Positions 1-64,000 of a stretch of DNA of 64,000 bases are shown piece after piece. A program made the position numbers and the translations under genes. Source of the DNA: an uncultured Flavobacteriaceae bacterium (GTDB taxonomy: Bacteria; Bacteroidota; Bacteroidia; Flavobacteriales; Flavobacteriaceae); the NCBI GenBank assembly GCA_943788095.1, contig CALSOZ010000001.1, positions 186,001 through 250,000 of the forward strand. The letters are read 5' to 3'. Position 1 is the first letter of the stretch; every line of letters starts with the position of its first letter. The notes beneath the pieces are model-generated. The model saw only the letters and a program-made list of their open reading frames with translations. It ran no database searches and was not told the origin of the DNA.

Positions 1-1058
1 CCCCCATAGAGCAAAGTGTCTAAATATTGGTTATGAGAATTATACTTATTGTAGTAGCCTAAATAAAATTTATCTTTTTTGTATTGGTCCAGCAACTTGT
101 TTTTAGCATCACCTACTCCATAGCCAGCTACTGATCCGGCAGCTATGCTCCTAATCGCATTCGTCCATTTTTTTAAGCGTATTGATGTGCCTCCAAAATG
201 ATCTTGGTAAAACGCTTCTTTGATTGAGAAAGACTCTTTTGCCCTAATTCTTGTTACAGGATTGATGGCTCCTATAGCTAAAATAGTTGCAACTAACGAA
301 ACTAAAATAAAGGTTTTTTTTGTAAAGGTAGAGTTGTCAATAAATATAATAAATATGAAATAATTTAAGGCAAAAATCAATATCTGCCATCTAGAAGCTG
401 CTAATAAAATCAAAAGCCCTAAAGTTATTAATTGAAAATAATAGTATTTTATCTTTCGTATTTTTTTTAAATAAAATAAAAAAACAACTGCTATGTTAGT
501 AAACACACCTAAGTAAATAGGTTGGATTCCGATAGGGGAAGTGAAATTTGCATAAGCAAAGTACCAGTAATTAAAATAATCATATCTCCCGTTTTCTACT
601 TCCCTGCCTCTTAGTGTGTCAAATACATATTCTAAAGTATAACCTTCAATTACATTCTTATAAATTGAAGTTGAAAAAAGAAAAAAGAATAGCAAGCAAA
701 GAAAACCGATATAGCTTTTGGTTATAAATTCTAAGTTAACTTCTTTTTTGGAAATAAATAACGGAATTAACGGAATTACTAAAAATGATAGTGAACTAGT
801 AATAACAGAAACTCCTGTCTTAAGATCTTTTGAATAAAACAAAGATACTAACAGCATAAAAAAATAAAGAATAAAGAATAAAGAGACTTTATTGAAATTA
901 GTTTTATGAAAGTTAGTATTAATGATGTGTCTCACAAAGGTTAAACCCAACAGTACCCCTATAAATATTACGTTTAATATTTTGGGAGGGACAACAAAAG
1001 TTATAAGTATTAACACCATCAGAATATTAACAAATCCGATTTTTTTAAGCTTGATCAT
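1..1058 (-). CDS. O-antigen ligase/polymerase-like membrane protein (3' end cut by window edge)
   Basis: The reverse strand is open from an ATG at 1058 to the window edge, about 352 residues, so the C-terminus is missing. The product is strongly hydrophobic with many membrane segments. Near the visible end it reads 'NSHNQYLDTLLYG', resembling the periplasmic H-N-x-Y/F-L motif of the Wzy_C (O-antigen ligase/polymerase) family. Such proteins polymerise O-antigen repeat units or ligate them to lipid A-core in the periplasm. The start overlaps the stop of the upstream glycosyltransferase by 14 bp, so they are probably co-transcribed. A second Wzy-like protein lies at 2138-3331; one of the two is probably the polymerase and the other the ligase, and the sequence alone does not say which. 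Confidence 0.75.
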   Translation of the reverse strand, partial: MIKLKKIGFVNILMVLILITFVVPPKILNVIFIGVLLGLTFVRHIINTNFHKTNFNKVSLFFILYFFMLLVSLFYSKDLKTGVSVITSSLSFLVIPLIPLFISKKEVNLEFITKSYIGFLCLLFFFLFSTSIYKNVIEGYTLEYVFDTLRGREVENGRYDYFNYWYFAYANFTSPIGIQPIYLGVFTNIAVVFLFYLKKIRKIKYYYFQLITLGLLILLAASRWQILIFALNYFIFIIFIDNSTFTKKTFILVSLVATILAIGAINPVTRIRAKESFSIKEAFYQDHFGGTSIRLKKWTNAIRSIAAGSVAGYGVGDAKNKLLDQYKKDKFYLGYYNKYNSHNQYLDTLLYG

Positions 1059-2163
1059 TGTTTTCTTTTAATTTAGATGACAAATAATTCTCATATTGAG
1101 AATTTATCAACTCCCAGTTGAAGTTTAACTTTATTTCTTGAATATTATTGTTTTTAAAAAGTTCTTTATACTTTTTGAAAAAATATTCCCCATCATTAAT
1201 AATGTTACACACGTCATGAGGATTCTTAAAATATAGGGCGTTGGCTTTTAAAATACTTTTATTAAAAATATTGTCATTTGCTGTTATTAGAGCACCAGAA
1301 GCCATTGCCTCAAGCAGAGAGGGATTCGTCCCCCCTACAGAGTGTCCGTGAAAATAAAATTTTGAAAAAAATCTTAGATTATTTAAAGTATCTAAATTAT
1401 ATATCCCTCCTATAAACTGAATATTAGAATGTTTTTTATATTTATTTTTCAAGTAGGAGCCGAATTTATTGGTATCATGTTTGCCTATGACAAGGAAAGT
1501 TTCTTTTGATTTCGCAAAAGTTATTCCATCTAAAATAGTTTCAATATTATTTTCTGGTTCTAATCTTGCTATTAGCATATTATACTTAAAGGGCTCTATG
1601 TTGTATTGTTCTAAAGACGCCTTATCTGTTTTACTAATAACATCTGCGCCATATGCGATGAATTTAGAGTCTTTTCGGTAAGTTTCTTTAATGTAGTCTT
1701 GAATTCCGATGGAATCTGATATAAGATAATCACTATTTTTTATAGCCAAGGCTTCAGCGAACTTTAAAAATTTTCTAACTAGTATATTGTACTTAGATCT
1801 TTTCCATTCTAAACCATCCATATTTGTTATAATTAAAGATTTACTGGGAAGTAATTTGCTCCATATTGAGCTGCTTGTATATCCTAGCTGAAGTATGACG
1901 TCAAAATGTACTTTTCTGCAAAATTTAATACAATTTAAGTCATAAATAAACTGTCCAGCTGTCCCTATTTTGTCTTCAGGATCATTTCTATGAATAATTT
2001 TCACCCCTTTCCATTCTTTTGATTGAAAGGGGTGTGTGTGCGAATTAAAAACAGTGACATCGTGTCCTTCTTTAACCATATGGAACGAAAAGTATTCTGC
2101 AAACTGCTCAAACCCTCCGTGGTAATTTGGTACTCCCCTAGTCCCTAATATCGCTAACTTCAT
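1045..2163 (-). CDS. DUF1972-type glycosyltransferase (rhamnosyltransferase-like, GT4 fold)
   Basis: About 372 residues. The N-terminus carries the DUF1972 signature 'LGTRGVPNYHGGFEQ', followed by a GT-B core with 'FYFHGHSVGGTNPSLLEAMASG' features typical of GT4 donor-binding halves (E-x7-E region; described in pieces). Members of this group include capsule and O-antigen rhamnosyltransferases, which fits the dTDP-rhamnose genes at 10.2-13.5 kb. The enzyme would act on the cytoplasmic face on lipid-linked repeat units. I chose the internal ATG at 2163 because family members begin at that Met; a start 9 bp further upstream is also open. Either start overlaps the end of the preceding gene by about 26-35 bp, pointing to translational coupling. 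The acceptor sugar cannot be inferred. Confidence 0.8.
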   Translation of the reverse strand: MKLAILGTRGVPNYHGGFEQFAEYFSFHMVKEGHDVTVFNSHTHPFQSKEWKGVKIIHRNDPEDKIGTAGQFIYDLNCIKFCRKVHFDVILQLGYTSSSIWSKLLPSKSLIITNMDGLEWKRSKYNILVRKFLKFAEALAIKNSDYLISDSIGIQDYIKETYRKDSKFIAYGADVISKTDKASLEQYNIEPFKYNMLIARLEPENNIETILDGITFAKSKETFLVIGKHDTNKFGSYLKNKYKKHSNIQFIGGIYNLDTLNNLRFFSKFYFHGHSVGGTNPSLLEAMASGALITANDNIFNKSILKANALYFKNPHDVCNIINDGEYFFKKYKELFKNNNIQEIKLNFNWELINSQYENYLSSKLKENNDQA

Positions 2164-3331
2164 TACTTTCATAAATCATTGTGTAAAATAAATATAATAA
2201 TATAACTGTATAATAATAATAAAATCCATTAAAGAAAGCCGATAGCCAAAAGCCAGAAAATGTAAGAAATATGAAAATATTACTCCTAATAATTTTTTTA
2301 TGTTTTTTATAGATATTAACAAATAGGTTAATGTAAATAATTAGCGGTAAAATACCGTATGAATAAAAAATGCTTAGAAAGTCGTTATGAAACCATATAG
2401 AGTTTGAAACATTTTTTTGATTGGCAACTGTCGAGGCATTAAAACCTCTACCAAAAACAAAATCTATTAAGTTAAATGTCTTAACTTCTGACCACCAAGA
2501 AGCCCATATTATTATTCTGGAAAGCCTCTCAAAATTAGAAAAAATTGTTTTAATAATTGTTATATACTGGTATATAATGGTGTCACTAAATAATACTAGT
2601 GCTTCATCAATGAAAATAATTAATCCTACTGATAATACTACAAAAATAATCAAATATTTTAAATACTTAATTTTAAAATAAAACAGGATTAAACCTAAAA
2701 ACATTACTACAATAGGAGTTCTTGAACCAGTTATAAATATTACATAAGTTAATGGCACTATTGTTACAATATATGTCAACTTGTTTGCCTTTAAAGACTT
2801 AAGCCTATTCATAAAATACAATAAGGTAAAGGTGAAAAAATATGATGCTATATGAGCTTTTCTGAAAAAGCCTTGCCTGTAGGATCGACTGAACTCAATA
2901 TCGTCAGTTTTAAGTCCAATTGTATTTCCCCATTTGTTCTGGTCAAAACCAAGATATGTTCCCGAAAACAAAAGTAATGTAGTTAGTAAGAAAAAAAGGA
3001 TTAATTTATTGTTATTCTTGAGTGAAATAGAATCTGAAAACAGGTAAAATGACCCAAAAAAAGAAATGATAAATAAGAAATCCGAAAGTGATTCTTTGTA
3101 AAAACCGTCTCTGAAAGTGTTAAATATAAATGATAATAAAAAGAATAAAATTATAATTAAAAATGAATGATACTTTTTAAAAGAAAAAAAGCCTGGTACT
3201 ATTAGCACCACAAAATAAAACAATAAGGATACTACAAAAACCGGAAAATCATAAAAATAATTAAGCACACTGTCTAAAGAAAACACCAAAATATTTAGTA
3301 AAAAAATTATTGATCTTTTGTCTAATTTCAT
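2138..3331 (-). CDS. O-antigen polymerase-like membrane protein (Wzy/WaaL family)
   Basis: 397 residues, hydrophobic nearly throughout, with about ten to twelve predicted membrane spans. A hydrophilic loop near residues 290-320 reads 'FGRGFNAST...SIWFHNDFLSIF', matching the conserved G-x-G...H-N-x-[FY/DF] loop of Wzy/O-antigen ligase proteins. It would join repeat units in the periplasm or transfer glycan to lipid A-core. The ATG overlaps the stop of the GT2 gene by 4 bp, a tight operon arrangement. It is one of two such proteins within 3.3 kb. Base composition is visibly more AT-rich than the rfb genes, as is usual for O-antigen loci. Substrate unknown. Confidence 0.75.
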   Translation of the reverse strand: MKLDKRSIIFLLNILVFSLDSVLNYFYDFPVFVVSLLFYFVVLIVPGFFSFKKYHSFLIIILFFLLSFIFNTFRDGFYKESLSDFLFIISFFGSFYLFSDSISLKNNNKLILFFLLTTLLLFSGTYLGFDQNKWGNTIGLKTDDIEFSRSYRQGFFRKAHIASYFFTFTLLYFMNRLKSLKANKLTYIVTIVPLTYVIFITGSRTPIVVMFLGLILFYFKIKYLKYLIIFVVLSVGLIIFIDEALVLFSDTIIYQYITIIKTIFSNFERLSRIIIWASWWSEVKTFNLIDFVFGRGFNASTVANQKNVSNSIWFHNDFLSIFYSYGILPLIIYINLFVNIYKKHKKIIRSNIFIFLTFSGFWLSAFFNGFYYYYTVILLYLFYTMIYESNEVSDIRD

Positions 3332-4188
3332 TTAAAATATTTATTAAGTACTTTATCAACCCTTAAAACACTTGAAATTCCTAAAAACAAAATTCTTTTT
3401 ACATGATTTCTTTCAAAAAAATATCTTCTATAATACTTTAAGCTCAAATAGTTAACAACAATTTTAAAACGACTGGTTTTGGTTTCAAAGACTTCATCCC
3501 TTAACAAATATGTTTTTTTAACTGTACTAAACGGCAAAGTATTGGATACGCTATTTTGATGAATTCTAACAAAAGTAAGGTTTTCCGATATGCTTTGGGC
3601 CTTAGCTCCGTCTTTGATCATTCTAGAAAAAATATCATAATCCTCGGCTGGTACATTAGCTTGATTATATAAGTGTTTTTTAAAAATCAAAGTTTTTCCC
3701 ATAACTGTTCCATGTAATAAACCATGTTCTCCCTTTTGGAACCGTTTGCGTATTTTCTCACTTTCTTGCGGGAAATTTGAATTTCCCACACTGTTTTCTA
3801 AAGTTCCGTTGAAGTAAACAACATTGGTTCCTGTTAGATCAATAGTAGGGTTGTTTTCTAAAAAATTGAATTGTTTTTCTATTCTTGTTTTTTCCAGAAT
3901 ATCATCTGGGTCAACGCGTAAAATATATTTACCTTTAGCTTTACTTATTCCTTCATTAAGTGCATTTGCAAATCCTAAGTTGTTTTCTAGTACAATGACC
4001 TTTAAGTAGGGTAGGTTGTATCTTGAAAGTATTTCCAACGAATTATCGGATGAGCCATCATCAATAATTATTAATTCTTTTGGTAAAACAGTTGAATTTA
4101 TTACTCCTGAAAAAAAATCATCTAAATATTTACCGTTATTATAATTAGCGCAAATTATTGATACATCACAATATTGATTTTTACTCAT
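3328..4188 (-). CDS. Family 2 glycosyltransferase
   Basis: 286 residues with a GT-A fold. The N-terminus 'VSIICANYNNGKYLDDFF' is the nucleotide-binding start of GT2 enzymes. 'IIIDDGSSDNS' (DDGS at residues 43-46) and the DxD-type metal/donor motif 'RVDPDD' (residues 91-96) follow. It would add one sugar to the undecaprenyl-linked repeat unit in the cytoplasm. The C-terminal 60 residues are basic and may contact the membrane or partner enzymes. Overlaps the downstream Wzy-like gene by 4 bp and the upstream gene by 8 bp. The sugar donor cannot be told from sequence. Confidence 0.88.
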   Translation of the reverse strand: MSKNQYCDVSIICANYNNGKYLDDFFSGVINSTVLPKELIIIDDGSSDNSLEILSRYNLPYLKVIVLENNLGFANALNEGISKAKGKYILRVDPDDILEKTRIEKQFNFLENNPTIDLTGTNVVYFNGTLENSVGNSNFPQESEKIRKRFQKGEHGLLHGTVMGKTLIFKKHLYNQANVPAEDYDIFSRMIKDGAKAQSISENLTFVRIHQNSVSNTLPFSTVKKTYLLRDEVFETKTSRFKIVVNYLSLKYYRRYFFERNHVKRILFLGISSVLRVDKVLNKYFK

Positions 4189-5191
4189 ACCCCTTATATT
4201 CTTCTTTTTGATTCTTATCCATTATATGATTAATGTATTTGTCAATCTTAGATAAACTTGATGTAAATTTAATGCTAGACAAAACGTTGTGGTTAAGCCT
4301 TTTTGCATAATACAAAAGTGATGTATGCATACCAATAACTGTTAAGTTTTTGGACTTTAAAAATTCGAATTCCAATATACAGCTGTCCTTCAAAGGTATA
4401 ATTCTTTCAAAATCAAATTCTTTTGTTATGAAATCGAAGGTTTTTTTTCTAATCAACTCTTTTTGTTCTGGATGAAATTTAATAAAAATTTTATTATTAT
4501 GCGGCTTTAAAAGCTTTAATGTTTCTTTTATTATCATTAAATATTCTTCAGCGCTAATTTTTGTACGCTCCATAAATGAATCTAATACAAATATTACATC
4601 ATTATTCTCTGCGATGTTTTTATAATTCCTAACAATATCACTGTTTATTCTTAATACTCTTTTTTCATTAATAAATGGAAAACATTGTTTGTGCATGCAG
4701 ATAGCATATTTAAACTTATGTTTAGGAAAAGGATTATAGTGCTTATTGTTTAGTGTAAATCGTTTGGAGAATAGCTGGAACAGATTTTGAACATAACTTG
4801 TGTTTGATCTTTCATATAGTTTTTCATCTAATTTATATGATGTAATTCCTTCTTCTACTAAGACCACACTTTTACACAATTCATGGGTTGCTATAATTTG
4901 AAACAACGAATGATTAAATTGTGGGACATAAACACAAAAGGGTTTGTTATTAGCTAGTGACTTTATATTTTTATCTAGAAATTTAATTTTTTGTTTTAAT
5001 TTAAGCACCTTGTTTTGCTTAGATGCTGACTCTAAATAATTATATAAACCTGTTATATTATATGATTTTGTACTTAACTTATACCCTCTTGACGCAATAT
5101 ATCTTACTTTGTCGGCCTCTAAATTATATTCTAAAATAAAAAGCTGTGCTATTACATACGTTATATGACTATGTATATAAAAAATATGCAT
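4181..5191 (-). CDS. Putative sialyltransferase/polysialyltransferase-like glycosyltransferase
   Basis: 336 residues without a signal peptide. I recognise a set of short motifs typical of bacterial GT-B sialyltransferases (GT38/GT52/GT80-like): an acidic '[DE][DE]G' motif ('LVEEG', residues 111-115), an 'HP' motif ('KFHP', 238-241) and a late Ser/Thr motif ('HTSLL', 289-293). In those families they bind the CMP-sugar donor and contribute the general base. Overall similarity to named enzymes is not obvious, so the call rests on motif order and spacing. The locus also encodes a CMP-sugar synthetase (7989-8657), which would supply a CMP-linked donor. Alternative: a CDP-glycerol/teichoic-acid-type transferase, which also carries an HP motif. 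Confidence 0.5.
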   Translation of the reverse strand: MHIFYIHSHITYVIAQLFILEYNLEADKVRYIASRGYKLSTKSYNITGLYNYLESASKQNKVLKLKQKIKFLDKNIKSLANNKPFCVYVPQFNHSLFQIIATHELCKSVVLVEEGITSYKLDEKLYERSNTSYVQNLFQLFSKRFTLNNKHYNPFPKHKFKYAICMHKQCFPFINEKRVLRINSDIVRNYKNIAENNDVIFVLDSFMERTKISAEEYLMIIKETLKLLKPHNNKIFIKFHPEQKELIRKKTFDFITKEFDFERIIPLKDSCILEFEFLKSKNLTVIGMHTSLLYYAKRLNHNVLSSIKFTSSLSKIDKYINHIMDKNQKEEYKGYE

Positions 5192-5192
5192 C

Positions 5193-6623
5193 TTATTTGT
5201 ATTTTAACAACTTTTTAAATTCGAGCATTTTGAAATGACTGTTCAATATAGCTAAGGTAGTTATATAATAAATTACCGAGGCCATTACAACAAACCATTT
5301 TGTTTCAAAACACAAGTTTATAACATAAAATGGAATATATGTAATGATTGATAATGAAATAATGATAAAGTATTTTTTTATAGGGAAATAGTTTACTACA
5401 TTTAAAAGTAATTTTTTATTAATAAAATGAAAAGAAACAGCAATTGTACTTAGGCTCGCTATAACTGTTGCCCAGGCCGCTCCTTTTATTCCATAAATCG
5501 GGATTAGTGTTGAGTTTAAAACTAGGCATATAATTGCACTTAAAAGTATTATAAAATTCGCTTTCTTTTCAAGACCTATACTACCCATAAAAACTGAAAA
5601 AGCTACAACACTTAATGAGTATCTTAATATATAGATTTTAAACACTTCGCCTGAGATCTCAAAATCATTGCCATATAAAAACTTAATCAAAGGAACCGCT
5701 TCAAAAAAACAATAAACTAAAATCGGAATTAAGAAAAAAGAACATTTAAGAATTGTGTCTTTAAGCTCAGTAATTAGTTCTAGCATTTTGTTTTTGCTTT
5801 GTAACTCTGCAAAAACTGGGACTAGGGCGATAAATAGAGAGCTAGTGATTATATGAACAAAGGGAAGGTTAATCGCTCCATTTTGGTAATAAACGAAGTC
5901 TGTTGGGTCTAAAAATATTGCTATAAAATATTTATCAACATACAAATTTAAAGCTCCAAAAATAACACCCAAAGAAATGGTAGAGATATAAATAAACTCT
6001 TGTTTATTAAAATCCTTCAGGTTAAAACCTACCTCCTTTCTCTTTATTATAAAAACATTTATTATTAATCTCGTAAACTCTAGGCACAAAAGCTGAAAAA
6101 GAACTAAATGTGTTATAAAACTATTAGACGCATAATTATACAAAAAGCAACCTAAAAGAGCTATAAAACTAAGTGTATATAATAACAAGTATATGTTAAG
6201 TTTGTTTTTTAAATAATGATAGTTTGGAAATATGCTGTTGATAGATTTAAAAAAATAATAAAAAATGATAACATAAATATGGTCTGCAAATGCTTCATTT
6301 TTAAAGCTTGAGCTTATATATGGTGCCGACATATATAACAGAAAACATATTAACAATGTTAGTAAAATGATGATCATAAAAAACTTACCGAACAAACTGT
6401 TTTTTTCATTTAAAGTATCATACTTACCGTAGAAGAAATTTAGAGAAAGGGGTAAGCCTGACAGAGCTGTTATCAAAACAGAAGAGATAAATATAATTTG
6501 TAATAGCTCACCTAATGCGTTTTTATCATCAATAAAACGCGATAAGAAAATAGAGATGAATAGAACTTCGAAAGTTCTCACCGTATTTGATATTGAAAAA
6601 AGAATTTTATTATTGACTCGCAT
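5193..6623 (-). CDS. Wzx-like polysaccharide flippase (MOP superfamily)
   Basis: 476 residues, almost entirely membrane-spanning, with roughly 12-14 hydrophobic segments and basic cytoplasmic loops. It fits the polysaccharide-biosynthesis/oligosaccharide flippase branch of the MOP superfamily, which moves undecaprenyl-PP-linked repeat units across the inner membrane. The N-terminal 'RTFEVLFISIFLSRFI' helix and the GAAWAT motif around residue 380 ('YGIKGAAWATVIA') are common in Wzx proteins. It lies 1 bp upstream of the sialyltransferase-like gene and 27 bp downstream of a lipoprotein gene. With Wzy-like and Wzz-like proteins also present, the locus encodes a Wzx/Wzy-dependent export route. 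Confidence 0.85.
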   Translation of the reverse strand: MRVNNKILFSISNTVRTFEVLFISIFLSRFIDDKNALGELLQIIFISSVLITALSGLPLSLNFFYGKYDTLNEKNSLFGKFFMIIILLTLLICFLLYMSAPYISSSFKNEAFADHIYVIIFYYFFKSINSIFPNYHYLKNKLNIYLLLYTLSFIALLGCFLYNYASNSFITHLVLFQLLCLEFTRLIINVFIIKRKEVGFNLKDFNKQEFIYISTISLGVIFGALNLYVDKYFIAIFLDPTDFVYYQNGAINLPFVHIITSSLFIALVPVFAELQSKNKMLELITELKDTILKCSFFLIPILVYCFFEAVPLIKFLYGNDFEISGEVFKIYILRYSLSVVAFSVFMGSIGLEKKANFIILLSAIICLVLNSTLIPIYGIKGAAWATVIASLSTIAVSFHFINKKLLLNVVNYFPIKKYFIIISLSIITYIPFYVINLCFETKWFVVMASVIYYITTLAILNSHFKMLEFKKLLKYK

Positions 6624-6650
6624 AATTATATATTAAGGTCTTGTTGTTGT

Positions 6651-7190
6651 TCAATCTAACATTGAGAAAACAATTTCCTCTAAATTTATTGACTCGAAGT
6701 TTGGATCGTATTGCCCCTGAATAGACGTCGTTGTAATTAATTTAGTTTTCTCGTTATAATTAACAAACTTGTTAGGCCGAAATAGTTGTTCAAATTTATT
6801 TTCATTAAAATCAAATTCATTTTTATCGTATCTAATTTTAAAACCTAGTAGCGCTATTGGTTCTTGAGAATAATTAATTCCGAAATCTATTCGTAAGCCA
6901 GTAGGGATAACTTCAGCAGGAATTAAAAAAATAATGGTTTGAATTTGATCAATGCCATTAATCTTCTTTTCTAAAACTCTATTGGCAGAGTAGTCTTTGG
7001 CGTTTAAATCCTTATAAAACAAATGAAATTTATCATTTTTTTTTACAACCACATCCATTATAACTTCAAACTGAAATTCTCTATCAATTTTATTGCCTAT
7101 TATCGAAGATTCGTGAATATCTGTTTTTGGGTTTTTATATTTACATGTAACGAGTAAAACTAAAATAATAATTTGTAAAAAAAATTTCAT
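6651..7190 (-). CDS. Orphan lipoprotein in the glycan locus
   Basis: I place the start at the ATG at 7190 because it gives a clean lipoprotein signal: 'MKFFLQIIILVLLVTCKYK', with a hydrophobic core and a lipobox ending at Cys16. An upstream ATG at 7229 is open but would spoil the signal peptide. The mature part is about 163 residues, beta-rich, with no domain I recognise and no catalytic motif. The frame continues to a normal stop. It sits between the flippase and a 175-bp gap that separates it from the HAD phosphatase gene, so it may head the left-hand transcript. A role in outer-membrane glycan display or export is only a guess from location. Confidence 0.6.
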   Translation of the reverse strand: MKFFLQIIILVLLVTCKYKNPKTDIHESSIIGNKIDREFQFEVIMDVVVKKNDKFHLFYKDLNAKDYSANRVLEKKINGIDQIQTIIFLIPAEVIPTGLRIDFGINYSQEPIALLGFKIRYDKNEFDFNENKFEQLFRPNKFVNYNEKTKLITTTSIQGQYDPNFESINLEEIVFSMLD

Positions 7191-7365
7191 AAGTGTATTA
7201 AATATGTTAAAATAAAAAAACAATAACATCGTGTTTTAGCCAAGATTTTGAATTAGAAAGGTTATTAATTTTATCATATAATGGTGTGTCATACAATATA
7301 AATTCCTGTGTTTTAAATTTTAACCTTGTTTCTCATACGTCATGTTCATAAAAGATACAACTTTG

Positions 7366-7989
7366 TTAAACTTCCTTAAAACTATGTATATATGCTTTAC
7401 TCGTTTTAAGTAAAAACAAGTTATTATACCCATAAAAGGAAATATCATTTGCTTCAGCAGCTTCAAAATCGTTTATGGAGTCCCCTATTAAGCAGGTACT
7501 CTTATTGTCATACCCATACTCTTCAAGCAATGTTTTAACTAATTGGTTTTTTGGAGTTGGGGAGCCATGTATGGAAATGAAATACGATTCAAGACCCAGT
7601 TCTTTGCATAAAAAACGTAGTTCAGCCTGGTCAGACCCAGACACAATATGAAAGCTAAATTTCCTGTAATTTTCCCTAATAAAACTGACTGCATCTACAA
7701 TTAAATTATCTGTGTTTGTCAACTCTTGCTTCATTAAAACTGAAAATGCTTCCGCATATTCTAACACTCTTTCTTCTGAAATCAATTTCCCTAGAATGTT
7801 CTCATAAAAATATCTGATTTTTACATATCTAGAGAGGCCTCCGTTGGTGCGATGATAATCTAATAATTTAGAAACCTGTACTTCTGTGAAGTCTTTAAAA
7901 ATTTCTTTAAAACCCCAATCCCGTACGGCCATAGAGTCAAGAATAACTCCGTCAAAATCCCATAGGATCGTTTTAATTTCTTGCTTCAT
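7366..7989 (-). CDS. HAD-superfamily phosphatase (beta-PGM/phosphoglycolate-phosphatase-like)
   Basis: 207 residues with all HAD motifs: motif I 'DFDGV' (nucleophile Asp11, acid/base Asp13), motif II 'SGSD' (117-120), Lys147 as motif III, and motif IV 'GDSINDFEAA' (169-178). An alpha-helical C1 cap lies between motifs I and II, as in beta-phosphoglucomutase-like phosphatases. Its ATG shares one base with the stop of the cytidylyltransferase gene (TAATG), so the two are translationally coupled. This suggests it dephosphorylates an intermediate before CMP activation, as KdsC does in Kdo synthesis. The substrate assignment is inference; the fold and catalytic class are clear. Confidence 0.85.
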   Translation of the reverse strand: MKQEIKTILWDFDGVILDSMAVRDWGFKEIFKDFTEVQVSKLLDYHRTNGGLSRYVKIRYFYENILGKLISEERVLEYAEAFSVLMKQELTNTDNLIVDAVSFIRENYRKFSFHIVSGSDQAELRFLCKELGLESYFISIHGSPTPKNQLVKTLLEEYGYDNKSTCLIGDSINDFEAAEANDISFYGYNNLFLLKTSKAYIHSFKEV

Positions 7990-8657
7990 TATTGATTCTT
8001 TTGTTTGTAAATCATCTCCGCTAGTTTAAAATCCTCTGGCCAGTCAATATCTAAAGACTCATACCCTTCTGTCAAAAACAAATACGGTTTTAAGCCTATT
8101 CTGTCTTGATGATTTATATAGTTTTCTCTTGAATTAATAAAAAACCCACTATTTATTTCATATAATTCTGGTAGTGATTGGGTACGAGGCCATTTTTCAA
8201 TAGATCGATTATAATTAATGGGCTTTTCTTTATCCCACAAAAATGTTTGTATTTTATTGACTGTCATTAAGCTGTCATATTCATCAGAATTAAAGTATTG
8301 CTCAATTGCTTTTTCAAATGTAGAAACCGATATAAAAGGTGACGTTACGTGAGTCCATAAAATATCTTCATCTTTAATTATTGTAGGTACATAATTAATA
8401 ATATCATCTGTGCTTGCTGAGGATGTTGCTAAGCGCTCTGGTCTTATGTCTATTACAACCCTTTCGTTTTTAAAAGATTTTGCAATATTTATTACCTCAG
8501 TGTCATTAGTAGATACCACTATACTATCAATCGCGGGAACTTTTAGAAGTGTGTTAAGTTTAACTTTTAACAATCCACCTTTTACACCTGCAAATGTTTT
8601 TGTATTCTTTTGAGGAATTCGTTCACTACCTAGTCTGCATGGAAGAAATATTGTCAT
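7989..8657 (-). CDS. Acylneuraminate/Kdo-type cytidylyltransferase (CMP-sugar synthetase)
   Basis: 222 residues. The N-terminal nucleotide loop 'PCRLGSERIPQKN' (residues 6-18) matches the R-x-G-S-x-x-I-P-x-K-N signature of CMP-sialic acid and CMP-Kdo synthetases. 'RPERLATSSAST' (72-83) corresponds to the second conserved block that contacts CTP, and 'WTHVTSPF' to the Q/H-x-T-S-P-[FL] substrate loop. The enzyme would condense CTP with a 2-keto sugar acid in the cytoplasm. It overlaps by one base (TAATG) with both the aldolase upstream and the HAD gene downstream, a very tight three-gene unit. No NeuB homologue is visible in the window, so the sugar acid is probably supplied by the aldolase next door. 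Confidence 0.85.
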   Translation of the reverse strand: MTIFLPCRLGSERIPQKNTKTFAGVKGGLLKVKLNTLLKVPAIDSIVVSTNDTEVINIAKSFKNERVVIDIRPERLATSSASTDDIINYVPTIIKDEDILWTHVTSPFISVSTFEKAIEQYFNSDEYDSLMTVNKIQTFLWDKEKPINYNRSIEKWPRTQSLPELYEINSGFFINSRENYINHQDRIGLKPYLFLTEGYESLDIDWPEDFKLAEMIYKQKNQ

Positions 8658-10207
8658 TATAATAAACTATAAATTGATAAAACCTCTATATTCTTATATT
8701 TTGTAGGCGTAAAAGTTTTTACCTCAACTCCAGGAATATTAACAGCATCATTTATGACCTCTTGATTTTCATGAGCAATAACAAATTGGTTTTGATTAAT
8801 GTTTATATCATAGCCGTCAAAACCAACTAAATAAATTTCTTTAGCGCCTAAATCTAACGCCGCTTGAATCGCCAAAGCCATAGGCGAGTCTGAAGTTGCA
8901 TCTGTGAATGAAATAGCTTCTAATTCTTTAGCTAACTGTTGAATATCGTCGGGGATTGTAGTACCCATCAGTCGAGGATAGGGTGGGTAAATACATGTTT
9001 GATCAATATTCGAAAAATCATCAATTTTTTTTAATAACTTGTCGCTTTCAAAGCCTACTAACCCGTAATACTGATCGCATTTTAAGTCCATAAATTCTAA
9101 CACATTCCGAGTACCTGCATGAATCAAACAGGCCTCTTTTTTAGTATGTTCAAAAAACTTTTGAATCGCTTTTTTGTGTGTTAGGGAAGACAAACCTCCT
9201 CCAAGAATTATTGCTTTTTTATACTTTTCAACTTTTTTTAAGATAGGTAATTTTAAATTATCCTTGATGTCTTGTTGTTGATTGTTAAGTGCGTTTATAA
9301 TACTCCCCAAAGGGTAACGGTTCATTCCTACCCACTCCATGACTTGTTTTTGAGGTAAAGACTTAGCGCCCGAAAACATGTACGGCAGGCTAGTTCCCCA
9401 TTGATGAAGTTTACGAAGCTCTTCAAATTCACTAACCACCTTACTTAGTTCGCTGTATCTAACAGGAAGTCCTTTTGCGTTTTCTAAATACGTAAGCAAT
9501 AACTCTGATTTTAAATTCCCTGCGCCTCTTCCCATGCCGGTAACTGTCGCATCAACAATATCACACCCTGCATCTATCGCGGTAATAGTGTTTATCAATC
9601 CCATTTCTAAGTTATCATGCCCATGAAAACCTAGAGGTACATTTGTTTTTGATTTAACTAATTGAATGGTTTCTTTTACATCTTCTGGCATTACACCTCC
9701 ATAAGAATCTACCATATAAAAATAGTCAATAACGATTTCTACCCCTTTTAAATGATTTAAGAATGACGAATCCGCTTTCCAGTTTGACATGTACATTACA
9801 TTGAAGGCTACTTTAAATCCTTCTTTTTTCACTTCCTTGGCCAGTTCAATAGCGCGTTCCATGTTTTTAGGGTCTATCGCAATACGAATCATTGAAACAT
9901 AGAGCTTACAAGGGCTTAATAACCCTTCTTTTATATGTGATGGACGAATATCTTTTTCGTTCAAAATAATAGTTAATTCTTTAGAGGGCATTAATTCTTT
10001 CAGCCTTTTTAACACATATTCAGGACAGTAAAAGTACTTTCCTAAATAACCCTCCATTGGTATGCTTCTGTATCCAACTTCAACATAATCAATAGGTAAG
10101 GATTCCATTGCTTCGGCATATACTTCAACAGTGGTGTCTTCAAAGTTCCAGTCTGTATAATAGCCTCCGTCTCGTAAGGTGCAATCTAAAAGTTTTATAT
10201 TATTCAA
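8657..10207 (-). CDS. HMG-lyase-type aldolase fused to a DUF115/MptE-like domain
   Basis: 516 residues in two parts. Residues 1-320 are a DRE-TIM metallolyase of the 4-hydroxy-2-oxovalerate aldolase type: 'DCTLRDGG' (8-15), the metal ligands in 'GFHGHDN' (His195, His197) and 'GMGRGAGN' (224-231). These enzymes make or break C-C bonds using pyruvate or acyl groups. Residues 330-516 are a separate Rossmann-like domain with 'ILGGG' (334-338) and 'TSDSPMALAIQAALDLG' (438-454) followed by 'LVGFDGYD' (460-467), resembling DUF115/MptE-like domains found in surface-glycan loci. The gene is coupled to the cytidylyltransferase by a TAATG overlap. I infer that it builds the carbon skeleton of a keto-sugar acid; the reaction is unproven. 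Confidence 0.75.
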   Translation of the reverse strand: MNNIKLLDCTLRDGGYYTDWNFEDTTVEVYAEAMESLPIDYVEVGYRSIPMEGYLGKYFYCPEYVLKRLKELMPSKELTIILNEKDIRPSHIKEGLLSPCKLYVSMIRIAIDPKNMERAIELAKEVKKEGFKVAFNVMYMSNWKADSSFLNHLKGVEIVIDYFYMVDSYGGVMPEDVKETIQLVKSKTNVPLGFHGHDNLEMGLINTITAIDAGCDIVDATVTGMGRGAGNLKSELLLTYLENAKGLPVRYSELSKVVSEFEELRKLHQWGTSLPYMFSGAKSLPQKQVMEWVGMNRYPLGSIINALNNQQQDIKDNLKLPILKKVEKYKKAIILGGGLSSLTHKKAIQKFFEHTKKEACLIHAGTRNVLEFMDLKCDQYYGLVGFESDKLLKKIDDFSNIDQTCIYPPYPRLMGTTIPDDIQQLAKELEAISFTDATSDSPMALAIQAALDLGAKEIYLVGFDGYDININQNQFVIAHENQEVINDAVNIPGVEVKTFTPTKYKNIEVLSIYSLL

Positions 10208-10229
10208 TATTCTATTCTTTAAATGTTAA

Positions 10230-11081
10230 TTAATTTCTAGGTGTTTTACTTAATCTGTCCTGCCAGCTTAGTGTTTCTGTCTTTAACACGCTTTTAATTT
10301 TTGTCTTATCCATAACGCTATAAACAGGCCGCTTCGCTGGCGTTGGATATGCAGATGTTTTAATGGGATTTAGCTTTATTTCTATATTCGATGCTTCGAA
10401 AATTGCTTTTGCAAACTCATACCAGCTTGCTACGCCTTCGTTGCTGTAATGATATACGCCAAAGTTATCGGATTTGGAAGTGAGAATTTTTAAGATTACT
10501 TCTGCTAAATCTCCTGCATAGGTTGGTGTTCCTATTTGATCTGAAACCACGCTAATTTCATCACGTGTTTCGGCCAATTTTAGCATCGTTTTCATAAAAT
10601 TAGTTCCATGCTCAGAATATAACCAAGAGGTTCTTATTATAAAATATTTTTTATTTATTTTTTGTATTTCTACTTCTCCTTTCAGCTTAGACGCTCCATA
10701 TACACTTATGGGTTTGGCAACATCTGTTTCGGTATAAGGCTCGTTTTTTTTACCATCAAACACAAAATCGGTTGAAACCTGAATTAAAATTGTGTCAAAT
10801 TTGTCGCAAACAATCGCTAAGTTTTTTGCCCCTGTTGCATTTATTTCAAATGCTTTATCTACTTCTGTTTCTGCTTTATCAACAGCGGTATAGGCCGCAC
10901 AGTTAATACAGTAATGAATTTTTGAATGAGATTCGAAAAAAGTATTTACCTGGTTTAAATCACAAATATCGAGTTCTTGATAATCTGTATAAATAAAATT
11001 TAGACCTTCATACTGCTTTGCAAGGTCTCTTATACAACTTGCTAATTGTCCATTACTTCCGGTCACCAATACATTCATCAT
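10230..11081 (-). CDS. rfbD: dTDP-4-dehydrorhamnose reductase
   Basis: 283 residues, normal length. It belongs to the short-chain dehydrogenase RmlD group: NAD(P)-binding 'VTGSNGQLASC' at the N-terminus, 'STDFVFDG' (103-110) and the catalytic 'YGASK' (Tyr128, Lys132). It reduces dTDP-4-dehydro-L-rhamnose to dTDP-L-rhamnose, the last step of the pathway, in the cytoplasm. The alternative second Met is equally possible as start (adjacent ATGs). It overlaps rfbC by 4 bp and is 22 bp from the aldolase gene. The product feeds the rhamnosyltransferase-like enzyme at 1045-2163. Confidence 0.95.
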   Translation of the reverse strand: MMNVLVTGSNGQLASCIRDLAKQYEGLNFIYTDYQELDICDLNQVNTFFESHSKIHYCINCAAYTAVDKAETEVDKAFEINATGAKNLAIVCDKFDTILIQVSTDFVFDGKKNEPYTETDVAKPISVYGASKLKGEVEIQKINKKYFIIRTSWLYSEHGTNFMKTMLKLAETRDEISVVSDQIGTPTYAGDLAEVILKILTSKSDNFGVYHYSNEGVASWYEFAKAIFEASNIEIKLNPIKTSAYPTPAKRPVYSVMDKTKIKSVLKTETLSWQDRLSKTPRN

Positions 11082-11623
11082 AGGGTTATGTTTGAAAGTT
11101 TTGGCAGTACTAAGTCTTTCACTGAAACAATAAATTCACTTGTAGGAAGCTTCCAGTCAATCCCAAGAGTTGGATCGTCATAGCGAAGTCCTTGTTCTGA
11201 TTCCTTGTTATAAAAATTATCACATTTATAAGAAAATATAGCGGTTTCACTAAGGACTATAAACCCATGAGCAAACCCACGCGGTACAAAAAGTTGTCTT
11301 TTGTTGTCTTCTGATAATTCGATTGAAAAATGCTTAGAAAAAGTCGGTGACTCTTTTCTCATATCGACGACTACATCTAAAACTCTTCCTTTGACGGTCC
11401 GCACCAATTTAGCCTGCGCATACGCCCCTGTTTGAAAATGCAAGCCTCTTAAAACCCCTTTGGAAGAAAACGATTCGTTGTCTTGAACAAATTTGATTTG
11501 CCGACCTATTAATTCGCTGAACTTATTTTGATTGAAACTTTCAAAAAAGTAACCTCTTATGTCAGTAAACACCTTTGGCTCAACAACAAAGCACCCTTTA
11601 AGTTTTGTTTCTGTGACTGTCAT
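11078..11623 (-). CDS. rfbC: dTDP-4-dehydrorhamnose 3,5-epimerase
   Basis: 181 residues, typical cupin-fold RmlC. Visible signatures are the N-terminal 'DIRGYFFESFNQNKF', the catalytic block 'VLRGLHFQ' (His62) and 'PRGFAHGF' (114-121). It epimerises C3 and C5 of dTDP-4-dehydro-6-deoxyglucose. It lies in the order B-A-C-D in the direction of transcription, 2 bp after rfbA, and overlaps rfbD by 4 bp. Nothing is abnormal about length or motifs. Confidence 0.95.
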   Translation of the reverse strand: MTVTETKLKGCFVVEPKVFTDIRGYFFESFNQNKFSELIGRQIKFVQDNESFSSKGVLRGLHFQTGAYAQAKLVRTVKGRVLDVVVDMRKESPTFSKHFSIELSEDNKRQLFVPRGFAHGFIVLSETAIFSYKCDNFYNKESEQGLRYDDPTLGIDWKLPTSEFIVSVKDLVLPKLSNITL

Positions 11624-11625
11624 TA

Positions 11626-12489
11626 TTATTTATTCAAAAGTTGCATTAAATTTTTACTATAGCCACTTTTTAATAAGGGCTCTACAAGTGCTTTAAGTTG
11701 GATCTCGTTTATATATCCCATTTCAAAAGCAACCCCTTCAATAGCGCCTACTTTTAATCCTTGACGTTGCTCAATAACCTCCACAAATTGCGAAGCTTGC
11801 ATTAACGATTGAAAGGTCCCCGTATCTAACCATGCGGTCCCTCGGTCTAAAATACTGACACTAAGTTTGCCTTGTTTGAGGTATTCTTTGTTAACATCTG
11901 TTATTTCTAATTCACCTCTGTGGCTGGGTTTGATGTTTTTCGCAATTTCGACGACTGTATTATCATAAAAATAAATCCCCGGTACCGCATAATTCGATTT
12001 TGGGTGTTCTGGTTTTTCTTCAATAGATATCGCTTTGCCTTCTTGATTAAATTCAACAACTCCATAACGTTCTGGGTCATTGACTCTATAGGCATAAATA
12101 ATTCCGCCATCTGGATCGTTATTCGCTTGTAAAAGTTTTTCTAACCCCGTCCCATAAAAAATATTGTCTCCTAAAATAAGTGCTACTTTATCATCTCCAA
12201 TAAACTCTTCGCCAATTAAAAAGGCTTCGGCCAAACCATTTGGGTGTTCTTGGACGGCATATTCAAATGAACATCCGTATTTTTTACCATCTCCAAGTAA
12301 GTTTTGAAATAGGGGTAAATCTGTGGGCGTTGAAATGATTAAGACCTCGTTGATCCCTGCATACATTAATGTAGACAACGGATAATATATCATTGGCTTA
12401 TCATAAATAGGCATCAATTGCTTACTTACAGACAGTGTTAAAGGGTGTAGTCGGGTTCCAGCCCCCCCTGCAAGAATGATTCCTTTCAT
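11626..12489 (-). CDS. rfbA: Glucose-1-phosphate thymidylyltransferase
   Basis: 287 residues, full-length RmlA. It shows the nucleotidyltransferase loop '[11 protein letters not shown]' (8-18), 'LGDNIFYG' (metal-binding Asp) and '[20 protein letters not shown]', with the catalytic Lys in the EEKP block. It makes dTDP-glucose from glucose-1-phosphate and dTTP and is usually feedback-inhibited by dTDP-rhamnose. It overlaps rfbB by 4 bp. The tight spacing of all four rfb genes implies a single transcript with the glycan genes downstream. Confidence 0.96.
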
Positions 12490-13538
12490 GTGTTTTTATT
12501 GTATTGTTTATTGTAATAGGACTGATACGCTCCGCTTGTCACATTCTTTAGCCAAACGTCGTTGTTTAAATACCAATCAATAGTGATGGTCAAGCCTTCT
12601 TCAAAAGTAACGGAAGGCTCCCAGCCTAATTCATTTTTTATTTTTGAAGCATCAATCGCATAACGCAAATCATGCCCTGGACGGTCTGTTACAAAAGTGA
12701 TTAGTTTTTCTGAATCTCCTGAAGGTCGGCAAAGCTTAGTATCCATTTGCTGACACAACACCTTTACTAGATCTATGTTTTTCCATTCATTGAACCCGCC
12801 AATATTGTAGGTTTCTTTGTTTTTTCCTTTGTGAAACACTAAGTCAATAGCTATTGCATGGTCTTTGACATACAGCCAATCCCTTGTGTAATCGCCATTT
12901 CCATAGACCGGAAGCGGCTCTCTGTTTATAATGTTATTAATAAATAATGGGATTAATTTTTCTGGAAATTGATTCTGCCCATAATTGTTCGAACAGTTCG
13001 TGATTACGTACGGCATGTTGTAGGTTTCTCCATACGATCGTACAATGTGATCTGAGCTCGCTTTTGATGCCGAATAAGGCGAGTTTGGGTCATAGGGAGT
13101 CGTTTCCGTAAACAATCCTGTTTGTCCTAACGTTCCGTAAACCTCATCAGTACTTACGTGATAAAACAACTTGTCTTTAAAGTTATTTTTCCAAGTATCT
13201 TTAAAAGCATTTAATAGAATCGTGGTGCCAAGAATGTTGGTTTTAATAAACGCTAAAGGGTCTTTGATCGACCGGTCGACATGAGACTCCGCCGCTAGGT
13301 GAATAACTCGATCAAACTTGTGTTTTTGAAATAACTCATTTATGAAAGTCTCATCTGTGATGTCACCTTTTATAAAGGTGTAGTTTGGCTTGGATTCTAT
13401 CGCTTTTAAATTCTCTAGATTTCCTGCATAGGTCAATGCGTCTAAATTATAAACGTGATACTCTGGATACTTTTCCACAAACAAGGTTAAGACATGCGAG
13501 CCTATAAAACCAGCGCCGCCCGTTACTAAAATAGTCAT
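12486..13538 (-). CDS. rfbB: dTDP-glucose 4,6-dehydratase
   Basis: 350 residues, extended-SDR RmlB. It has NAD-binding '[11 protein letters not shown]' (5-15), '[11 protein letters not shown]' (80-90), the catalytic 'STDEVYG' (129-135) and 'YSASK' (Tyr155, Lys159). It converts dTDP-glucose to dTDP-4-dehydro-6-deoxyglucose, the committed step toward rhamnose. Its ATG overlaps the stop of the Wzz-like gene by 4 bp, tying sugar supply to chain-length control in one operon. Confidence 0.96.
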
Positions 13539-14608
13539 ACAGTAGTTTTATACTTTTCTAAAAATTTAAAAAACTCTAACCCTAATAAAATAATGAAGGT
13601 GAGTAAAAACAAGACGATCGTATAATACAATTTGACACTATATTCATTTCCAAAAAGATTTTTGGTGTTGCTTGCAAACCCTGAGTCTTGCTTATTAGAA
13701 ATGGTTTCAATGATAAATTGCTTATCGAGTAATTCTCTTTCTATTTCAACCAATTCTTTTCTCAACTCCAAATCACTTTTGTATAACTCGTATTCTTTGG
13801 TTTTATCCGTTTCGCCTGAGCCTTCAAAAGTGATGCCGATTTCAGAGGCTTTATCCGAACTCAGCCCTTGTTCTAAAACGCGTTTGTAAGTACTTTGAAG
13901 CGAATCTGACTTAACCAATGCTAATTCCAATCCTTCCTTGGTTTTGTTGAGACTTGCGATGTCTTTATTCTGCTCGTTTATAAAAAATGGGTTGGTGTTA
14001 ATGGACTCAATAATACTTTCAAAAACAGATTTAAAACTATTTCTCTGGGTCGAGCTGATCTGCACCTGCTGATATATATGCGTGTAGTCTTCATTGTTTC
14101 GCAAGAAGTCTTCATACTCAATTTTGGTTGCCACCAAAGAGTCTAGTTTTTTAACGTAGTCATTAAAGGCAAGAAGTTTATCGTTTTTGCTTACTACCGG
14201 TTCAACTTTAAATGACAAAATCGATTCAGCCTTCTCTGTATCTAAATTTAACACAGTGCCTAAAGTTTCATAATCCCCTTGTCTTACCAAATCATTATAG
14301 TAACTTACAGCGTTATACAGGTTTTCTCCTGTTGGATAATTTTGAACGACCGTCACTGAAGATTCATATTTAGGAACCGACGACTTACCCTTTAAAACCC
14401 CAATTATAAGTCCTGATATCCCCGCTAATGCTAGAATAATAATTCTTTTTTTTACGAAAAAAACGAGCCATACAAATGCTAAGAAAATGCTCTTAAAAAT
14501 GTTGTATATAAAGTTAAAGAAACGATCAAAGGCATTTCCAATAAGCTTAAAAAGTTGCCCTAAATCAACTTCTTCTGAAGTGTTGGGTGTGTTCGAATTT
14601 GTACTCAT
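13535..14608 (-). CDS. Wzz-like chain-length determinant protein
   Basis: 357 residues with the two-helix topology of polysaccharide co-polymerases: a membrane segment after a basic patch ('VKKRIIILALAGISGLIIG', about 52-70), a long, mostly alpha-helical periplasmic region rich in charged residues, and a C-terminal membrane helix (about 326-346) followed by a short basic tail. There is no cytoplasmic tyrosine-kinase domain. Such proteins set the number of repeat units added by Wzy. The N-terminal 40 residues before the first helix are longer than in the enterobacterial Wzz. It lies immediately upstream of rfbB (4-bp overlap) and 6 bp after the DUF6909-type gene. Confidence 0.75.
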   Translation of the reverse strand: MSTNSNTPNTSEEVDLGQLFKLIGNAFDRFFNFIYNIFKSIFLAFVWLVFFVKKRIIILALAGISGLIIGVLKGKSSVPKYESSVTVVQNYPTGENLYNAVSYYNDLVRQGDYETLGTVLNLDTEKAESILSFKVEPVVSKNDKLLAFNDYVKKLDSLVATKIEYEDFLRNNEDYTHIYQQVQISSTQRNSFKSVFESIIESINTNPFFINEQNKDIASLNKTKEGLELALVKSDSLQSTYKRVLEQGLSSDKASEIGITFEGSGETDKTKEYELYKSDLELRKELVEIERELLDKQFIIETISNKQDSGFASNTKNLFGNEYSVKLYYTIVLFLLTFIILLGLEFFKFLEKYKTTV

Positions 14609-14614
14609 AATCTG

Positions 14615-16300
14615 CTAATTAAAAATCTGTTGTAAAATTTGTTTGGTAATTAAATACGTTGGTTTGACACCGCTTGAGCCAAGACCTCCAGAAGCCAACG
14701 TACTTCCTGTTTCAAGTGGGTTGTCACTAGCATAATAAGCGTACCTTACTTTGACATTAGGGTTGATGCTATGCCTGACTTTAGAAGCTGCTTGAATGGC
14801 TTTTTGATAGTGTGCACCCTCCATTTCCAATCCAATAACATTCCAGGTGGAGTCGTGGAAAAACTTTAAAAGATCTTTGTTTTGAAGGGACGTGCCCAAA
14901 ACAGTCACCATCGTGCCTTCAAATACTCTTAAATTTTTGGTGTCGAAATCTTCAAGAGTTAACTCATTTTTAAAAGGATAATTATCGGCGGTACCTTCAA
15001 AGATATGGGCCGATGGTATCATAATATCTCCTTTTGACCCTTCTAAAATCCCTGCCTTACCCATGATAGAAATAGAATCTACCTCAAGGTGAATATCCCT
15101 TTCAGTAGTTTTAAAAGGCTTTAACAGTTCGTCAATCGTTTCATAAGCTTGCTCTCCAAAAGCGTAGTCCATAACAATAATAACAGGTGCATCCTTGGCG
15201 GGCTCAAATGCAAATGACGTGTTTAAAAAATCGATCTTTGATGTGTCAAATATCTGAACATCTATATTGGTTCCTGAAGTGTCTTTTATATCGATCATCC
15301 CTTCTTGCAACGCTAATTGTTTCGTTTTGTTGCGAAGGGACTGGTTTTCTTCTTTACTTAATTGTTCATATACCGTAAAAATATCATGTTTAGCACATAA
15401 CGTTTTAAGGGCTTTGGGCGCATGAAGCGTGTTCATTACACTGTGTAAGTTTGCAGAAATAACATGGATTGGGCGATTGAGTAATTGGTGTTTCTGAAGC
15501 GTTTCTTTAATGGTATTCGCCCAGACCTCTCCATATATATGGTGTCCCAAGCGTTCTCTAAGAACAGGACTAAAACTAATCGTTCTTTTAGAATTATCAA
15601 CGATTTCTTCAATCGCACGCTTTCCAAGCCAATAAATAAGATGTAAAAAATGATCTGGTTGAGTGGCTGTAGAAAATTGATCATACACCTCTAAAATTTC
15701 TTCAAATGTACGTCCTAAAATATTTCCCGTATGCGTAATTGCTAATTCTCGTTCTTTTTGATTTAGCTTTTTCTTTGAAAGCACTGCCGTTTCCAGTTTT
15801 ACCCAGTCTCTAGTTGTGGTTCCTTTGTCATCGATTACCACCCGTTTTGCAATTTTATGAGACTCAATAAACATGAATGTTAAATGGGTCAATATATCAT
15901 AAATCTCAGAACGTCCACGTGTGATTTCGATATTCATCTGCTCAAAATCAATTCGATAACAATCTCGACGCCGTTTTGAAGGAACAATCACCTCAAAATG
16001 TGAATTCCCAAATCCTTCAGCACTCGTTAAATTGATTAAAATACACTCTTCGATGCCCACGGGAAGTCTGTCGACAACATAAAGTAGCCCTTCTAATTCT
16101 GTCTTATCACCTGCAATAGACCCATAAATTTCGGGGCGCAATTGCAGTAATGCTTGACGCAATGTTTCTCCAGAAACTCCCATTGGCTTATAAAACCCTC
16201 GATTGAATAGATGTCGCATCGTTAAATACATGCGTTCAATCGCATGAGAACTCTCTTGGGCTCTGGAGCGTATGATATTTTTAGTATGGTGTTGCTTCAT
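14615..16300 (-). CDS. DUF6909-type conserved protein with nucleoside-phosphorylase-like C-terminus
   Basis: 561 residues, soluble, no signal peptide. From memory this corresponds to a Flavobacteriia family now called DUF6909. The C-terminal third has features of the purine nucleoside phosphorylase/MTA-nucleosidase superfamily: 'SIMGKAGILEGSKGDIMIP', then 'TVLGTSLQ' and 'VIGLEMEGAHYQ', where MTAN-type enzymes have a catalytic MEG/MEA block. The N-terminal 350 residues are unassigned. It sits in a run of minus-strand genes between GH3 and wzz with 6-18 bp spacing. A nucleoside-related role is inference only; AMP nucleosidase is another relative with a long N-terminal domain. Confidence 0.6.
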   Translation of the reverse strand: MKQHHTKNIIRSRAQESSHAIERMYLTMRHLFNRGFYKPMGVSGETLRQALLQLRPEIYGSIAGDKTELEGLLYVVDRLPVGIEECILINLTSAEGFGNSHFEVIVPSKRRRDCYRIDFEQMNIEITRGRSEIYDILTHLTFMFIESHKIAKRVVIDDKGTTTRDWVKLETAVLSKKKLNQKERELAITHTGNILGRTFEEILEVYDQFSTATQPDHFLHLIYWLGKRAIEEIVDNSKRTISFSPVLRERLGHHIYGEVWANTIKETLQKHQLLNRPIHVISANLHSVMNTLHAPKALKTLCAKHDIFTVYEQLSKEENQSLRNKTKQLALQEGMIDIKDTSGTNIDVQIFDTSKIDFLNTSFAFEPAKDAPVIIVMDYAFGEQAYETIDELLKPFKTTERDIHLEVDSISIMGKAGILEGSKGDIMIPSAHIFEGTADNYPFKNELTLEDFDTKNLRVFEGTMVTVLGTSLQNKDLLKFFHDSTWNVIGLEMEGAHYQKAIQAASKVRHSINPNVKVRYAYYASDNPLETGSTLASGGLGSSGVKPTYLITKQILQQIFN

Positions 16301-16318
16301 TTGTTGTACAAATATAAG

Positions 16319-17821
16319 CTAAATAGTCTGATTATTTTTAATCAGACTGTCCGCTATTTTTCGATCGTTAGATAATCGCGGCGTTTTATTTTGCCCTCCG
16401 AGTTTGCCAATCGTTTTCATGTAGTTTTGAAAACCGTCTTTTTTTACCTGAGTAATTTTTAAGGGCTGCAAAACTTTTCCTTGGATCAGGTCTAGATAGT
16501 AACTGTTTTGGAGCTGTAATGCTTGATCGATTTTAATCTCAAACTTCTCAATATCTGATGGCGGTTTTTCAAACTCAATAAACCATTCGTGATAGGGCAG
16601 CCCTTCAGAAGGAGCAATTTGAGGAGCTACCGTAAATTCACTCACGCTGATATCTGTCGTTTTTAGAGCGCTTAAAAGCGATTGTTCAACTTCCTTTGCA
16701 ATCACATGTTCTCCAAAAGCAGAGATAAAATGTTTGATTCGTCCACTAACAATTACCCTAAATGGCGCTAAGGACGTAAACTGAATTGTATCTCCAATAT
16801 TATAGGCCCAAAGCCCAGCGTTCGTTGAAATAATCATTACATAGTTCACCCCCTTTTGGACGTCTTTTAACGTCAATCGCTTTGGGTCTGGATCAAAAAA
16901 GGTGTCTGCAATAATAAATTCATAAAACATCCCTGAGTCTAATTGAAGAAGCATTCCGGGATCGTTTTGTTGGTCTTGAAATGCAAAAAAACCCTCGCTT
17001 GCAGGGTAAAGTTCTACGTTGTCCACCTTTCTTCCTATTAACGTTTCAAATTTGGATCGGTAGGGCTCATAATTCACTCCTCCAAAAATAAAAAGACTAA
17101 GGTTTTTAAAAATGTCTCCTACTTTTTGATCTTTTTCTTCGATTAGTTTTTCAAAATACATTTGAACCCAAGAAGGGATGCCTGCAATGACAGTCATGTC
17201 TTCACTAACGGTTTCTTGAACGATTGTATTTACTTTCGTTTCCCAATCTTCAATACAATTGGTTTCCCAAGAAGGAAGTCTATTTTTCTGAAGGTATTTA
17301 GGGACATAGTGGGCTACAATGCCTGATAACCGTCCCAGTTGAATGCCATTTTTGGTTTCAAGAACGGGGCTTCCTTGTAGGAAAATCATTTTTCCACTCA
17401 CGATTTGAGTGTTTCCTGTTTGATGAATGTATAATAAGATTGCACTTTTTGCTGCTTCTATATGACCCGGCATGCTTTCTTTGGTAATGGGAATGTATTT
17501 GGCTCCCGATGTTGTTCCGGAGGTTTTAGCAAAATACAGCGGCTTGCCTTTCCAAAGAACATCTGATTCTCCTGCTACAACCTTTTCAATATAGGGTTTC
17601 AAGGCTTCATAATCCCGTATAGGAACGCGCTTTACAAACTCTTCGTGGGAGTTTATATTGATAAAATCATGGTCTTTTCCAAATTGTGTAGAGCGAGCCT
17701 CTGAAATTAAAGAGTGAAACACTTTTTGTTGCGTTTCAATAGGGTTGGAGGCCCATTTATTGATTTTATTATACGTTTTGGCCGCGTATAGTTTTGCGAA
17801 GAACGCTTTAAGTGATGGCAT
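16319..17821 (-). CDS. GH3 auxin-responsive-promoter family protein (acyl-adenylating enzyme)
   Basis: 500 residues. The ATP/AMP-binding signature 'FAKTSGTTSGAKYIP' (97-111) is followed by 'YPASEGFFAFQ' (272-282) and a later 'YNIGDTIQFT' plus 'GRIKHFISAFGEHV' block, the order seen in plant and bacterial GH3 enzymes of the ANL superfamily. Plant GH3 proteins adenylate a carboxylate and conjugate it to an amino acid; the bacterial substrate is unknown to me. It lies 11 bp after the M23 peptidase gene and 18 bp before the DUF6909-type gene. The tatA/M23/GH3 grouping recurs in Flavobacteriaceae, so it is likely core rather than part of glycan synthesis. Confidence 0.85.
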   Translation of the reverse strand: MPSLKAFFAKLYAAKTYNKINKWASNPIETQQKVFHSLISEARSTQFGKDHDFININSHEEFVKRVPIRDYEALKPYIEKVVAGESDVLWKGKPLYFAKTSGTTSGAKYIPITKESMPGHIEAAKSAILLYIHQTGNTQIVSGKMIFLQGSPVLETKNGIQLGRLSGIVAHYVPKYLQKNRLPSWETNCIEDWETKVNTIVQETVSEDMTVIAGIPSWVQMYFEKLIEEKDQKVGDIFKNLSLFIFGGVNYEPYRSKFETLIGRKVDNVELYPASEGFFAFQDQQNDPGMLLQLDSGMFYEFIIADTFFDPDPKRLTLKDVQKGVNYVMIISTNAGLWAYNIGDTIQFTSLAPFRVIVSGRIKHFISAFGEHVIAKEVEQSLLSALKTTDISVSEFTVAPQIAPSEGLPYHEWFIEFEKPPSDIEKFEIKIDQALQLQNSYYLDLIQGKVLQPLKITQVKKDGFQNYMKTIGKLGGQNKTPRLSNDRKIADSLIKNNQTI

Positions 17822-17832
17822 TTTGGTTGGCT

Positions 17833-18699
17833 TTAAAAGTCAATAAAAGTTGACGGGTTTAACGGGGTTCCATTATACCACAATTCGAAATGTAAATGGG
17901 GCCCTGTACTCAGCTCTCCTGAAGCCCCAGAAATAGCAATGACTTCACGAGATTTTACAAAGTCGCCTTGTGATTTTGTGAGAGATGAGTTGTGTTTGTA
18001 AACTGAAATTACTTCATCACCATGATCAATAATAATGACATATCCGGTGTCTGAAGTCCAAGACGAAAAAATAACCCGACCATCTGCAGTGGATTTTACA
18101 GGTGTGTTTTTTGGGACAATTATATCAACCGCATAATGTACTTCACTTGGGTCAAACCCTGCGCTCAAAGAACCATTAACTGGAGGGAAAAAAACAAAGT
18201 TTGTAATCGAAGTTGCAGAATCAAACAGGTTATATTTGTCTTCATTATTGATTTTTTCTCTCAAAATTGAATCCGCCTTAGAGGGCTTTAAATCCAAAAC
18301 ATCTGTGTCTGTTTGAGCTGCTTTAAAAATGGAATCTTTATTAATCACAACCGCACTCACTTCCCCTCGTAAAACCCTTTTAACAGAACTAAGATAAACA
18401 TCGTTCCTATTTATAACACTTAACAAAGAATCGGTTTTAAAATCAAGCATCATTGCTTGTTTTTGAAGCGACGTTGAGGAGTATCCAGGAATGTATTCTC
18501 GCAAAGGAGTAAAGGCAATAATAACCGAAGTAATCGCTATGAGCAGAACAGCTGCTAAAAAGCTTAAGACAAACACATTTAAGCGGGTAAGCTTGACTGC
18601 TAGCCGTTCTTCAAAAGTATCTTCATTTAAAACAACTAAGCGGTATTTGTGAAGAAGCTTTTTTTTGAGTTTCTTTTTTTCTGAGTTTTTTCTACGCAT
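17833..18699 (-). CDS. M23-family membrane-anchored peptidase
   Basis: 288 residues. A Lys/Arg-rich cytoplasmic tail precedes one membrane helix (about 41-63), then a short helical linker and a C-terminal LytM/M23 domain. Zinc ligands are visible in 'HYAVD' (His188, Asp192) and 'GPHLHFELW' (His268, His270). Such enzymes cleave peptidoglycan cross-links or act as regulators of amidases in the periplasm; the retained ligands suggest an active one. It is the first gene of the long minus-strand run, divergent from tatA with a 117-bp gap between them. Confidence 0.9.
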   Translation of the reverse strand: MRRKNSEKKKLKKKLLHKYRLVVLNEDTFEERLAVKLTRLNVFVLSFLAAVLLIAITSVIIAFTPLREYIPGYSSTSLQKQAMMLDFKTDSLLSVINRNDVYLSSVKRVLRGEVSAVVINKDSIFKAAQTDTDVLDLKPSKADSILREKINNEDKYNLFDSATSITNFVFFPPVNGSLSAGFDPSEVHYAVDIIVPKNTPVKSTADGRVIFSSWTSDTGYVIIIDHGDEVISVYKHNSSLTKSQGDFVKSREVIAISGASGELSTGPHLHFELWYNGTPLNPSTFIDF

Positions 18700-18788
18700 T
18701 TCAAGACAAAATTAAATAAAAATTAGGCGATTCCTATCTTTATAATTGACTAAAGTTTAAAATACCTCTATATTTAAAGGATAATTAT

Positions 18789-18796
18789 TAACTTTG
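18789..18796 (+). promoter_or_regulatory. -7 promoter box for tatA
   Basis: TAACTTTG matches the Bacteroidota sigma-A -7 consensus TAnnTTTG exactly and lies 20 bp before the tatA ATG. No good TTTG -33 element is seen at 17-23 bp upstream, so the call rests on the -7 box and position. Confidence 0.5.
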
Positions 18797-18816
18797 TAAT
18801 CTAAATTTATAACACT

Positions 18817-19002
18817 ATGAACACGTATATGTTACCTCTAGCTATCGGAGCGCCACAAATTATTTTAATTGTGGTTGTGGTTCTTTTGTTGTTTGGCGGC
18901 AAAAAAATTCCTGAACTGATGAAAGGTTTAGGAGGCGGAATCAAAGAATTCAAAAAAGCCAGTCAAGAAGAAACAAAAGACGTTGAAGAGAAAAAAGACT
19001 AA
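18817..19002 (+). CDS. tatA: Sec-independent (twin-arginine) translocase subunit TatA/E
   Basis: 61 residues. There is a single N-terminal membrane helix ('[36 protein letters not shown]'-type layout, quoted here only as order), the TatA hallmark FGGKKIPEL hinge, an amphipathic helix and a charged tail. TatA multimers form the pore that exports folded proteins carrying twin-Arg signals. It is transcribed alone, with its own -7 box and a hairpin terminator overlapping the stop codon. TatC is not in the window. Confidence 0.92.
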
Positions 19003-19030
19003 ATAAATCCCGGCTTCGCTGGGATTTATT
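19002..19030. terminator. Bidirectional hairpin terminator
   Basis: A perfect 10-bp inverted repeat (AATAAATCCC / GGGATTTATT) encloses a 9-nt loop, with T-rich sequence on the plus-strand side. It lies between convergent tatA and the DUF4837 gene and includes both genes' ends. Confidence 0.8.
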
Positions 19031-20003
19031 GTTTTATGAGTATCGATTGTATAATCGCCTCTAGCTCAAAGATATAATCGCGCTTCCGAACCGAAGGCGC
19101 AAACACAAATCCTTCCGCAACTAAATAGCGATTGTTTATGGTGTCTTGTATCCAGTAATTAATGAAAGGACCTGACATAAATGCATCTTTCACTTGCCAA
19201 AGACTTTTTGTTTCATAACTATTCAGAGTTGCAACTTTAGCCTTCCCAAAGAAAGCTGTATATGCTTTTTCTGTGGTCATATAACTGCCCTCTACGGGGC
19301 CTTCTATGTATTGTTTACCTATCGAATCGCGCACTTTTATCACACGTTTTGCGAGCACATCTTCTGTGAGTGTTTGATCATAAGGAAGTGTGTATAGTAG
19401 CAAATTTACAGTCCCTGTTTTAATATCTCTTCGAATCCAGAAAAAGTCGTTTTCTTGCTTTGCAATTCGATAAATAGAAGGAAACTGAATTTTTATCCCT
19501 AGTTGTTTTGTGATCGCCTCAGAATTAAATAGTGATTTTTTTGAACGCCGCTGCTTTTCCTGTATCTCTTGTGTTTTAAATGTTTTTTTTATTTTGGCTT
19601 GATTTGTCTGTAGCTGATCAATAATCTCTTGATTTGTCATTCCATTAACGACGACCATTTTTTGGGGGGCTGCATACGGGTTTGTATAAAATTTTGTAGA
19701 AGGGGCAACGCCTTTCGTTATTTTTAAAACAAGTCGAGTATTTTTTACAAAGCCCGAAAAAACAGAGGTTGGTATTTGACGTAAGCTAAATTGAGGTTCA
19801 TCTTGAGGCAATCCATATAAAGGAGCTCCAACAGTCGACCTTATGGCTTCACCTACAGAAGAATCCCATAAGTTGTTGTCAATCACTACCGATAAATCAT
19901 TGATGTTTCCCGATGATTGTGGTTTGTAAACTTTTTTGGTGTTCGAATCCTCACAAGCCGTCAATCCTAAAAATAAACATAACACTTTTATATAAACTCT
20001 CAT
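19026..20003 (-). CDS. DUF4837 family lipoprotein
   Basis: 325 residues. The N-terminus 'VLCLFLGLTACEDS' is a lipoprotein signal with lipobox LTAC (Cys17). The rest matches, as far as I recognise it, the Bacteroidota DUF4837 family: the 'VVIDNNLWDSSVGEAIR' opening, a middle helix rich in Q/K, and conserved 'FFWIRRDI' and 'WQVKDAFMSGPFI' segments. No enzymatic motif is visible and function is unknown. It is 11 bp downstream of the lytic transglycosylase gene, a pairing that suggests a cell-envelope role. Confidence 0.8.
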   Translation of the reverse strand: MRVYIKVLCLFLGLTACEDSNTKKVYKPQSSGNINDLSVVIDNNLWDSSVGEAIRSTVGAPLYGLPQDEPQFSLRQIPTSVFSGFVKNTRLVLKITKGVAPSTKFYTNPYAAPQKMVVVNGMTNQEIIDQLQTNQAKIKKTFKTQEIQEKQRRSKKSLFNSEAITKQLGIKIQFPSIYRIAKQENDFFWIRRDIKTGTVNLLLYTLPYDQTLTEDVLAKRVIKVRDSIGKQYIEGPVEGSYMTTEKAYTAFFGKAKVATLNSYETKSLWQVKDAFMSGPFINYWIQDTINNRYLVAEGFVFAPSVRKRDYIFELEAIIQSILIKQ

Positions 20004-20014
20004 CGTATCGTTTT

Positions 20015-21493
20015 TTAATTAGAAATAATCAACGTCATTCCTGGTTTTAATTTACTGTCCCAAATATCATTCCATTCTCTAAGGTTTTGAATAGAAATTC
20101 CTGTTAATTTATTTGAAATACTCCAGAGAGAATCTCCTGCCTTAACCAAATATGTTGTTTTGTTGGATTTACTTTCGGTTGCTTTCTTAGCGGATTTAGT
20201 TAAACGAACCGCAGTTGGGTTGCGAGAGTAAATTGTCAATCGCTGCCCTATTTTTAAATCATTTGTTCGTAGTCCATTCCATTTTTTTATTTGACTGACT
20301 CTAACTTTGAAATTCCGAGCAATTTTCCCTAAATAATCTCCAGATTTAACTTTATATCGGATTTTAGAATCAATATCAAAAAACTGAGGCAAGGGCTTCT
20401 CTCTCGCTTCAAATTCGGCCTTAGAAAACGCATAAATGTCCTGCTCATCTTGAACAAAATCTCCAATTTTAACGAGAGGGAGCCTGAGCGTATATGTTTT
20501 ATCTTTTAAAGCTGGTATAATATCCAGTTTGTAGGATGGATTTAGAAATTGAAGCATTTCAATTTTTGTATCTGTGAGTTCCGCAACATGGTCTAAAGAG
20601 AGCATCTGTTTCACATGAATCGTATCTGTTGAAATAATAGGAAATTGATTTTTATCGACATTAAACCCATGGGCGTCGGCATATTCAAAAAGATACATCG
20701 TAGCTAAAAAAGCAGGGAGATAGCCTGCTGTTTCACTTGGTAAAAATGAACGAATATTCCAGTAATTTTGATACCCACCAGAACGACGAATCGCTTTTGT
20801 AACGTTTCCAGGTCCCGAATTATAGGCAGCTAAAGCTAGATCCCAATCTCCAAAAGTTTTATATAATGACCCTAAATATTTAGCGGCGGCATTGGTTGAC
20901 TTTAAGGGGTCGCAACGTTCGTCCACATAACTGCTTACTTCAAGTCCATATTGCTTGCCTGTTGCGAACATAAACTGCCAAAGTCCAGTCGCGCCAACAC
21001 GCGATTTGGCACACGGTTTGAGCGCAGATTCTACCACCGCCAAATATTTAATTTCTAACGGAAGGTTGTGTTTGTCTAAAACTGCTTCAAACATTGGAAA
21101 ATAATAATGACTCCGACTGATTAGCGTTTCGGTCGAGCGTTTTCGGTGCTTTAAATAGCTCTTTATGACGCTTTCCAAAGAAGGGTTATATTCTATATTA
21201 AAGGGCGTTTTGGCATTAAGAATCGCCAATCGTTTTTTGAGGGTGTCGGTTGGTAATTCTGGGAAATAAATTGCTTCATATGACTGGTTAGAAACGGCAC
21301 TCGTGAGTGTGTCATATAGAGTGTTATTGTACAGTTCGCTAAGCCACTGTTTTTCTATTTGTTGAACGCTGAGTGAGTTTTGTTGAATCGAATCGATCTT
21401 AGGGGTGCTTACAACACTCAAGCTATCCATGCTTTGACTCTGTAAATGACCAACAGTTAAAACTGCTAAAAATAAAAAAACTCTCATCTTCAT
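20015..21493 (-). CDS. LysM-containing lytic murein transglycosylase (MltD-like)
   Basis: 492 residues with a signal peptide. The SLT domain holds catalytic Glu155 ('AVVESALKP'), 'GATGLWQFM' (168-176 region) and 'AYNSGPGNV' (223-231). Two LysM modules follow (about 373-416, starting YKVKSGD, and 445-490, starting YLVKAGD), which bind glycan strands. It cleaves the MurNAc-GlcNAc bond of peptidoglycan with 1,6-anhydro formation, in the periplasm or outer membrane. No lipobox is seen, unlike E. coli MltD. Likely co-transcribed with the downstream DUF4837 gene. Confidence 0.92.
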   Translation of the reverse strand: MKMRVFLFLAVLTVGHLQSQSMDSLSVVSTPKIDSIQQNSLSVQQIEKQWLSELYNNTLYDTLTSAVSNQSYEAIYFPELPTDTLKKRLAILNAKTPFNIEYNPSLESVIKSYLKHRKRSTETLISRSHYYFPMFEAVLDKHNLPLEIKYLAVVESALKPCAKSRVGATGLWQFMFATGKQYGLEVSSYVDERCDPLKSTNAAAKYLGSLYKTFGDWDLALAAYNSGPGNVTKAIRRSGGYQNYWNIRSFLPSETAGYLPAFLATMYLFEYADAHGFNVDKNQFPIISTDTIHVKQMLSLDHVAELTDTKIEMLQFLNPSYKLDIIPALKDKTYTLRLPLVKIGDFVQDEQDIYAFSKAEFEAREKPLPQFFDIDSKIRYKVKSGDYLGKIARNFKVRVSQIKKWNGLRTNDLKIGQRLTIYSRNPTAVRLTKSAKKATESKSNKTTYLVKAGDSLWSISNKLTGISIQNLREWNDIWDSKLKPGMTLIISN

Positions 21494-21546
21494 TCTTTAA
21501 AACAATTATTGTTATGAGAAGGCAATTCGTACTAAAAACGGTCTTC

Positions 21547-22734
21547 TTATTCAGAAATAGCTGCAATCCCTGGAAGTGTTTTTCCTTCTAAACTTTCTAG
21601 CATTGCGCCACCACCAGTACTCACATAACTCACTTTCTTCTCGAATCCAAACTGTTTCACCGCCGCTACCGAATCGCCGCCACCAACAAGTGAAAAAGCG
21701 CCTTTTTTTGTTGCTTCTGCTATGGAATTTCCTAAGGCAATCGTACCACTAGAAAAGGTGTCCATTTCAAAAACACCTAGGGGGCCGTTCCATAAAATAG
21801 TTTTACATTGCTGAACAACGTCATGAAATATTGCTTTTGATTTTGGCCCGCAATCTAGGCCTTGCCAATTTTCAGGGATTTCTCTAACATCGACAACTTG
21901 TGTGTTTGCAGTGTTGCTGAAATCGTCGGCAGCCAAAACATCCACAGGGATATGAATTTGAACATTTTTTGCTTTCGCTCTGTCAAGAATCTGAAGGGCT
22001 AATTCCATTTTGTCATCTTCACAAATAGAATCTCCTACATGACCGCCAAGAGCTTTTACAAACGTAAAAGTCATCCCACCGCCAATAATCATATGATCGA
22101 CTTTATCTAAAATATTATCAATAATAGTGATTTTAGAAGAAACCTTAGCCCCGCCTAAAATTGCCAAAACTGGTTTTTCTCCTGTTTTCATTACTTTATC
22201 GATACTTTCAATTTCTTGAGCCAATAAACTTCCAAAACATTTATTGTCTGGAAAAAACTGAGCAATAATCGTTGTAGAAGCGTGCGCTCTATGAGCGGTC
22301 CCAAAAGCATCGTTGATATAAAAATCTCCTAGTTTAGAGAGGGCTTCAGCAAATTCTGCGTCGCCTTTGGTTTCTTCAGAATGGTATCTTAAATTTTCTA
22401 ATAAAAGAACCTGACCAGGTTGAAGGTTTGTTGATGCAGCTTGTGCTTCTTCTCCAATACAATCACTAGAAAATAAAACTTCAACCCCTAAAATAGTTTC
22501 TAGTTTACTTACAATATGGCGTAATGAAAATGCAGGCTCTTGGGCTTTTGGACGGCCCAAATGAGACATTAAAATACAACTTCCTCCATCCTTTAAAACT
22601 TTCATAATGGTTGGTTTGGCGGAAACGATACGTGTAGCATCTGCAACCTCAAACAAATCATTTAAAGGCACATTAAAATCAACCCTAATTAATGCTTTTG
22701 TATTTTTAAAATTTACGTTCTGTATTGTTTTCAT
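21547..22734 (-). CDS. pgk: Phosphoglycerate kinase
   Basis: 395 residues, normal length. It shows the N-terminal 'RVDFNVPL' substrate loop, 'LMSHLGRPK', 'LLENLRYH', 'AILGGAKVSSKI', and the C-terminal nucleotide-binding 'GGGDSVAAV' and 'STGGGAMLE'. It catalyses the reversible 1,3-bisphosphoglycerate/ADP step of glycolysis. It is preceded by a TACCTTTG -7 box and is divergent from holB. Confidence 0.97.
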   Translation of the reverse strand: MKTIQNVNFKNTKALIRVDFNVPLNDLFEVADATRIVSAKPTIMKVLKDGGSCILMSHLGRPKAQEPAFSLRHIVSKLETILGVEVLFSSDCIGEEAQAASTNLQPGQVLLLENLRYHSEETKGDAEFAEALSKLGDFYINDAFGTAHRAHASTTIIAQFFPDNKCFGSLLAQEIESIDKVMKTGEKPVLAILGGAKVSSKITIIDNILDKVDHMIIGGGMTFTFVKALGGHVGDSICEDDKMELALQILDRAKAKNVQIHIPVDVLAADDFSNTANTQVVDVREIPENWQGLDCGPKSKAIFHDVVQQCKTILWNGPLGVFEMDTFSSGTIALGNSIAEATKKGAFSLVGGGDSVAAVKQFGFEKKVSYVSTGGGAMLESLEGKTLPGIAAISE

Positions 22735-22769
22735 TTCTTTGAAAAAAATTTGTTTAATTTATAAGATTC

Positions 22770-22777
22770 CAAAGGTA
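22770..22777 (-). promoter_or_regulatory. -7 promoter box for pgk
   Basis: On the minus strand TACCTTTG matches TAnnTTTG, 35 bp before the pgk ATG. No TTTG lies at the usual -33 spacing (the nearest is TTTC), so the call is moderate. Confidence 0.45.
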
Positions 22778-22909
22778 AGTATTTCTTTTAGCCTATGAAA
22801 TATCAGCATAAGAAAGTTATGAGGAAACTCAAGAAATGAGAAAAACATAATTTATTGTTTATAAACGTTTAGGGTGTGTCAATTTTAAATAAGATTCAAT
22901 TAAATCTTC

Positions 22910-22917
22910 TATCTTTG
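22910..22917 (+). promoter_or_regulatory. -7 promoter box for holB (very short or no leader)
   Basis: TATCTTTG ends only 4 bp before the holB ATG. If used, transcription would start at or next to the start codon, giving a leaderless message. Confidence 0.4.
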
Positions 22918-22921
22918 TTTT

Positions 22922-24049
22922 ATGACTTTTGATGCTATTATAGGGCAGTCTTTTTTAAAAACCCACTTGAAACAGGGGGTGAGTTCTGGGCGAATTCCAC
23001 ATGCACAGCTTTACGTTGGAAAACAAGGCGTGGGAGCACTGCCAATGGCGATTGCTTATGCCGATTATTTAATGACTCTCCAAGAAAACGGTGTGGGAAA
23101 GATCAACCCGTTAACACACCCAAACATTCATTTTGCATATCCTGTTACGACAAGTGACAAGGTTAAGTCCAAACCAATTTCATCTAACTATCTCCCCGAA
23201 TGGCGTTCATTCATGGAGTCGAATCCTTATGGGTCTATTAACGATTGGTATGAGTTGGTTGGTGTTGGGAATAAACAAGGGAATATTGGTGTCGTTGAAG
23301 CAAATGACATCGTCTCTAAAATGTCTTTAAAAGCATTTAATGGTGGCTACAAAGTAATGATTATATGGATGGCAGAGAAAATGAATTCGATGTGTGCGAA
23401 TAAACTTTTGAAGCTCATTGAAGAGCCCGCAGAGAAAACAGTATTTATTTTAATCACAGAAGATGAGGAGCAAATAATAAGCACTATACGATCTCGATGT
23501 CAAACGATACATTTAAATCCGCTTTCCGAGGACGCCATAAAAGAAGTTCTTATAAACAAGCATGGCGCCGAGGCCGGTTTGGCGCAAAATATTGCGCACC
23601 AAGCGGAGGGAAGTTATAGTAGAGCGCTTGATTTATTAAGTCAACAACCTGAGGATCTTCAATTTGAAACTTGGTTCATTGCTTGGGTAAGAACTGCGTT
23701 TCAAGCTAAGAGTAACAAACAATCCATAAATAGTTTAATGGCTTGGAGTGACGAAATATCTAAAACTGGTCGCGAGATTCAAAAACAATTCTTGGACTAT
23801 AGTTTACGATTTTTTAGACAAGCGATGCTGTTTAATTACGACGCTAAAAGCTTGGTTTTCATGAAGTTAAACGACAAAACATTTAAGTTCGAAAAATTTG
23901 CGCCTTTTATTGACGCTTCAAATATTGTAGAAATTTCTAAAGAAATTGAACTCGCTAATTATCATATTGAGCGGAATGCCAATGCAAAAATTGTATTAAC
24001 GGATTTGTCCATAAAACTAACCCGCCTTTTACATCTTAAAAAAGCTTAA
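22922..24049 (+). CDS. holB: DNA polymerase III subunit delta'
   Basis: 375 residues of the clamp-loader AAA+ family. The P-loop position reads 'GKQGVGAL' without the catalytic GK[ST], as expected for the non-ATPase delta' subunit. 'LLKLIEEPAEKTVFILIT' and 'TIRSRCQ' (the SRC arginine-finger motif) are clear. It helps load the sliding clamp. Start choice: the ATG at 22922 gives 'MTFDAIIGQ', the usual family opening. It converges on ompH with a 4-bp overlap of the gene ends. Confidence 0.93.
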   Translation: MTFDAIIGQSFLKTHLKQGVSSGRIPHAQLYVGKQGVGALPMAIAYADYLMTLQENGVGKINPLTHPNIHFAYPVTTSDKVKSKPISSNYLPEWRSFMESNPYGSINDWYELVGVGNKQGNIGVVEANDIVSKMSLKAFNGGYKVMIIWMAEKMNSMCANKLLKLIEEPAEKTVFILITEDEEQIISTIRSRCQTIHLNPLSEDAIKEVLINKHGAEAGLAQNIAHQAEGSYSRALDLLSQQPEDLQFETWFIAWVRTAFQAKSNKQSINSLMAWSDEISKTGREIQKQFLDYSLRFFRQAMLFNYDAKSLVFMKLNDKTFKFEKFAPFIDASNIVEISKEIELANYHIERNANAKIVLTDLSIKLTRLLHLKKA

Positions 24050-24558
24050 TTTTTGGAGTAACTCTTATTTAGTTCTTCCAATATTTTTTGAGTTAAATCA
24101 GAAGCGTCTTCACCATATAATACACTCCCAGCTTCATTACTTCCTAGAATATAATTATAGCCGTTGGACTGCCCATAGGCTCTAACAAAATCTTTAACCG
24201 TTGAAATAATAGAATCGTTAAGGTTTTGGCTTTCTTGAGCAATTTGTTGTTGTTCAAATTGTACACGCTGCGACAATAACTGTTCTTTTTGCTGAAGTTC
24301 TTGTGAAAGTTTCTGAACTGCAGATTGGGTCATTTTACGCGCTTTTAATTCCGCTTCTTTAATTTCTAATTCAAAAGCAGAACGCAAACTATCTGTACGC
24401 ATTTTAAATGCTTCAATTTTAATTTGAAGTTTCGCTTCAATATCTTTACGTTCTTGGTAATCATTTATAAGAACCGTATTATCTACAAAGCCTATTTTTT
24501 GTTGCTGACAAGCAGAAAAAGCTAAAATCGATAAAAGTGCCAAAGCTAATTTTTTCAT
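24046..24558 (-). CDS. OmpH/Skp-like periplasmic chaperone (lipoprotein signal)
   Basis: 170 residues. A short signal 'LALLSILAFSACQQ' ends in a lipobox (FSAC), so the protein may be lipidated rather than soluble like E. coli Skp. 'KIGFVDNTVLINDYQ' is the typical OmpH first strand, followed by a long coiled coil (about 35-125) and a C-terminal 'YNYILGSNEAGSVLYG' strand. Skp-type trimers hold unfolded outer-membrane proteins in the periplasm. Gene ends overlap convergent holB. Confidence 0.85.
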   Translation of the reverse strand: MKKLALALLSILAFSACQQQKIGFVDNTVLINDYQERKDIEAKLQIKIEAFKMRTDSLRSAFELEIKEAELKARKMTQSAVQKLSQELQQKEQLLSQRVQFEQQQIAQESQNLNDSIISTVKDFVRAYGQSNGYNYILGSNEAGSVLYGEDASDLTQKILEELNKSYSKN

Positions 24559-24691
24559 AAGAGTGTAATTTGGATGAAGTTGTAAAAGTAAAAAAGTTAT
24601 TGCAATATTATGAAAAATTTGTGTCAGATTTTATTTATAGACAAAAACTATCAAAACTGTTTTGTTTAATTGTGAAAGACTATCAAAAACA

Positions 24692-24719
24692 AGCGCTATA
24701 AAAGGCTTTTTTTAGCGCT
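24692..24719 (-). terminator. Hairpin terminator after the methyltransferase gene
   Basis: AGCGCTA / TAGCGCT forms a 7-bp stem with a 14-nt loop; on the minus strand it is followed by a short T-run. It lies 65 bp past the methyltransferase stop. The surrounding 100 bp contains further GCGCT/GCGCC copies. Confidence 0.5.
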
Positions 24720-24783
24720 AAAACAAAGCGCCTACAAATATGTTGCGTAAGCCAAAGAAACAACGCTAGAGCGCCTTAAAACG

Positions 24784-25638
24784 CTAATTCTTGTTTTTTA
24801 ACACATATATAAGCGAAGAATACTCTCCTGATTTTAGCGCTTTGAAATTTGAAAGAAAACCAATCCATAAACTGTTTAACAATCGATGGGAACCGGTTTT
24901 TAATTTATTTGAAAGTAAACTAACATAATAGGCATCCATTTGTAAAGGGTGTGTAGATTCTAATTTGATATGAACTTCAGAAAATACCTTTGAAATTGAC
25001 TGCTGAGAAAAATGCCACAAATGTCTTGGAACGTCATACGCTGCCCAGTAATCTTTAAAATAAAGCGCGTCAAAACTTTTAAAGTTTGGAACCGCCACTA
25101 CAATACGCCCGTTTGGTTTCAGTAGTTTCTGTAATGTTTCTATGTCTTCATCTAAGTTTGGAAGGTGTTCCAACACATGCCAAAGAGTGATCACATCAAA
25201 TGAGTTGAGAGGCAGTTGACCAAAGGCATCAGAATCAAAAACAGTATTGGGTGCTTTAGAATTTGCTAGGTTCCGAGCAGCCGAATTAGGCTCAATGCCG
25301 GTAACTGTCCAACCTTTGTTTTTGGCCGCTCTTAAGAAAAATCCTGTGCCTGCTCCGACATCTAATAGCGCCGCTTGTTTCGGCTGAAAGGGCTTTAAGA
25401 GACGTAACTTTCGTTTCACAGAAACATATCGAACAACGTGATAAAGCACATCGAATAAAGAACGACGCTGATTGGTGTGGGATATATAATTTGTTTCTGG
25501 ATAGTAGTTTGAAAGTGTAGAGGCTGTGGGTTTGGGATGTGTATAAAGCAACGCTCTCGAGTCGTCATAGCGTAGCTCGAAAGCCTCTCCGCTAACGGCA
25601 TGGTCTTTAAGTTTTAGATAAATTTGATTTGTTTTCAT
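24784..25638 (-). CDS. Class I SAM-dependent methyltransferase
   Basis: 284 residues. SAM-binding motif I reads 'LLDVGAGTGFFLRAAKNKG', followed by the acidic 'VTGIEPN' and 'FDVITLWHVLEHLPNLDEDIETL' (motif III/IV), as in Methyltransf_23 proteins. An N-terminal segment around 'TLSNYYPETNYISH' resembles proteins in which a methyltransferase acts on lipids or glycan precursors, but the substrate is unknown. It follows mnmG; a parS-type palindrome lies immediately before its start codon. Confidence 0.85.
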   Translation of the reverse strand: MKTNQIYLKLKDHAVSGEAFELRYDDSRALLYTHPKPTASTLSNYYPETNYISHTNQRRSLFDVLYHVVRYVSVKRKLRLLKPFQPKQAALLDVGAGTGFFLRAAKNKGWTVTGIEPNSAARNLANSKAPNTVFDSDAFGQLPLNSFDVITLWHVLEHLPNLDEDIETLQKLLKPNGRIVVAVPNFKSFDALYFKDYWAAYDVPRHLWHFSQQSISKVFSEVHIKLESTHPLQMDAYYVSLLSNKLKTGSHRLLNSLWIGFLSNFKALKSGEYSSLIYVLKNKN

Positions 25639-25640
25639 AA

Positions 25641-25656
25641 CGTTCCACGTGGAACA
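25641..25656. other. parS-like ParB-binding palindrome (site 1)
   Basis: CGTTCCACGTGGAACA contains the 14-bp perfect palindrome GTTCCACGTGGAAC, matching the parS consensus TGTTNCACGTGNAACA except at the first base. It sits between mnmG and the methyltransferase gene, 2 bp before the latter's ATG. Confidence 0.75.
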
Positions 25657-25667
25657 ATTGCAGTTTA

Positions 25668-27539
25668 TTAACGCCCCATGTAGACTAATAAAACAGAAAT
25701 GTCATTAGGGGAAACTCCACTAATTCTTGAAGCTTGCGCAACAGTTACAGGCTGAACGTTCTTCAGCTTTTCGCGGGCCTCATAACTCATGGATTTGATT
25801 TGAGAATAGTCATATCCCTTAGGAATTTTGACATATTCTAAGCGTGTTAATTTATCTGCATTGTTTTTTTCTTTAGCAATATAACCCGAATATTTTACCT
25901 GAATCTCCGTTTGCTCAATCACTTCGTTATCTAAATTATGATCGCGAATGTAAGACTCAACAGGTTCAAATTTACGAACATCTTCAATACCAATATTGGG
26001 TCTTGTAAATATTTTAAATAGTTTATCCGATTGTCGTATTGGTGTGGACTGTTTAGCCTCTAAGATCGGGTTGGCATCTTCGGGTTTGATGCTTTGTGTT
26101 CTAAAAAACCCCACAAACGCCTCCGCTTTAGAAAGCTTTTCCTCCATGCGTCTCAACCGTTTTTCGCTTGAAATCCCTAAGTCATATCCTTTGGGTGTCA
26201 AACGGATATCGGCATTATCTTGTCTAAGTAGTGTTCTGTATTCTGCTCGTGAGGTGAACATTCGATACGGTTCTTCCGTTCCCTTAGTTATTAAGTCATC
26301 GATCAAAACACCTATATAGGCTTCATTTCGTTTTAATATGAAAGACTCCTTTTCTTGAACCATAAGACTCGCATTGATCCCCGCCATTAAACCTTGAGAG
26401 GCTGCTTCTTCATAGCCTGTGGTACCATTGATTTGCCCTGCAAAATAAAGCCCCTTAATAATCTTTGTTTCTAGCGAATGTGTCAACTGAGTAGGAGGGA
26501 AGTAATCATATTCGATTGCGTAACCAGGTCTAAAAAACTTGACATTCTCGAATCCTTTGACCGCACTTAAAGCTTTAAACTGGACATCTTCAGGAAGGGA
26601 GGTGGAAAACCCATTCACATAGTATTCAACAGTATTCCAACCTTCTGGTTCCACGAAAATTTGATGGCTGTCTTTATCCGCAAAACGATTAATTTTATCT
26701 TCAATCGAGGGACAGTATCGAGGCCCTAAACTTTGGATACGGCCATTGAACATCGGAGAACGGTCAAAGCCTTCTCGTAGTAAATTATGAACCTCTGAGC
26801 TCGTATGTGCCATATGACAAGAACGCTGCGTTGTGAGCGGCTTGGTCTCATCGGAATATGAAAACTTTTCGGGGACTGTGTCGCCAGGTTGTTCGGACAT
26901 TTTAGAAAAATCTAAGGAGCGACCATCAACTCTTGGGGGTGTTCCAGTTTTCATTCGGCCGGAATCAAACCCTAAATCAATGAGCTGTTCAGTAATGCCC
27001 GTAGCAGCTTTTTCTCCTGCACGACCACCCCCAAAATTTTTATCTCCAATATGAATTAATCCATTTAAAAAAGTACCATTCGTCAACACAACAGACTTTG
27101 CTCTGATCTGTAAGCCTAGTGAAGTTTTCACCCCCTTGACAGTATCGCCTTCAACGATAAGACCAGTCACCATTTCTTGATAAAAATCGAGATTTTTGGT
27201 TTGTTCTAGCATCAATCGCCAGTCTTCAGCGAAACGCATCCGATCACTTTGTACGCGTGGACTCCACATCGCGGGACCCTTCGATTTGTTAAGCATTTTA
27301 AATTGAATCGCGGAGGTGTCACTTACGATACCGCTATAGCCACCGAGCGCGTCAATTTCACGAACAATTTGTCCTTTAGCAATACCTCCCATCGCAGGAT
27401 TGCAAGACATCTGTGCAATGTTTTGAAGGTTCATCGTCACAAGGAGTGTGCTACTTCCCATGTTGGCGGCAGCGGCAGCAGCTTCGCTTCCAGCGTGCCC
27501 TCCTCCAACTACAATTACGTCGTAAATTTTATTAAACAT
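25668..27539 (-). CDS. mnmG: tRNA uridine-5-carboxymethylaminomethyl modification enzyme MnmG
   Basis: 623 residues, full length. FAD-binding 'VGGGHAGSEAA' (11-21), 'GTFLNGLIHIG', 'GGRAGEKAATGI' and 'TGTPPRVDGRSLD' are family signatures; the C-terminal 'LEYVKIPKGYDY' and 'SRISGVSPNDISVLLVY' segments bind MnmE and tRNA. With MnmE it modifies U34 of several tRNAs. The gene (gidA) is often close to the replication origin and ParB sites; here parS-like palindromes flank it on both sides. Confidence 0.97.
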   Translation of the reverse strand: MFNKIYDVIVVGGGHAGSEAAAAAANMGSSTLLVTMNLQNIAQMSCNPAMGGIAKGQIVREIDALGGYSGIVSDTSAIQFKMLNKSKGPAMWSPRVQSDRMRFAEDWRLMLEQTKNLDFYQEMVTGLIVEGDTVKGVKTSLGLQIRAKSVVLTNGTFLNGLIHIGDKNFGGGRAGEKAATGITEQLIDLGFDSGRMKTGTPPRVDGRSLDFSKMSEQPGDTVPEKFSYSDETKPLTTQRSCHMAHTSSEVHNLLREGFDRSPMFNGRIQSLGPRYCPSIEDKINRFADKDSHQIFVEPEGWNTVEYYVNGFSTSLPEDVQFKALSAVKGFENVKFFRPGYAIEYDYFPPTQLTHSLETKIIKGLYFAGQINGTTGYEEAASQGLMAGINASLMVQEKESFILKRNEAYIGVLIDDLITKGTEEPYRMFTSRAEYRTLLRQDNADIRLTPKGYDLGISSEKRLRRMEEKLSKAEAFVGFFRTQSIKPEDANPILEAKQSTPIRQSDKLFKIFTRPNIGIEDVRKFEPVESYIRDHNLDNEVIEQTEIQVKYSGYIAKEKNNADKLTRLEYVKIPKGYDYSQIKSMSYEAREKLKNVQPVTVAQASRISGVSPNDISVLLVYMGR

Positions 27540-27554
27540 TATAACATTGTTTAA

Positions 27555-27570
27555 TGTTCCACGTGGAACA
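27555..27570. other. parS ParB-binding palindrome (site 2)
   Basis: TGTTCCACGTGGAACA is a perfect 16-bp palindrome matching the conserved parS consensus TGTTNCACGTGNAACA at every defined position. It lies 15 bp upstream of the mnmG start. Site 1 is 1,914 bp away. Confidence 0.85.
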
Positions 27571-27608
27571 AATCGTTTGAAGATGCAAATATAAGGGTTT
27601 AGAAAAAA

Positions 27609-28022
27609 TTAATCGTTACGTTGTTGAAGATAGAAATCTTCTTTTGTTCGCATCAATGCGGCATCAGATTTGGACTTATCCTTATAACCACAATAATGCA
27701 GAACACCATGCGCCATTACCCTAGAAAGTTCTGTGTCAAAAGACTGATTAAATTCGATTGCATTTTCGCGTACCCGTTCAATTGAAATAAAGATCTCGCC
27801 ATGAATCTCTTTTCCTATAGAATAATCAAAACTAATAACGTCCGTCAAAGTATCATGATTTAAAAACTCTACGTTCAAATTGTGTAAAAAAGCATCATCA
27901 CAAAACACAATTGAGACCTCGCCTTCGTTATAATTTTCCTGAGAGATGATTGCTGTTAACCAGTCTGAAACGGCTGATTGGTTTGAAATTTCGAAGTTGG
28001 TTTCTGAGTGAAAACTAATCAT
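27609..28022 (-). CDS. ybeY: rRNA maturation endoribonuclease YbeY
   Basis: 137 residues. The zinc site 'HGVLHYCGYKD' supplies His ligands in the H-x3-H-x5 pattern of UPF0054. 'LNVEFLNHDTLTDVISF' is the other family block. It processes 16S rRNA 3' ends and takes part in ribosome quality control. It overlaps the upstream DUF4175 gene by 8 bp, and mnmG follows 70 bp later. Confidence 0.93.
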   Translation of the reverse strand: MISFHSETNFEISNQSAVSDWLTAIISQENYNEGEVSIVFCDDAFLHNLNVEFLNHDTLTDVISFDYSIGKEIHGEIFISIERVRENAIEFNQSFDTELSRVMAHGVLHYCGYKDKSKSDAALMRTKEDFYLQQRND

Positions 28023-31000
28023 TTGGGTTCTTAAAATATTCTTGTACTTTTTGCTTAAATTCCTGTCGCAAAGGTAAGCTTTGTCGATTTAATATCTCTG
28101 TTGTATTAAAATATTGTTTAATCACCTCTGGACTTGGAGCTGGAGACTGGAAACGATCAGCTTTACTGGTGTCAGCAACGCGTTTTGTATCTTCGCCTTG
28201 TTGCAACGCTGCCTTTTCTAATTTTAACAACTGATGCTTAAGCGCCTTCATGTCTTGTAAAGACTTTGACGTAACCCCTTGATTTATAAGGTTTTGTTCA
28301 ATTTTTTCCATAGCATTAAGAAGGTTTTGAGCGCCTTGTCCGATCCCTTTTTTGTCTAACAATTCTTGCAGTGCATTTCTCAATTCTTGTTGCTTTTTAA
28401 AAATCTCAAACAACTCACCGGTATCACCTTCAGAGTCACCACCAAGACCACTTGGCTTAGCGCTGTTTCTCTGACCTTCGTCACCTGGAGCGCCGTCATC
28501 AACTGGTTTTGAGCTAGAATCCCCTTCACCAGAATCCTTATTTGAATCGGCTTTTCCCTTCTCAGAACCTTGCTTTTCACCGTTTGGTTTTTTTCCGTTC
28601 TCGTTGAGCTGCTTTTCCATCTCTTTGTTTAAAGCCTCTTGACTCATAATAATATCGGGTAATTGCATCTCGCCTTCGCCTTGGCCTGGGGAAAGCTGCA
28701 TTTCCATTTGCATGGAATTTAAAGTATTGCTCAACAGGTCTGCTAATTTATTGGTCGAGGAAACCGCAAATTGTTGAGCCGAGACCCCTTTTCGAGTATC
28801 GTTTTCTGAAAGTAATTCTAAACTTTTATCAATATTAAAAAACACATCCGTGATCTCAGAATTGACTTGCTCAGAGATCTTAGGCTGACGCAAGGAAAGT
28901 GCAAACAAGCTATCGTCCACGTGCTCAAAATGCTCCCTAAGATTGCTTTGTTTCACAAGTCGTTGCGCATAGTCGTTATTATTAGACGGCGAGGTCTTAA
29001 AACGATTCATTAAGGCCTCTTGATCAAAGGAAAACAAAAGTAAGTTGTCTAAAATTTGACGTAACATCTCAACATCTTCATTCAGTTGTTCGGCAGAACC
29101 ACTGCCCATTTGACTCGACATTTTTTTCCCCATTTGACGCATCTTTTGTGCCGCCTTCCTTTGGCTTTTTTGAGCCTTTGAAAGTTGACTGGTTTTGTCT
29201 TGAGGGTTAGATGACTTTTCTTTTTTACCTAAATCTTCACTGGCATTTTCTTGATCTTTTTGAATCGATTTTTCTAGATTAGGGTCATCGGGAATCGAAA
29301 GCGGTTTTGACAACGCCTCGTTATCTTTCTTCAAATCATTTAATTGTTTTAAGAGATCCTTGAAGTCGTCATTCAATTGATCTTGAGCAGATTTAGAGTT
29401 TTGCTCCGACGATTCTTTAGATAATTCAGACTGTGCTTCAGATAATTTATTTAAGGCTTCTTGGAGTTGCTCTGCTTTTTTGGTCACATAATAGCGTTTC
29501 GTAAGCTCGAGTAATTGTTCTAAACTACGTTGTTTATTTTTATTTTGTTTGGCCATTTCCTCCAGTTTTTCAGCCAATTGTTCCTTGTTAATTTTATCGG
29601 TAACTTTTTTAAGCTCCTCAAGAAGTTTTTCGTGTTTTTTTAGCGTTTCCTTCTGTGCGTCTAATCGTTTTTCTAGCTGTTCTTTAAAAGGGTCCTTTTT
29701 TTTAGATTTATTAAACTGATTTAAATTCTTCTTCATTTTGTTGTTGAATTTCTTCAACATTTGATCTTGCACTTTTTGACGTTCTAAAAATGATTTTAGT
29801 TTTTGTTGATCACTGAAATTCAACTGAGGTGTTTGTTTTTGATTTTGAGACAACTCTTTAAGTGATTGGTCTTGTTCAGCCATAGAATTTAACGCTTTTT
29901 GAAATGCCGTTGATAACTCGTTCTGTTCTTGAAGTTGAAGTTCTTCAAGTGTGTTTTGGCTTTTGGAATTATAGTTAAAAACACGACTTCTAGTAGACTT
30001 GTTTTGATGGAACGGATCATTATCAAAAACCTCAAAATAAAGGGCATAAGCAGTATCCTCAATTAATTCTAAATTAGATGGAAAAGCGTAGGTGAATTCT
30101 TGAAACGTCTGCACATCAGCTGGCAGTAAAAGTGATTTCGACTTTGTGGGGTCGTCCATTGGATAATAATGAAGTTTTAGGGAATTGATCCCATAATCAT
30201 CTGAGATTTGGCCGTAAAAAAATAGGGTTTCTTGATAGGTAGAATCCTGTTTCATTTCTACTTTGATTGTGGGCCGTTGATCTTTAATGGTTTGGATGGT
30301 AAACGCTAAGTTTTCATAATTCTTAAGTTGAGTGTTACTCGTTTGAATCGTATAACTTAAAGACTCAAACAACTGTTTGCTAAATTGAAACTTTTGATTA
30401 TTGGCTTCAAAAAATAGCGCCTTGTCTTTGTATGCAAAGACTACGGAGTCCGTTGACTTAGTAGTTAGTTCCCAACTCAACTTGGTTCCTTCTGGGATCA
30501 TGGCATTCCCATTGTTCGCAATTTTTTGATCTGTTTTGCCCGTATAAGTTGGGTAGTCTAAGTATAAATCAAAATGAAGTAAGACTGGTGTGTTTATGAG
30601 GTCTAGATGATATGGTTTAGAAATAACGTCTCCCGCAATTAAGGTAAAGTTGACGGGCGCTTTTAACTGGCGGAATTCATGTTCAAAAACGCCTAATTGC
30701 GGTTGATTCAATATATAAGACGCTTTGTCATAAACAATTTGAACTTCTTCAGGGATGACAGAACCCACTGTTTTTACAACCAACGTAAAAGACGTGTTTT
30801 CAATGGCCTCAAGCGGGTTGTTCATCACAAAAAAAGAAAACGGCGCCGGCGGAAAATAGGTGGTTTGATAATTGACAACCCGTTTTAAACTGTCTGTAAA
30901 CACCGCTTGCTTGCCAAACATAAAAAACACAAAAACAATAAGAATTGGCACAACGGCATACCTAAGATATTTTAAATTATCCTTCAGGTTTACGGCGTTT

Positions 31001-31423
31001 TTAAACGGAACTAAACTCAAGTTTTTGGATTTCTGTTCGATGCTGGCTAAAAGAAACTCTGTGTGTTGCGATTGTTGGTTCAGCTGAAGGACATTTAAAA
31101 GTTTGTCCTTCACTTCCGGAAAATGTTTACCGACTATTTTAGAGGCTGTTTCATTGTCAATGCCTTTTTGGATTTTAAAATATTTTGCCAATGGAATGAA
31201 AATCAACCTATAAAAAAGAAAAGCCTCAAAACCAACAACACACCAAAACAAGAGGGTTCTTCCAAAAGGATTTAGCCAAAAAAAAGTGTTCAATAATCAG
31301 TGTAAATAACCCATACAGCAAACCAATAGCAACAAACAGCAGCAACCCTTTCAGTAAAGCGCTGATATAATAGCGTCTGATGAATTGTTCTAATTTTTGC
31401 TCTATGTTGTGAAACCCTTCCAG
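28015..31423 (-). CDS. DUF4175 family large coiled-coil membrane protein (5' end frameshifted)
   Basis: The main open frame runs from 31293 (a TTG codon) and gives 1,092 residues: one membrane helix near residue 110, beta-rich repeats (about 150-430), then long Q/K/E-rich coiled coils and a low-complexity G/S/N-rich stretch near 900-960. Homologues I know of start earlier. Reading on in another frame restores the expected N-terminus: 'NIEQKLEQFIRRYY', then 'LLKGLLLFVAIGLLYGLF', a first membrane helix, up to 'EHFFWLNPFGR'. The frames join if one base is removed from the 8-A run at 31278-31285. The restored frame has CTG, not ATG, at 31421-31423 where Met is expected. Function unknown. Confidence 0.8.
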
Positions 31424-31907
31424 TTAAAACCTTGTTTAAAAAAATAAAATTACAATAATATTCCATATTGATGGTGGCTTTATCATAATATGTGAAGAAA
31501 AATAAGGAATGAATAATAAGACGCCATTGCAATGAGTGCTTGATTTAAAAAAGAATAAAAAACTTCATTTGTTTTGGACACCGCTGATTTTTTATATAAA
31601 TTTAGGGTTGATTTTGACCCCAAGTCTAAATCTTCAAAAAGCAATTTAACCGAAGTTTTAGATCTAATTTTATTGAGAATAGCGTATTGGAAAGGTTCCG
31701 GTATCCGCCCTATGTAGCGGTTTTTTGAACACCTCATTTAATAACGCATGGTTGTAAGATAAGTGTGTTTCAAGATGAATAGAGGGCTTTAATTAGATGT
31801 TAAATTGCTGATTATGCGTTTTTGGGAAAAAATTAATTCACATACAGCGGTAAAAGAAATAACGGCCCTAGTACCGATATACAGTAGTTAGCGACAATAA
31901 GACAAAA
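31424..31907. other. 484-bp stretch with no recognised gene
   Basis: A minus-strand open frame of 84 codons (31483-31737) has no domain I recognise and overlaps another unassigned frame; I do not call it a gene. Near 31867-31905 there is a 'gatatacagtagttagcgac'-type segment like those often seen between mobile genes in Bacteroidota, but I cannot prove a repeat. This is the left part of the accessory island. Confidence 0.4.
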
Positions 31908-32148
31908 ATGATTGAAGATAAAATACAGGAATTCAAAACTGAGCTTAAATTAAAAAAAGATTTAGATGTCGTCAGAAAGTTCATCACGTCTGGAGATAGT
32001 TTTGTTTTAGATTCTGATAAGTATTTGGATTTGAAAGATTTTGAAAACTTAAGGGAATGGGAAGCAGATATGTGTTGAATTTTCCAATAGGACTTTTAGA
32101 AATTCGTTCAAGATACAATCAAAATACATTTCAGAAGCAAAAAATTAA
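31908..32148 (+). pseudogene. Small orphan ORF, frameshifted, upstream of the DUF262 gene
   Basis: An ATG at 31908 opens 'MIEDKIQEFKTELKLKKDL', charged and helical, which stops after 57 codons. A single-base shift near 32076 continues it as 'VEFSNRTFRNSFKIQSKY' to a stop at 32148, about 80 residues in all, 5 bp before the DUF262 start. The close coupling suggests that the two work together. No domain recognised; it could be a small accessory or immunity-type protein, but that is a guess. Confidence 0.4.
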
Positions 32149-32153
32149 ATAAA

Positions 32154-33138
32154 ATGAAAACATCAGGAACAAACATTAGATTAAGAAAATTACTTTCAGG
32201 TCTTAAAAATGGAACATTAATACCACGCCCAGAATTTCAGAGAAGACTAGTATGGGCAAATAAACATAAGATTGCATTTATTCAAACAGTTCTTGAAGGT
32301 CTCCCTTTTCCAGAAATTTACATTGCCGCAGGTGACGTAAATCTTACTAGTGGAGAAGGAAACGAAATGATTGTTGATGGTCAACAAAGAATTTCAACTT
32401 TATATCAATATTTTACTGGTTCAGATGAGATTAAATATCCTTCTGACGTTTTGCCTTATGAAAAACTTACCCCACAGCAACAAGAAGATTTTTTAGAATA
32501 TGAGGTCGTATAAGAGATTTAGGGAAACAAACAATTGAGAATATTAAAACTATTTTTCAACGAATAAACTCAACAAATTACTCTTTAAATGCAGTTGAAA
32601 TTCATAATTCAAGATTTGATGGAGCACTAAAAATGTTTGCTGAAGAATTATCTGAAAATTCATTTTTCGAAGACCCATTCTGTGTTTACCAACAACGATA
32701 TAAAGAGGATGAGAGACCTAGGTTTTTCTTTGTTAACTTCTATAACTTTATTATCAAGTTATTTTAATCTTGAAACAGAATTCGAGACATTCCTCGAAAA
32801 ATACAATGATGAGTTTCCTGATTCTGAAAAGCTAAAAACAGAAATTGAATTTATACTTAATCAAATTGAGTCTTTAGATTTTGATGAAAAATCAAGAGTT
32901 TATAAAAAGAATGACTTATTCACCCTAATCATTGAGCTTCATAGAGGACAATTTAAGGAGTCAAAAAATACGATAATAAAAAATTGAGACTAATTTGAAA
33001 AGCTTCTATGCAAAAGTGGAGGCAGAAGATATGTCACCTGATGTGCAAGAATATATAAAAAATGTTATCCAAGGAACTAATAGTAGAAGTGCCAGAATTA
33101 CAAGAGGTCGTATTATCGCAAAAGTAATAAATGAATAA
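32154..33138 (+). pseudogene. DUF262 (GmrSD N-terminal-like) protein, several frameshifts
   Basis: The first frame shows the DUF262 hallmarks 'RPEFQRRLVW' (25-34) and 'IVDGQQRISTL' (DGQQR at 75-79), the ParB/Srx-like nucleotide-binding and cleavage fold of GmrS-type enzymes. It stops at 32513, but the same protein continues in other frames through shifts near 32510, 32680 and 32985, ending '...RGRIIAKVINE' at 33138. Restored length is about 328 residues. I see no DUF1524/HNH domain, so it is a stand-alone DUF262 protein. Such genes often neighbour restriction-modification systems, as here. Whether it is truly dead or just badly sequenced is open. Confidence 0.65.
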
Positions 33139-33317
33139 AAAGCTAGTAAAAATGTATAAAAATAATAGTGGTTTAATCGATAAAATGAAAGTAAGTGAAT
33201 AAAAAAAAGGTCTGTGTTTAACCGAAAAGTTTGTGAGTATAAACCACGCTACTACTCATAGCCAATCCCGTTGCCAGAAATTAGAACAAACCACAGCGTA
33301 AAAAGACAAAAAGAAGA

Positions 33318-35782
33318 ATGAAGTATAAAAATATCCGAGAAGAAGAACTAAAAAACAAAGTTGGTGCTGACTGGTTTAAACAATTTGATACAACCGAAAT
33401 TCTTGGAAATATTGACTTTACCGTTTTTCCAAAACAAGATAATTTATTTGGAAGAATACCTCTTTTATGGGCAGAAGCTAAAACAGGAAATTTTGACATT
33501 CCAACAATGTTTGTGCAACTCATTCTTACAATTGGAAAAGCACGAACTTTTGACAAAACTTTGCCACCAGCATTTTTAGGAGCTTTTGACTTCAAAAAAA
33601 TTGCCTTTGTTGATTATATAAATATTCAAGATATTTTTTACCTCAACGACTTTAATTGGAATGTAACCCCAAGCAACCACGAAACAAAAGAATTTCAATT
33701 AATTAAAGACCGAATAGAAGCCGTCTTAAAAACTAAAACTTATGTTTTTGAATATCAAAAAGACGAAAAGATACTTAATACTTTCATTAAAAATAATGTG
33801 GCTAAAGCCACAACAAAAAATAGAATCAAAATTGACAAAAACAATTTCATTCCAATTTATTTACGTTGGATTGAGATTGTTAAACCTATAATTGACGTTA
33901 ATTGGGATGACTTAAAAAAAGCAAATATTCTTGATAGTGATTTTTATCTAGCTGACATATTCGTTGACGACAAAGGCACACAAAATATTGATGATGATTT
34001 AACCATAAGAGATAGTTTGTTTGTTGTCTTTCAAAATCAAGGCTACTCTATTAGCTAAAGAAAATGTCAAGCAAATGTCTTGATGCTACCATAAACATTC
34101 GCAATAAAGATGCTTATTTGCAATTTTGGAAACTCTACAAAAGACCACCAATAAAGGAGTTTCAAGATTACATTATAGAACGCAGAGATTTACTTGCACC
34201 ACAAGATATTAGAGAGCGTAAAGGAGCATTTTTTACGCCTCGTATTTGGGTAGAACTTTCGCAAAAATACTTAACAGATTATTTAGGCGAAAACTGGCAA
34301 GACGATTATTACATTTGGGATTGTGCGGCAGGAACAGGTAATCTTTTAGCAGGCTTACCAATAAATATAACATTTATGCAAGTACATTAGACCAAGCCGA
34401 TATTAATGTAATGAACGAGCGTATTGACCACGGAGCCAACTTGTTGAAAAATCACGTTTTTCAGTTTGACTTTTTAAATGATGATTTTACGAAACTTACC
34501 TCAAAGTTTCAAGAATTATTAATGACTCAGAAAAACGTAAAAAACTTATTATTTATATCAATCCACCGTATGCAGAGGCTACTTCGAAAAAACTTTAACT
34601 GGAAAGAGGGATAAAGTAGGCGTTGAACAATCTTTAATAATTAAAAACTACAAACCTAAATTGGCAAGGTAAATGAAATATTTGCCCATATTTTAATAGC
34701 GATTAATAACGAAATAATGTGTTGCTATAATTGGAGAATTTTCAAATTGAAAATTCTGCAAGGCAGTCATTTTTCTGATTTTAGAAGACTTCTTATAAGC
34801 AAAGTTAGAAAGAATGTTTTGTGTTCCTGCCGAAACATTTGATAATGTAAAAGGTAAATTTCCAATTGGATTTACGATTTGGGATTCTTCCATAAATTTC
34901 TTTGAAAGAATATTTACTGATGTTATAATAAAAAGGGGATTTTATAATGCAAAAAGAAATTATCCTATGAAAATTCAGAATTTATTAATGAATGGATAAA
35001 ACCATTTAGAGCAAATAAAAATGATCATTAATTATTAGGTAAGTTCCCATTCATGGCAATGATTTTCAAAACAAAATATTATTATTTTATATCCGATTAT
35101 ACATAAAGCGGCATGGTCAATTTTTAATAAATACAAAGAATTTAATTAAAACTTCAATTTATTTTAGCGGTTAGAAAAAGTATTCCTGCAACTTGGCTTA
35201 ATGACAGAGACCAATTTTTAAAGCCAAATGATGGTATGGCAAACTGATCTTGAATTTCAAAATGATTGTTTGGCATTATACACTTTTTAGAAATAAATTC
35301 AAAGCGATATGGCACCAACCATTGGATCCCCTTTACCGAACAAGAAGTAAATGCCCAAGAATAGATTTGAGAGCAACTTTATGACCGATTTTATTAATGG
35401 AAAAATCAAAATAGAAGAGAAACGACTTGTTTGGAACTAGTACAAATCAACCTACAAAAAGAGAATTTTCAGAAGAAGCTACAGCGTTTTTGATGCTGGC
35501 AGAGAACTTTGGAAATACTATCATAGCCAACCCAACGTAAATGTAAACGCAAGTTTTTATGACATTAGAGCTCACTTTCAAGGCAGAAACGACAAAGGCA
35601 GAATGAACTCAAAAAGTGATGATGAAAGATATATGGAATTGATTGGCGAATTAAGGAACAAACTGAGCTTTTTAGCCGACAAAATCAAGCCGAAAATATA
35701 CGAATACGAATTTCTAAAAGATAATAACTGCTGTCTACAAAAAACAGCTCTTTTCTTGATAAATTTTGGAGCTATTTTGTGA
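33318..35782 (+). pseudogene. Eco57I-like type II (IIG-type) restriction-modification enzyme, many frameshifts
   Basis: The first intact segment (33318-34058) is a 246-residue N-terminal nuclease-type region, with 'FPKQDNLFGRIPLLWAEAKTG' resembling an [ED]xK core in such fusions. After single-base shifts the frame continues with 'ERKGAFFTP', SAM motif I 'DCAAGTGNLLAGL' (about 34320-34358), and the N6-adenine methyltransferase catalytic motif NPPY at 34560-34571. Further fragments give 'CVPAETFDN', 'FPIGFTIWD', 'FPATWLND'-like text and a C-terminal 'DDERYMELIGELRNKLSF', consistent with one protein of about 800 residues. At least six shifts are needed. Target sequence unknown. The end coordinate is approximate. 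Confidence 0.6.
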
Positions 35783-35804
35783 TCCTAAAAACACCGCCTA
35801 TTTC

Positions 35805-35836
35805 TTTGGGGAATGCCTTCAACAATTCTATCTTTG
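35805..35836 (+). promoter_or_regulatory. Promoter of gltX (TTTG-N20-TATCTTTG)
   Basis: TTTG at 35805-35808 and TATCTTTG at 35829-35836 are separated by 20 bp, matching both elements of the Bacteroidota housekeeping promoter (-33 TTTG, -7 TAnnTTTG) at normal spacing, 18 bp before the gltX ATG. It is the best promoter match I found. Confidence 0.65.
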
Positions 35837-35854
35837 TGGCACTAATACAAGACC

Positions 35855-37372
35855 ATGAACACTCCTATTCGCGTACGATTTGCACCAAGCCCCACAGGGC
35901 CACTCCATATTGGAGGTGTGCGAACCGCTCTTATTTAATTATTTATTCGCCAAAAAACACGGAGGCACTTTTGTGCTTCGCATCGAAGATACCGATCAAA
36001 AACGCTATGTTGAAGGCGCAGAAGAGTATGTTGTAAATGCCCTTGATTGGTGCAACATTCCTTTTGATGAAGGTCCCGGAAAAGACGGTGGCTTTGGGCC
36101 GTACCGACAAAGTGAACGCAAGCATTTATACAAGCAGTATGTCGATTTACTGATAGAGAACAATAAAGCCTATTATGCCTTTGATACAGCGGAGGCTCTG
36201 GACGAAGAACGTAAAAACCACGAAGCAAAGGGCAAAACCTTTATCTATAATTGGCACAACAGAACAAAGGTCGATTGGTTAATTCTTTGGTCTTATCCAA
36301 AGAAGAGGTGGCAATAAAATAGCGAAATGGCGATGCGCTATGTGGTTCGTTTTTTAGGGCCACAAGATGAAACGCTTGAGCTTACAGATCTTATTCGAGG
36401 TACTATAAAAATTGACACCAACACCCTTGATGATAAGGTTTTGTTCAAATCGGACGGCATGCCTACCTATCACATGGCTAATGTGGTGGATGATTATTTA
36501 ATGAAAATCACCCACGTCATTCGTGGAGAAGAATGGTTGCCTTCACTGGCGTTGCATGAATTACTATACACTGCTTTTGGCTGGGAGGCGCCCAAGTTTG
36601 CGCATTTACCCTTAATTTTAAAGCCAACAGGCAAAGGAAAACTAAGTAAACGTGACGGAGATAAACTCGGATTTCCGGTATTTCCATTGAACTGGGAGGA
36701 CCCATCAACCAATAGCGTGTCAAAAGGCTATAAAGAAAGTGGTTACTTTTCAGAAGCGGTCATCAATTTCTTAGCGTTCTTAGGTTGGAACCCGGGAACA
36801 GAACAAGAGATTTTTGATTTAGAAGAACTTGTGAGGCCTTTGATTTAAAAAACGTGAATAAAGCCGGCGCGCGCTTTGACCCAGAAAAAACAAAGTGGTT
36901 CAATCACCAGTACATGCAAACGGCAGATACAGAACACTTGGCAGCAACATTTATAAGCGCAACTCCCGAAATAGCGTCTATGGACCCTGGCTATGTAGAG
37001 TTGGTCGTAAAACACATTAAAGAACGGGCAACCTTTCCTTCTGAATTTTGGGAATTAAGTCATTACTTTTTTAAGGCCCCAGAAAATTATGCAGAAGCAG
37101 CCCTTAAAAAAGTGTGGAAAGAACATTCTAAAGACCTCATGCTACAGTTGATTACACAGCTTGAAACAGCAGATGACAGCTCTGTTGAGGCGCTTCAAAC
37201 AGCTGTTAAAGGATGGATCACCGAAAACGAAATTGGATTTGGAAAAATTATGATGCCTTTAAGAGTGGCGCTGGTTGGTGCGCTGGAAGGAGCCGATGTT
37301 TTTGACATCGTATTTCTCATCGGGAAAACCGAAACCATCAAACGGATTCAAGCGCTGATTGATCACCACTAA
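35855..37372 (+). CDS. gltX: Glutamyl-tRNA synthetase (frameshifted as sequenced)
   Basis: The ATG at 35855 begins '[21 protein letters not shown]', the class I HIGH motif, but an extra T near 35931 breaks the frame. The sequence then continues '[22 protein letters not shown]', with further shifts near 36277, 36315 and 36830, through '[26 protein letters not shown]' (described in pieces), the KMSKS equivalent '[15 protein letters not shown]', and ends at 37372. Restored length is close to 505 residues, normal for GluRS. It charges tRNA-Glu, an essential step, so four independent breaks are best explained by sequence errors. It is followed by lepA. Confidence 0.9.
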
Positions 37373-37402
37373 TTAATCTTAATAAAGTGTTGGAAATTTG
37401 AT

Positions 37403-37410
37403 TACTTTTG
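37403..37410 (+). promoter_or_regulatory. -7 promoter box for lepA
   Basis: TACTTTTG matches TAnnTTTG, 33 bp before the lepA ATG; no convincing -33 element. Confidence 0.4.
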
Positions 37411-37443
37411 CCTTCGCATACAACGCAGCCATAAACAGAGTAA

Positions 37444-39241
37444 ATGAAGCATATTAGAAACTTTTGTATCATCGCGCATATTGACCACGGTAAAAGTACT
37501 TTGGCAGATCGCTTATTGGATTTTACGGGCGCTGTTACAGAACGTGAAAAACAAAGCCAGTTACTCGATAGTATGGACTTGGAGCGCGAACGTGGGATTA
37601 CCATCAAGTCGCATGCGATTCAAATGGAATATACCCACAAAGGACAGGAATATATCTTAAACTTAATTGACACCCCGGGTCATGTCGATTTCAGTTACGA
37701 AGTGTCACGGTCCATCGCTGCTTGTGAAGGCGCTCTGTTGATTGTCGATGCTGCACAAAGCATTCAAGCACAAACCATTTCAAATTTATATTTAGCGCTT
37801 GAGAATGATTTAGAAATTATTCCTGTTTTAAATAAAGTTGATTTGCCTAGTGCAAATCCAGAAGAAGTTACTGATGATATCGTTGATTTACTCGGTTGTG
37901 ATGCAGCAGATGTAATTCCTGCCAGTGCAAAAACAGGCATTGGAATTGAAGCAATATTAACCGCTATTATTGAAAAAGTTCCGCCACCAAAAGGCGATCC
38001 TGAAGCGCCTTTACAGGCCTTGGTTTTTGATTCTGTTTACAACTCTTTTAGAGGGGTTGAAACCTATTTTAAAATCAAAAACGGAAGCATTAAAAAAAAC
38101 CAACAAGTTAAATTTATCGCGACCGGCAAAACCTATGGCGCAGATGAAGTGGGAACCCTCAACCTGACTCAAACCCCTAAAAAAGAAATAAAAACAGGCG
38201 ATGTTGGTTACTCTAATTACAGGCATAAAAGATGCCCGCGATGTCAAAGTAGGCGATACCATTACAGATGCCAATTTCCCAACAACCGAAGCGGTTGAAG
38301 GGTTTGAAGATGTAAAACCAATGGTTTTTGCAGGACTCTATCCTGTAGATACCGAAGAATATGAAGAGCTGCGCGCTTCCATGGAAAAACTACAATTGAA
38401 TGACGCCTCCTTAGTGTTTCAAGCGGAAAGCTCTGCGGCCTTAGGATTTGGGTTTCGATGTGGGTTTTTAGGAATGTTGCATTTAGAAATTATTCAAGAA
38501 CGCCTAGAACGAGAATTTAATATGACCGTTATTACAACGGTTCCCAATGTTTCGTATCATGCGTTTACACGAAAAGATCCTGACGAAATTGTCATTCTTA
38601 ACAACCCAACAGACTTGCCAGATCCATCTGGATTAGACCGTGTCGAAGAACCCTACATCAAAGCGTCCATCATTACAAAATCGGATTTTGTTGGAAATGT
38701 CATGTCATTGTGTATCGAAAAGCGCGGACAAATTACAAGTCAAACCTACCTAACGCCAGAACGTGTGGAGTTAACCTTTGACATGCCTTTGGCAGAAATT
38801 GTGTTTGACTTTTATGATCGATTAAAAACCGTTTCTAAAGGGTATGCCTCTTTTGACTATTCGCCAATTGGGATGCGTGTTTCAAAATTAGTTCGTGTGG
38901 ATGTGTTGCTAAACGGTCAAACAGTCGATGCGCTTTCGGCGTTGATCCACGTAGACAACTCTGTAAATATTGGTAAAAAAATGTGTTCTAAGCTAAAGGA
39001 ATTAATTCCTCGACAGCAATTTGATATTCCAATTCAGGCAGCTATTGGAGCGAAAATCATTTCCAGAGAGACCGTAAAAGCAGTGCGTAAAGATGTTACT
39101 GCCAAGTGTTATGGTGGTGATATTTCTCGAAAAAGAAAACTTTTAGAAAATCAGAAAAAAGGTAAAAAACGAATGCGTCAGGTTGGGAATGTGGAAATTC
39201 CGCAAGAAGCATTTATGGCTGTTTTGAAACTGAACGATTAA
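37444..39241 (+). CDS. lepA: Elongation factor 4 (LepA), one frameshift
   Basis: Reads '[15 protein letters not shown]' (G1, 11-25), 'GITIKSHA' (G2), '[12 protein letters not shown]' (G3) and 'NKVDLP' (G4), a translational GTPase of LepA type. The frame breaks near 38208-38214 inside 'KTGDVGYLITGIKD', where one extra base interrupts the run; downstream it continues intact through the LepA-specific C-terminal domain '[25 protein letters not shown]' (given in order only). Restored length is about 598 residues, normal. It acts on stalled ribosomes by back-translocation. Confidence 0.93.
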
Positions 39242-39311
39242 TCTAATTTCTGGTTTTTATGTTTTTAAAGAAAGTCTTATATTTCAGGATAATCTTTAAA
39301 CAAAAAATAGA

Positions 39312-40160
39312 TTGAGTGCGATTGCTTATAAAACGATTGGAATTGGGGTCACGTTTTCACCAAACTTAGAAGCTAATATTAATGAAGCGGCTCGACTGGC
39401 ATTATTTTTTAAGGCAAAATTGGTGTTAATTCATGTCGGAGAATCTTCAGAGAAAAAATCAAATACGTTTTTTAAGTTCTTAAGCCCATTTGAATCTCAG
39501 GGACTTGTGTTTGAAATATTCTTTAAATCAGGAGATCCTGTGGATGTGATACTGACCTCTACAGAAGAGAAAAGCGTGGATCTACTCATTATTGGAGCCC
39601 TCAAAAAGGAAAACTTTTTAAAATACTACTTAGGATCTATTGCGCGAAAAATCACACGAAAAGCCAACTGTTCGGTATTACTTTTGATTAATCCTTCTAA
39701 AGATCGAGTCCCATGTAACCACATTGTGGTTAATGGTTTAAAAGATCCAAAAACCGAAGAAACGGTTACAACCGCTTTTTTTGTTGGTCATAAATTAGGT
39801 GCAAAAAAAATTACGGTCGTTGAAGAAGTAGACCAAGAGGAAGTTAGCGTCAAAGTGGATGATGACAAATCCCTTAGAAGATCTACGATCGTTAAAGAGC
39901 GTTTGCGATTGCGAGAAGAGACCCGTGTGAAAAAAATTTTAGACACAATTCCTAATGAATATACAGACGGTATCACAATAAAATCCCAACCTATTTTTGG
40001 GAAACGCGGCTATTCAATAGGGCATTATGCCCAAGTTGCGCGAGCAGATCTATTGGTCATGAACGCACCGGCCAAGATGACCTTTTGGGATCGTTTATTT
40101 CCACACGATATTGAACATATTTTAACTGAGTTACCAACCGATGTATTAATTGTACAATGA
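39312..40160 (+). CDS. Tandem universal stress protein (UspA family)
   Basis: 282 residues forming two Usp-like halves. The first ends in 'IGALKKENFLKYYLGSIAR', resembling the G-x2-G-x9-G-[ST] ATP-binding motif in altered form; the second ends 'HDIEHILTELPTDVLIVQ'. The best start is TTG at 39312. The stop overlaps the SulP gene ATG by 4 bp (ATGA), so the two are translationally coupled. Usp domains commonly sit with transporters and probably regulate activity or sense ATP. Ligand binding is not certain because the glycine motif is imperfect. Confidence 0.75.
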   Translation: MSAIAYKTIGIGVTFSPNLEANINEAARLALFFKAKLVLIHVGESSEKKSNTFFKFLSPFESQGLVFEIFFKSGDPVDVILTSTEEKSVDLLIIGALKKENFLKYYLGSIARKITRKANCSVLLLINPSKDRVPCNHIVVNGLKDPKTEETVTTAFFVGHKLGAKKITVVEEVDQEEVSVKVDDDKSLRRSTIVKERLRLREETRVKKILDTIPNEYTDGITIKSQPIFGKRGYSIGHYAQVARADLLVMNAPAKMTFWDRLFPHDIEHILTELPTDVLIVQ

Positions 40161-42352
40161 AAACAAAAGAATCTACATTTGTTGGGCTTGTGAAAGCATT
40201 ACCTAAAAACATATTCTCTGGATTAGTGGTAAGTCTTATTGCATTACCGTTAGGTTTAGGATTGGCAATGGCAAGTGAAGCGCCCCCAATTGCAGGGGTG
40301 ATTACAGCCATTGTTGGCGGTGTGATTGTCTCTATTTTGGGTGGAAGCTATGTAACAATATCTGGCCCCGGGAACGGCTTGGTTGGGGTGGTTTTAATCG
40401 CAATTACAACCCTCGGGCTTTCTGCAACCTATGCTGCAATTATTTGTTCAGGAATTATTTTGGTGATTCTAGGGTTTTTGAGGCTTGGAAAACTCGCCGA
40501 CTATTTTCCTTCCTCAGCGATTCAAGGCATGTTGGCGGCGATTGGGCTTATTATTTTAGGGAAGCAATTTCATATCATGCTAGGAAATAAAATCGTTAGA
40601 GATAACGGGATTGACTACTTATTGGCGATCCCAAACACCCTATTAACGGTTGTTAACCTTCAGGATAGAGGTTTGATATATGCCGCCGTTGCTGGGGTAA
40701 TTAGTTTAGCAATTATGGTCTTTTATTCTAAAGTTCGGAACAAATACTTACAGCTGATCCCAGCGCCCATGTGGATTGTAATTGTTTCTGTTGGATTTAG
40801 TTACTACTATGAACTTGTGTTGAAAATGCCCAATCCCATTTCGGGGGATTATATGATTCCAGCGATTCCAAATATTCAAGAGATCGTTACCGATATTCCA
40901 TCACCTAACTTTGAAATGGTGGGAACACTATCTTTTTGGTCAAGTGTCGTCGCTCTGACACTAATTGCGAGTATTGAGTCGTTATTAAGCATTAAGGCCG
41001 TTGATAAATTGGACGTCTTCAAGCGACGATCGAATGTAAATAAGGACATCAAGGCCTTAGGGCTTGCAACAGTTGTTAGTGGGTTTCTGGGTGGATTAAA
41101 TGTGGTTACGGTCATTGCCAGAAGTTCTGTAAATGTCAACAACGGCGGAAGCAATCGGTCGTCAAATTTATTTCATGCATTATTTTTGGTTGTTTTTATT
41201 GTCCTTTTTAGTACAGAACTCACCCGAATTCCTTTATCTGCACTCATGGCAATTCTCGTTTATACAGGTTATAAATTGGCGTCGCCCAATATTGTTCGTC
41301 AGATTTTTACCATCGGGAAGGAGCAACTTATTATCTTTTTTGCAACCTTATTTGTAACCTTAAAGGTGGGGTTGATTACAGGAATTGTTGCGGGATTAAT
41401 CGCTACATTTATTATTCATGTTGTCATTACAAAAAGTATCGGTTTGTTTGTCAAAAACGTCCTAAAACCAAACGTTCTCATGTTTAAAGAGGAAGATGGG
41501 AGCTATTTTCTGAGCGTGAAACATTTCTGTAGTTTTTTAAACTTTAATATCCTTAAAAATAGTCTGGAAGCAATTCCGGAACAAAATGATGTCATTATCG
41601 ATTTTTCGTTGTGCGGTTTTGTAGACCATTCGGTGATGGAGAATGTGCATGATTACCAAGAATTGTTTCATAAAAAAGGGGGGAATATTGGTGTGATTGG
41701 ATTGGACATTTTAGGAACAAAATCCGAACACCCTTTTGCATTGAGGCGATTGTTACCGCTTCAAAACATTATACCTGACAATAAAACAAAACGTCAAAAT
41801 AGTCTTGAGCTTGTTGCGAGTGATTTTGAATTGTCCTACCGCGCTGAGAAAACTACTAAAAGTGAGTTCTTAGAAGATTTTATCTATTTTAAAACCAAAA
41901 AAATTGAGTATCTATTTAATCAACTTTCCGTAAAAAATGGTCCTTACCGTTTATTTGACATTACCTTTTCCGAAGGAGAGTTTATCGCCAAAGAAGTGGT
42001 CCGATCAACCATGCTGTATATTAAAACCTCCAAAAATGTTCCTGTGTTCACATTAGATCGAGAAGGCTTATTAGAACGGTTTTATGCGCTCGCTGGGTAT
42101 AAAGATATCGCGATTGACAACCATACAGACTTTTCAAAACGATTTTATTTAAGAGGAGAAAATTCTAAAGGAATTAAAACTTTTTTCACAGACGAGTTGG
42201 TACGGTTTTTCGAAAGCAACGCCTATTATCATATTGAATCTAGTAAAGATGGTTTATTGATCTTTAACAAAGAACGTGTGGCTAGTATTAAGGAAATCAA
42301 GGCGTTGCTAGATTTTGGCATCCGGCTAAATGCCATTATAAACAAAATTTAA
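40157..42352 (+). CDS. SulP-family inorganic anion transporter with long C-terminal region
   Basis: 731 residues. The N-terminal 430 residues hold about 10-14 membrane helices with SulP features: 'LVVSLIALPLGLGLAMAS', 'GSYVTISGPGNGLVGVV' and 'GGLNVVTVIARSSVNVNNGG' (listed in short pieces). A STAS-like part follows ('NDVIIDFSLCGFVDHS', about 480-500). The last 160 residues, after 'FEDFIYFKTKK'-like text near 575, are not part of any domain I recognise. SulP proteins move sulfate, bicarbonate or other anions; marine Bacteroidota often use them for bicarbonate. It is coupled to the Usp gene and lies 1 bp before the MBL gene. Confidence 0.85.
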   Translation: MKTKESTFVGLVKALPKNIFSGLVVSLIALPLGLGLAMASEAPPIAGVITAIVGGVIVSILGGSYVTISGPGNGLVGVVLIAITTLGLSATYAAIICSGIILVILGFLRLGKLADYFPSSAIQGMLAAIGLIILGKQFHIMLGNKIVRDNGIDYLLAIPNTLLTVVNLQDRGLIYAAVAGVISLAIMVFYSKVRNKYLQLIPAPMWIVIVSVGFSYYYELVLKMPNPISGDYMIPAIPNIQEIVTDIPSPNFEMVGTLSFWSSVVALTLIASIESLLSIKAVDKLDVFKRRSNVNKDIKALGLATVVSGFLGGLNVVTVIARSSVNVNNGGSNRSSNLFHALFLVVFIVLFSTELTRIPLSALMAILVYTGYKLASPNIVRQIFTIGKEQLIIFFATLFVTLKVGLITGIVAGLIATFIIHVVITKSIGLFVKNVLKPNVLMFKEEDGSYFLSVKHFCSFLNFNILKNSLEAIPEQNDVIIDFSLCGFVDHSVMENVHDYQELFHKKGGNIGVIGLDILGTKSEHPFALRRLLPLQNIIPDNKTKRQNSLELVASDFELSYRAEKTTKSEFLEDFIYFKTKKIEYLFNQLSVKNGPYRLFDITFSEGEFIAKEVVRSTMLYIKTSKNVPVFTLDREGLLERFYALAGYKDIAIDNHTDFSKRFYLRGENSKGIKTFFTDELVRFFESNAYYHIESSKDGLLIFNKERVASIKEIKALLDFGIRLNAIINKI

Positions 42353-42353
42353 A

Positions 42354-43211
42354 ATGAATTTATATCCTATAAATGTTGGTAATTTCAAATTAGATGGAGG
42401 TGCTATGTTTGGGGTTGTGCCAAAAACAATCTGGAATAAAACAAATCCTGCAGACAAAAATAATAGGATTGATATTGCTTCACGTTGCCTACTCATTGAA
42501 GACGGAGATCGTTTAATCCTTATTGATACTGGGATGGGAAACAAACAAAGTGATAAATTCTTTAGCTACTACGACCGCTGGGGCAACCTCTCGTTAGATG
42601 GGGCGCTCGGGGCTCATGGGTTTTGTAGAGATGAGGTCACAGATGTGTTTCTGACCCATTTACATTTTGACCATTGTGGGGGCTGTGTTCAATGGAATAA
42701 AGACAAAACCGGCTATGAAATTGCGTTTAAAAACGCACGGTTTTGGAGCAATAAAAACCACTGGAAATGGGCCACACAACCGAACAAGCGCGAAAAAGCA
42801 TCGTTTCTGTCAGAAAACATTATGCCAATTGAAGCCTCTGGACAATTAAAACATATTTTAGTGCCAGAAGGCGATATATTAAAAGGTTCTGATTTAGGGT
42901 TTGATGTTTTTTTTGCAAATGGACACACCGATAAACAAATGATTCCAATGATTAGGTATAAAGGAGAAACAATATGTTTTATGGCAGATTTACTTCCGAC
43001 CGTTGGGCATATTTCGCTCCCTTTTATCATGGGATATGATACGAGGCCCTTGTTGTCTTTAGATGAAAAAGATCGTTTTTTAAAACTCGCTGCAGATCAA
43101 AATTATTTTTTACTTTTGGAGCATGACGCCCATAACGAACTTATTACTGTAAAACACACAGACAAAGGTGTTCGACTGAACGAAGCTTATAAATTTGAGA
43201 CTATATTTTAA
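42354..43211 (+). CDS. Metallo-beta-lactamase-fold hydrolase
   Basis: 285 residues. The HxHxDH zinc motif is present in 'THLHFDHCGG' (His102, His104, Asp106, His107), preceded by 'LIDTGMGNK' and followed by 'FANGHTDKQM' (second-site His) and the final 'LLLEHDAHN' (last His). These are the four standard MBL-fold motifs. There is no signal peptide, so it is cytoplasmic; the substrate is not predictable (lactonase and phosphodiesterase relatives exist). It directly follows the SulP gene and precedes the S8 peptidase gene by 14 bp. Confidence 0.88.
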   Translation: MNLYPINVGNFKLDGGAMFGVVPKTIWNKTNPADKNNRIDIASRCLLIEDGDRLILIDTGMGNKQSDKFFSYYDRWGNLSLDGALGAHGFCRDEVTDVFLTHLHFDHCGGCVQWNKDKTGYEIAFKNARFWSNKNHWKWATQPNKREKASFLSENIMPIEASGQLKHILVPEGDILKGSDLGFDVFFANGHTDKQMIPMIRYKGETICFMADLLPTVGHISLPFIMGYDTRPLLSLDEKDRFLKLAADQNYFLLLEHDAHNELITVKHTDKGVRLNEAYKFETIF

Positions 43212-43225
43212 ACCCTTATCCTATT

Positions 43226-44835
43226 ATGAAAAACTTACTCACTAAGATTTATTCGATCCTTTTTTTAGGTTCATTTTTTATTTTAAATAGTTGCGGCTCA
43301 ACGGCAGCGATACTGTCAACTCCTGTTGAAAACATTGATTTAATTCCCCTAAAAGCTAGTGAACTTACAGACGATGAAGAAAAAGAATGGAGTCATTTAG
43401 ACCTCACTTCCGACACCATCCCTGGTGTTAGTTTATATAGAGCTTATAAAGAACTCGTTAAACCAAAGAGTAAAACAATTATTGTAGCGGTAATTGATTC
43501 TGGAATTGATATTGGCCATGAAGATCTAAAAGGAAAAATATGGGTTAATAAACGCGAAATCCCTAACAATGGAAAAGACGACGACAAAAACGGATATATT
43601 GATGATGTAAACGGTTGGAATTTCCTTGGTGAATCTGATAACGAACAATTAGAATATGTACGACTGATTGCAAGTGGCGACACCTCAAACCCGCGCTATG
43701 CAGAAGCAAAAGAATTATTAGCAAAAGAACGTGAAAAGACGAGTCGGTCAAAACAACAATACGAAGGTATTAAATCCCAGGTCACAACCTCAAACGCCGC
43801 TGTTGCTACGTTTTTAAAAAAAGAAAATTACACAAAAGAGGATGTTTCTAGTATCCAAACAACCGATGAGGAATTGCTAAAACACGTGAGTGTAATCAAA
43901 CAATCATTTGGTTTTGGGTTTGACAGCATCGCAGATTTGCTGAAAGAGTTGAACGCTGGGCTTAAAGCTTTTAATGAGCGTTTAGAATACAATTTGAATG
44001 TGAATTTTGATGGGCGGAAAGCTGTTGGAGATAATCCAGATGATTTTAAGGACCGCTCGTATGGGAACAATGATGTGAGAGCAAAAAATGGTCGGAGTCA
44101 TGGAACCCATGTGTCTGGAATTATCGCTGCAAAACGCAATAATGGAATTGGCATGAATGGCGCAGCTAATAATGTAAAAATAATGGCAATTCGTAACACG
44201 CCTAATGGTGATGAATATGATAAAGATGTTGCTTTAGCAATTTATTATGCCGTTGACAATGGCGCTAAAGTCATTAATATGAGTTTTGGAAAAAGCTTTT
44301 CTCCTCATAGTGATTGGGTTAGAGATGCAATCGCATACGCGGCAAAAAAGATGTATTAATCGTTGCTGCCGCTGGAAATGATGGGAAAAATACGGATCAA
44401 ATCAATTACTTTCCTAACGATCAAATAAATAATGGCGTTGAAGTCTCCAATACATTTGTGAAAGTTGGAGCAAACGAACCGAGATACGGGTCGTCATTGG
44501 TCGCTGGATATTCAAATTATGGTAAAAATACAGTTGATGTTTTTGCGCCTGGGTCACAAATTTATTCTACCTATCCAAAAAACGCCTATGAATTTGCACA
44601 AGGAACCTCAATGGCTTCGCCCTTAGTGGCAGGAGTCGCCGCTTTAATTTTTTCGCAATATCCCAAACTGAGTGCTGCTCAGGTAAAACAAATACTAATG
44701 GAATCTGGGCTATCCATAAATAAAAAAGTTACCTTAGAAAACGGAGAGATTGTTTCGTTTTCTGAACTCTCTAAATCTGGTAAAATAGTAAACGCCTATA
44801 ATGCATTAATAATGGCATCCAAAATGTCTAAATAA
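43226..44835 (+). CDS. S8 (subtilisin-like) serine protease lipoprotein, one frameshift
   Basis: The N-terminus has a lipobox ('LNSCGS', Cys23). Catalytic Asp91 is in 'VIDSGIDIGHED', His292 in 'SHGTHVSG', and the Ser in 'GTSMASPLVAG' of the second segment. The two segments join if one A is added to the 6-A run at 44344-44349, restoring '...AAKKDVLIVAAAGNDG'. Restored length is about 536 residues. About 200 residues separate Asp and His, versus about 30 in subtilisin. It would be tethered to the periplasmic or outer face of the membrane and degrade peptides. It is followed 11 bp later by the M1 peptidase gene. Confidence 0.9.
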
Positions 44836-44846
44836 TAATTACAACT

Positions 44847-46670
44847 ATGAAATACACTTGTTTATATGTTTTTTTGATGGGAATGACGGCTGTGTTTGGC
44901 CAAAACAATTTTGAGTATTGGCAACAACATGTCGATTACGAAATGGATGTGAAAATGGATGTGAACTCCTTTAATTATGGAGGGACTCAAAAACTAGTTT
45001 ACACCAACAACTCTCCTGACGATTTAGATAAAGTGTTCTATCATTTATTTTATAACGCCTTCCAGCCTGGAAGCGAAATGGATGTACGATCGATTACAAT
45101 TTCGGACCCTGATTCTAGAGTCGATGATCGAATTAGTAAGCTTAGCAAAGAAGATATCGGGTTTTTGAATGTAATGAGTTTAACTCAGAACAGTCGCCCC
45201 GTAAACTATGAGGTAGTTGGAACGGTCTTAGAAGTGCAATTAAACACACCGATAAAATCAGGTGAAAGCGTTGTATTTGACATGTTATTTGAAGGCCAAG
45301 TGCCTCCTGTAATTCGTCGATCTGGGAAAAATAGTAAAGAAAATGTAGCGCTCTCCATGGCACAATGGTACCCTAAAATGGCGGAATATGACTTTGAAGG
45401 TTGGCACGCCGATCCATATATTAGTAGAGAGTTTCATGGCGTATGGGGAGACTTCGATGTTAGGTTAACCATCGATAAGGACTATGTGGTTGGAGGAACG
45501 GGCTATTTACAAAACCCTACAGAAGTTGGGCACGGGTATGGAGAGCAAGAAATAAAAAACAATTCTGATTTGTTAACTTGGCATTTTGTAGCGCCAAATG
45601 TACACGATTTCACATGGGCTGCAGATCCAGATTTTATTCATGATACCCTACAAGTTCCCGAGGGTCCTATGTTACATTTCTTATATAAAAAATCTTTAAA
45701 AAGTAAGTATAAAAAACGCTGGAGAGACTTACAAGTCCCAACAAGTGAAATTATACAATACTATAGTAACACCGTAGGAAAGTATCCCTACGAACAATAC
45801 TCCGTTATTCAGGGGGGTGATGGTGGTATGGAATATGGTATGTGTACTTTGATTACTGGAGAGCGAAGTTTTCAAAGCTTGGTTGGAGTGACAGCCCACG
45901 AAATTGGGCATACTTGGTTTCAGTTTTTGATGGCTTCAAACGAAAGCAAACACCCATGGTTAGATGAAGGATTTGCTGAATATACGTGTACATTTATTGA
46001 AAATAAAATATTTGATGTAACGCCTGTTGAACCCCTGAAACGTCATTACGATCGCTATTTTAAACTTGCCAAAAGTGGAAAAGAACAGCCAATGACAACT
46101 CATGCAGACCGTTTCAAATACAATAGCTCGTATAGTATTTCAACGTATAGTAAAGGAGCGTTAGTATTGGCGCAATTAAAGTATATTATTGGAGAGGCTG
46201 CTTTTGATGAAACTTTAAAAGATTACTATAACAACTGGGCGTTTAAACATCCTACGCCAAATGATTTTATACGCTGCGCCGAAAAAGCTTCTGGCTTAGA
46301 GTTGGAATGGTTTTTGACAGATTGGACTCAGACCACAAATACCATTGATTATGGAGTAAAAGGAGTTGAAACCAAAAACAATAAAACTCAAATAACCTTG
46401 GAGCGAATTGGATTGATGCCGATGCCTATTGAGGTTCAAATACAATTCAAAGACGGGAGAACCACCACTTATTACATTCCTTTACGAGAAATGCGCGGAG
46501 AAAAACCAGTAAAAGATGGGGTGGTTTTATTAGAAGATTGGACATGGGTCTATCCAGAATATCGATTTGATATAGATATAAATAGGACAGAAATTGAAGC
46601 GGTTACAATCGATGTTCACAACGAAATAGCGGACGTTAATAAAGACAATAATAAGGTAACCGTATTATAA
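44847..46670 (+). CDS. M1-family metallopeptidase (aminopeptidase)
   Basis: 607 residues with a signal peptide ('CLYVFLMGMTAVFGQ'). The zinc site is HEIGH at 351-355, with the third ligand Glu374 in 'WLDEGFAEY' (HEXXH-x18-E), and the exopeptidase motif corresponds to 'GGMEYG' (326-331). 'YSISTYSKGALVLAQL' and the C-terminal beta-domain complete an M1 architecture. Exported aminopeptidases of this kind trim peptides from extracellular protein. It follows the S8 lipoprotein by 11 bp and is 3 bp before rnpA, so the two peptidases and rnpA are probably co-transcribed. Confidence 0.93.
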   Translation: MKYTCLYVFLMGMTAVFGQNNFEYWQQHVDYEMDVKMDVNSFNYGGTQKLVYTNNSPDDLDKVFYHLFYNAFQPGSEMDVRSITISDPDSRVDDRISKLSKEDIGFLNVMSLTQNSRPVNYEVVGTVLEVQLNTPIKSGESVVFDMLFEGQVPPVIRRSGKNSKENVALSMAQWYPKMAEYDFEGWHADPYISREFHGVWGDFDVRLTIDKDYVVGGTGYLQNPTEVGHGYGEQEIKNNSDLLTWHFVAPNVHDFTWAADPDFIHDTLQVPEGPMLHFLYKKSLKSKYKKRWRDLQVPTSEIIQYYSNTVGKYPYEQYSVIQGGDGGMEYGMCTLITGERSFQSLVGVTAHEIGHTWFQFLMASNESKHPWLDEGFAEYTCTFIENKIFDVTPVEPLKRHYDRYFKLAKSGKEQPMTTHADRFKYNSSYSISTYSKGALVLAQLKYIIGEAAFDETLKDYYNNWAFKHPTPNDFIRCAEKASGLELEWFLTDWTQTTNTIDYGVKGVETKNNKTQITLERIGLMPMPIEVQIQFKDGRTTTYYIPLREMRGEKPVKDGVVLLEDWTWVYPEYRFDIDINRTEIEAVTIDVHNEIADVNKDNNKVTVL

Positions 46671-46673
46671 GTG

Positions 46674-47027
46674 ATGGAGCGTTTAAAAGGAAAAAAGCAG
46701 ATTGAACGGTTATTCACGTCGGGTCATTCTGTAGGTGCGTTTCCTTTAAGATTGATTTACTTACCGTCCGATTCAGAGCATAAAATAGGCGTTTCAGTTA
46801 GTAAAAAACACTTTAAAAATGCGGTAGATCGAAACCGAATTAAGCGCCTTTTGAGGGTTGCCATAAAAACTCATTTTTATAAGGTTTTGGAGAGAATGGA
46901 TTTAAAATACACACTAATGGTTTTATATGTTGGAAAAGATATGCCGGATACAATAGGCTTAAAATCACAATTTGAATCTTTAATAAAACGGTTTAATAAA
47001 AAACAATCAAATGAAGTTTCATCTTAA
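46674..47027 (+). CDS. rnpA: Ribonuclease P protein component
   Basis: 117 residues from the ATG at 46674 (a GTG 3 bp upstream is also open but less likely). The RNR motif appears as 'AVDRNRIKRLLR', preceded by 'SVSKKHFKNAV'. It binds the catalytic RNase P RNA and helps to remove 5' leaders from tRNA precursors. It overlaps the S41 protease gene by 17 bp. rpmH, its usual partner, is not next to it here, as is common in Flavobacteria. Confidence 0.93.
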   Translation: MERLKGKKQIERLFTSGHSVGAFPLRLIYLPSDSEHKIGVSVSKKHFKNAVDRNRIKRLLRVAIKTHFYKVLERMDLKYTLMVLYVGKDMPDTIGLKSQFESLIKRFNKKQSNEVSS

Positions 47028-48642
47028 AAAAAGACCTCTTTTTGTTGGAATGCTTGCTGCTGTTTTTTTAGTTACAACAGCATATAAAAACGATTATTTC
47101 GAAATTGCAAAACAGTTAGACATCTTCACAACGCTTTTTAAAGAGATTAACATGAATTATGTTGACGAGACAAACCCTGCAGAGTTGATGCAGAAAAGCG
47201 TCAAACACATGCTAAAAGAATTAGATCCCTACACCACCTATATGAACGAGCAGGATGTTGAAAAGGCACGTATTTATCATTCTGGCGCCTATGTTGGTAT
47301 CGGGGCTAGTATCAATTCTCAAAAAAATAAATTAATTATTGTTGAGGTTTATAAAAATTTAGCTGCGGATAAAGCTGGATTGAAATCAGGAGACGAGATT
47401 ATAAAAATTGAAGGACTAGACGTGAGCGCCTTAGAAGAAAGTGCAACCCAATTTTTAAATGGTAAAAAAAATACGACCGTCACATTGACGTATCGACGAA
47501 ATGGAGAAGATAAAGAGATCGTGGTTACAAGAGGTGATATCACTCCAAAAGCGGTACCGGTTTCTAAATTGTTAGAAAATGGCGTGGGTTATATTGCTTT
47601 GGATCGTTTTTCGAAAACGGCTTCCTCAGAAGTAGAAAGCGCGCTTAAATTAATGCTAATCGATGAAGCAAAAGGAATTATCTTAGATTTAAGAAACAAC
47701 CCAGGTGGACTGCTTCACGAAGCCGTTAAAATTGTAAATTTATTTGTGCCTAAAGGTCAATTGGTGGTGTCAACAAAATCAAACATAGAAACGTATAACC
47801 AAACGTTTTTTACCAAAGCACAGCCCTTGAGCTTGGATGTTCCTTTAGTTATTTTGATTAATCAAAAAAGTGCTTCGGCAAGTGAAATTGTGGCAGGCGC
47901 CTTGCAAGATTTAGACCGTGCTGTCATTGTCGGAAAAAGGAGTTTTGGAAAAGGGTTGGTACAAAAACCAACGAAGCTTCCTTACGGATCGCAATTGAAA
48001 GTAACAATATCACGTTACTACACACCCTCTGGTCGCTGTATCCAAGCTTTGAATTACAGAGATCGAAAAGAGGATGGATCAGCAATTCGTTATAAAATCA
48101 ATGAGTACACAGCGTTTAAGACCAAAAATGGGCGTACGGTTTACGATGGTGGCGGAATTAGCCCCGATATCGTGATCGGAAATGACGCGTCTAACAAGTT
48201 CATAGAAAGTCTCCTAAACAGCTCTGTGGTGTTTGATTTTGCAAACCTCTATTATCACAATAATACCCTTAAGACCTTTGAATATTTTCGATTGAGCACA
48301 AAAGATTATGATCAATTTAAAGAATTAAGTCTTCAAGAAAAATACAATGCGGGCGATATAATTCAAAAAGAAATCAATCACTTAAGGAGACAAATACATA
48401 AAGAAGGTTTTTTAGAAACGGATGCTAGTTTTGAGGCTTTAAAAATTGCTATTGATGAATCAAAGCTAAAATTAATAAACACATTTAAGTCTGATATTAT
48501 TTCGGTTCTGGAGGGTGAAATTATAAAGCGTTATTTTTACCGAGAAGGAATGTACGACTATTTTATAAATAAAAATGAAGCCGTATTTGAGGCACAGAAA
48601 CTTATAAATAACCATAACAAATATCTAAGTATCTTAAAATAG
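47011..48642 (+). CDS. S41-family C-terminal processing protease
   Basis: 543 residues. An N-terminal hydrophobic segment (about 8-24) serves as signal or anchor. A PDZ domain (about 95-175, 'KAGLKSGDEIIKIEG') precedes the S41 core with the Ser/Lys dyad: Ser289 in 'SASASEIVAGAL' and Lys314 in 'RSFGKGLVQ', 25 residues apart as in CtpA-type enzymes. An unusual C-terminal part of about 150 residues is highly charged. It processes or degrades envelope proteins. It overlaps rnpA by 17 bp and precedes the OmpA gene by 9 bp. Confidence 0.93.
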   Translation: MKFHLKKRPLFVGMLAAVFLVTTAYKNDYFEIAKQLDIFTTLFKEINMNYVDETNPAELMQKSVKHMLKELDPYTTYMNEQDVEKARIYHSGAYVGIGASINSQKNKLIIVEVYKNLAADKAGLKSGDEIIKIEGLDVSALEESATQFLNGKKNTTVTLTYRRNGEDKEIVVTRGDITPKAVPVSKLLENGVGYIALDRFSKTASSEVESALKLMLIDEAKGIILDLRNNPGGLLHEAVKIVNLFVPKGQLVVSTKSNIETYNQTFFTKAQPLSLDVPLVILINQKSASASEIVAGALQDLDRAVIVGKRSFGKGLVQKPTKLPYGSQLKVTISRYYTPSGRCIQALNYRDRKEDGSAIRYKINEYTAFKTKNGRTVYDGGGISPDIVIGNDASNKFIESLLNSSVVFDFANLYYHNNTLKTFEYFRLSTKDYDQFKELSLQEKYNAGDIIQKEINHLRRQIHKEGFLETDASFEALKIAIDESKLKLINTFKSDIISVLEGEIIKRYFYREGMYDYFINKNEAVFEAQKLINNHNKYLSILK

Positions 48643-48651
48643 ACAACACGA

Positions 48652-49500
48652 ATGCGTAAAATTATTATTTTTCTTGTTTTATTGGTTAATACGCTTCACG
48701 CGCAGACCTCTAGTACGCATGAAGTTTATTTTGAAACAGGAAAATATAATGTGACCGAAATAGAAGTTAATCGGCTTGTGCTCTTCGTACAAGGTTTAAA
48801 AGATATAGAAGTTGAAAGAATTTCAATTTATGGGTTTTGTGATGATCGTGGCACAGACTCTTATAATTTGAAGCTCTCACAAGATAGAGCTGATGCAATA
48901 AAAAAAATATTTTCAAGTCTTGATATGGATGAAAACCTAATCACTAACGTCGATGGAAAAGGAGAGGTTTTATTGCGTGTTATTTCATCTGACAACTTAA
49001 ATATAATTCGTGGACTGAATCGTAAAGTTGAGGTTCGTGTAGACTTTAAAAAACCAATCATTAAAGCAGATGTTCCTACGGGAGAAGAAGAAAAACCAGT
49101 CGAGGATAATGGAATTATAAAAGAAAATATCGCCGTTGGTGATAAAATTATTTTAGACAACATTCTATTCAAAACAGGGTATAGTTATATCGAAGAAGAA
49201 TCGGTCCCTGTACTAGAAAAGTTAGTAATAGCGTTAAGAGGAAGACCAGAGTTAAATTTTACAATTGAAGGCCATATTTGTTGTACTAGAAACTCAAGAG
49301 ATGCCATTGATAAACGAACAGGTAAACGTAATTTATCTTTGGCACGGGCTCGGTTTATTTATGATTATTTAGTTGATAAAGGAATCAACAGAAACCGTAT
49401 GCGGTATGTAGGATTGAAAAATAAATATCCCTTAGGAAAGGATCCAAAATTTGACAGACGAGTCGAAATTAAGATTACCTATATTTATAATAAAAACTAA
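48652..49500 (+). CDS. Protein with two tandem OmpA-like domains
   Basis: 282 residues with a signal peptide ('IIIFLVLLVNTLHAQ'). Two OmpA/MotB-type peptidoglycan-binding modules are visible: one at about 22-134 ('YGFCDDRGTDSYNLKLSQDRADAI' in order, ending 'LNRKVEVRVDF') and one at about 157-282 ('IEGHICCTRNSRDAID', 'SLARARFIYDYLVDKGI', 'FDRRVEIKITY'). No beta-barrel or lipobox was found, so it is probably periplasmic. Its gene end overlaps the convergent GNAT gene by 4 bp. It would anchor or organise envelope components on peptidoglycan. Confidence 0.85.
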   Translation: MRKIIIFLVLLVNTLHAQTSSTHEVYFETGKYNVTEIEVNRLVLFVQGLKDIEVERISIYGFCDDRGTDSYNLKLSQDRADAIKKIFSSLDMDENLITNVDGKGEVLLRVISSDNLNIIRGLNRKVEVRVDFKKPIIKADVPTGEEEKPVEDNGIIKENIAVGDKIILDNILFKTGYSYIEEESVPVLEKLVIALRGRPELNFTIEGHICCTRNSRDAIDKRTGKRNLSLARARFIYDYLVDKGINRNRMRYVGLKNKYPLGKDPKFDRRVEIKITYIYNKN

Positions 49501-49940
49501 TTTTTAAGCATCGCAATATGGGGAATACCATCTTCTAAATAAGGGTCACCAATTGTTTTGAACCCTAAATTATTATAAAAATTTTCTAAATATTTTTGGG
49601 CTGATATTTTAATTTCTGATGTATCGTAATTGTTTTTAATCGCCACTATAGAAGTCTCCATTATTTGTTGACCGTAATTTAAGTGCCGATCTTTTAGCGA
49701 AACCACAACACGTCCTATACTCGCCTCTTTAAAATAATCACCTCCTTTAAAAACTCGTGTATAAGCAATTATTTTAGTGTCCTTTTTACCAATAATGTGC
49801 AGAGCGTATTGATCCTTAGCATCAATATCTTGGTATACACAATCTTGTTCCACAACAAACACCTCACTTCGTAGTTGTAATATAAAATAAAGCTCCTCCA
49901 ACGATAGCTGTTCGAACGTTTTAATAGAAATATCTAGCAT
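49497..49940 (-). CDS. GNAT acyltransferase (ElaA-like)
   Basis: 147 residues. The opening 'LSLEELYFILQLRSEVFVVEQ' and 'IGRVVVSLKDRHLNYGQQIME' (the acetyl-CoA pyrophosphate loop position R/Q-x-x-G-x-[GA] appears as 'RHLNYG') are typical of ElaA-family acetyltransferases. Substrate unknown. It follows the CDF transporter gene by 3 bp and probably belongs to the rpiB-CDF-GNAT unit. Confidence 0.85.
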   Translation of the reverse strand: MLDISIKTFEQLSLEELYFILQLRSEVFVVEQDCVYQDIDAKDQYALHIIGKKDTKIIAYTRVFKGGDYFKEASIGRVVVSLKDRHLNYGQQIMETSIVAIKNNYDTSEIKISAQKYLENFYNNLGFKTIGDPYLEDGIPHIAMLKN

Positions 49941-49943
49941 AAT

Positions 49944-50846
49944 TTAATCTTGAATAATAATTGCTTTAGAGTCGGTTGCGCCGTATTCTGGTTGGATGTT
50001 AAAATGGTTTATTTTAAATTTTTCAAAAAGGATAGATTCTAACCTTTTTAGTATTTTGTTAAATTCCGAAAACTTTAAATCATCATTAAAATCAATATGA
50101 GCTTCTAAGTGAATTTCCGATTCATTTAATTGCCATATATGAATGTGATGAATATTATTTATTTGTTCTTCTTTTATAACCTCTTGTACTACATCTTCAA
50201 TCCTTATTTCTTTGGGTGTGAACAACATAAGTATATTAAAAGATTCTTTAAGTAAACTAATACCGACGATAATAAGGTAGATTGCAATGGCCATGGTTAG
50301 CGCAGCATCGACCCAAAAAACTTGATAGAATTTCATTAAAATTCCACCTATTAAAACGGCAATACTTGCCAGTATATCAGTAAGAAGATGAATATAGGCC
50401 GATCTAATATTAATGTTATTCACACTATCCTTTTTTAATAACAAAACACTTAACCCATTGATAACAATTCCTAAAATGGACAACCATATAACTAATTCTG
50501 CTTCTATTTTTTGGGGTTTAAAAAAGCGGTTAATCGCTTCAAACACTAAATAAATAGCAATGACAATTAAAGAAGAAGCATTAATAAAAGCAGCAATAAT
50601 TTCAGCACGTTTATATCCGAACGTACGCGTTTTGGTTGCTTTTTTTTTTGATAAAACAGACGCTATATAAGAAATAATAAGAGAAGAAACATCTGTTAAA
50701 TTATGTAAAGCATCACTTAACAAAGCAAGACTCCCAGATAAAAAACCTCCAATTATTTGGGCAATCGTGATGAGACTATTTAATAAAATAGAAATTAGAA
50801 GGTTCCTGTCTTTAGGAATGATTGGATTATTTTGTGAGCGGCTCAT
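49944..50846 (-). CDS. Cation diffusion facilitator (Zn/Co efflux) transporter
   Basis: 300 residues with six membrane helices. The zinc site ligands are present: 'SDALHNLTD' in TM2 (Asp45, His48, Asp52) and 'HLLTDILAS' in TM5 (His153, Asp157), i.e. the usual HD-HD pattern seen in zinc-type members. A His-containing loop and a C-terminal cytoplasmic domain ('IHHIHIWQLNESEIHLEAHI') follow. It exports divalent cations in exchange for protons. It is 7 bp after rpiB. Confidence 0.92.
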   Translation of the reverse strand: MSRSQNNPIIPKDRNLLISILLNSLITIAQIIGGFLSGSLALLSDALHNLTDVSSLIISYIASVLSKKKATKTRTFGYKRAEIIAAFINASSLIVIAIYLVFEAINRFFKPQKIEAELVIWLSILGIVINGLSVLLLKKDSVNNINIRSAYIHLLTDILASIAVLIGGILMKFYQVFWVDAALTMAIAIYLIIVGISLLKESFNILMLFTPKEIRIEDVVQEVIKEEQINNIHHIHIWQLNESEIHLEAHIDFNDDLKFSEFNKILKRLESILFEKFKINHFNIQPEYGATDSKAIIIQD

Positions 50847-50853
50847 TTCAATT

Positions 50854-51285
50854 TTAACACGGTTTTATTTTATTGATTCTATTTTGATGACGTCCCCCTT
50901 CAAATTCTTTATTTATAAATGTTTCAACCATTTCTAAAACAACCTCTATCTCAGTAAAACGGGCAGGAATACAAAGTATATTAGCATTGTTATGTTGACG
51001 TATTAACGACACTATTTCATTTGTCCAACATATACCTGCTCTGATGTTTGAATATTTATTTGCGGTCATTGCGACGCCATTTGCACTTCCACATATTAAA
51101 ATTCCGAAAGTTGCTTTTTTACTTTCAACATCTTGAGCGACAGGATGTACAAAATCAGGGTAATCGACACTCGAGTCCGAATCTGTTCCATAATTTATTA
51201 CCTGTATCTTTTTTGATTTTAAAAATTCTACAATTTTGAATTTATAATCTGTTCCTGCGTGATCGTTTCCGATAGATATGTTCAT
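50854..51285 (-). CDS. rpiB: Ribose-5-phosphate isomerase B
   Basis: 143 residues. It shows 'GNDHAGTDYK', the catalytic-cysteine block 'ILICGSANGVAM' (Cys65) and 'NNANILCIPAR', the LacAB/RpiB signatures. It interconverts ribose-5-phosphate and ribulose-5-phosphate in the pentose phosphate pathway. It is divergent from rnr across a 544-bp AT-rich gap. Confidence 0.94.
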   Translation of the reverse strand: MNISIGNDHAGTDYKFKIVEFLKSKKIQVINYGTDSDSSVDYPDFVHPVAQDVESKKATFGILICGSANGVAMTANKYSNIRAGICWTNEIVSLIRQHNNANILCIPARFTEIEVVLEMVETFINKEFEGGRHQNRINKIKPC

Positions 51286-51829
51286 ATTTTAAAACTTAAA
51301 TTATTAGTAAATTTACAAAAAAGTACATTACCTAATTTGAATTGTTTATAGCCTTTTTAATTAGTTGTTAATAATTAATGAACGATTATGAAAACTTAAT
51401 TTTTATATTTCAAATTATTTTATCAAACATATATTTAAAAATTAAAAACTAATTAAGTTATCTTTTTTAATTATTTACTTATGAATATTGAAAAGGTGCT
51501 TGTAAACAAAAAAATAGAAATTACTTATCAATTGTTCTATGTGAGTAGAGGTTATTAACGACCTATAATATGTATAAACAATGATTTGTAAGTCAGATAA
51601 TTAACTAAATAATTTATTGTTAACTAATTGTTTATAATATGTATATAAGTGATAAAACAAATGAATATTTAAAAACTTATACTAGCTATTCACAGACTAT
51701 AATATACAGCATTAGTTTTTAAATAATTTAATAAAAAATTAATATGATTATATTAAATGTGGATAAAGTTAAAAAGAGATGACTTTTGGTTGAATTAAAG
51801 TAGTAGCTTTGCTTAATTAGATACCTTAA
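51286..51829. other. AT-rich divergent intergenic region, candidate replication origin
   Basis: 544 bp without a gene, strongly AT-rich. It contains a perfect DnaA box on the minus strand (TTATCCACA, read as TGTGGATAA at 51758-51766), a one-mismatch box (CTATTCACA, 51686-51694), and a 13-bp repeat TATAATATGTATA at 51564-51576 and 51633-51645, with a similar TATAATATACA at 51698-51708. AT-rich runs such as those near 51420-51470 could act as an unwinding element. I see only one strict DnaA box, so origin function is unproven. Confidence 0.4.
51804..51811 (+). promoter_or_regulatory. -7 promoter box for rnr
   Basis: TAGCTTTG matches TAnnTTTG, 18 bp before the rnr ATG. A TTTTG (51784-51788) lies 15 bp upstream, somewhat closer than the usual 17-23 bp. 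Confidence 0.5.
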
Positions 51830-53998
51830 ATGAAAAGAAAAAAGAAAACCAAGCAATCTATTGAAAATTATAGTCAAAGAATATTAACTATTCTTAAAGC
51901 AGATAGAAAAAAAACATTCAATCATAAGCAAATTGCGGCACAACTTTGTGTAAATGATGCGAGTAGCCGTAACCAGATTATAAAAAATCTTCACAAACTT
52001 GCCGGTCAAAAAGAAATAGAAGAAATAGAACGAGGTAAATTTCAAATAACCTCCTCATCAGAATATTATATTGGAACAGTCGATATGGCTTCTAGAGGCA
52101 ATGCATATATTGTATGTGAAGATCTAGATGAAGATGTATTCATAGCCGCAAATAAAATGCAAAAAGCGCTTCATGGAGATACGGTTGAATTTTATGTTTA
52201 TAATCGAAAAAAGAACGGCAAAAAAGAAGGAGAAATTACTCAAATAATTACCCGTTCCCGAACCGATTATGTTGGAGTTGTACAATTAAATGAAAAATTT
52301 GCCTTTGTTGTTCCTAATAGTAATAAAATGCCAGTGGATGTTTTTGTACCTCTTTCTAAAACCCTAAAAGCCGAAAACGGCGATAAAGTTTTGGTAAGTT
52401 TAGAAGAATGGCCAGATAAAGCAGAGTGCCCTAATGGAAAAATAATTAAAATATTAGGAACACCAGGCGAGCATAATACAGAAATTCATTCCATATTAAC
52501 TGAATATGGTTTGCCGTATGAATTTCCAACCGAAGTAGAAACGTTTGCAAATAATATAGACACTTCTATCACAGAAGGAGAAATTTCTAAACGTCGCGAC
52601 ATGCGATCTACTCTTACTTTTACAATAGATCCAAAGGATGCAAAAGATTTTGATGATGCACTCTCTTTTAAACAACTTCCCAACGGCAATTACGAAATAG
52701 GAATTCATATAGCCGATGTATCTCATTACTTACAAGAAGGCACTATTCTAGATGACGAAGCATACGAACGGGCCACCTCTGTTTATTTAGTGGATAGAGT
52801 TGTTCCAATGCTTCCCGAAGTATTATCAAACAATGCGTGCTCTTTACGTCCAAACGAAGAAAAATATACGTTCTCTGCAGTTTTTGAAATTAATAAAAAA
52901 GCTCTTTTAGAAAACCAATGGTTTGGAAGAACAGTTACTTACAGCGATGCGCGTTTTGCTTATGAAGAGGCTCAACATATTATAGAAACTGAAGCTTGTG
53001 AAATTCCAAAAGAAATTTCAATAACTGGTGAAACATACACTGCAGATACAGCAATTAAAGAAGCTATCTTAAAATTAGATGAACTTGCGAAAATCATGCG
53101 ACAAAAACGCATGAAAGACGGTGCTATCTCTTTTGACAAAACAGAAGTTAAATTTAATATTGACGAAGCGAATAACCCTGTAGGTGTGTTTTTTAAAACA
53201 TCCAAAGATGCAAATAAACTAATTGAAGAGTTTATGTTGTTAGCAAACAGAAAAGTTTCAGAATTTATTGGAAAACAATCCCCTCAAAAGACTTTTATTT
53301 ATAGAACTCATGACGAGCCTGATGATCAAAAATTAGCCGGTCTTCAAAGAATTGTATCTCAATTTGGTCACCAACTAAATTTAAAAAACAGAGAAACAAC
53401 AACACAATCTCTAAACACCCTTCTTAAAAATGTAAAAGGAACCAAAGAACAAAATTTAGTAGACACCTTAACTATTCGTTGTATGAGTAAAGCCGCTTAC
53501 TCTACCAAGAATATTGGACATTATGGCCTTGCTTTTGATTATTACAGTCATTTTACTTCTCCAATTAGAAGATACCCTGATGTTATGGCACATCGTTTGC
53601 TACAACATTATCTCGATGGTAATAAAACAACCAGCGAAGGGATTTATGAAGAAAAATGTAAACACGCTTCTAATATGGAATATCTTGCAACAAAAGCAGA
53701 ACGCGATTCTATAAAGTACATGCAAGTCAAGTATATGCAAGACCATAAAGAAGATACTTTTTTAGGGGTTATTTCTGGAGTAACCGAATGGGGAATGTAT
53801 GTAGAAATTATAGAAAACAAATGTGAGGGTATGATAAGAATTAGAGATATTAGAGGCGATTTTTATAGATTTGATGCAGAGGAATTTGCTTTAATAGGAG
53901 AAAAAACAAAAACAAAATACCAGTTAGGGGATGAAATTGAGGTCCGCGTCAAACAAGCCGATTTGGTTAAAAAACATTTAGACTTTAGTTTAGCTTAA
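51830..53998 (+). CDS. rnr: Ribonuclease R
   Basis: 722 residues, full length. An N-terminal winged helix-like part is followed by two cold-shock-type OB folds (about 80-215), the RNB catalytic domain with 'TIDPKDAKDFDDALSF' (catalytic Asp268, 273, 275, 276), the 'HYGLAFDYYSHFTSPIRRYPD' block (in order) and a C-terminal S1 domain (about 635-720, 'FLGVISGVTEWGMYVEI'). It degrades structured RNA 3'-5'. It is the only gene of this strand within a divergent pair with rpiB. Confidence 0.96.
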   Translation: MKRKKKTKQSIENYSQRILTILKADRKKTFNHKQIAAQLCVNDASSRNQIIKNLHKLAGQKEIEEIERGKFQITSSSEYYIGTVDMASRGNAYIVCEDLDEDVFIAANKMQKALHGDTVEFYVYNRKKNGKKEGEITQIITRSRTDYVGVVQLNEKFAFVVPNSNKMPVDVFVPLSKTLKAENGDKVLVSLEEWPDKAECPNGKIIKILGTPGEHNTEIHSILTEYGLPYEFPTEVETFANNIDTSITEGEISKRRDMRSTLTFTIDPKDAKDFDDALSFKQLPNGNYEIGIHIADVSHYLQEGTILDDEAYERATSVYLVDRVVPMLPEVLSNNACSLRPNEEKYTFSAVFEINKKALLENQWFGRTVTYSDARFAYEEAQHIIETEACEIPKEISITGETYTADTAIKEAILKLDELAKIMRQKRMKDGAISFDKTEVKFNIDEANNPVGVFFKTSKDANKLIEEFMLLANRKVSEFIGKQSPQKTFIYRTHDEPDDQKLAGLQRIVSQFGHQLNLKNRETTTQSLNTLLKNVKGTKEQNLVDTLTIRCMSKAAYSTKNIGHYGLAFDYYSHFTSPIRRYPDVMAHRLLQHYLDGNKTTSEGIYEEKCKHASNMEYLATKAERDSIKYMQVKYMQDHKEDTFLGVISGVTEWGMYVEIIENKCEGMIRIRDIRGDFYRFDAEEFALIGEKTKTKYQLGDEIEVRVKQADLVKKHLDFSLA

Positions 53999-54020
53999 TA
54001 TTTATTTAAAGACTCATACA

Positions 54021-54693
54021 ATGAAATCGTACACACTATTATTTTTATTCTTTACTCTATTCGTCGGTGCCCAAACCCCTATAAGTAAGTCATTAGGAGA
54101 GTTTTCGGAACTCAAAATCTATGATTTAATAAATGTCGAACTTATTGAATCTACCGAAAACAAAATTGAAATATCAGGAGATAATGCAACCGATTTAATC
54201 GTCGTACAAAAAAATGATGTGCTTAAAATAAGAATGGCGCTTCATAAATCACTCAATGGAAAAAATACCTTTGTAAAATTATTCTATACTAAAATACACA
54301 CCATCGATGTTAATGAAGGAGCTAAAGTTACTTCAGAATCTCCGTTTAAAACAATATGAGTTAGAATTAAAAGCACAAGAAGGAGGTACAATATCTGTTA
54401 AGACGGATACAAAAATATTAACCATTAAGAGTGTTACAGGTGGAGTTATTGAAACAAGCGGTACCACAGAATCACAAAATTTAAACATAAGAACTGGAGG
54501 TATTTATAATGGATCGCAATTAAAAGCTATAAATACTAAAATAAAAATAAAAGCTGGCGGTAATGTTGATGTAAATAGTTCTGATCTTATTGAAGTTAGA
54601 ATGATTGCAGGTGGCAACCTAACGATTCATGGAACCACAAAACACTTAAAGGAAACCAATAGAATTGGAGGAACAATTAGTTTTATAGACTAA
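54021..54693 (+). CDS. Head-GIN-domain (DUF2807) exported protein, one frameshift
   Basis: A signal peptide ('LLFLFFTLFVGAQ') is followed by a beta-helical GIN/DUF2807 region: 'FSELKIYDLINVELIES' at the start and later repeats such as 'ILTIKSVTGGVIETSG' and 'IKAGGNVDVNSSD'. The first frame stops after 'SESPFKTI' at 54359 and the second continues 'QYELELKAQEGG'. Removing one A near 54347-54350 joins them to about 223 residues. Periplasmic or surface role unknown; 22 bp after rnr. Confidence 0.8.
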
Positions 54694-54723
54694 GTCTTAT
54701 TTAATTAACTTTATAAAACAAAT

Positions 54724-55398
54724 ATGATTGAAGATATACAAGCCGCGATTCCTCTTGGTTTTTTTTTAGCTTTTATGATTGGCCCTGTTTTTTTTGTACT
54801 CATCGAAACTAGTATTACAAAAGGAATTAGAGCGGCCATTGCTTTTGATGTAGGCGTTATTATTGCGGATATTATTTTCATAGGAGTTGCTTATTTTAGT
54901 AGTTTTCAGTTATTAGATAATTTAAGTAATCAACCAGGTTTATATGTTTTTGGAGGGACTATTTTAGCAATTTATGGCTTAGTTATTTTTATTAAAAAAC
55001 CCAACTTAAAAGAAATTAAAAAACAGTTCAATAATACATTTAAAGTCAATTATATTGAGCTGTTCATTAAAGGGTTTTTATTAAACTTTATAAATATTGG
55101 TGTTTTACTTTTTTGGTTGGGAGTAGTGATCGTTACAGGACCAAATTTTGAGAATGATATCAATCGTTTTGTGTTATTTTTTGGGGCATTAATGGCGGCT
55201 TATTTTATAACAGACTTACTTAAAATTATATTAGCAAAACAATTAAAGAAAAAACTAACCCCAGGAATCATTATAAAAACTAAAAAAAATTCTTGGGGCG
55301 CTTTTACTCGTATGTGGATTATACCCTTATTACTAAAGGATTTTTACCAAAAGATCAGATTAAACCCTCAAACGATCATTGAAGAAATAAGAGAATAA
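54724..55398 (+). CDS. LysE-family translocator
   Basis: 224 residues with six membrane helices and the LysE opening 'AIPLGFFLAFMIGPVFFVLIETSI'. LysE/RhtB-type proteins export amino acids. The substrate cannot be told. The C-terminal 35 residues are basic and cytoplasmic. A hairpin lies right after its stop. Confidence 0.8.
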   Translation: MIEDIQAAIPLGFFLAFMIGPVFFVLIETSITKGIRAAIAFDVGVIIADIIFIGVAYFSSFQLLDNLSNQPGLYVFGGTILAIYGLVIFIKKPNLKEIKKQFNNTFKVNYIELFIKGFLLNFINIGVLLFWLGVVIVTGPNFENDINRFVLFFGALMAAYFITDLLKIILAKQLKKKLTPGIIIKTKKNSWGAFTRMWIIPLLLKDFYQKIRLNPQTIIEEIRE

Positions 55399-55400
55399 AA

Positions 55401-55426
55401 AAACCACATCAGTACTGTTGTGGTTT
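55401..55426 (-). terminator. Hairpin terminator between the LysE gene and tRNA-Cys
   Basis: AAACCACA / TGTGGTTT forms an 8-bp stem. The T-run follows on the minus strand, so it mainly terminates the tRNA-Cys transcript; it may also stop the LysE transcript. Confidence 0.65.
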
Positions 55427-55434
55427 AAAAGATG

Positions 55435-55505
55435 AGGCGTCTAGCGGATTCGAACCGCTGTAGAAGGTTTTGCAGACCTCTGCCTAGCCACTCGGCCAAG
55501 ACGCC
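55435..55505 (-). tRNA. tRNA-Cys (GCA)
   Basis: On the minus strand the 71-nt sequence folds as a cloverleaf: acceptor GGCGTCT/AGACGCC with discriminator T, the D-arm in 'TTGGCCGAGTGGCTAGG', anticodon loop CTGCAAA with anticodon GCA flanked by AGGT/ACCT, and T-arm 'GCGGTTCGAATCCGC'. No CCA is encoded. Confidence 0.95.
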
Positions 55506-55600
55506 AAAAACGAACGCAAATTTAAGCAAATTTAAACATTACACAAGATAAAAGAAATATATCAGTAAAAACAAGTTAACCCAAACAAAAGAAAAAAAAA

Positions 55601-56494
55601 TTGCACGCCATTACCTCCATACATTTTATTGTTAATCCTATTTCTGGAAATGGAAAAAACACCCTAGACCCTGCCTTGGTTTTAAGTGTTTTTAGTCCTG
55701 ACAGGTTTAAAGTAGAAATAACAAAAACCGTGAAGCGGTCACACGCCATTGAGCTTTCTTTAGAGTCTATTAAAAAAGGCGTTGATGTTATTGTTGCGTG
55801 TGGAGGCGATGGCACTATAAACGAAGTTGCAAGCTGTTTAATAGGCACCAACGTTACGCTTGGCGTCCTTAAACTTGGATCTGGAAATGGCTTAGCTACC
55901 ACACTTAATATCCCAAAAAAATTAGAGGAAGCTCTAAGAGTGATTAAAAAAGGTATCACAACCAAAATTGATGCAGGTGAAATAAATAACCACTATTTTT
56001 TTAGTAATACTGGCATTGGGTTCGACGCAAACGTGATATATAATTATTCAAAGACAAAAAAAAGACAGTTAATTTCCTATTTAATAGCAACGCTTTCTAC
56101 GTTTTTTTCTAAGCCCCCAACCTTATCTTTGGAAATAGCGATTAATTCTCAGCGAGTTTCACTGAAGCCTTTTATGGTGTTTGTTTCAAATTCTAATGAA
56201 ATGGGATATGACATTTCTCTAACTCCAAAAGCATCCATCCAAGACGGAATGCTTGATGTTATCATGGTAGATTCTCTCAACAAAACAGAAATTATTTATT
56301 TTGCAATTTTATTATTGTTGAAAAAACCCCAAAAATTTAAAAAAGCCCACTACTTCTTAACTAAAAACATAGAAATAACCAATCTTCTCAGCGGAAGTGT
56401 ATTAACCCAAATCGACGGAGAGTCAAAGCAAATCGACTCAAACACCCTTAAGATTCGTATTATAAAGGACGCACTTTCAGTTATTATTCCTTAA
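55601..56494 (+). CDS. Diacylglycerol kinase-family lipid kinase (YegS/DagK-like)
   Basis: 297 residues. 'FIVNPISGNGK' and 'VACGGDGTINEVASCL' are the nucleotide-binding and catalytic signatures of the DAGK_cat domain; 'LGSGNGLATTL' and 'NTGIGFDANVIY' are other family blocks. It would phosphorylate a lipid, such as diacylglycerol or undecaprenol-type lipid. The start I use is TTG at 55601, straight after a run of nine A's; a frame error there cannot be excluded. It is convergent with folB, with 2 bp between the gene ends. Confidence 0.88.
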   Translation: MHAITSIHFIVNPISGNGKNTLDPALVLSVFSPDRFKVEITKTVKRSHAIELSLESIKKGVDVIVACGGDGTINEVASCLIGTNVTLGVLKLGSGNGLATTLNIPKKLEEALRVIKKGITTKIDAGEINNHYFFSNTGIGFDANVIYNYSKTKKRQLISYLIATLSTFFSKPPTLSLEIAINSQRVSLKPFMVFVSNSNEMGYDISLTPKASIQDGMLDVIMVDSLNKTEIIYFAILLLLKKPQKFKKAHYFLTKNIEITNLLSGSVLTQIDGESKQIDSNTLKIRIIKDALSVIIP

Positions 56495-56496
56495 AA

Positions 56497-56856
56497 TTAA
56501 GGGCGATTTTCATTTAAAACAATTGTCACTTTTTCGACATCTCCCCCTAATGGCGGATTGATTTTTGAAACCGAAACGGTGGTGGCTGTTACAGTGGGAC
56601 ACTTTTCAAATATTTGGAGAATGATTCGTTTTGCAACTGCCTCCAGCAGCTTTGCGGGAACGCTCATTTCTTCAACGACTATTGCATTTAACGTGACATA
56701 GTCAACAGTGTCTTTTAAAGCGTCTGTTATAGACGATTTCTCTAAATCAGCATCTACACTTACATCTACCCTGTAGCCACTTCCAATCGTTGTTTCCTCG
56801 CTCAGACAACCATGATATGCATACACCCGAATGTTTTCAACCTTAATTACTCCCAT
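56497..56856 (-). CDS. folB: Dihydroneopterin aldolase
   Basis: 119 residues. 'RVYAYHGCLSEETTIG' is the FolB active-site opening (Glu22 region), and 'LLEAVAKRI' and 'VSKINPPLGGDVEKVTI' complete it. It converts dihydroneopterin to 6-hydroxymethyl-dihydropterin in folate synthesis. It is divergent from glnS, an arrangement I have seen in other Flavobacteria. Confidence 0.93.
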   Translation of the reverse strand: MGVIKVENIRVYAYHGCLSEETTIGSGYRVDVSVDADLEKSSITDALKDTVDYVTLNAIVVEEMSVPAKLLEAVAKRIILQIFEKCPTVTATTVSVSKINPPLGGDVEKVTIVLNENRP

Positions 56857-56924
56857 TTTATAGTTTTTATTTTGATAAAAATAATAATTATACCGAAGAT
56901 ATATCTATAAACTTTTTATTTGAT

Positions 56925-56932
56925 TAATTTTG
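56925..56932 (+). promoter_or_regulatory. -7 promoter box for glnS
   Basis: TAATTTTG matches TAnnTTTG, 31 bp before the glnS ATG; no clear -33 TTTG at normal spacing. Confidence 0.4.
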
Positions 56933-56963
56933 CTACGTATTTATTCAAGAAATACATAGCATT

Positions 56964-58997
56964 ATGTCAGATACTCACAAACCGCTCAACTTTTTAGAGC
57001 AAATAGTAGAAGAAGATTTAAAGAACGGCTTGCCGCAAGACAAACTGCGCTTTCGATTTCCACCAGAACCAAATGGTTACCTTCACATTGGTCATACAAA
57101 GGCGATTGGGATAAGTTTTGGATTGGGACAAACCTATAACGCACCCGTCAACTTGCGTTTTGATGACACAAACCCCACCAAGGAAGATCAGGAATATGTA
57201 GATGCCATCAAAGAAGATATCTCTTGGTTAGGGTATCAATGGGATAAGGAAGTATACTCCTCGGACTATTTTGAGCAATTACATACTTGGGCAATAGAAA
57301 TGATAAAAGAGGGTAAAGCGTATGTAGACTCACAATCTAGCGAAGCCATGGCCATTCAAAAAGGAACGCCAACGCAACCCGGAGTAGATGGGCCCTTTAG
57401 AAACCGATCTGTCGAAGAAAACTTAACACTTTTCAATCAAATGAAAAATGGCGAGTTTAAGGCTGGGACGCACGTTTTAAGAGCCAAAATAGACATGAAG
57501 CACGTTAATATGCTAATGCGCGACCCGTTAATGTATCGCATCTTACACGCGGAACATCAACGAACAGGCTCAAAGTGGTGTATATATCCAATGTATGATT
57601 GGACCCACGGCGAAAGTGATTATTTAGAACAAATTTCTCACTCCCTATGTTCGTTAGAGTTTAAGCCTCACAGAGATTTATACGATTGGTTTAAAACCAT
57701 CGTCTCTAATTATACAACGAAAGAAACCCTACCCTTAATTCCAAAACAACGCGAATTTGCACGTCTAAACTTAAGCTATACCATTATGAGTAAGCGAAAG
57801 TTATTAAAATTAGTGGAGGAGAAAATTGTGAACGGCTGGGACGACCCTCGAATGCCAACGATTTCTGGATTAAGACGTCGAGGTTACACTCCCACCTCAA
57901 TTCGTAAGTTTGTTGAGACCATTGGGGTTGCAAAGCGCGACAATATAATCGACGTCTCTCTTTTAGAGTTTTGTGTTCGGGAAGATCTTAACAAAAAAGC
58001 AGCTCGAATTATGGCTGTATTAGATCCCGTAAAGCTTGTGATTCTAAACTATCCAGAAGGAAAAGAGGAATGGCTTGAGGCAGAAAACAACCCAGAAGAC
58101 CATAGCATGGGAACGAGAACCGTTCCCTTTTCAAAACACCTTTACATAGAACGTGACGATTTTAAGGAAGAAGCCAACAGTAAGTATTTTAGACTCTCTC
58201 TCGGTAAAGAAGTACGACTTAAAAATGCGTTTATTATCAAAGCAGAAAGTGTTTTAAAAGATTCTAGTGGAAAAATTTTAGAAATTCACTGTCGTTATGA
58301 CCCAAAAAGTTTAAGCGGCAGCGGAACTCCCGAAAGCCTTCGAAAAGTTAAAGGAACCTTACATTGGGTTTCTCCAGCGCACGCTGTTGAGGCAGAAGTT
58401 AGAGAATACGACCGTTTGTTTGTTCATGAAGATCCAGACAATCAACCAGAAGAGTTTTTAACATTTGTAAATCCAAAATCATTAAACGTTCGAAAAGCAT
58501 TTATTGAGCCACACATAAAAAAGGCTAAGGTTGGAGAGTCATTTCAATTCCAGCGCATTGGTTATTTCAACCTAGATAAAGACACAAGTGATCACACCTT
58601 GGTGTTTAATAAGACCGTTGGATTGCGGGACACATGGGCAAAACAAGCGCCTAAACATACCGCTAACCAGTTCAAACCAAGTCCACCTCAACACTTTCAA
58701 AGAAAGCCGATTGACGTCATTAAACAACTCGGAAAAAAATACACAAATCTTCCAGAAGAGAAGCAACAAAAAGTTAAAAAGGAGATTCAATTACTCGCTA
58801 AAGAGGTTTCTTTTGAAGATTTAGAGCCGTTATTTAATACAGCTGCCAAAAAAGTAGGCACGCGCATCGCAACGGTCATTACCTTAAACGAATTATTAAA
58901 AAAAGGCTTAAAACGCAGCGAACAAATCGACTTGTTTGTAGCAACCGCCAAAGCCGACGATCATCCCTTATTAAAGGAGGAAGCGAAACGTCTTTAA
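56964..58997 (+). CDS. glnS: Glutaminyl-tRNA synthetase with C-terminal extension
   Basis: 677 residues. The class I HIGH motif is in 'PPEPNGYLHIGHTKAI' and the KMSKS equivalent in 'IMSKRKLLKLV'. The catalytic and anticodon-binding domains end near residue 560. A Lys-rich extension of about 110 residues follows ('VIKQLGKKYTNLPEEKQQKVK', then 'RIATVITLNELLKKGLKRSEQ'); E. coli GlnRS is about 554 residues. It might be a shortened YqeY/GatB-type helper, but I cannot confirm it. It charges tRNA-Gln. Confidence 0.95.
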   Translation: MSDTHKPLNFLEQIVEEDLKNGLPQDKLRFRFPPEPNGYLHIGHTKAIGISFGLGQTYNAPVNLRFDDTNPTKEDQEYVDAIKEDISWLGYQWDKEVYSSDYFEQLHTWAIEMIKEGKAYVDSQSSEAMAIQKGTPTQPGVDGPFRNRSVEENLTLFNQMKNGEFKAGTHVLRAKIDMKHVNMLMRDPLMYRILHAEHQRTGSKWCIYPMYDWTHGESDYLEQISHSLCSLEFKPHRDLYDWFKTIVSNYTTKETLPLIPKQREFARLNLSYTIMSKRKLLKLVEEKIVNGWDDPRMPTISGLRRRGYTPTSIRKFVETIGVAKRDNIIDVSLLEFCVREDLNKKAARIMAVLDPVKLVILNYPEGKEEWLEAENNPEDHSMGTRTVPFSKHLYIERDDFKEEANSKYFRLSLGKEVRLKNAFIIKAESVLKDSSGKILEIHCRYDPKSLSGSGTPESLRKVKGTLHWVSPAHAVEAEVREYDRLFVHEDPDNQPEEFLTFVNPKSLNVRKAFIEPHIKKAKVGESFQFQRIGYFNLDKDTSDHTLVFNKTVGLRDTWAKQAPKHTANQFKPSPPQHFQRKPIDVIKQLGKKYTNLPEEKQQKVKKEIQLLAKEVSFEDLEPLFNTAAKKVGTRIATVITLNELLKKGLKRSEQIDLFVATAKADDHPLLKEEAKRL

Positions 58998-58998
58998 A

Positions 58999-59923
58999 TT
59001 ATTTTTTTAATTTTTTAGGCGCGTTTTTCATCGCCTCCCCTATCTGATTACTCGCAGTAAAACTAGCCACCATGTCGTTTAACATGGTGCTACCTGCTTG
59101 CGGAGAATTTGGAAGTAAAATAAGATTACTATTTGTCTCTTGCCCTATTGATTGAAGAGTGTCGTAGTGTTGTGTTACCACAATTAATGCAGAGGCTTCT
59201 TGAGAGTTGATCCCCACCTTGTTTAGCACTTCAACAGATTCTTCCAGTCCACGAGCAATTTCACGACGCTGATCGGCAATACCTTGACCTTGTAAGCGTT
59301 TACTTTCTGCTTCTGCCTTTGCTTTTTCAACAATTAGAATACGCGCTGCGTCTCCTTCAAATTGTGCCGCAATTTTTTCACGTTCAGAGGCGTTAATTCG
59401 ATTCATCGCTTCCTTAACCTGAGCATCGGGGTCTATGTCTGTCACCAACGTTTTTATGATGTCATAACCATAATCCATCATGGCCTGGTTTAGCTCTGAT
59501 TTGACAGCAATGGCAATATCATCTTTTTTAACAAAAACATCATCGAGTTTCATTTTTGGAACCTCAGCCCTCACTACATCAAACACATATGAGGTGATCT
59601 GATCGTGCGGATAATCCAGCTTATAAAAGGCATCATAAACCTTCATTTTAATTACTTTGAACTGGACAGAAACTCTTAAGACGTACAAATACATCATCCA
59701 ACGTTTTGGTTTCAATTAACACATCTAGCTGTTGGATTTTTAAACTTAAACGACCCGAAATACGATCGACTAAAGGAATTTTTAAATGAAGGCCAGACTG
59801 ACGAATGCTTTGAAACTTTCCAAAACGCTCAATAATGGCGGCGGTTTGTTGTTTGACCGTAAAAAATGCGGCAAATAAAACAATCAATCCAAAAATGATA
59901 AAGGGCATTAAAATAAACGACAT
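58999..59923 (-). CDS. SPFH/stomatin-like membrane protein, one frameshift
   Basis: The upstream piece (59923 to about 59680) gives an N-terminal membrane helix ('MPFIIFGLIVLFAAFFTV') and 'QTAAIIERFGKFQSI', the start of a prohibitin/stomatin domain. The frame breaks near 59674-59680, where removing one base joins 'DVFVRLK' to 'VSVQFKVIKMKVYDAFYKL', and the rest reads through 'EREKIAAQFEGDAARILIVEKAKAEAESKRLQGQGIADQRR' (listed in order). Restored length is about 308 residues. SPFH proteins assemble into membrane rings that organise microdomains or control proteases. The gene end is 1 bp from convergent glnS. Confidence 0.88.
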
Positions 59924-60007
59924 AGTAGCAATATTTTAATTTGACTTAGATAGTTGTAATTTAGGATTTTATATTGAAAAACCGAAACGAACCATAAAAA
60001 AAACGCA

Positions 60008-60919
60008 TTATCGGCTTAATTCTAATGAAATTACTGAATTTTCTTTGAGTGCCGTTGGGTGTGTAAAAACAACAACCGTTCCGTTGAGGTCAGCTTCAAT
60101 CAAGTAAAATGAACCTTTATAAAAATTATATTTGACCACAGCTTTGAGTAAACTATTGTCCACTAAATTAATTTGATGCGCATAATAGTATTGACCATCA
60201 ATAAAACTGTATTCACTAAAAAAGGCAGCGACCAGCGGATGCTTTGGTTTTAAGTAGATATTACTTGGTTTATCTGTGACTAAAACCGTTCCGTTGTGAA
60301 TCACCATCATTTGATCGGCAAACGACAGCACATCATCTTTGTCATGACTCGCCAACACGCAGGCGATGTTATTCGTTTTTAAATACCTAAATAAATTACG
60401 CCTCAAAGATTGTTTTTTGAAGTTATCGATATGGCTAAAAGGTTCATCAAGAAGAATTACTTCAGGGCGTTTTGCAATCGCTCTCGCCAAGGCTACACGT
60501 TGCTTTTGCCCTCCACTTAAGAATTGTATTTTTGTATTTTCAAAGCCTTCTAATTCTACAACTTCAATAAGCTCTTTGATCCGTGCATTTTTTTCATCGG
60601 GATAAAAGTTTGAGAGATGATCTCCAATGTTTTCTGAAACACTCGTATAAGGCATCAAGTCAAACTCCTGAGCTACATATTTCATGAAATCATGGCCTAC
60701 AACAAGTTTGTTTTTGGGCCCTAAAATAGGTTGATTGTTCCAGGATATTGTTCCGTTGTCAACATCCATCTGTCCAAAAATTAGTTTTAGAAGAGTACTT
60801 TTTCCAGAACCACTTTCTCCAACAATTGCCAAACATTCGCCGCTGCTAACTTCGGCAGAAATGGCTTTTAATACGGCGCGTTCGTTGTAACTAAAAGAAA
60901 CATTTTTTATTGAAAGCAT
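60008..60919 (-). CDS. ABC transporter ATP-binding protein
   Basis: 303 residues. Walker A 'GESGSGKST' (34-42), signature 'LSGGQKQRVALARA' (134-147) and Walker B 'VILLDEPFSHID' (154-165) are intact, with the switch His in 'VLASHDKDD'. After about residue 215 there is an extra beta-rich segment of about 85 residues like the regulatory (TOBE-type) tails of import ATPases. No permease lies beside it, so the transporter partners are unknown. It is 8 bp after asd. Confidence 0.9.
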   Translation of the reverse strand: MLSIKNVSFSYNERAVLKAISAEVSSGECLAIVGESGSGKSTLLKLIFGQMDVDNGTISWNNQPILGPKNKLVVGHDFMKYVAQEFDLMPYTSVSENIGDHLSNFYPDEKNARIKELIEVVELEGFENTKIQFLSGGQKQRVALARAIAKRPEVILLDEPFSHIDNFKKQSLRRNLFRYLKTNNIACVLASHDKDDVLSFADQMMVIHNGTVLVTDKPSNIYLKPKHPLVAAFFSEYSFIDGQYYYAHQINLVDNSLLKAVVKYNFYKGSFYLIEADLNGTVVVFTHPTALKENSVISLELSR

Positions 60920-60927
60920 CTATTGGA

Positions 60928-61915
60928 CTACAAAACATTTTTAACCAAATATTCTGCAATTTGAATTGCATTGGTTGCGGCTCCTTTACGTAAGTTGTCA
61001 GAAACAATCCACATATTTAAAGTATTTGGTTGGGTTTCATCTCTTCGAATGCGACCTACAAAAACATCATCTTTTCCATGTGCATAAATTGGCATTGGGT
61101 AGGTGTTTGTGTCGGTGTTATCTTGGACAGTGACTCCATCAGACTGACTTAAAAGAGTACGGACATCATTGAGTTCAAAATCGTTTTCAAATTGGACATT
61201 TACAGATTCCGAATGGCCACCTGCAGTCGGAATTCTAACGGCAGTCGCAGTAATAGAAAATGAACGATCATTTAATATTTTTTGTGGCTCTCTCGCCAAT
61301 TTCATTTCTTCTTTCGTATACCCGTTTTCAAGGAATACATCACAATGTGGTAGGGCATTTCGGCCTATTGGGTAAGGGTAAGCCATTTCGCCTTTAACGC
61401 CTTTAATTTCGTTTTCTAATTGCTGAACTGCTTTGACACCCGTTCCAGAAACAGATTGGTAGGTAGAAATTACCACACGTTTCATTTTATATGTGTCATG
61501 TAATGGCGACAGCGCCATGACTAATTGAATTGTAGAGCAGTTTGGATTAGCGATAATTTTATCTTCAATAGTTAGTTCAGAAGCATTAATTTCCGGAACT
61601 ACTAGTTTTTTTGTGGGGTCCATTCGCCATGCAGAAGAATTGTCAATCACAATCGTTCCAGCCTCCGCAAATTTTGGCGCCCATTCTAGAGAAGTGTCAC
61701 CTCCGGCAGAAAAAATAGCAATATCTGCTTTCATTTCAACTGCTGTTGCTAAGCCAACGATGGTATAATCAACCCCTTTATACGTCTACTTTTTTACCCA
61801 CACTGCGCTCAGAAGCGACAGGAATAAGCTCTGTGACTGGAAATTGACGCTCTTCGAGTAATTTCAACATGACGGTTCCAACCATTCCGGTAGCACCTAC
61901 GACTGCTATTTTCAT
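60928..61915 (-). CDS. asd: Aspartate-semialdehyde dehydrogenase, one frameshift
   Basis: The ATG at 61915 begins 'MKIAVVGATGMVGTVMLKLLEER', the NADP-binding start (a nearby ATG at 61924 is also open). One extra G near 61786 breaks the frame after 'VGKKVD'; it resumes as 'YKGVDYTIVGLATAVEM', then 'FSAGGDTSLEWAP', the catalytic cysteine in 'IIANPNCSTIQL' and a conserved end at 60928. Restored length is about 329 residues, normal. It makes aspartate semialdehyde for lysine/diaminopimelate, threonine and methionine synthesis. It is essential in most bacteria. Confidence 0.93.
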
Positions 61916-61985
61916 TTTTTTCATCTTTAAATTAGGGCCTGTAAAATTAATAAATAAACTTAAAACAACTCCTCTAAAACTAAAA

Positions 61986-62011
61986 AAAGACGAACCACTC
62001 GGTTCGTCTTT
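61986..62011 (-). terminator. Rho-independent terminator of mscL
   Basis: AAAGACGAACC / GGTTCGTCTTT is a perfect 11-bp stem with a 4-nt loop, followed by a T-run on the minus strand, 20 bp past the mscL stop. Confidence 0.85.
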
Positions 62012-62031
62012 ACGAATCTCGTTAAAAAAGG

Positions 62032-62433
62032 CTATTTTTTTAGTAAATCTCTAATGTCTGATAATAGTTCGTTATCAGAAAGCCCAGCAGGCGTTGCCAC
62101 TTCAGCTTCTTCTTCCTTTTTGAATTTGTTAATTCCTTTTACAAGAAGGAACATAAAGAAAGCAACAATAATAAAATCAATCGTATGAGTTAAAAACTGA
62201 CCCCACAACAAGGCAGATTCTCCGTCTAAAACACCTTGAGCATTTAAACTACCCTCAGATAAAATGTATTTTAAATTTTTTAGATCCGCTTTAAAGACTA
62301 ATCCAACAAGCGGCGAAATAATTCCCCCTGTAAAACTAGTGACGACTTCTTTGAACGCCGCGCCCATTACAAATCCAACCGCAATATCGATGAGGCTGCC
62401 TTTCATGGCAAATTCTTTAAATTCTTTAAACAT
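62032..62433 (-). CDS. mscL: Large-conductance mechanosensitive channel
   Basis: 133 residues. 'EFKEFAMKGSLIDIAVGFVMGAAF' is the MscL N-terminal helix and pore-lining TM1, followed by a periplasmic loop and TM2 ('FIIVAFFMFLLVKGINKF') and a charged C-terminal bundle ending 'LLSDIRDLLKK'. It opens at high membrane tension to release solutes after osmotic downshift. It lies between alr and asd in transcription order with its own terminator. Confidence 0.96.
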   Translation of the reverse strand: MFKEFKEFAMKGSLIDIAVGFVMGAAFKEVVTSFTGGIISPLVGLVFKADLKNLKYILSEGSLNAQGVLDGESALLWGQFLTHTIDFIIVAFFMFLLVKGINKFKKEEEAEVATPAGLSDNELLSDIRDLLKK

Positions 62434-62495
62434 AATTAAGTAGGTTTTGAGTTAATAATGTTACCAAATTAATAAAAAAAAAGTAGTGAAACCCC

Positions 62496-63612
62496 TTATT
62501 TGTGTACAATTTTACGTTTTACGCGTTGGGAGATGCTTGTAATCAGTTCATAAGAAATTGTATTAGCTGCTGTGGCGGCTATTTCAGCGGAATGTTCTGC
62601 TCCAAATATCACAACTTCATCACCCTCTTCACAGTCAATATTGGTGACGTCTACCATAATCATATCCATGCATACATTCCCTACAATAGGGGCTTTTTTT
62701 CCGTGAATCATTACAAACCCAACGCCATTTCCAAAGTGACGCCCTATCCCGTCAGCATGACCAATAGGAAGTGTAGCAGTTTTCAATATCAGAGGTACTT
62801 TTAAAAGCGCGATTATACCCAACACTTGCCCCTTTTTTTATCTGATGAATTTGAGAAATAATAGATTTTAAGCTAGCGACAGGAATCAAATTTTTAGTTT
62901 CTTTTTCAGAGTTTCCAAACCCATACAAACCAATTCCACATCGTACCATATCAAAATGAGCTTCTGGATAATTTAGCACTCCCGATGTATTGCACAAGTG
63001 TCGAATAACAGGGTAACTTAGACCATCAATAAGGGTTTTGGAAAGGGATTCATAGCGCATCAATTTGATCTAAGGTAAATTCTTGTTCTTCAAAATCTTC
63101 ACTAGCTGCTAAATGTGAAAACACAGATTTTACTTTTAGGGACGATTGCTCCCTTTAAAGATTCCAGTACCAAATCAAGCTCTTCTGGTTCAAACCCCAA
63201 GCGATTCAAGCCGGTATTAAACTTTATATGAATTGGATAGTTGTTTTGATTTTGATTTTTTGCAATCCCCTCAAATTCCTGTAGATAGTTTTAAGCTGTA
63301 TATGCTTGGCTCCAAACAGTGTTCAATTGCTAAGCCTAGATTTTTAACTAAGGGGATGCAGCACCAAAATAGGTTTTGTGACCCCAGCTTTTCGAAGCGC
63401 AACACCTTCGGCGACATACGCAACGGCAAAATAATCAACCCCAAGTTGCTTGCAAATAATTTGCAACAACGTCTGCATCACTTCCGTATGCAAACGCTTT
63501 TACGACTGCCAAAAAAAGAGTCTCTGTATTTAATTTTGCTTTTAAATACCTCAAAGTTGTGTTTTAAAGCGGGGAGATTAATTTCTAAAGTTGTTTCGAA
63601 CACTTTAGGCAT
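62496..63612 (-). CDS. alr: Alanine racemase (several frameshifts)
   Basis: Starting at the ATG at 63612 ('[20 protein letters not shown]'), the protein reads on as '[15 protein letters not shown]' after dropping one A near 63535 (catalytic PLP-Lys in VVKAxAYG), then '[16 protein letters not shown]', '[14 protein letters not shown]', '[11 protein letters not shown]' and the C-terminal catalytic-Tyr region '[12 protein letters not shown]' and '[14 protein letters not shown]'. It needs at least four frame corrections (about 63535, 63360, 63130, 62800). It makes D-alanine for peptidoglycan. The ATG overlaps the tdk stop by 8 bp. Confidence 0.88.
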
Positions 63613-64000
63613 TGGAGCTGTTTTTGTTTGCATCGACTTCAATAGGATTTACGATCTCCATGTCTTGCAATTTATCTTTTGTGATGGCCTTATAATAGGC
63701 AGCTCGACTCAGCGGTTCATATTCGTCAACTTCTCCTAAAAGCACTAGGTTGTCGTTTTTAGATTTACGATGACTGTACTGTGCTAAGTTTCCTGTGTGT
63801 GTACACACGGCGTGCACTTTGGTAACGTATTCAGCGGTTGCCATCAGGTTGGGCATGGGCCCAAAAGGATTTCCTTTAAAATCCATGTCAAGTCCAGCGA
63901 CAATCACTCGAATGCCTTTATTGGCCAAGTCATTACAAACGTTAACAATTTCATCATCAAAAAACTGCGCTTCATCGATTCCAACGACTTCACATCCATC
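63605..64000 (-). CDS. tdk: Thymidine kinase (5' end cut by window edge)
   Basis: The C-terminal 131 residues are visible. '[16 protein letters not shown]' is the Walker B-like block of type II thymidine kinase, followed by '[19 protein letters not shown]' and '[14 protein letters not shown]', the lasso region that binds thymidine. The N-terminal P-loop lies beyond the window. It phosphorylates thymidine in the salvage pathway. The tdk-alr-mscL-asd order is typical of Flavobacteriaceae. Confidence 0.92.

Follow-up and report, generated by a model that had tools for sequence, protein, structure and literature searches.

Computational prediction of a chromosomal replication origin in the rpiB–rnr intergenic gap of Flavobacteriaceae

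Features of the rpiB–rnr gap

The window analysed here is a 64-kb stretch of DNA (C1:186001-250000) from a 1.74-Mb home assembly that comprises 23 contigs and is 75% complete, and its closest named matches are uncultured Flavobacteriaceae, with rnr identities of 96% and 86%. A sequence-only reading of the window had proposed that the intergenic gap between rpiB and rnr is a candidate oriC. Its description of the gap as strongly AT-rich (18% GC over 544 bp) and flanked by divergent genes (rpiB on the minus strand and rnr on the plus strand) was borne out; its further description of the gap as the longest clean one holds by ORFs of at least 100 aa if the frame-broken region at 31.3-35.9 kb is excluded, and fails otherwise. 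The features of the locus are as follows.

50854..51285, minus strand: rpiB, left flank (PF02502, E 1.4e-54)
51286..51829: predicted oriC region, the rpiB–rnr intergenic gap (544 bp, 18% GC, genes divergent)
51366..51374, minus strand: distal rpiB-side DnaA box, TTATTAACA (relatives carry minus strand boxes about 280-360 bp before the module)
51552..51560, plus strand: degenerate DnaA box, TTATTAACG, near a conserved plus strand box position (from sequence)
51671..51766, plus strand: conserved core module of box A, triplet-A tract, AT-rich stretch and box B (from the relatives' profile)
51686..51694, plus strand: DnaA box A, CTATTCACA, family form YTATYMACA (position conserved in relatives)
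51695..51757: probable DNA unwinding element, lying between the two facing boxes (63 bp, seven of them G/C)
51698..51712, plus strand: triplet tract, with A at every third base after box A (window retains four of five)
51758..51766, minus strand: DnaA box B, perfect TTATCCACA (sequence match, conserved)
51804..51811, plus strand: TAGCTTTG, probable rnr promoter −7 element (GTAG..CTTTG conserved in alignment)
51830..53998, plus strand: rnr, right flank (PF00773, E 9.2e-110)

The naming of TAGCTTTG is based on the TAnnTTTG form, which we take to be that of the −7 element. A sigma-70 scan of 51250-51860 returned 6 sites against 6.7 expected, and a tRNA was the sole match in an Rfam search of the window.

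The perfect DnaA box reported by the sequence-only reading at 51758-51766 was confirmed as TTATCCACA on the minus strand, the sole exact copy in the 64-kb window. DnaA boxes with one mismatch occur in the window at a chance number (20 versus 19.0 expected), so a lone perfect box proves little, and the single box was dropped as evidence in its own right. When the gap was compared with its shuffles, TTATCCACA was present once versus 0.005 times (P = 0.005) and YTATYMACA three times versus 0.17 (P = 0.001), the latter word having been chosen after an alignment that included the window. The near-match box proposed at 51686-51694 occupies a position conserved in relatives, although its sequence, CTATTCACA, is two mismatches away from TTATCCACA. 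Between this plus strand box A and the facing minus strand box B sits the AT-rich stretch; 63-bp windows with seven or fewer G/C, as it has, account for 112 of the 63,937 in the 64 kb. The repeated element TATAATATGTATA, also put forward as a mark of the origin, is present in two copies (51564-51576 and 51633-51645) but is unconserved: in a 19-sequence alignment, part of it is kept only in L033, the relative whose rnr is 96% identical, and it was dropped as origin evidence.

Conservation of the gap and its core module in relatives

Genome contigs were scanned for the locus and the best 80 loci were retained. Among these best 80, rpiB is divergent to rnr within 5 kb in 66, two differ, and in 12 rpiB was not found in the fetched piece. 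Of 148 family genomes, 137 carry the divergent pair on one contig, its matched stretches separated by a median of 843 bp (range 412 to 8751); in the remaining 11, the two genes are on different contigs (six genomes), gave no match (two) or are farther apart at 25 and 37 kb (two), and the last is G019. The G019 record begins between rpiB and rnr. In tables read by eye for 96 class genomes outside the family (rpiB found in 90), no genome was seen with rpiB upstream of rnr, divergent and at most 12 kb away on one contig; gene pairs split over contigs cannot be judged.

Enrichment was assessed in 60 relatives' gaps of 200-1400 bp (52.5 kb) against dinucleotide shuffles and 112.8 kb of other intergenic DNA from the same loci. 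TTATCCACA occurs 13 times in these gaps versus 0.45 in shuffles and is absent from the other intergenic DNA, and YTATYMACA occurs 193 times versus 12.2 (16-fold), with 25 occurrences in the other intergenic DNA. Because YTATYMACA was picked after viewing an alignment that contained the window, a module profile gives a fairer test; its training set was 16 relatives with rnr 68-72% identical and left out the window and its two nearest loci, L033 and L034, although the profile columns came from an alignment containing all three. On the 525,589-base contig C1, this profile found one site, C1:237672-237766 (51672-51766 of the window), at E 1.4e-9, the next match having E 3.4. The module was detected at E<0.01 inside 58 of 61 gaps, 16 of which are training rows, so that 42 of 45 held-out gaps carry it; the other three of the 61 gave no match at that threshold.

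A two-box pattern, box A and box B separated by 50-75 bases, has a single match in the 1.74-Mb home assembly, inside the gap. Over 32 genomes, the pattern was found in the gap in 21, only elsewhere in five and nowhere in six, and is thus absent from the gap in 11 of the 32; by eye, the box pair matched in the gap of G101, G108 and G109 is a different one. Of the 62 matching rows, some of which are one place counted on both strands, 31 fall in the gap. A backwards control pattern gave 45 matches over the same genomes, which indicates that the half of the rows lying outside the gap is background. By shuffles, profile and relatives, the cluster of DnaA boxes in the gap exceeds chance.

The boxes are also ordered. 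Read from rpiB to rnr over 65 loci, minus strand boxes positioned about 280-360 bp ahead of the module (49 boxes) are followed by plus strand boxes at about 120-160 bp (37 boxes) and minus strand boxes at about 40-120 bp (35 boxes), after which come box A (plus), the triplet tract, the AT-rich stretch and box B (minus). The window retains the first upstream box (51366-51374), a degenerate second (51552-51560), and boxes A and B. In relatives' gaps, ATACCGCTA is enriched just before box A (16 of 61 versus 0.1) and is absent from the gap of the window, and AACAGTTGT is enriched in the rpiB–rnr gaps at 25 versus 0.57.

Across the same 65 loci, the distance from rpiB to the module is tight (quartiles 402-465, extremes 263 and 8396, four loci above 700; window 386) and that from the module to rnr is loose (quartiles 158-620, extremes 60 and 1943 bp; window 64), which ties the unit to the rpiB side and makes it improbable as an rnr promoter. 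DnaA boxes regulate genes in other bacteria, and the promoter-like TAGCTTTG precedes rnr, both of which would suit a datA-like titration site for DnaA, or a promoter element through which DnaA controls rnr and rpiB, in place of a start site. We regard this explanation as very improbable, since the module-rnr distance spans 60 to 1943 bp, the AT-rich stretch is placed between facing boxes and, as described below, parS and the skew switch of relatives are both close to the gap. The rpiB–rnr gap appears to serve relatives as the origin too.

Chromosomal position: parS, dnaA and GC skew

A motif search of the window identified three parS matches, versus 0.09 expected.

25641..25656: parS-like site, one mismatch
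27555..27570: parS, exact
57541..57556: third parS-like site, three mismatches

The first two are the sites that the sequence-only reading had placed 24-26 kb from the gap, to which the third, weaker site is now added. In complete relatives, TGTTYCACGTGRAACA (parS) was found in 26 of 31 genomes, always within 55 kb of rnr (5-55 kb), downstream in 25 and upstream in one; it had no match in the other five, which include G094, of the same genus as the window. In G094, C1:1350001-1370000 reads N, on the side where the window has parS.

As the sequence-only reading stated, dnaA is outside the window: it is found on contig C10, and the DnaA that it encodes carries PF00308 and PF08299, the latter being the C-terminal helix-turn-helix DNA-binding domain. 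The distance between dnaA and rnr is about 19-49% of the chromosome in all 31 complete relatives (most lengths rounded), in keeping with that reading's premise that a Bacteroidota origin need not adjoin dnaA and with passages of PMC4755523 according to which the oriC of Bacteroidetes is commonly far from dnaA.

Strand-corrected GC3 skew was calculated on sampled 20-kb stretches of four complete genomes: G094 (39 stretches, one N stretch excluded), G017 (20), G062 (20) and G045 (20). With the terminus opposite, skew t at rnr was 4.4, 4.6, 3.5 and 12.0, respectively, and t at dnaA was −1.5, −4.5, −2.1 and −3.9. The best skew position was off rnr by 253, 48, 113 and 26 kb; resampling of the stretches put the best origin no more than 300 kb from rnr in 84, 69, 90 and 94% of trials, compared with 1% of trials or fewer for the same distance from dnaA in all four genomes. 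Thus rnr is preferred over dnaA by skew in four of four sampled complete genomes, at a resolution of tens to hundreds of kb. When the terminus was left free, the best fit for G017 was at 1.00-1.04 Mb, with rnr at 0.99 Mb, and that for G094 was at 1.88 Mb (t 6.6), 0.56 Mb off rnr (1.32 Mb, t 4.4). We dropped dif as a marker of the opposite pole because its consensus gave no excess over a backwards control.

These values bear on the possibility that replication starts at dnaA, which is what the numbering of many deposited records would suggest. The gene is in the first 1000 bases of the record in 11 of 31 complete relatives, though this may be mere convention, and parS and skew favour a distant origin. 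Skew t at dnaA is negative in four of four genomes, parS tracks rnr while dnaA is 19-49% of the chromosome from it, the distant placement described in PMC4755523 speaks against an origin at dnaA, and dnaA disagreed with the skew plot in the portion of PMC11278836 that deals with it. An origin at dnaA is accordingly the least probable of the alternatives, and hardly credible.

The home contig is less clear. The skew-minimum check suggested with the sequence-only reading was ambiguous on C1, where the raw cumulative GC-skew minimum is at C1:215159 (window 29.2 kb), 22 kb from the gap, with a second dip near 280 kb, and where the strand-corrected skew is weak, its t being 1.5 at the gap and at most 2.1 (at 220 kb) among the positions tried. 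Genes at 40-49 kb of the window form a plus strand block pointing toward rnr, as relatives' genes likewise do (rnpA in 50 of 51, S41 peptidases in 53 of 55); transcription-linked skew of this block may shift the minimum and so explain the offset. A rearrangement may also contribute to the weak skew. Among relatives holding the gene within reach, 43 of 44 have gltX downstream of rnr, and 24 of 25 have a DUF4175 gene there; in the window both are upstream and flipped. This arrangement is probably an inversion across the origin, which may explain the weak skew of the home contig. The parS/mnmG/DUF4175/gltX neighbourhood occupies 25.6-37 kb of the window, upstream of rnr; parS is downstream in nearly all judged relatives. 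Genes at 31294-39241 are frame-broken, with glutamyl-tRNA synthetase spread over three frames, lepA over two, and a GmrSD-type restriction fragment (PF03235) among them; the region is a decayed island, perhaps with assembly indels too. An origin at the raw minimum itself was rejected, since the stretch 26,683-33,796 contains no DnaA box even with one mismatch allowed.

The same raw minimum could be taken to favour an origin beside mnmG (window 25668-27539, where two parS sites lie), with the rpiB–rnr gap providing divergent promoters only. Passages of PMC12843772 and PMC11278836 place oriC at or beside mnmG by Ori-Finder 2022 and GC skew, in Algorimicrobium and Mariniflexile litorale, respectively, although a figure legend in the latter labels mnmG as ter, contradicting its own text. 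The box evidence points the other way. No YTATYMACA was found within 800 bp of the window mnmG; mnmG flanks of three loci, the window included, hold one YTATYMACA in 4.8 kb versus seven in 1.8 kb of rpiB–rnr gaps of two loci, and no DnaA-box cluster was seen beside mnmG in those three loci. On contig C1, 544-bp windows with at least three boxes occur only in the rpiB–rnr gap. The mnmG label may instead denote an indicator gene for a nearby region, given that parS flanks the window mnmG and is 5-55 kb from rnr in relatives. Because parS and mnmG are located near rnr, the assignments in Mariniflexile litorale and Algorimicrobium probably concern the same chromosomal neighbourhood, but differ in that the box cluster described here is in the rpiB–rnr gap. 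An origin beside mnmG is improbable, if less so than the titration or dnaA explanations.

Predicted working and significance of the origin

Conserved, ordered DnaA boxes, the presence of parS near rnr and the skew of the four sampled relatives support the candidate oriC call, and we predict by computation, with a probability of about 0.93, that the rpiB–rnr gap is the chromosomal replication origin. What was computed is the position, box cluster and conservation of the gap, its nearness to parS, the skew of relatives and a DnaA with its C-terminal domain; from these, DnaA binding, opening and the start of synthesis at the gap, with a ParB step, would proceed as follows. DnaA, encoded elsewhere on the chromosome, would bind the ordered rpiB-side boxes and the facing boxes A (51686-51694, plus) and B (51758-51766, minus), and a DnaA oligomer would open the 63-bp AT-rich stretch that separates the facing pair, starting from the triplet-A tract beside box A. 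Helicase would be loaded at the opened DNA and forks would leave in both directions, and ParB bound to parS 24-26 kb from the gap may help to segregate the new origins.

The triplet tract was analysed in 54 sequences with a strict box A, out of 71 modules. Adenine is present at +5, +8, +11, +14 and +17 after box A in 100, 100, 93, 98 and 98% of the 54 sequences, and several of the bases between vary. All five adenines are found in 48 of the 54 and at least four in every one; the window has four. Runs of at least five triplet-periodic adenines occur in 48 of 54 versus about 12 in shuffles, and the window has a run of three.

A triplet-periodic tract a few bases past a DnaA box and beside an AT-rich stretch resembles the basal unwinding system of B. 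subtilis and H. pylori, as described in parts of PMC8287927, PMC6669920, PMC10201434 and PMC8235120. According to these parts, the middle adenine of DnaA-trios is conserved (PMC8287927), the B. subtilis trios are on the bottom strand (PMC10201434), and, on the complementary strand, the H. pylori motif reads 5'-CTA-3', its thymine being strict and opening being abolished when the polarity of the motif is reversed (PMC8235120). Unlike that system, in which the adenines are on the other strand (3'-GAT-5'), the adenines here are on the top strand leaving box A 5' to 3'. We applied as the trio criterion three or more NAN triplets that lie no more than 16 bp from a DnaA box and have their adenines on the published strand. 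In that polarity, the window has a run of only two from box A, below the three required, and the tract was not classed as DnaA-trios; runs of at least three were found in 38 of 54 relatives' sequences versus about 26.5 of 54 shuffled, a weak excess. No literature on DnaA-trios at an oriC of Bacteroidetes was found among open-access papers. It is a tentative and rather doubtful proposal that Flavobacteriaceae oriC opens via a triplet-adenine tract of polarity opposite to the B. subtilis and H. pylori DnaA-trios, the strand caught by DnaA being the one that leaves box A 5' to 3' toward the facing box B. If true, the reversed tract would be a second arrangement of the unwinding module, kept across much of the family, and the tract raises the question of how DnaA opens DNA outside the model phyla.

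The predicted origin is of a kind already known, Bacteroidetes oriC being commonly far from dnaA according to passages of PMC4755523. As in the Prevotella intermedia OMA14 prediction given there, a box cluster is found at a skew switch far from dnaA; unlike that origin, the flanks here are rpiB and rnr. No paper naming rpiB–rnr as an origin was found in the open-access literature, and DoriC may list the gap for some species. The prediction supplies an exact, testable origin for a large bacterial family. Many deposited genomes begin at dnaA, which lies about a fifth to half a chromosome away, so the rpiB–rnr gap should be used instead in growth estimates from peak-to-trough ratios, in studies of gene dosage and strand bias, and for plasmids built on the origin.
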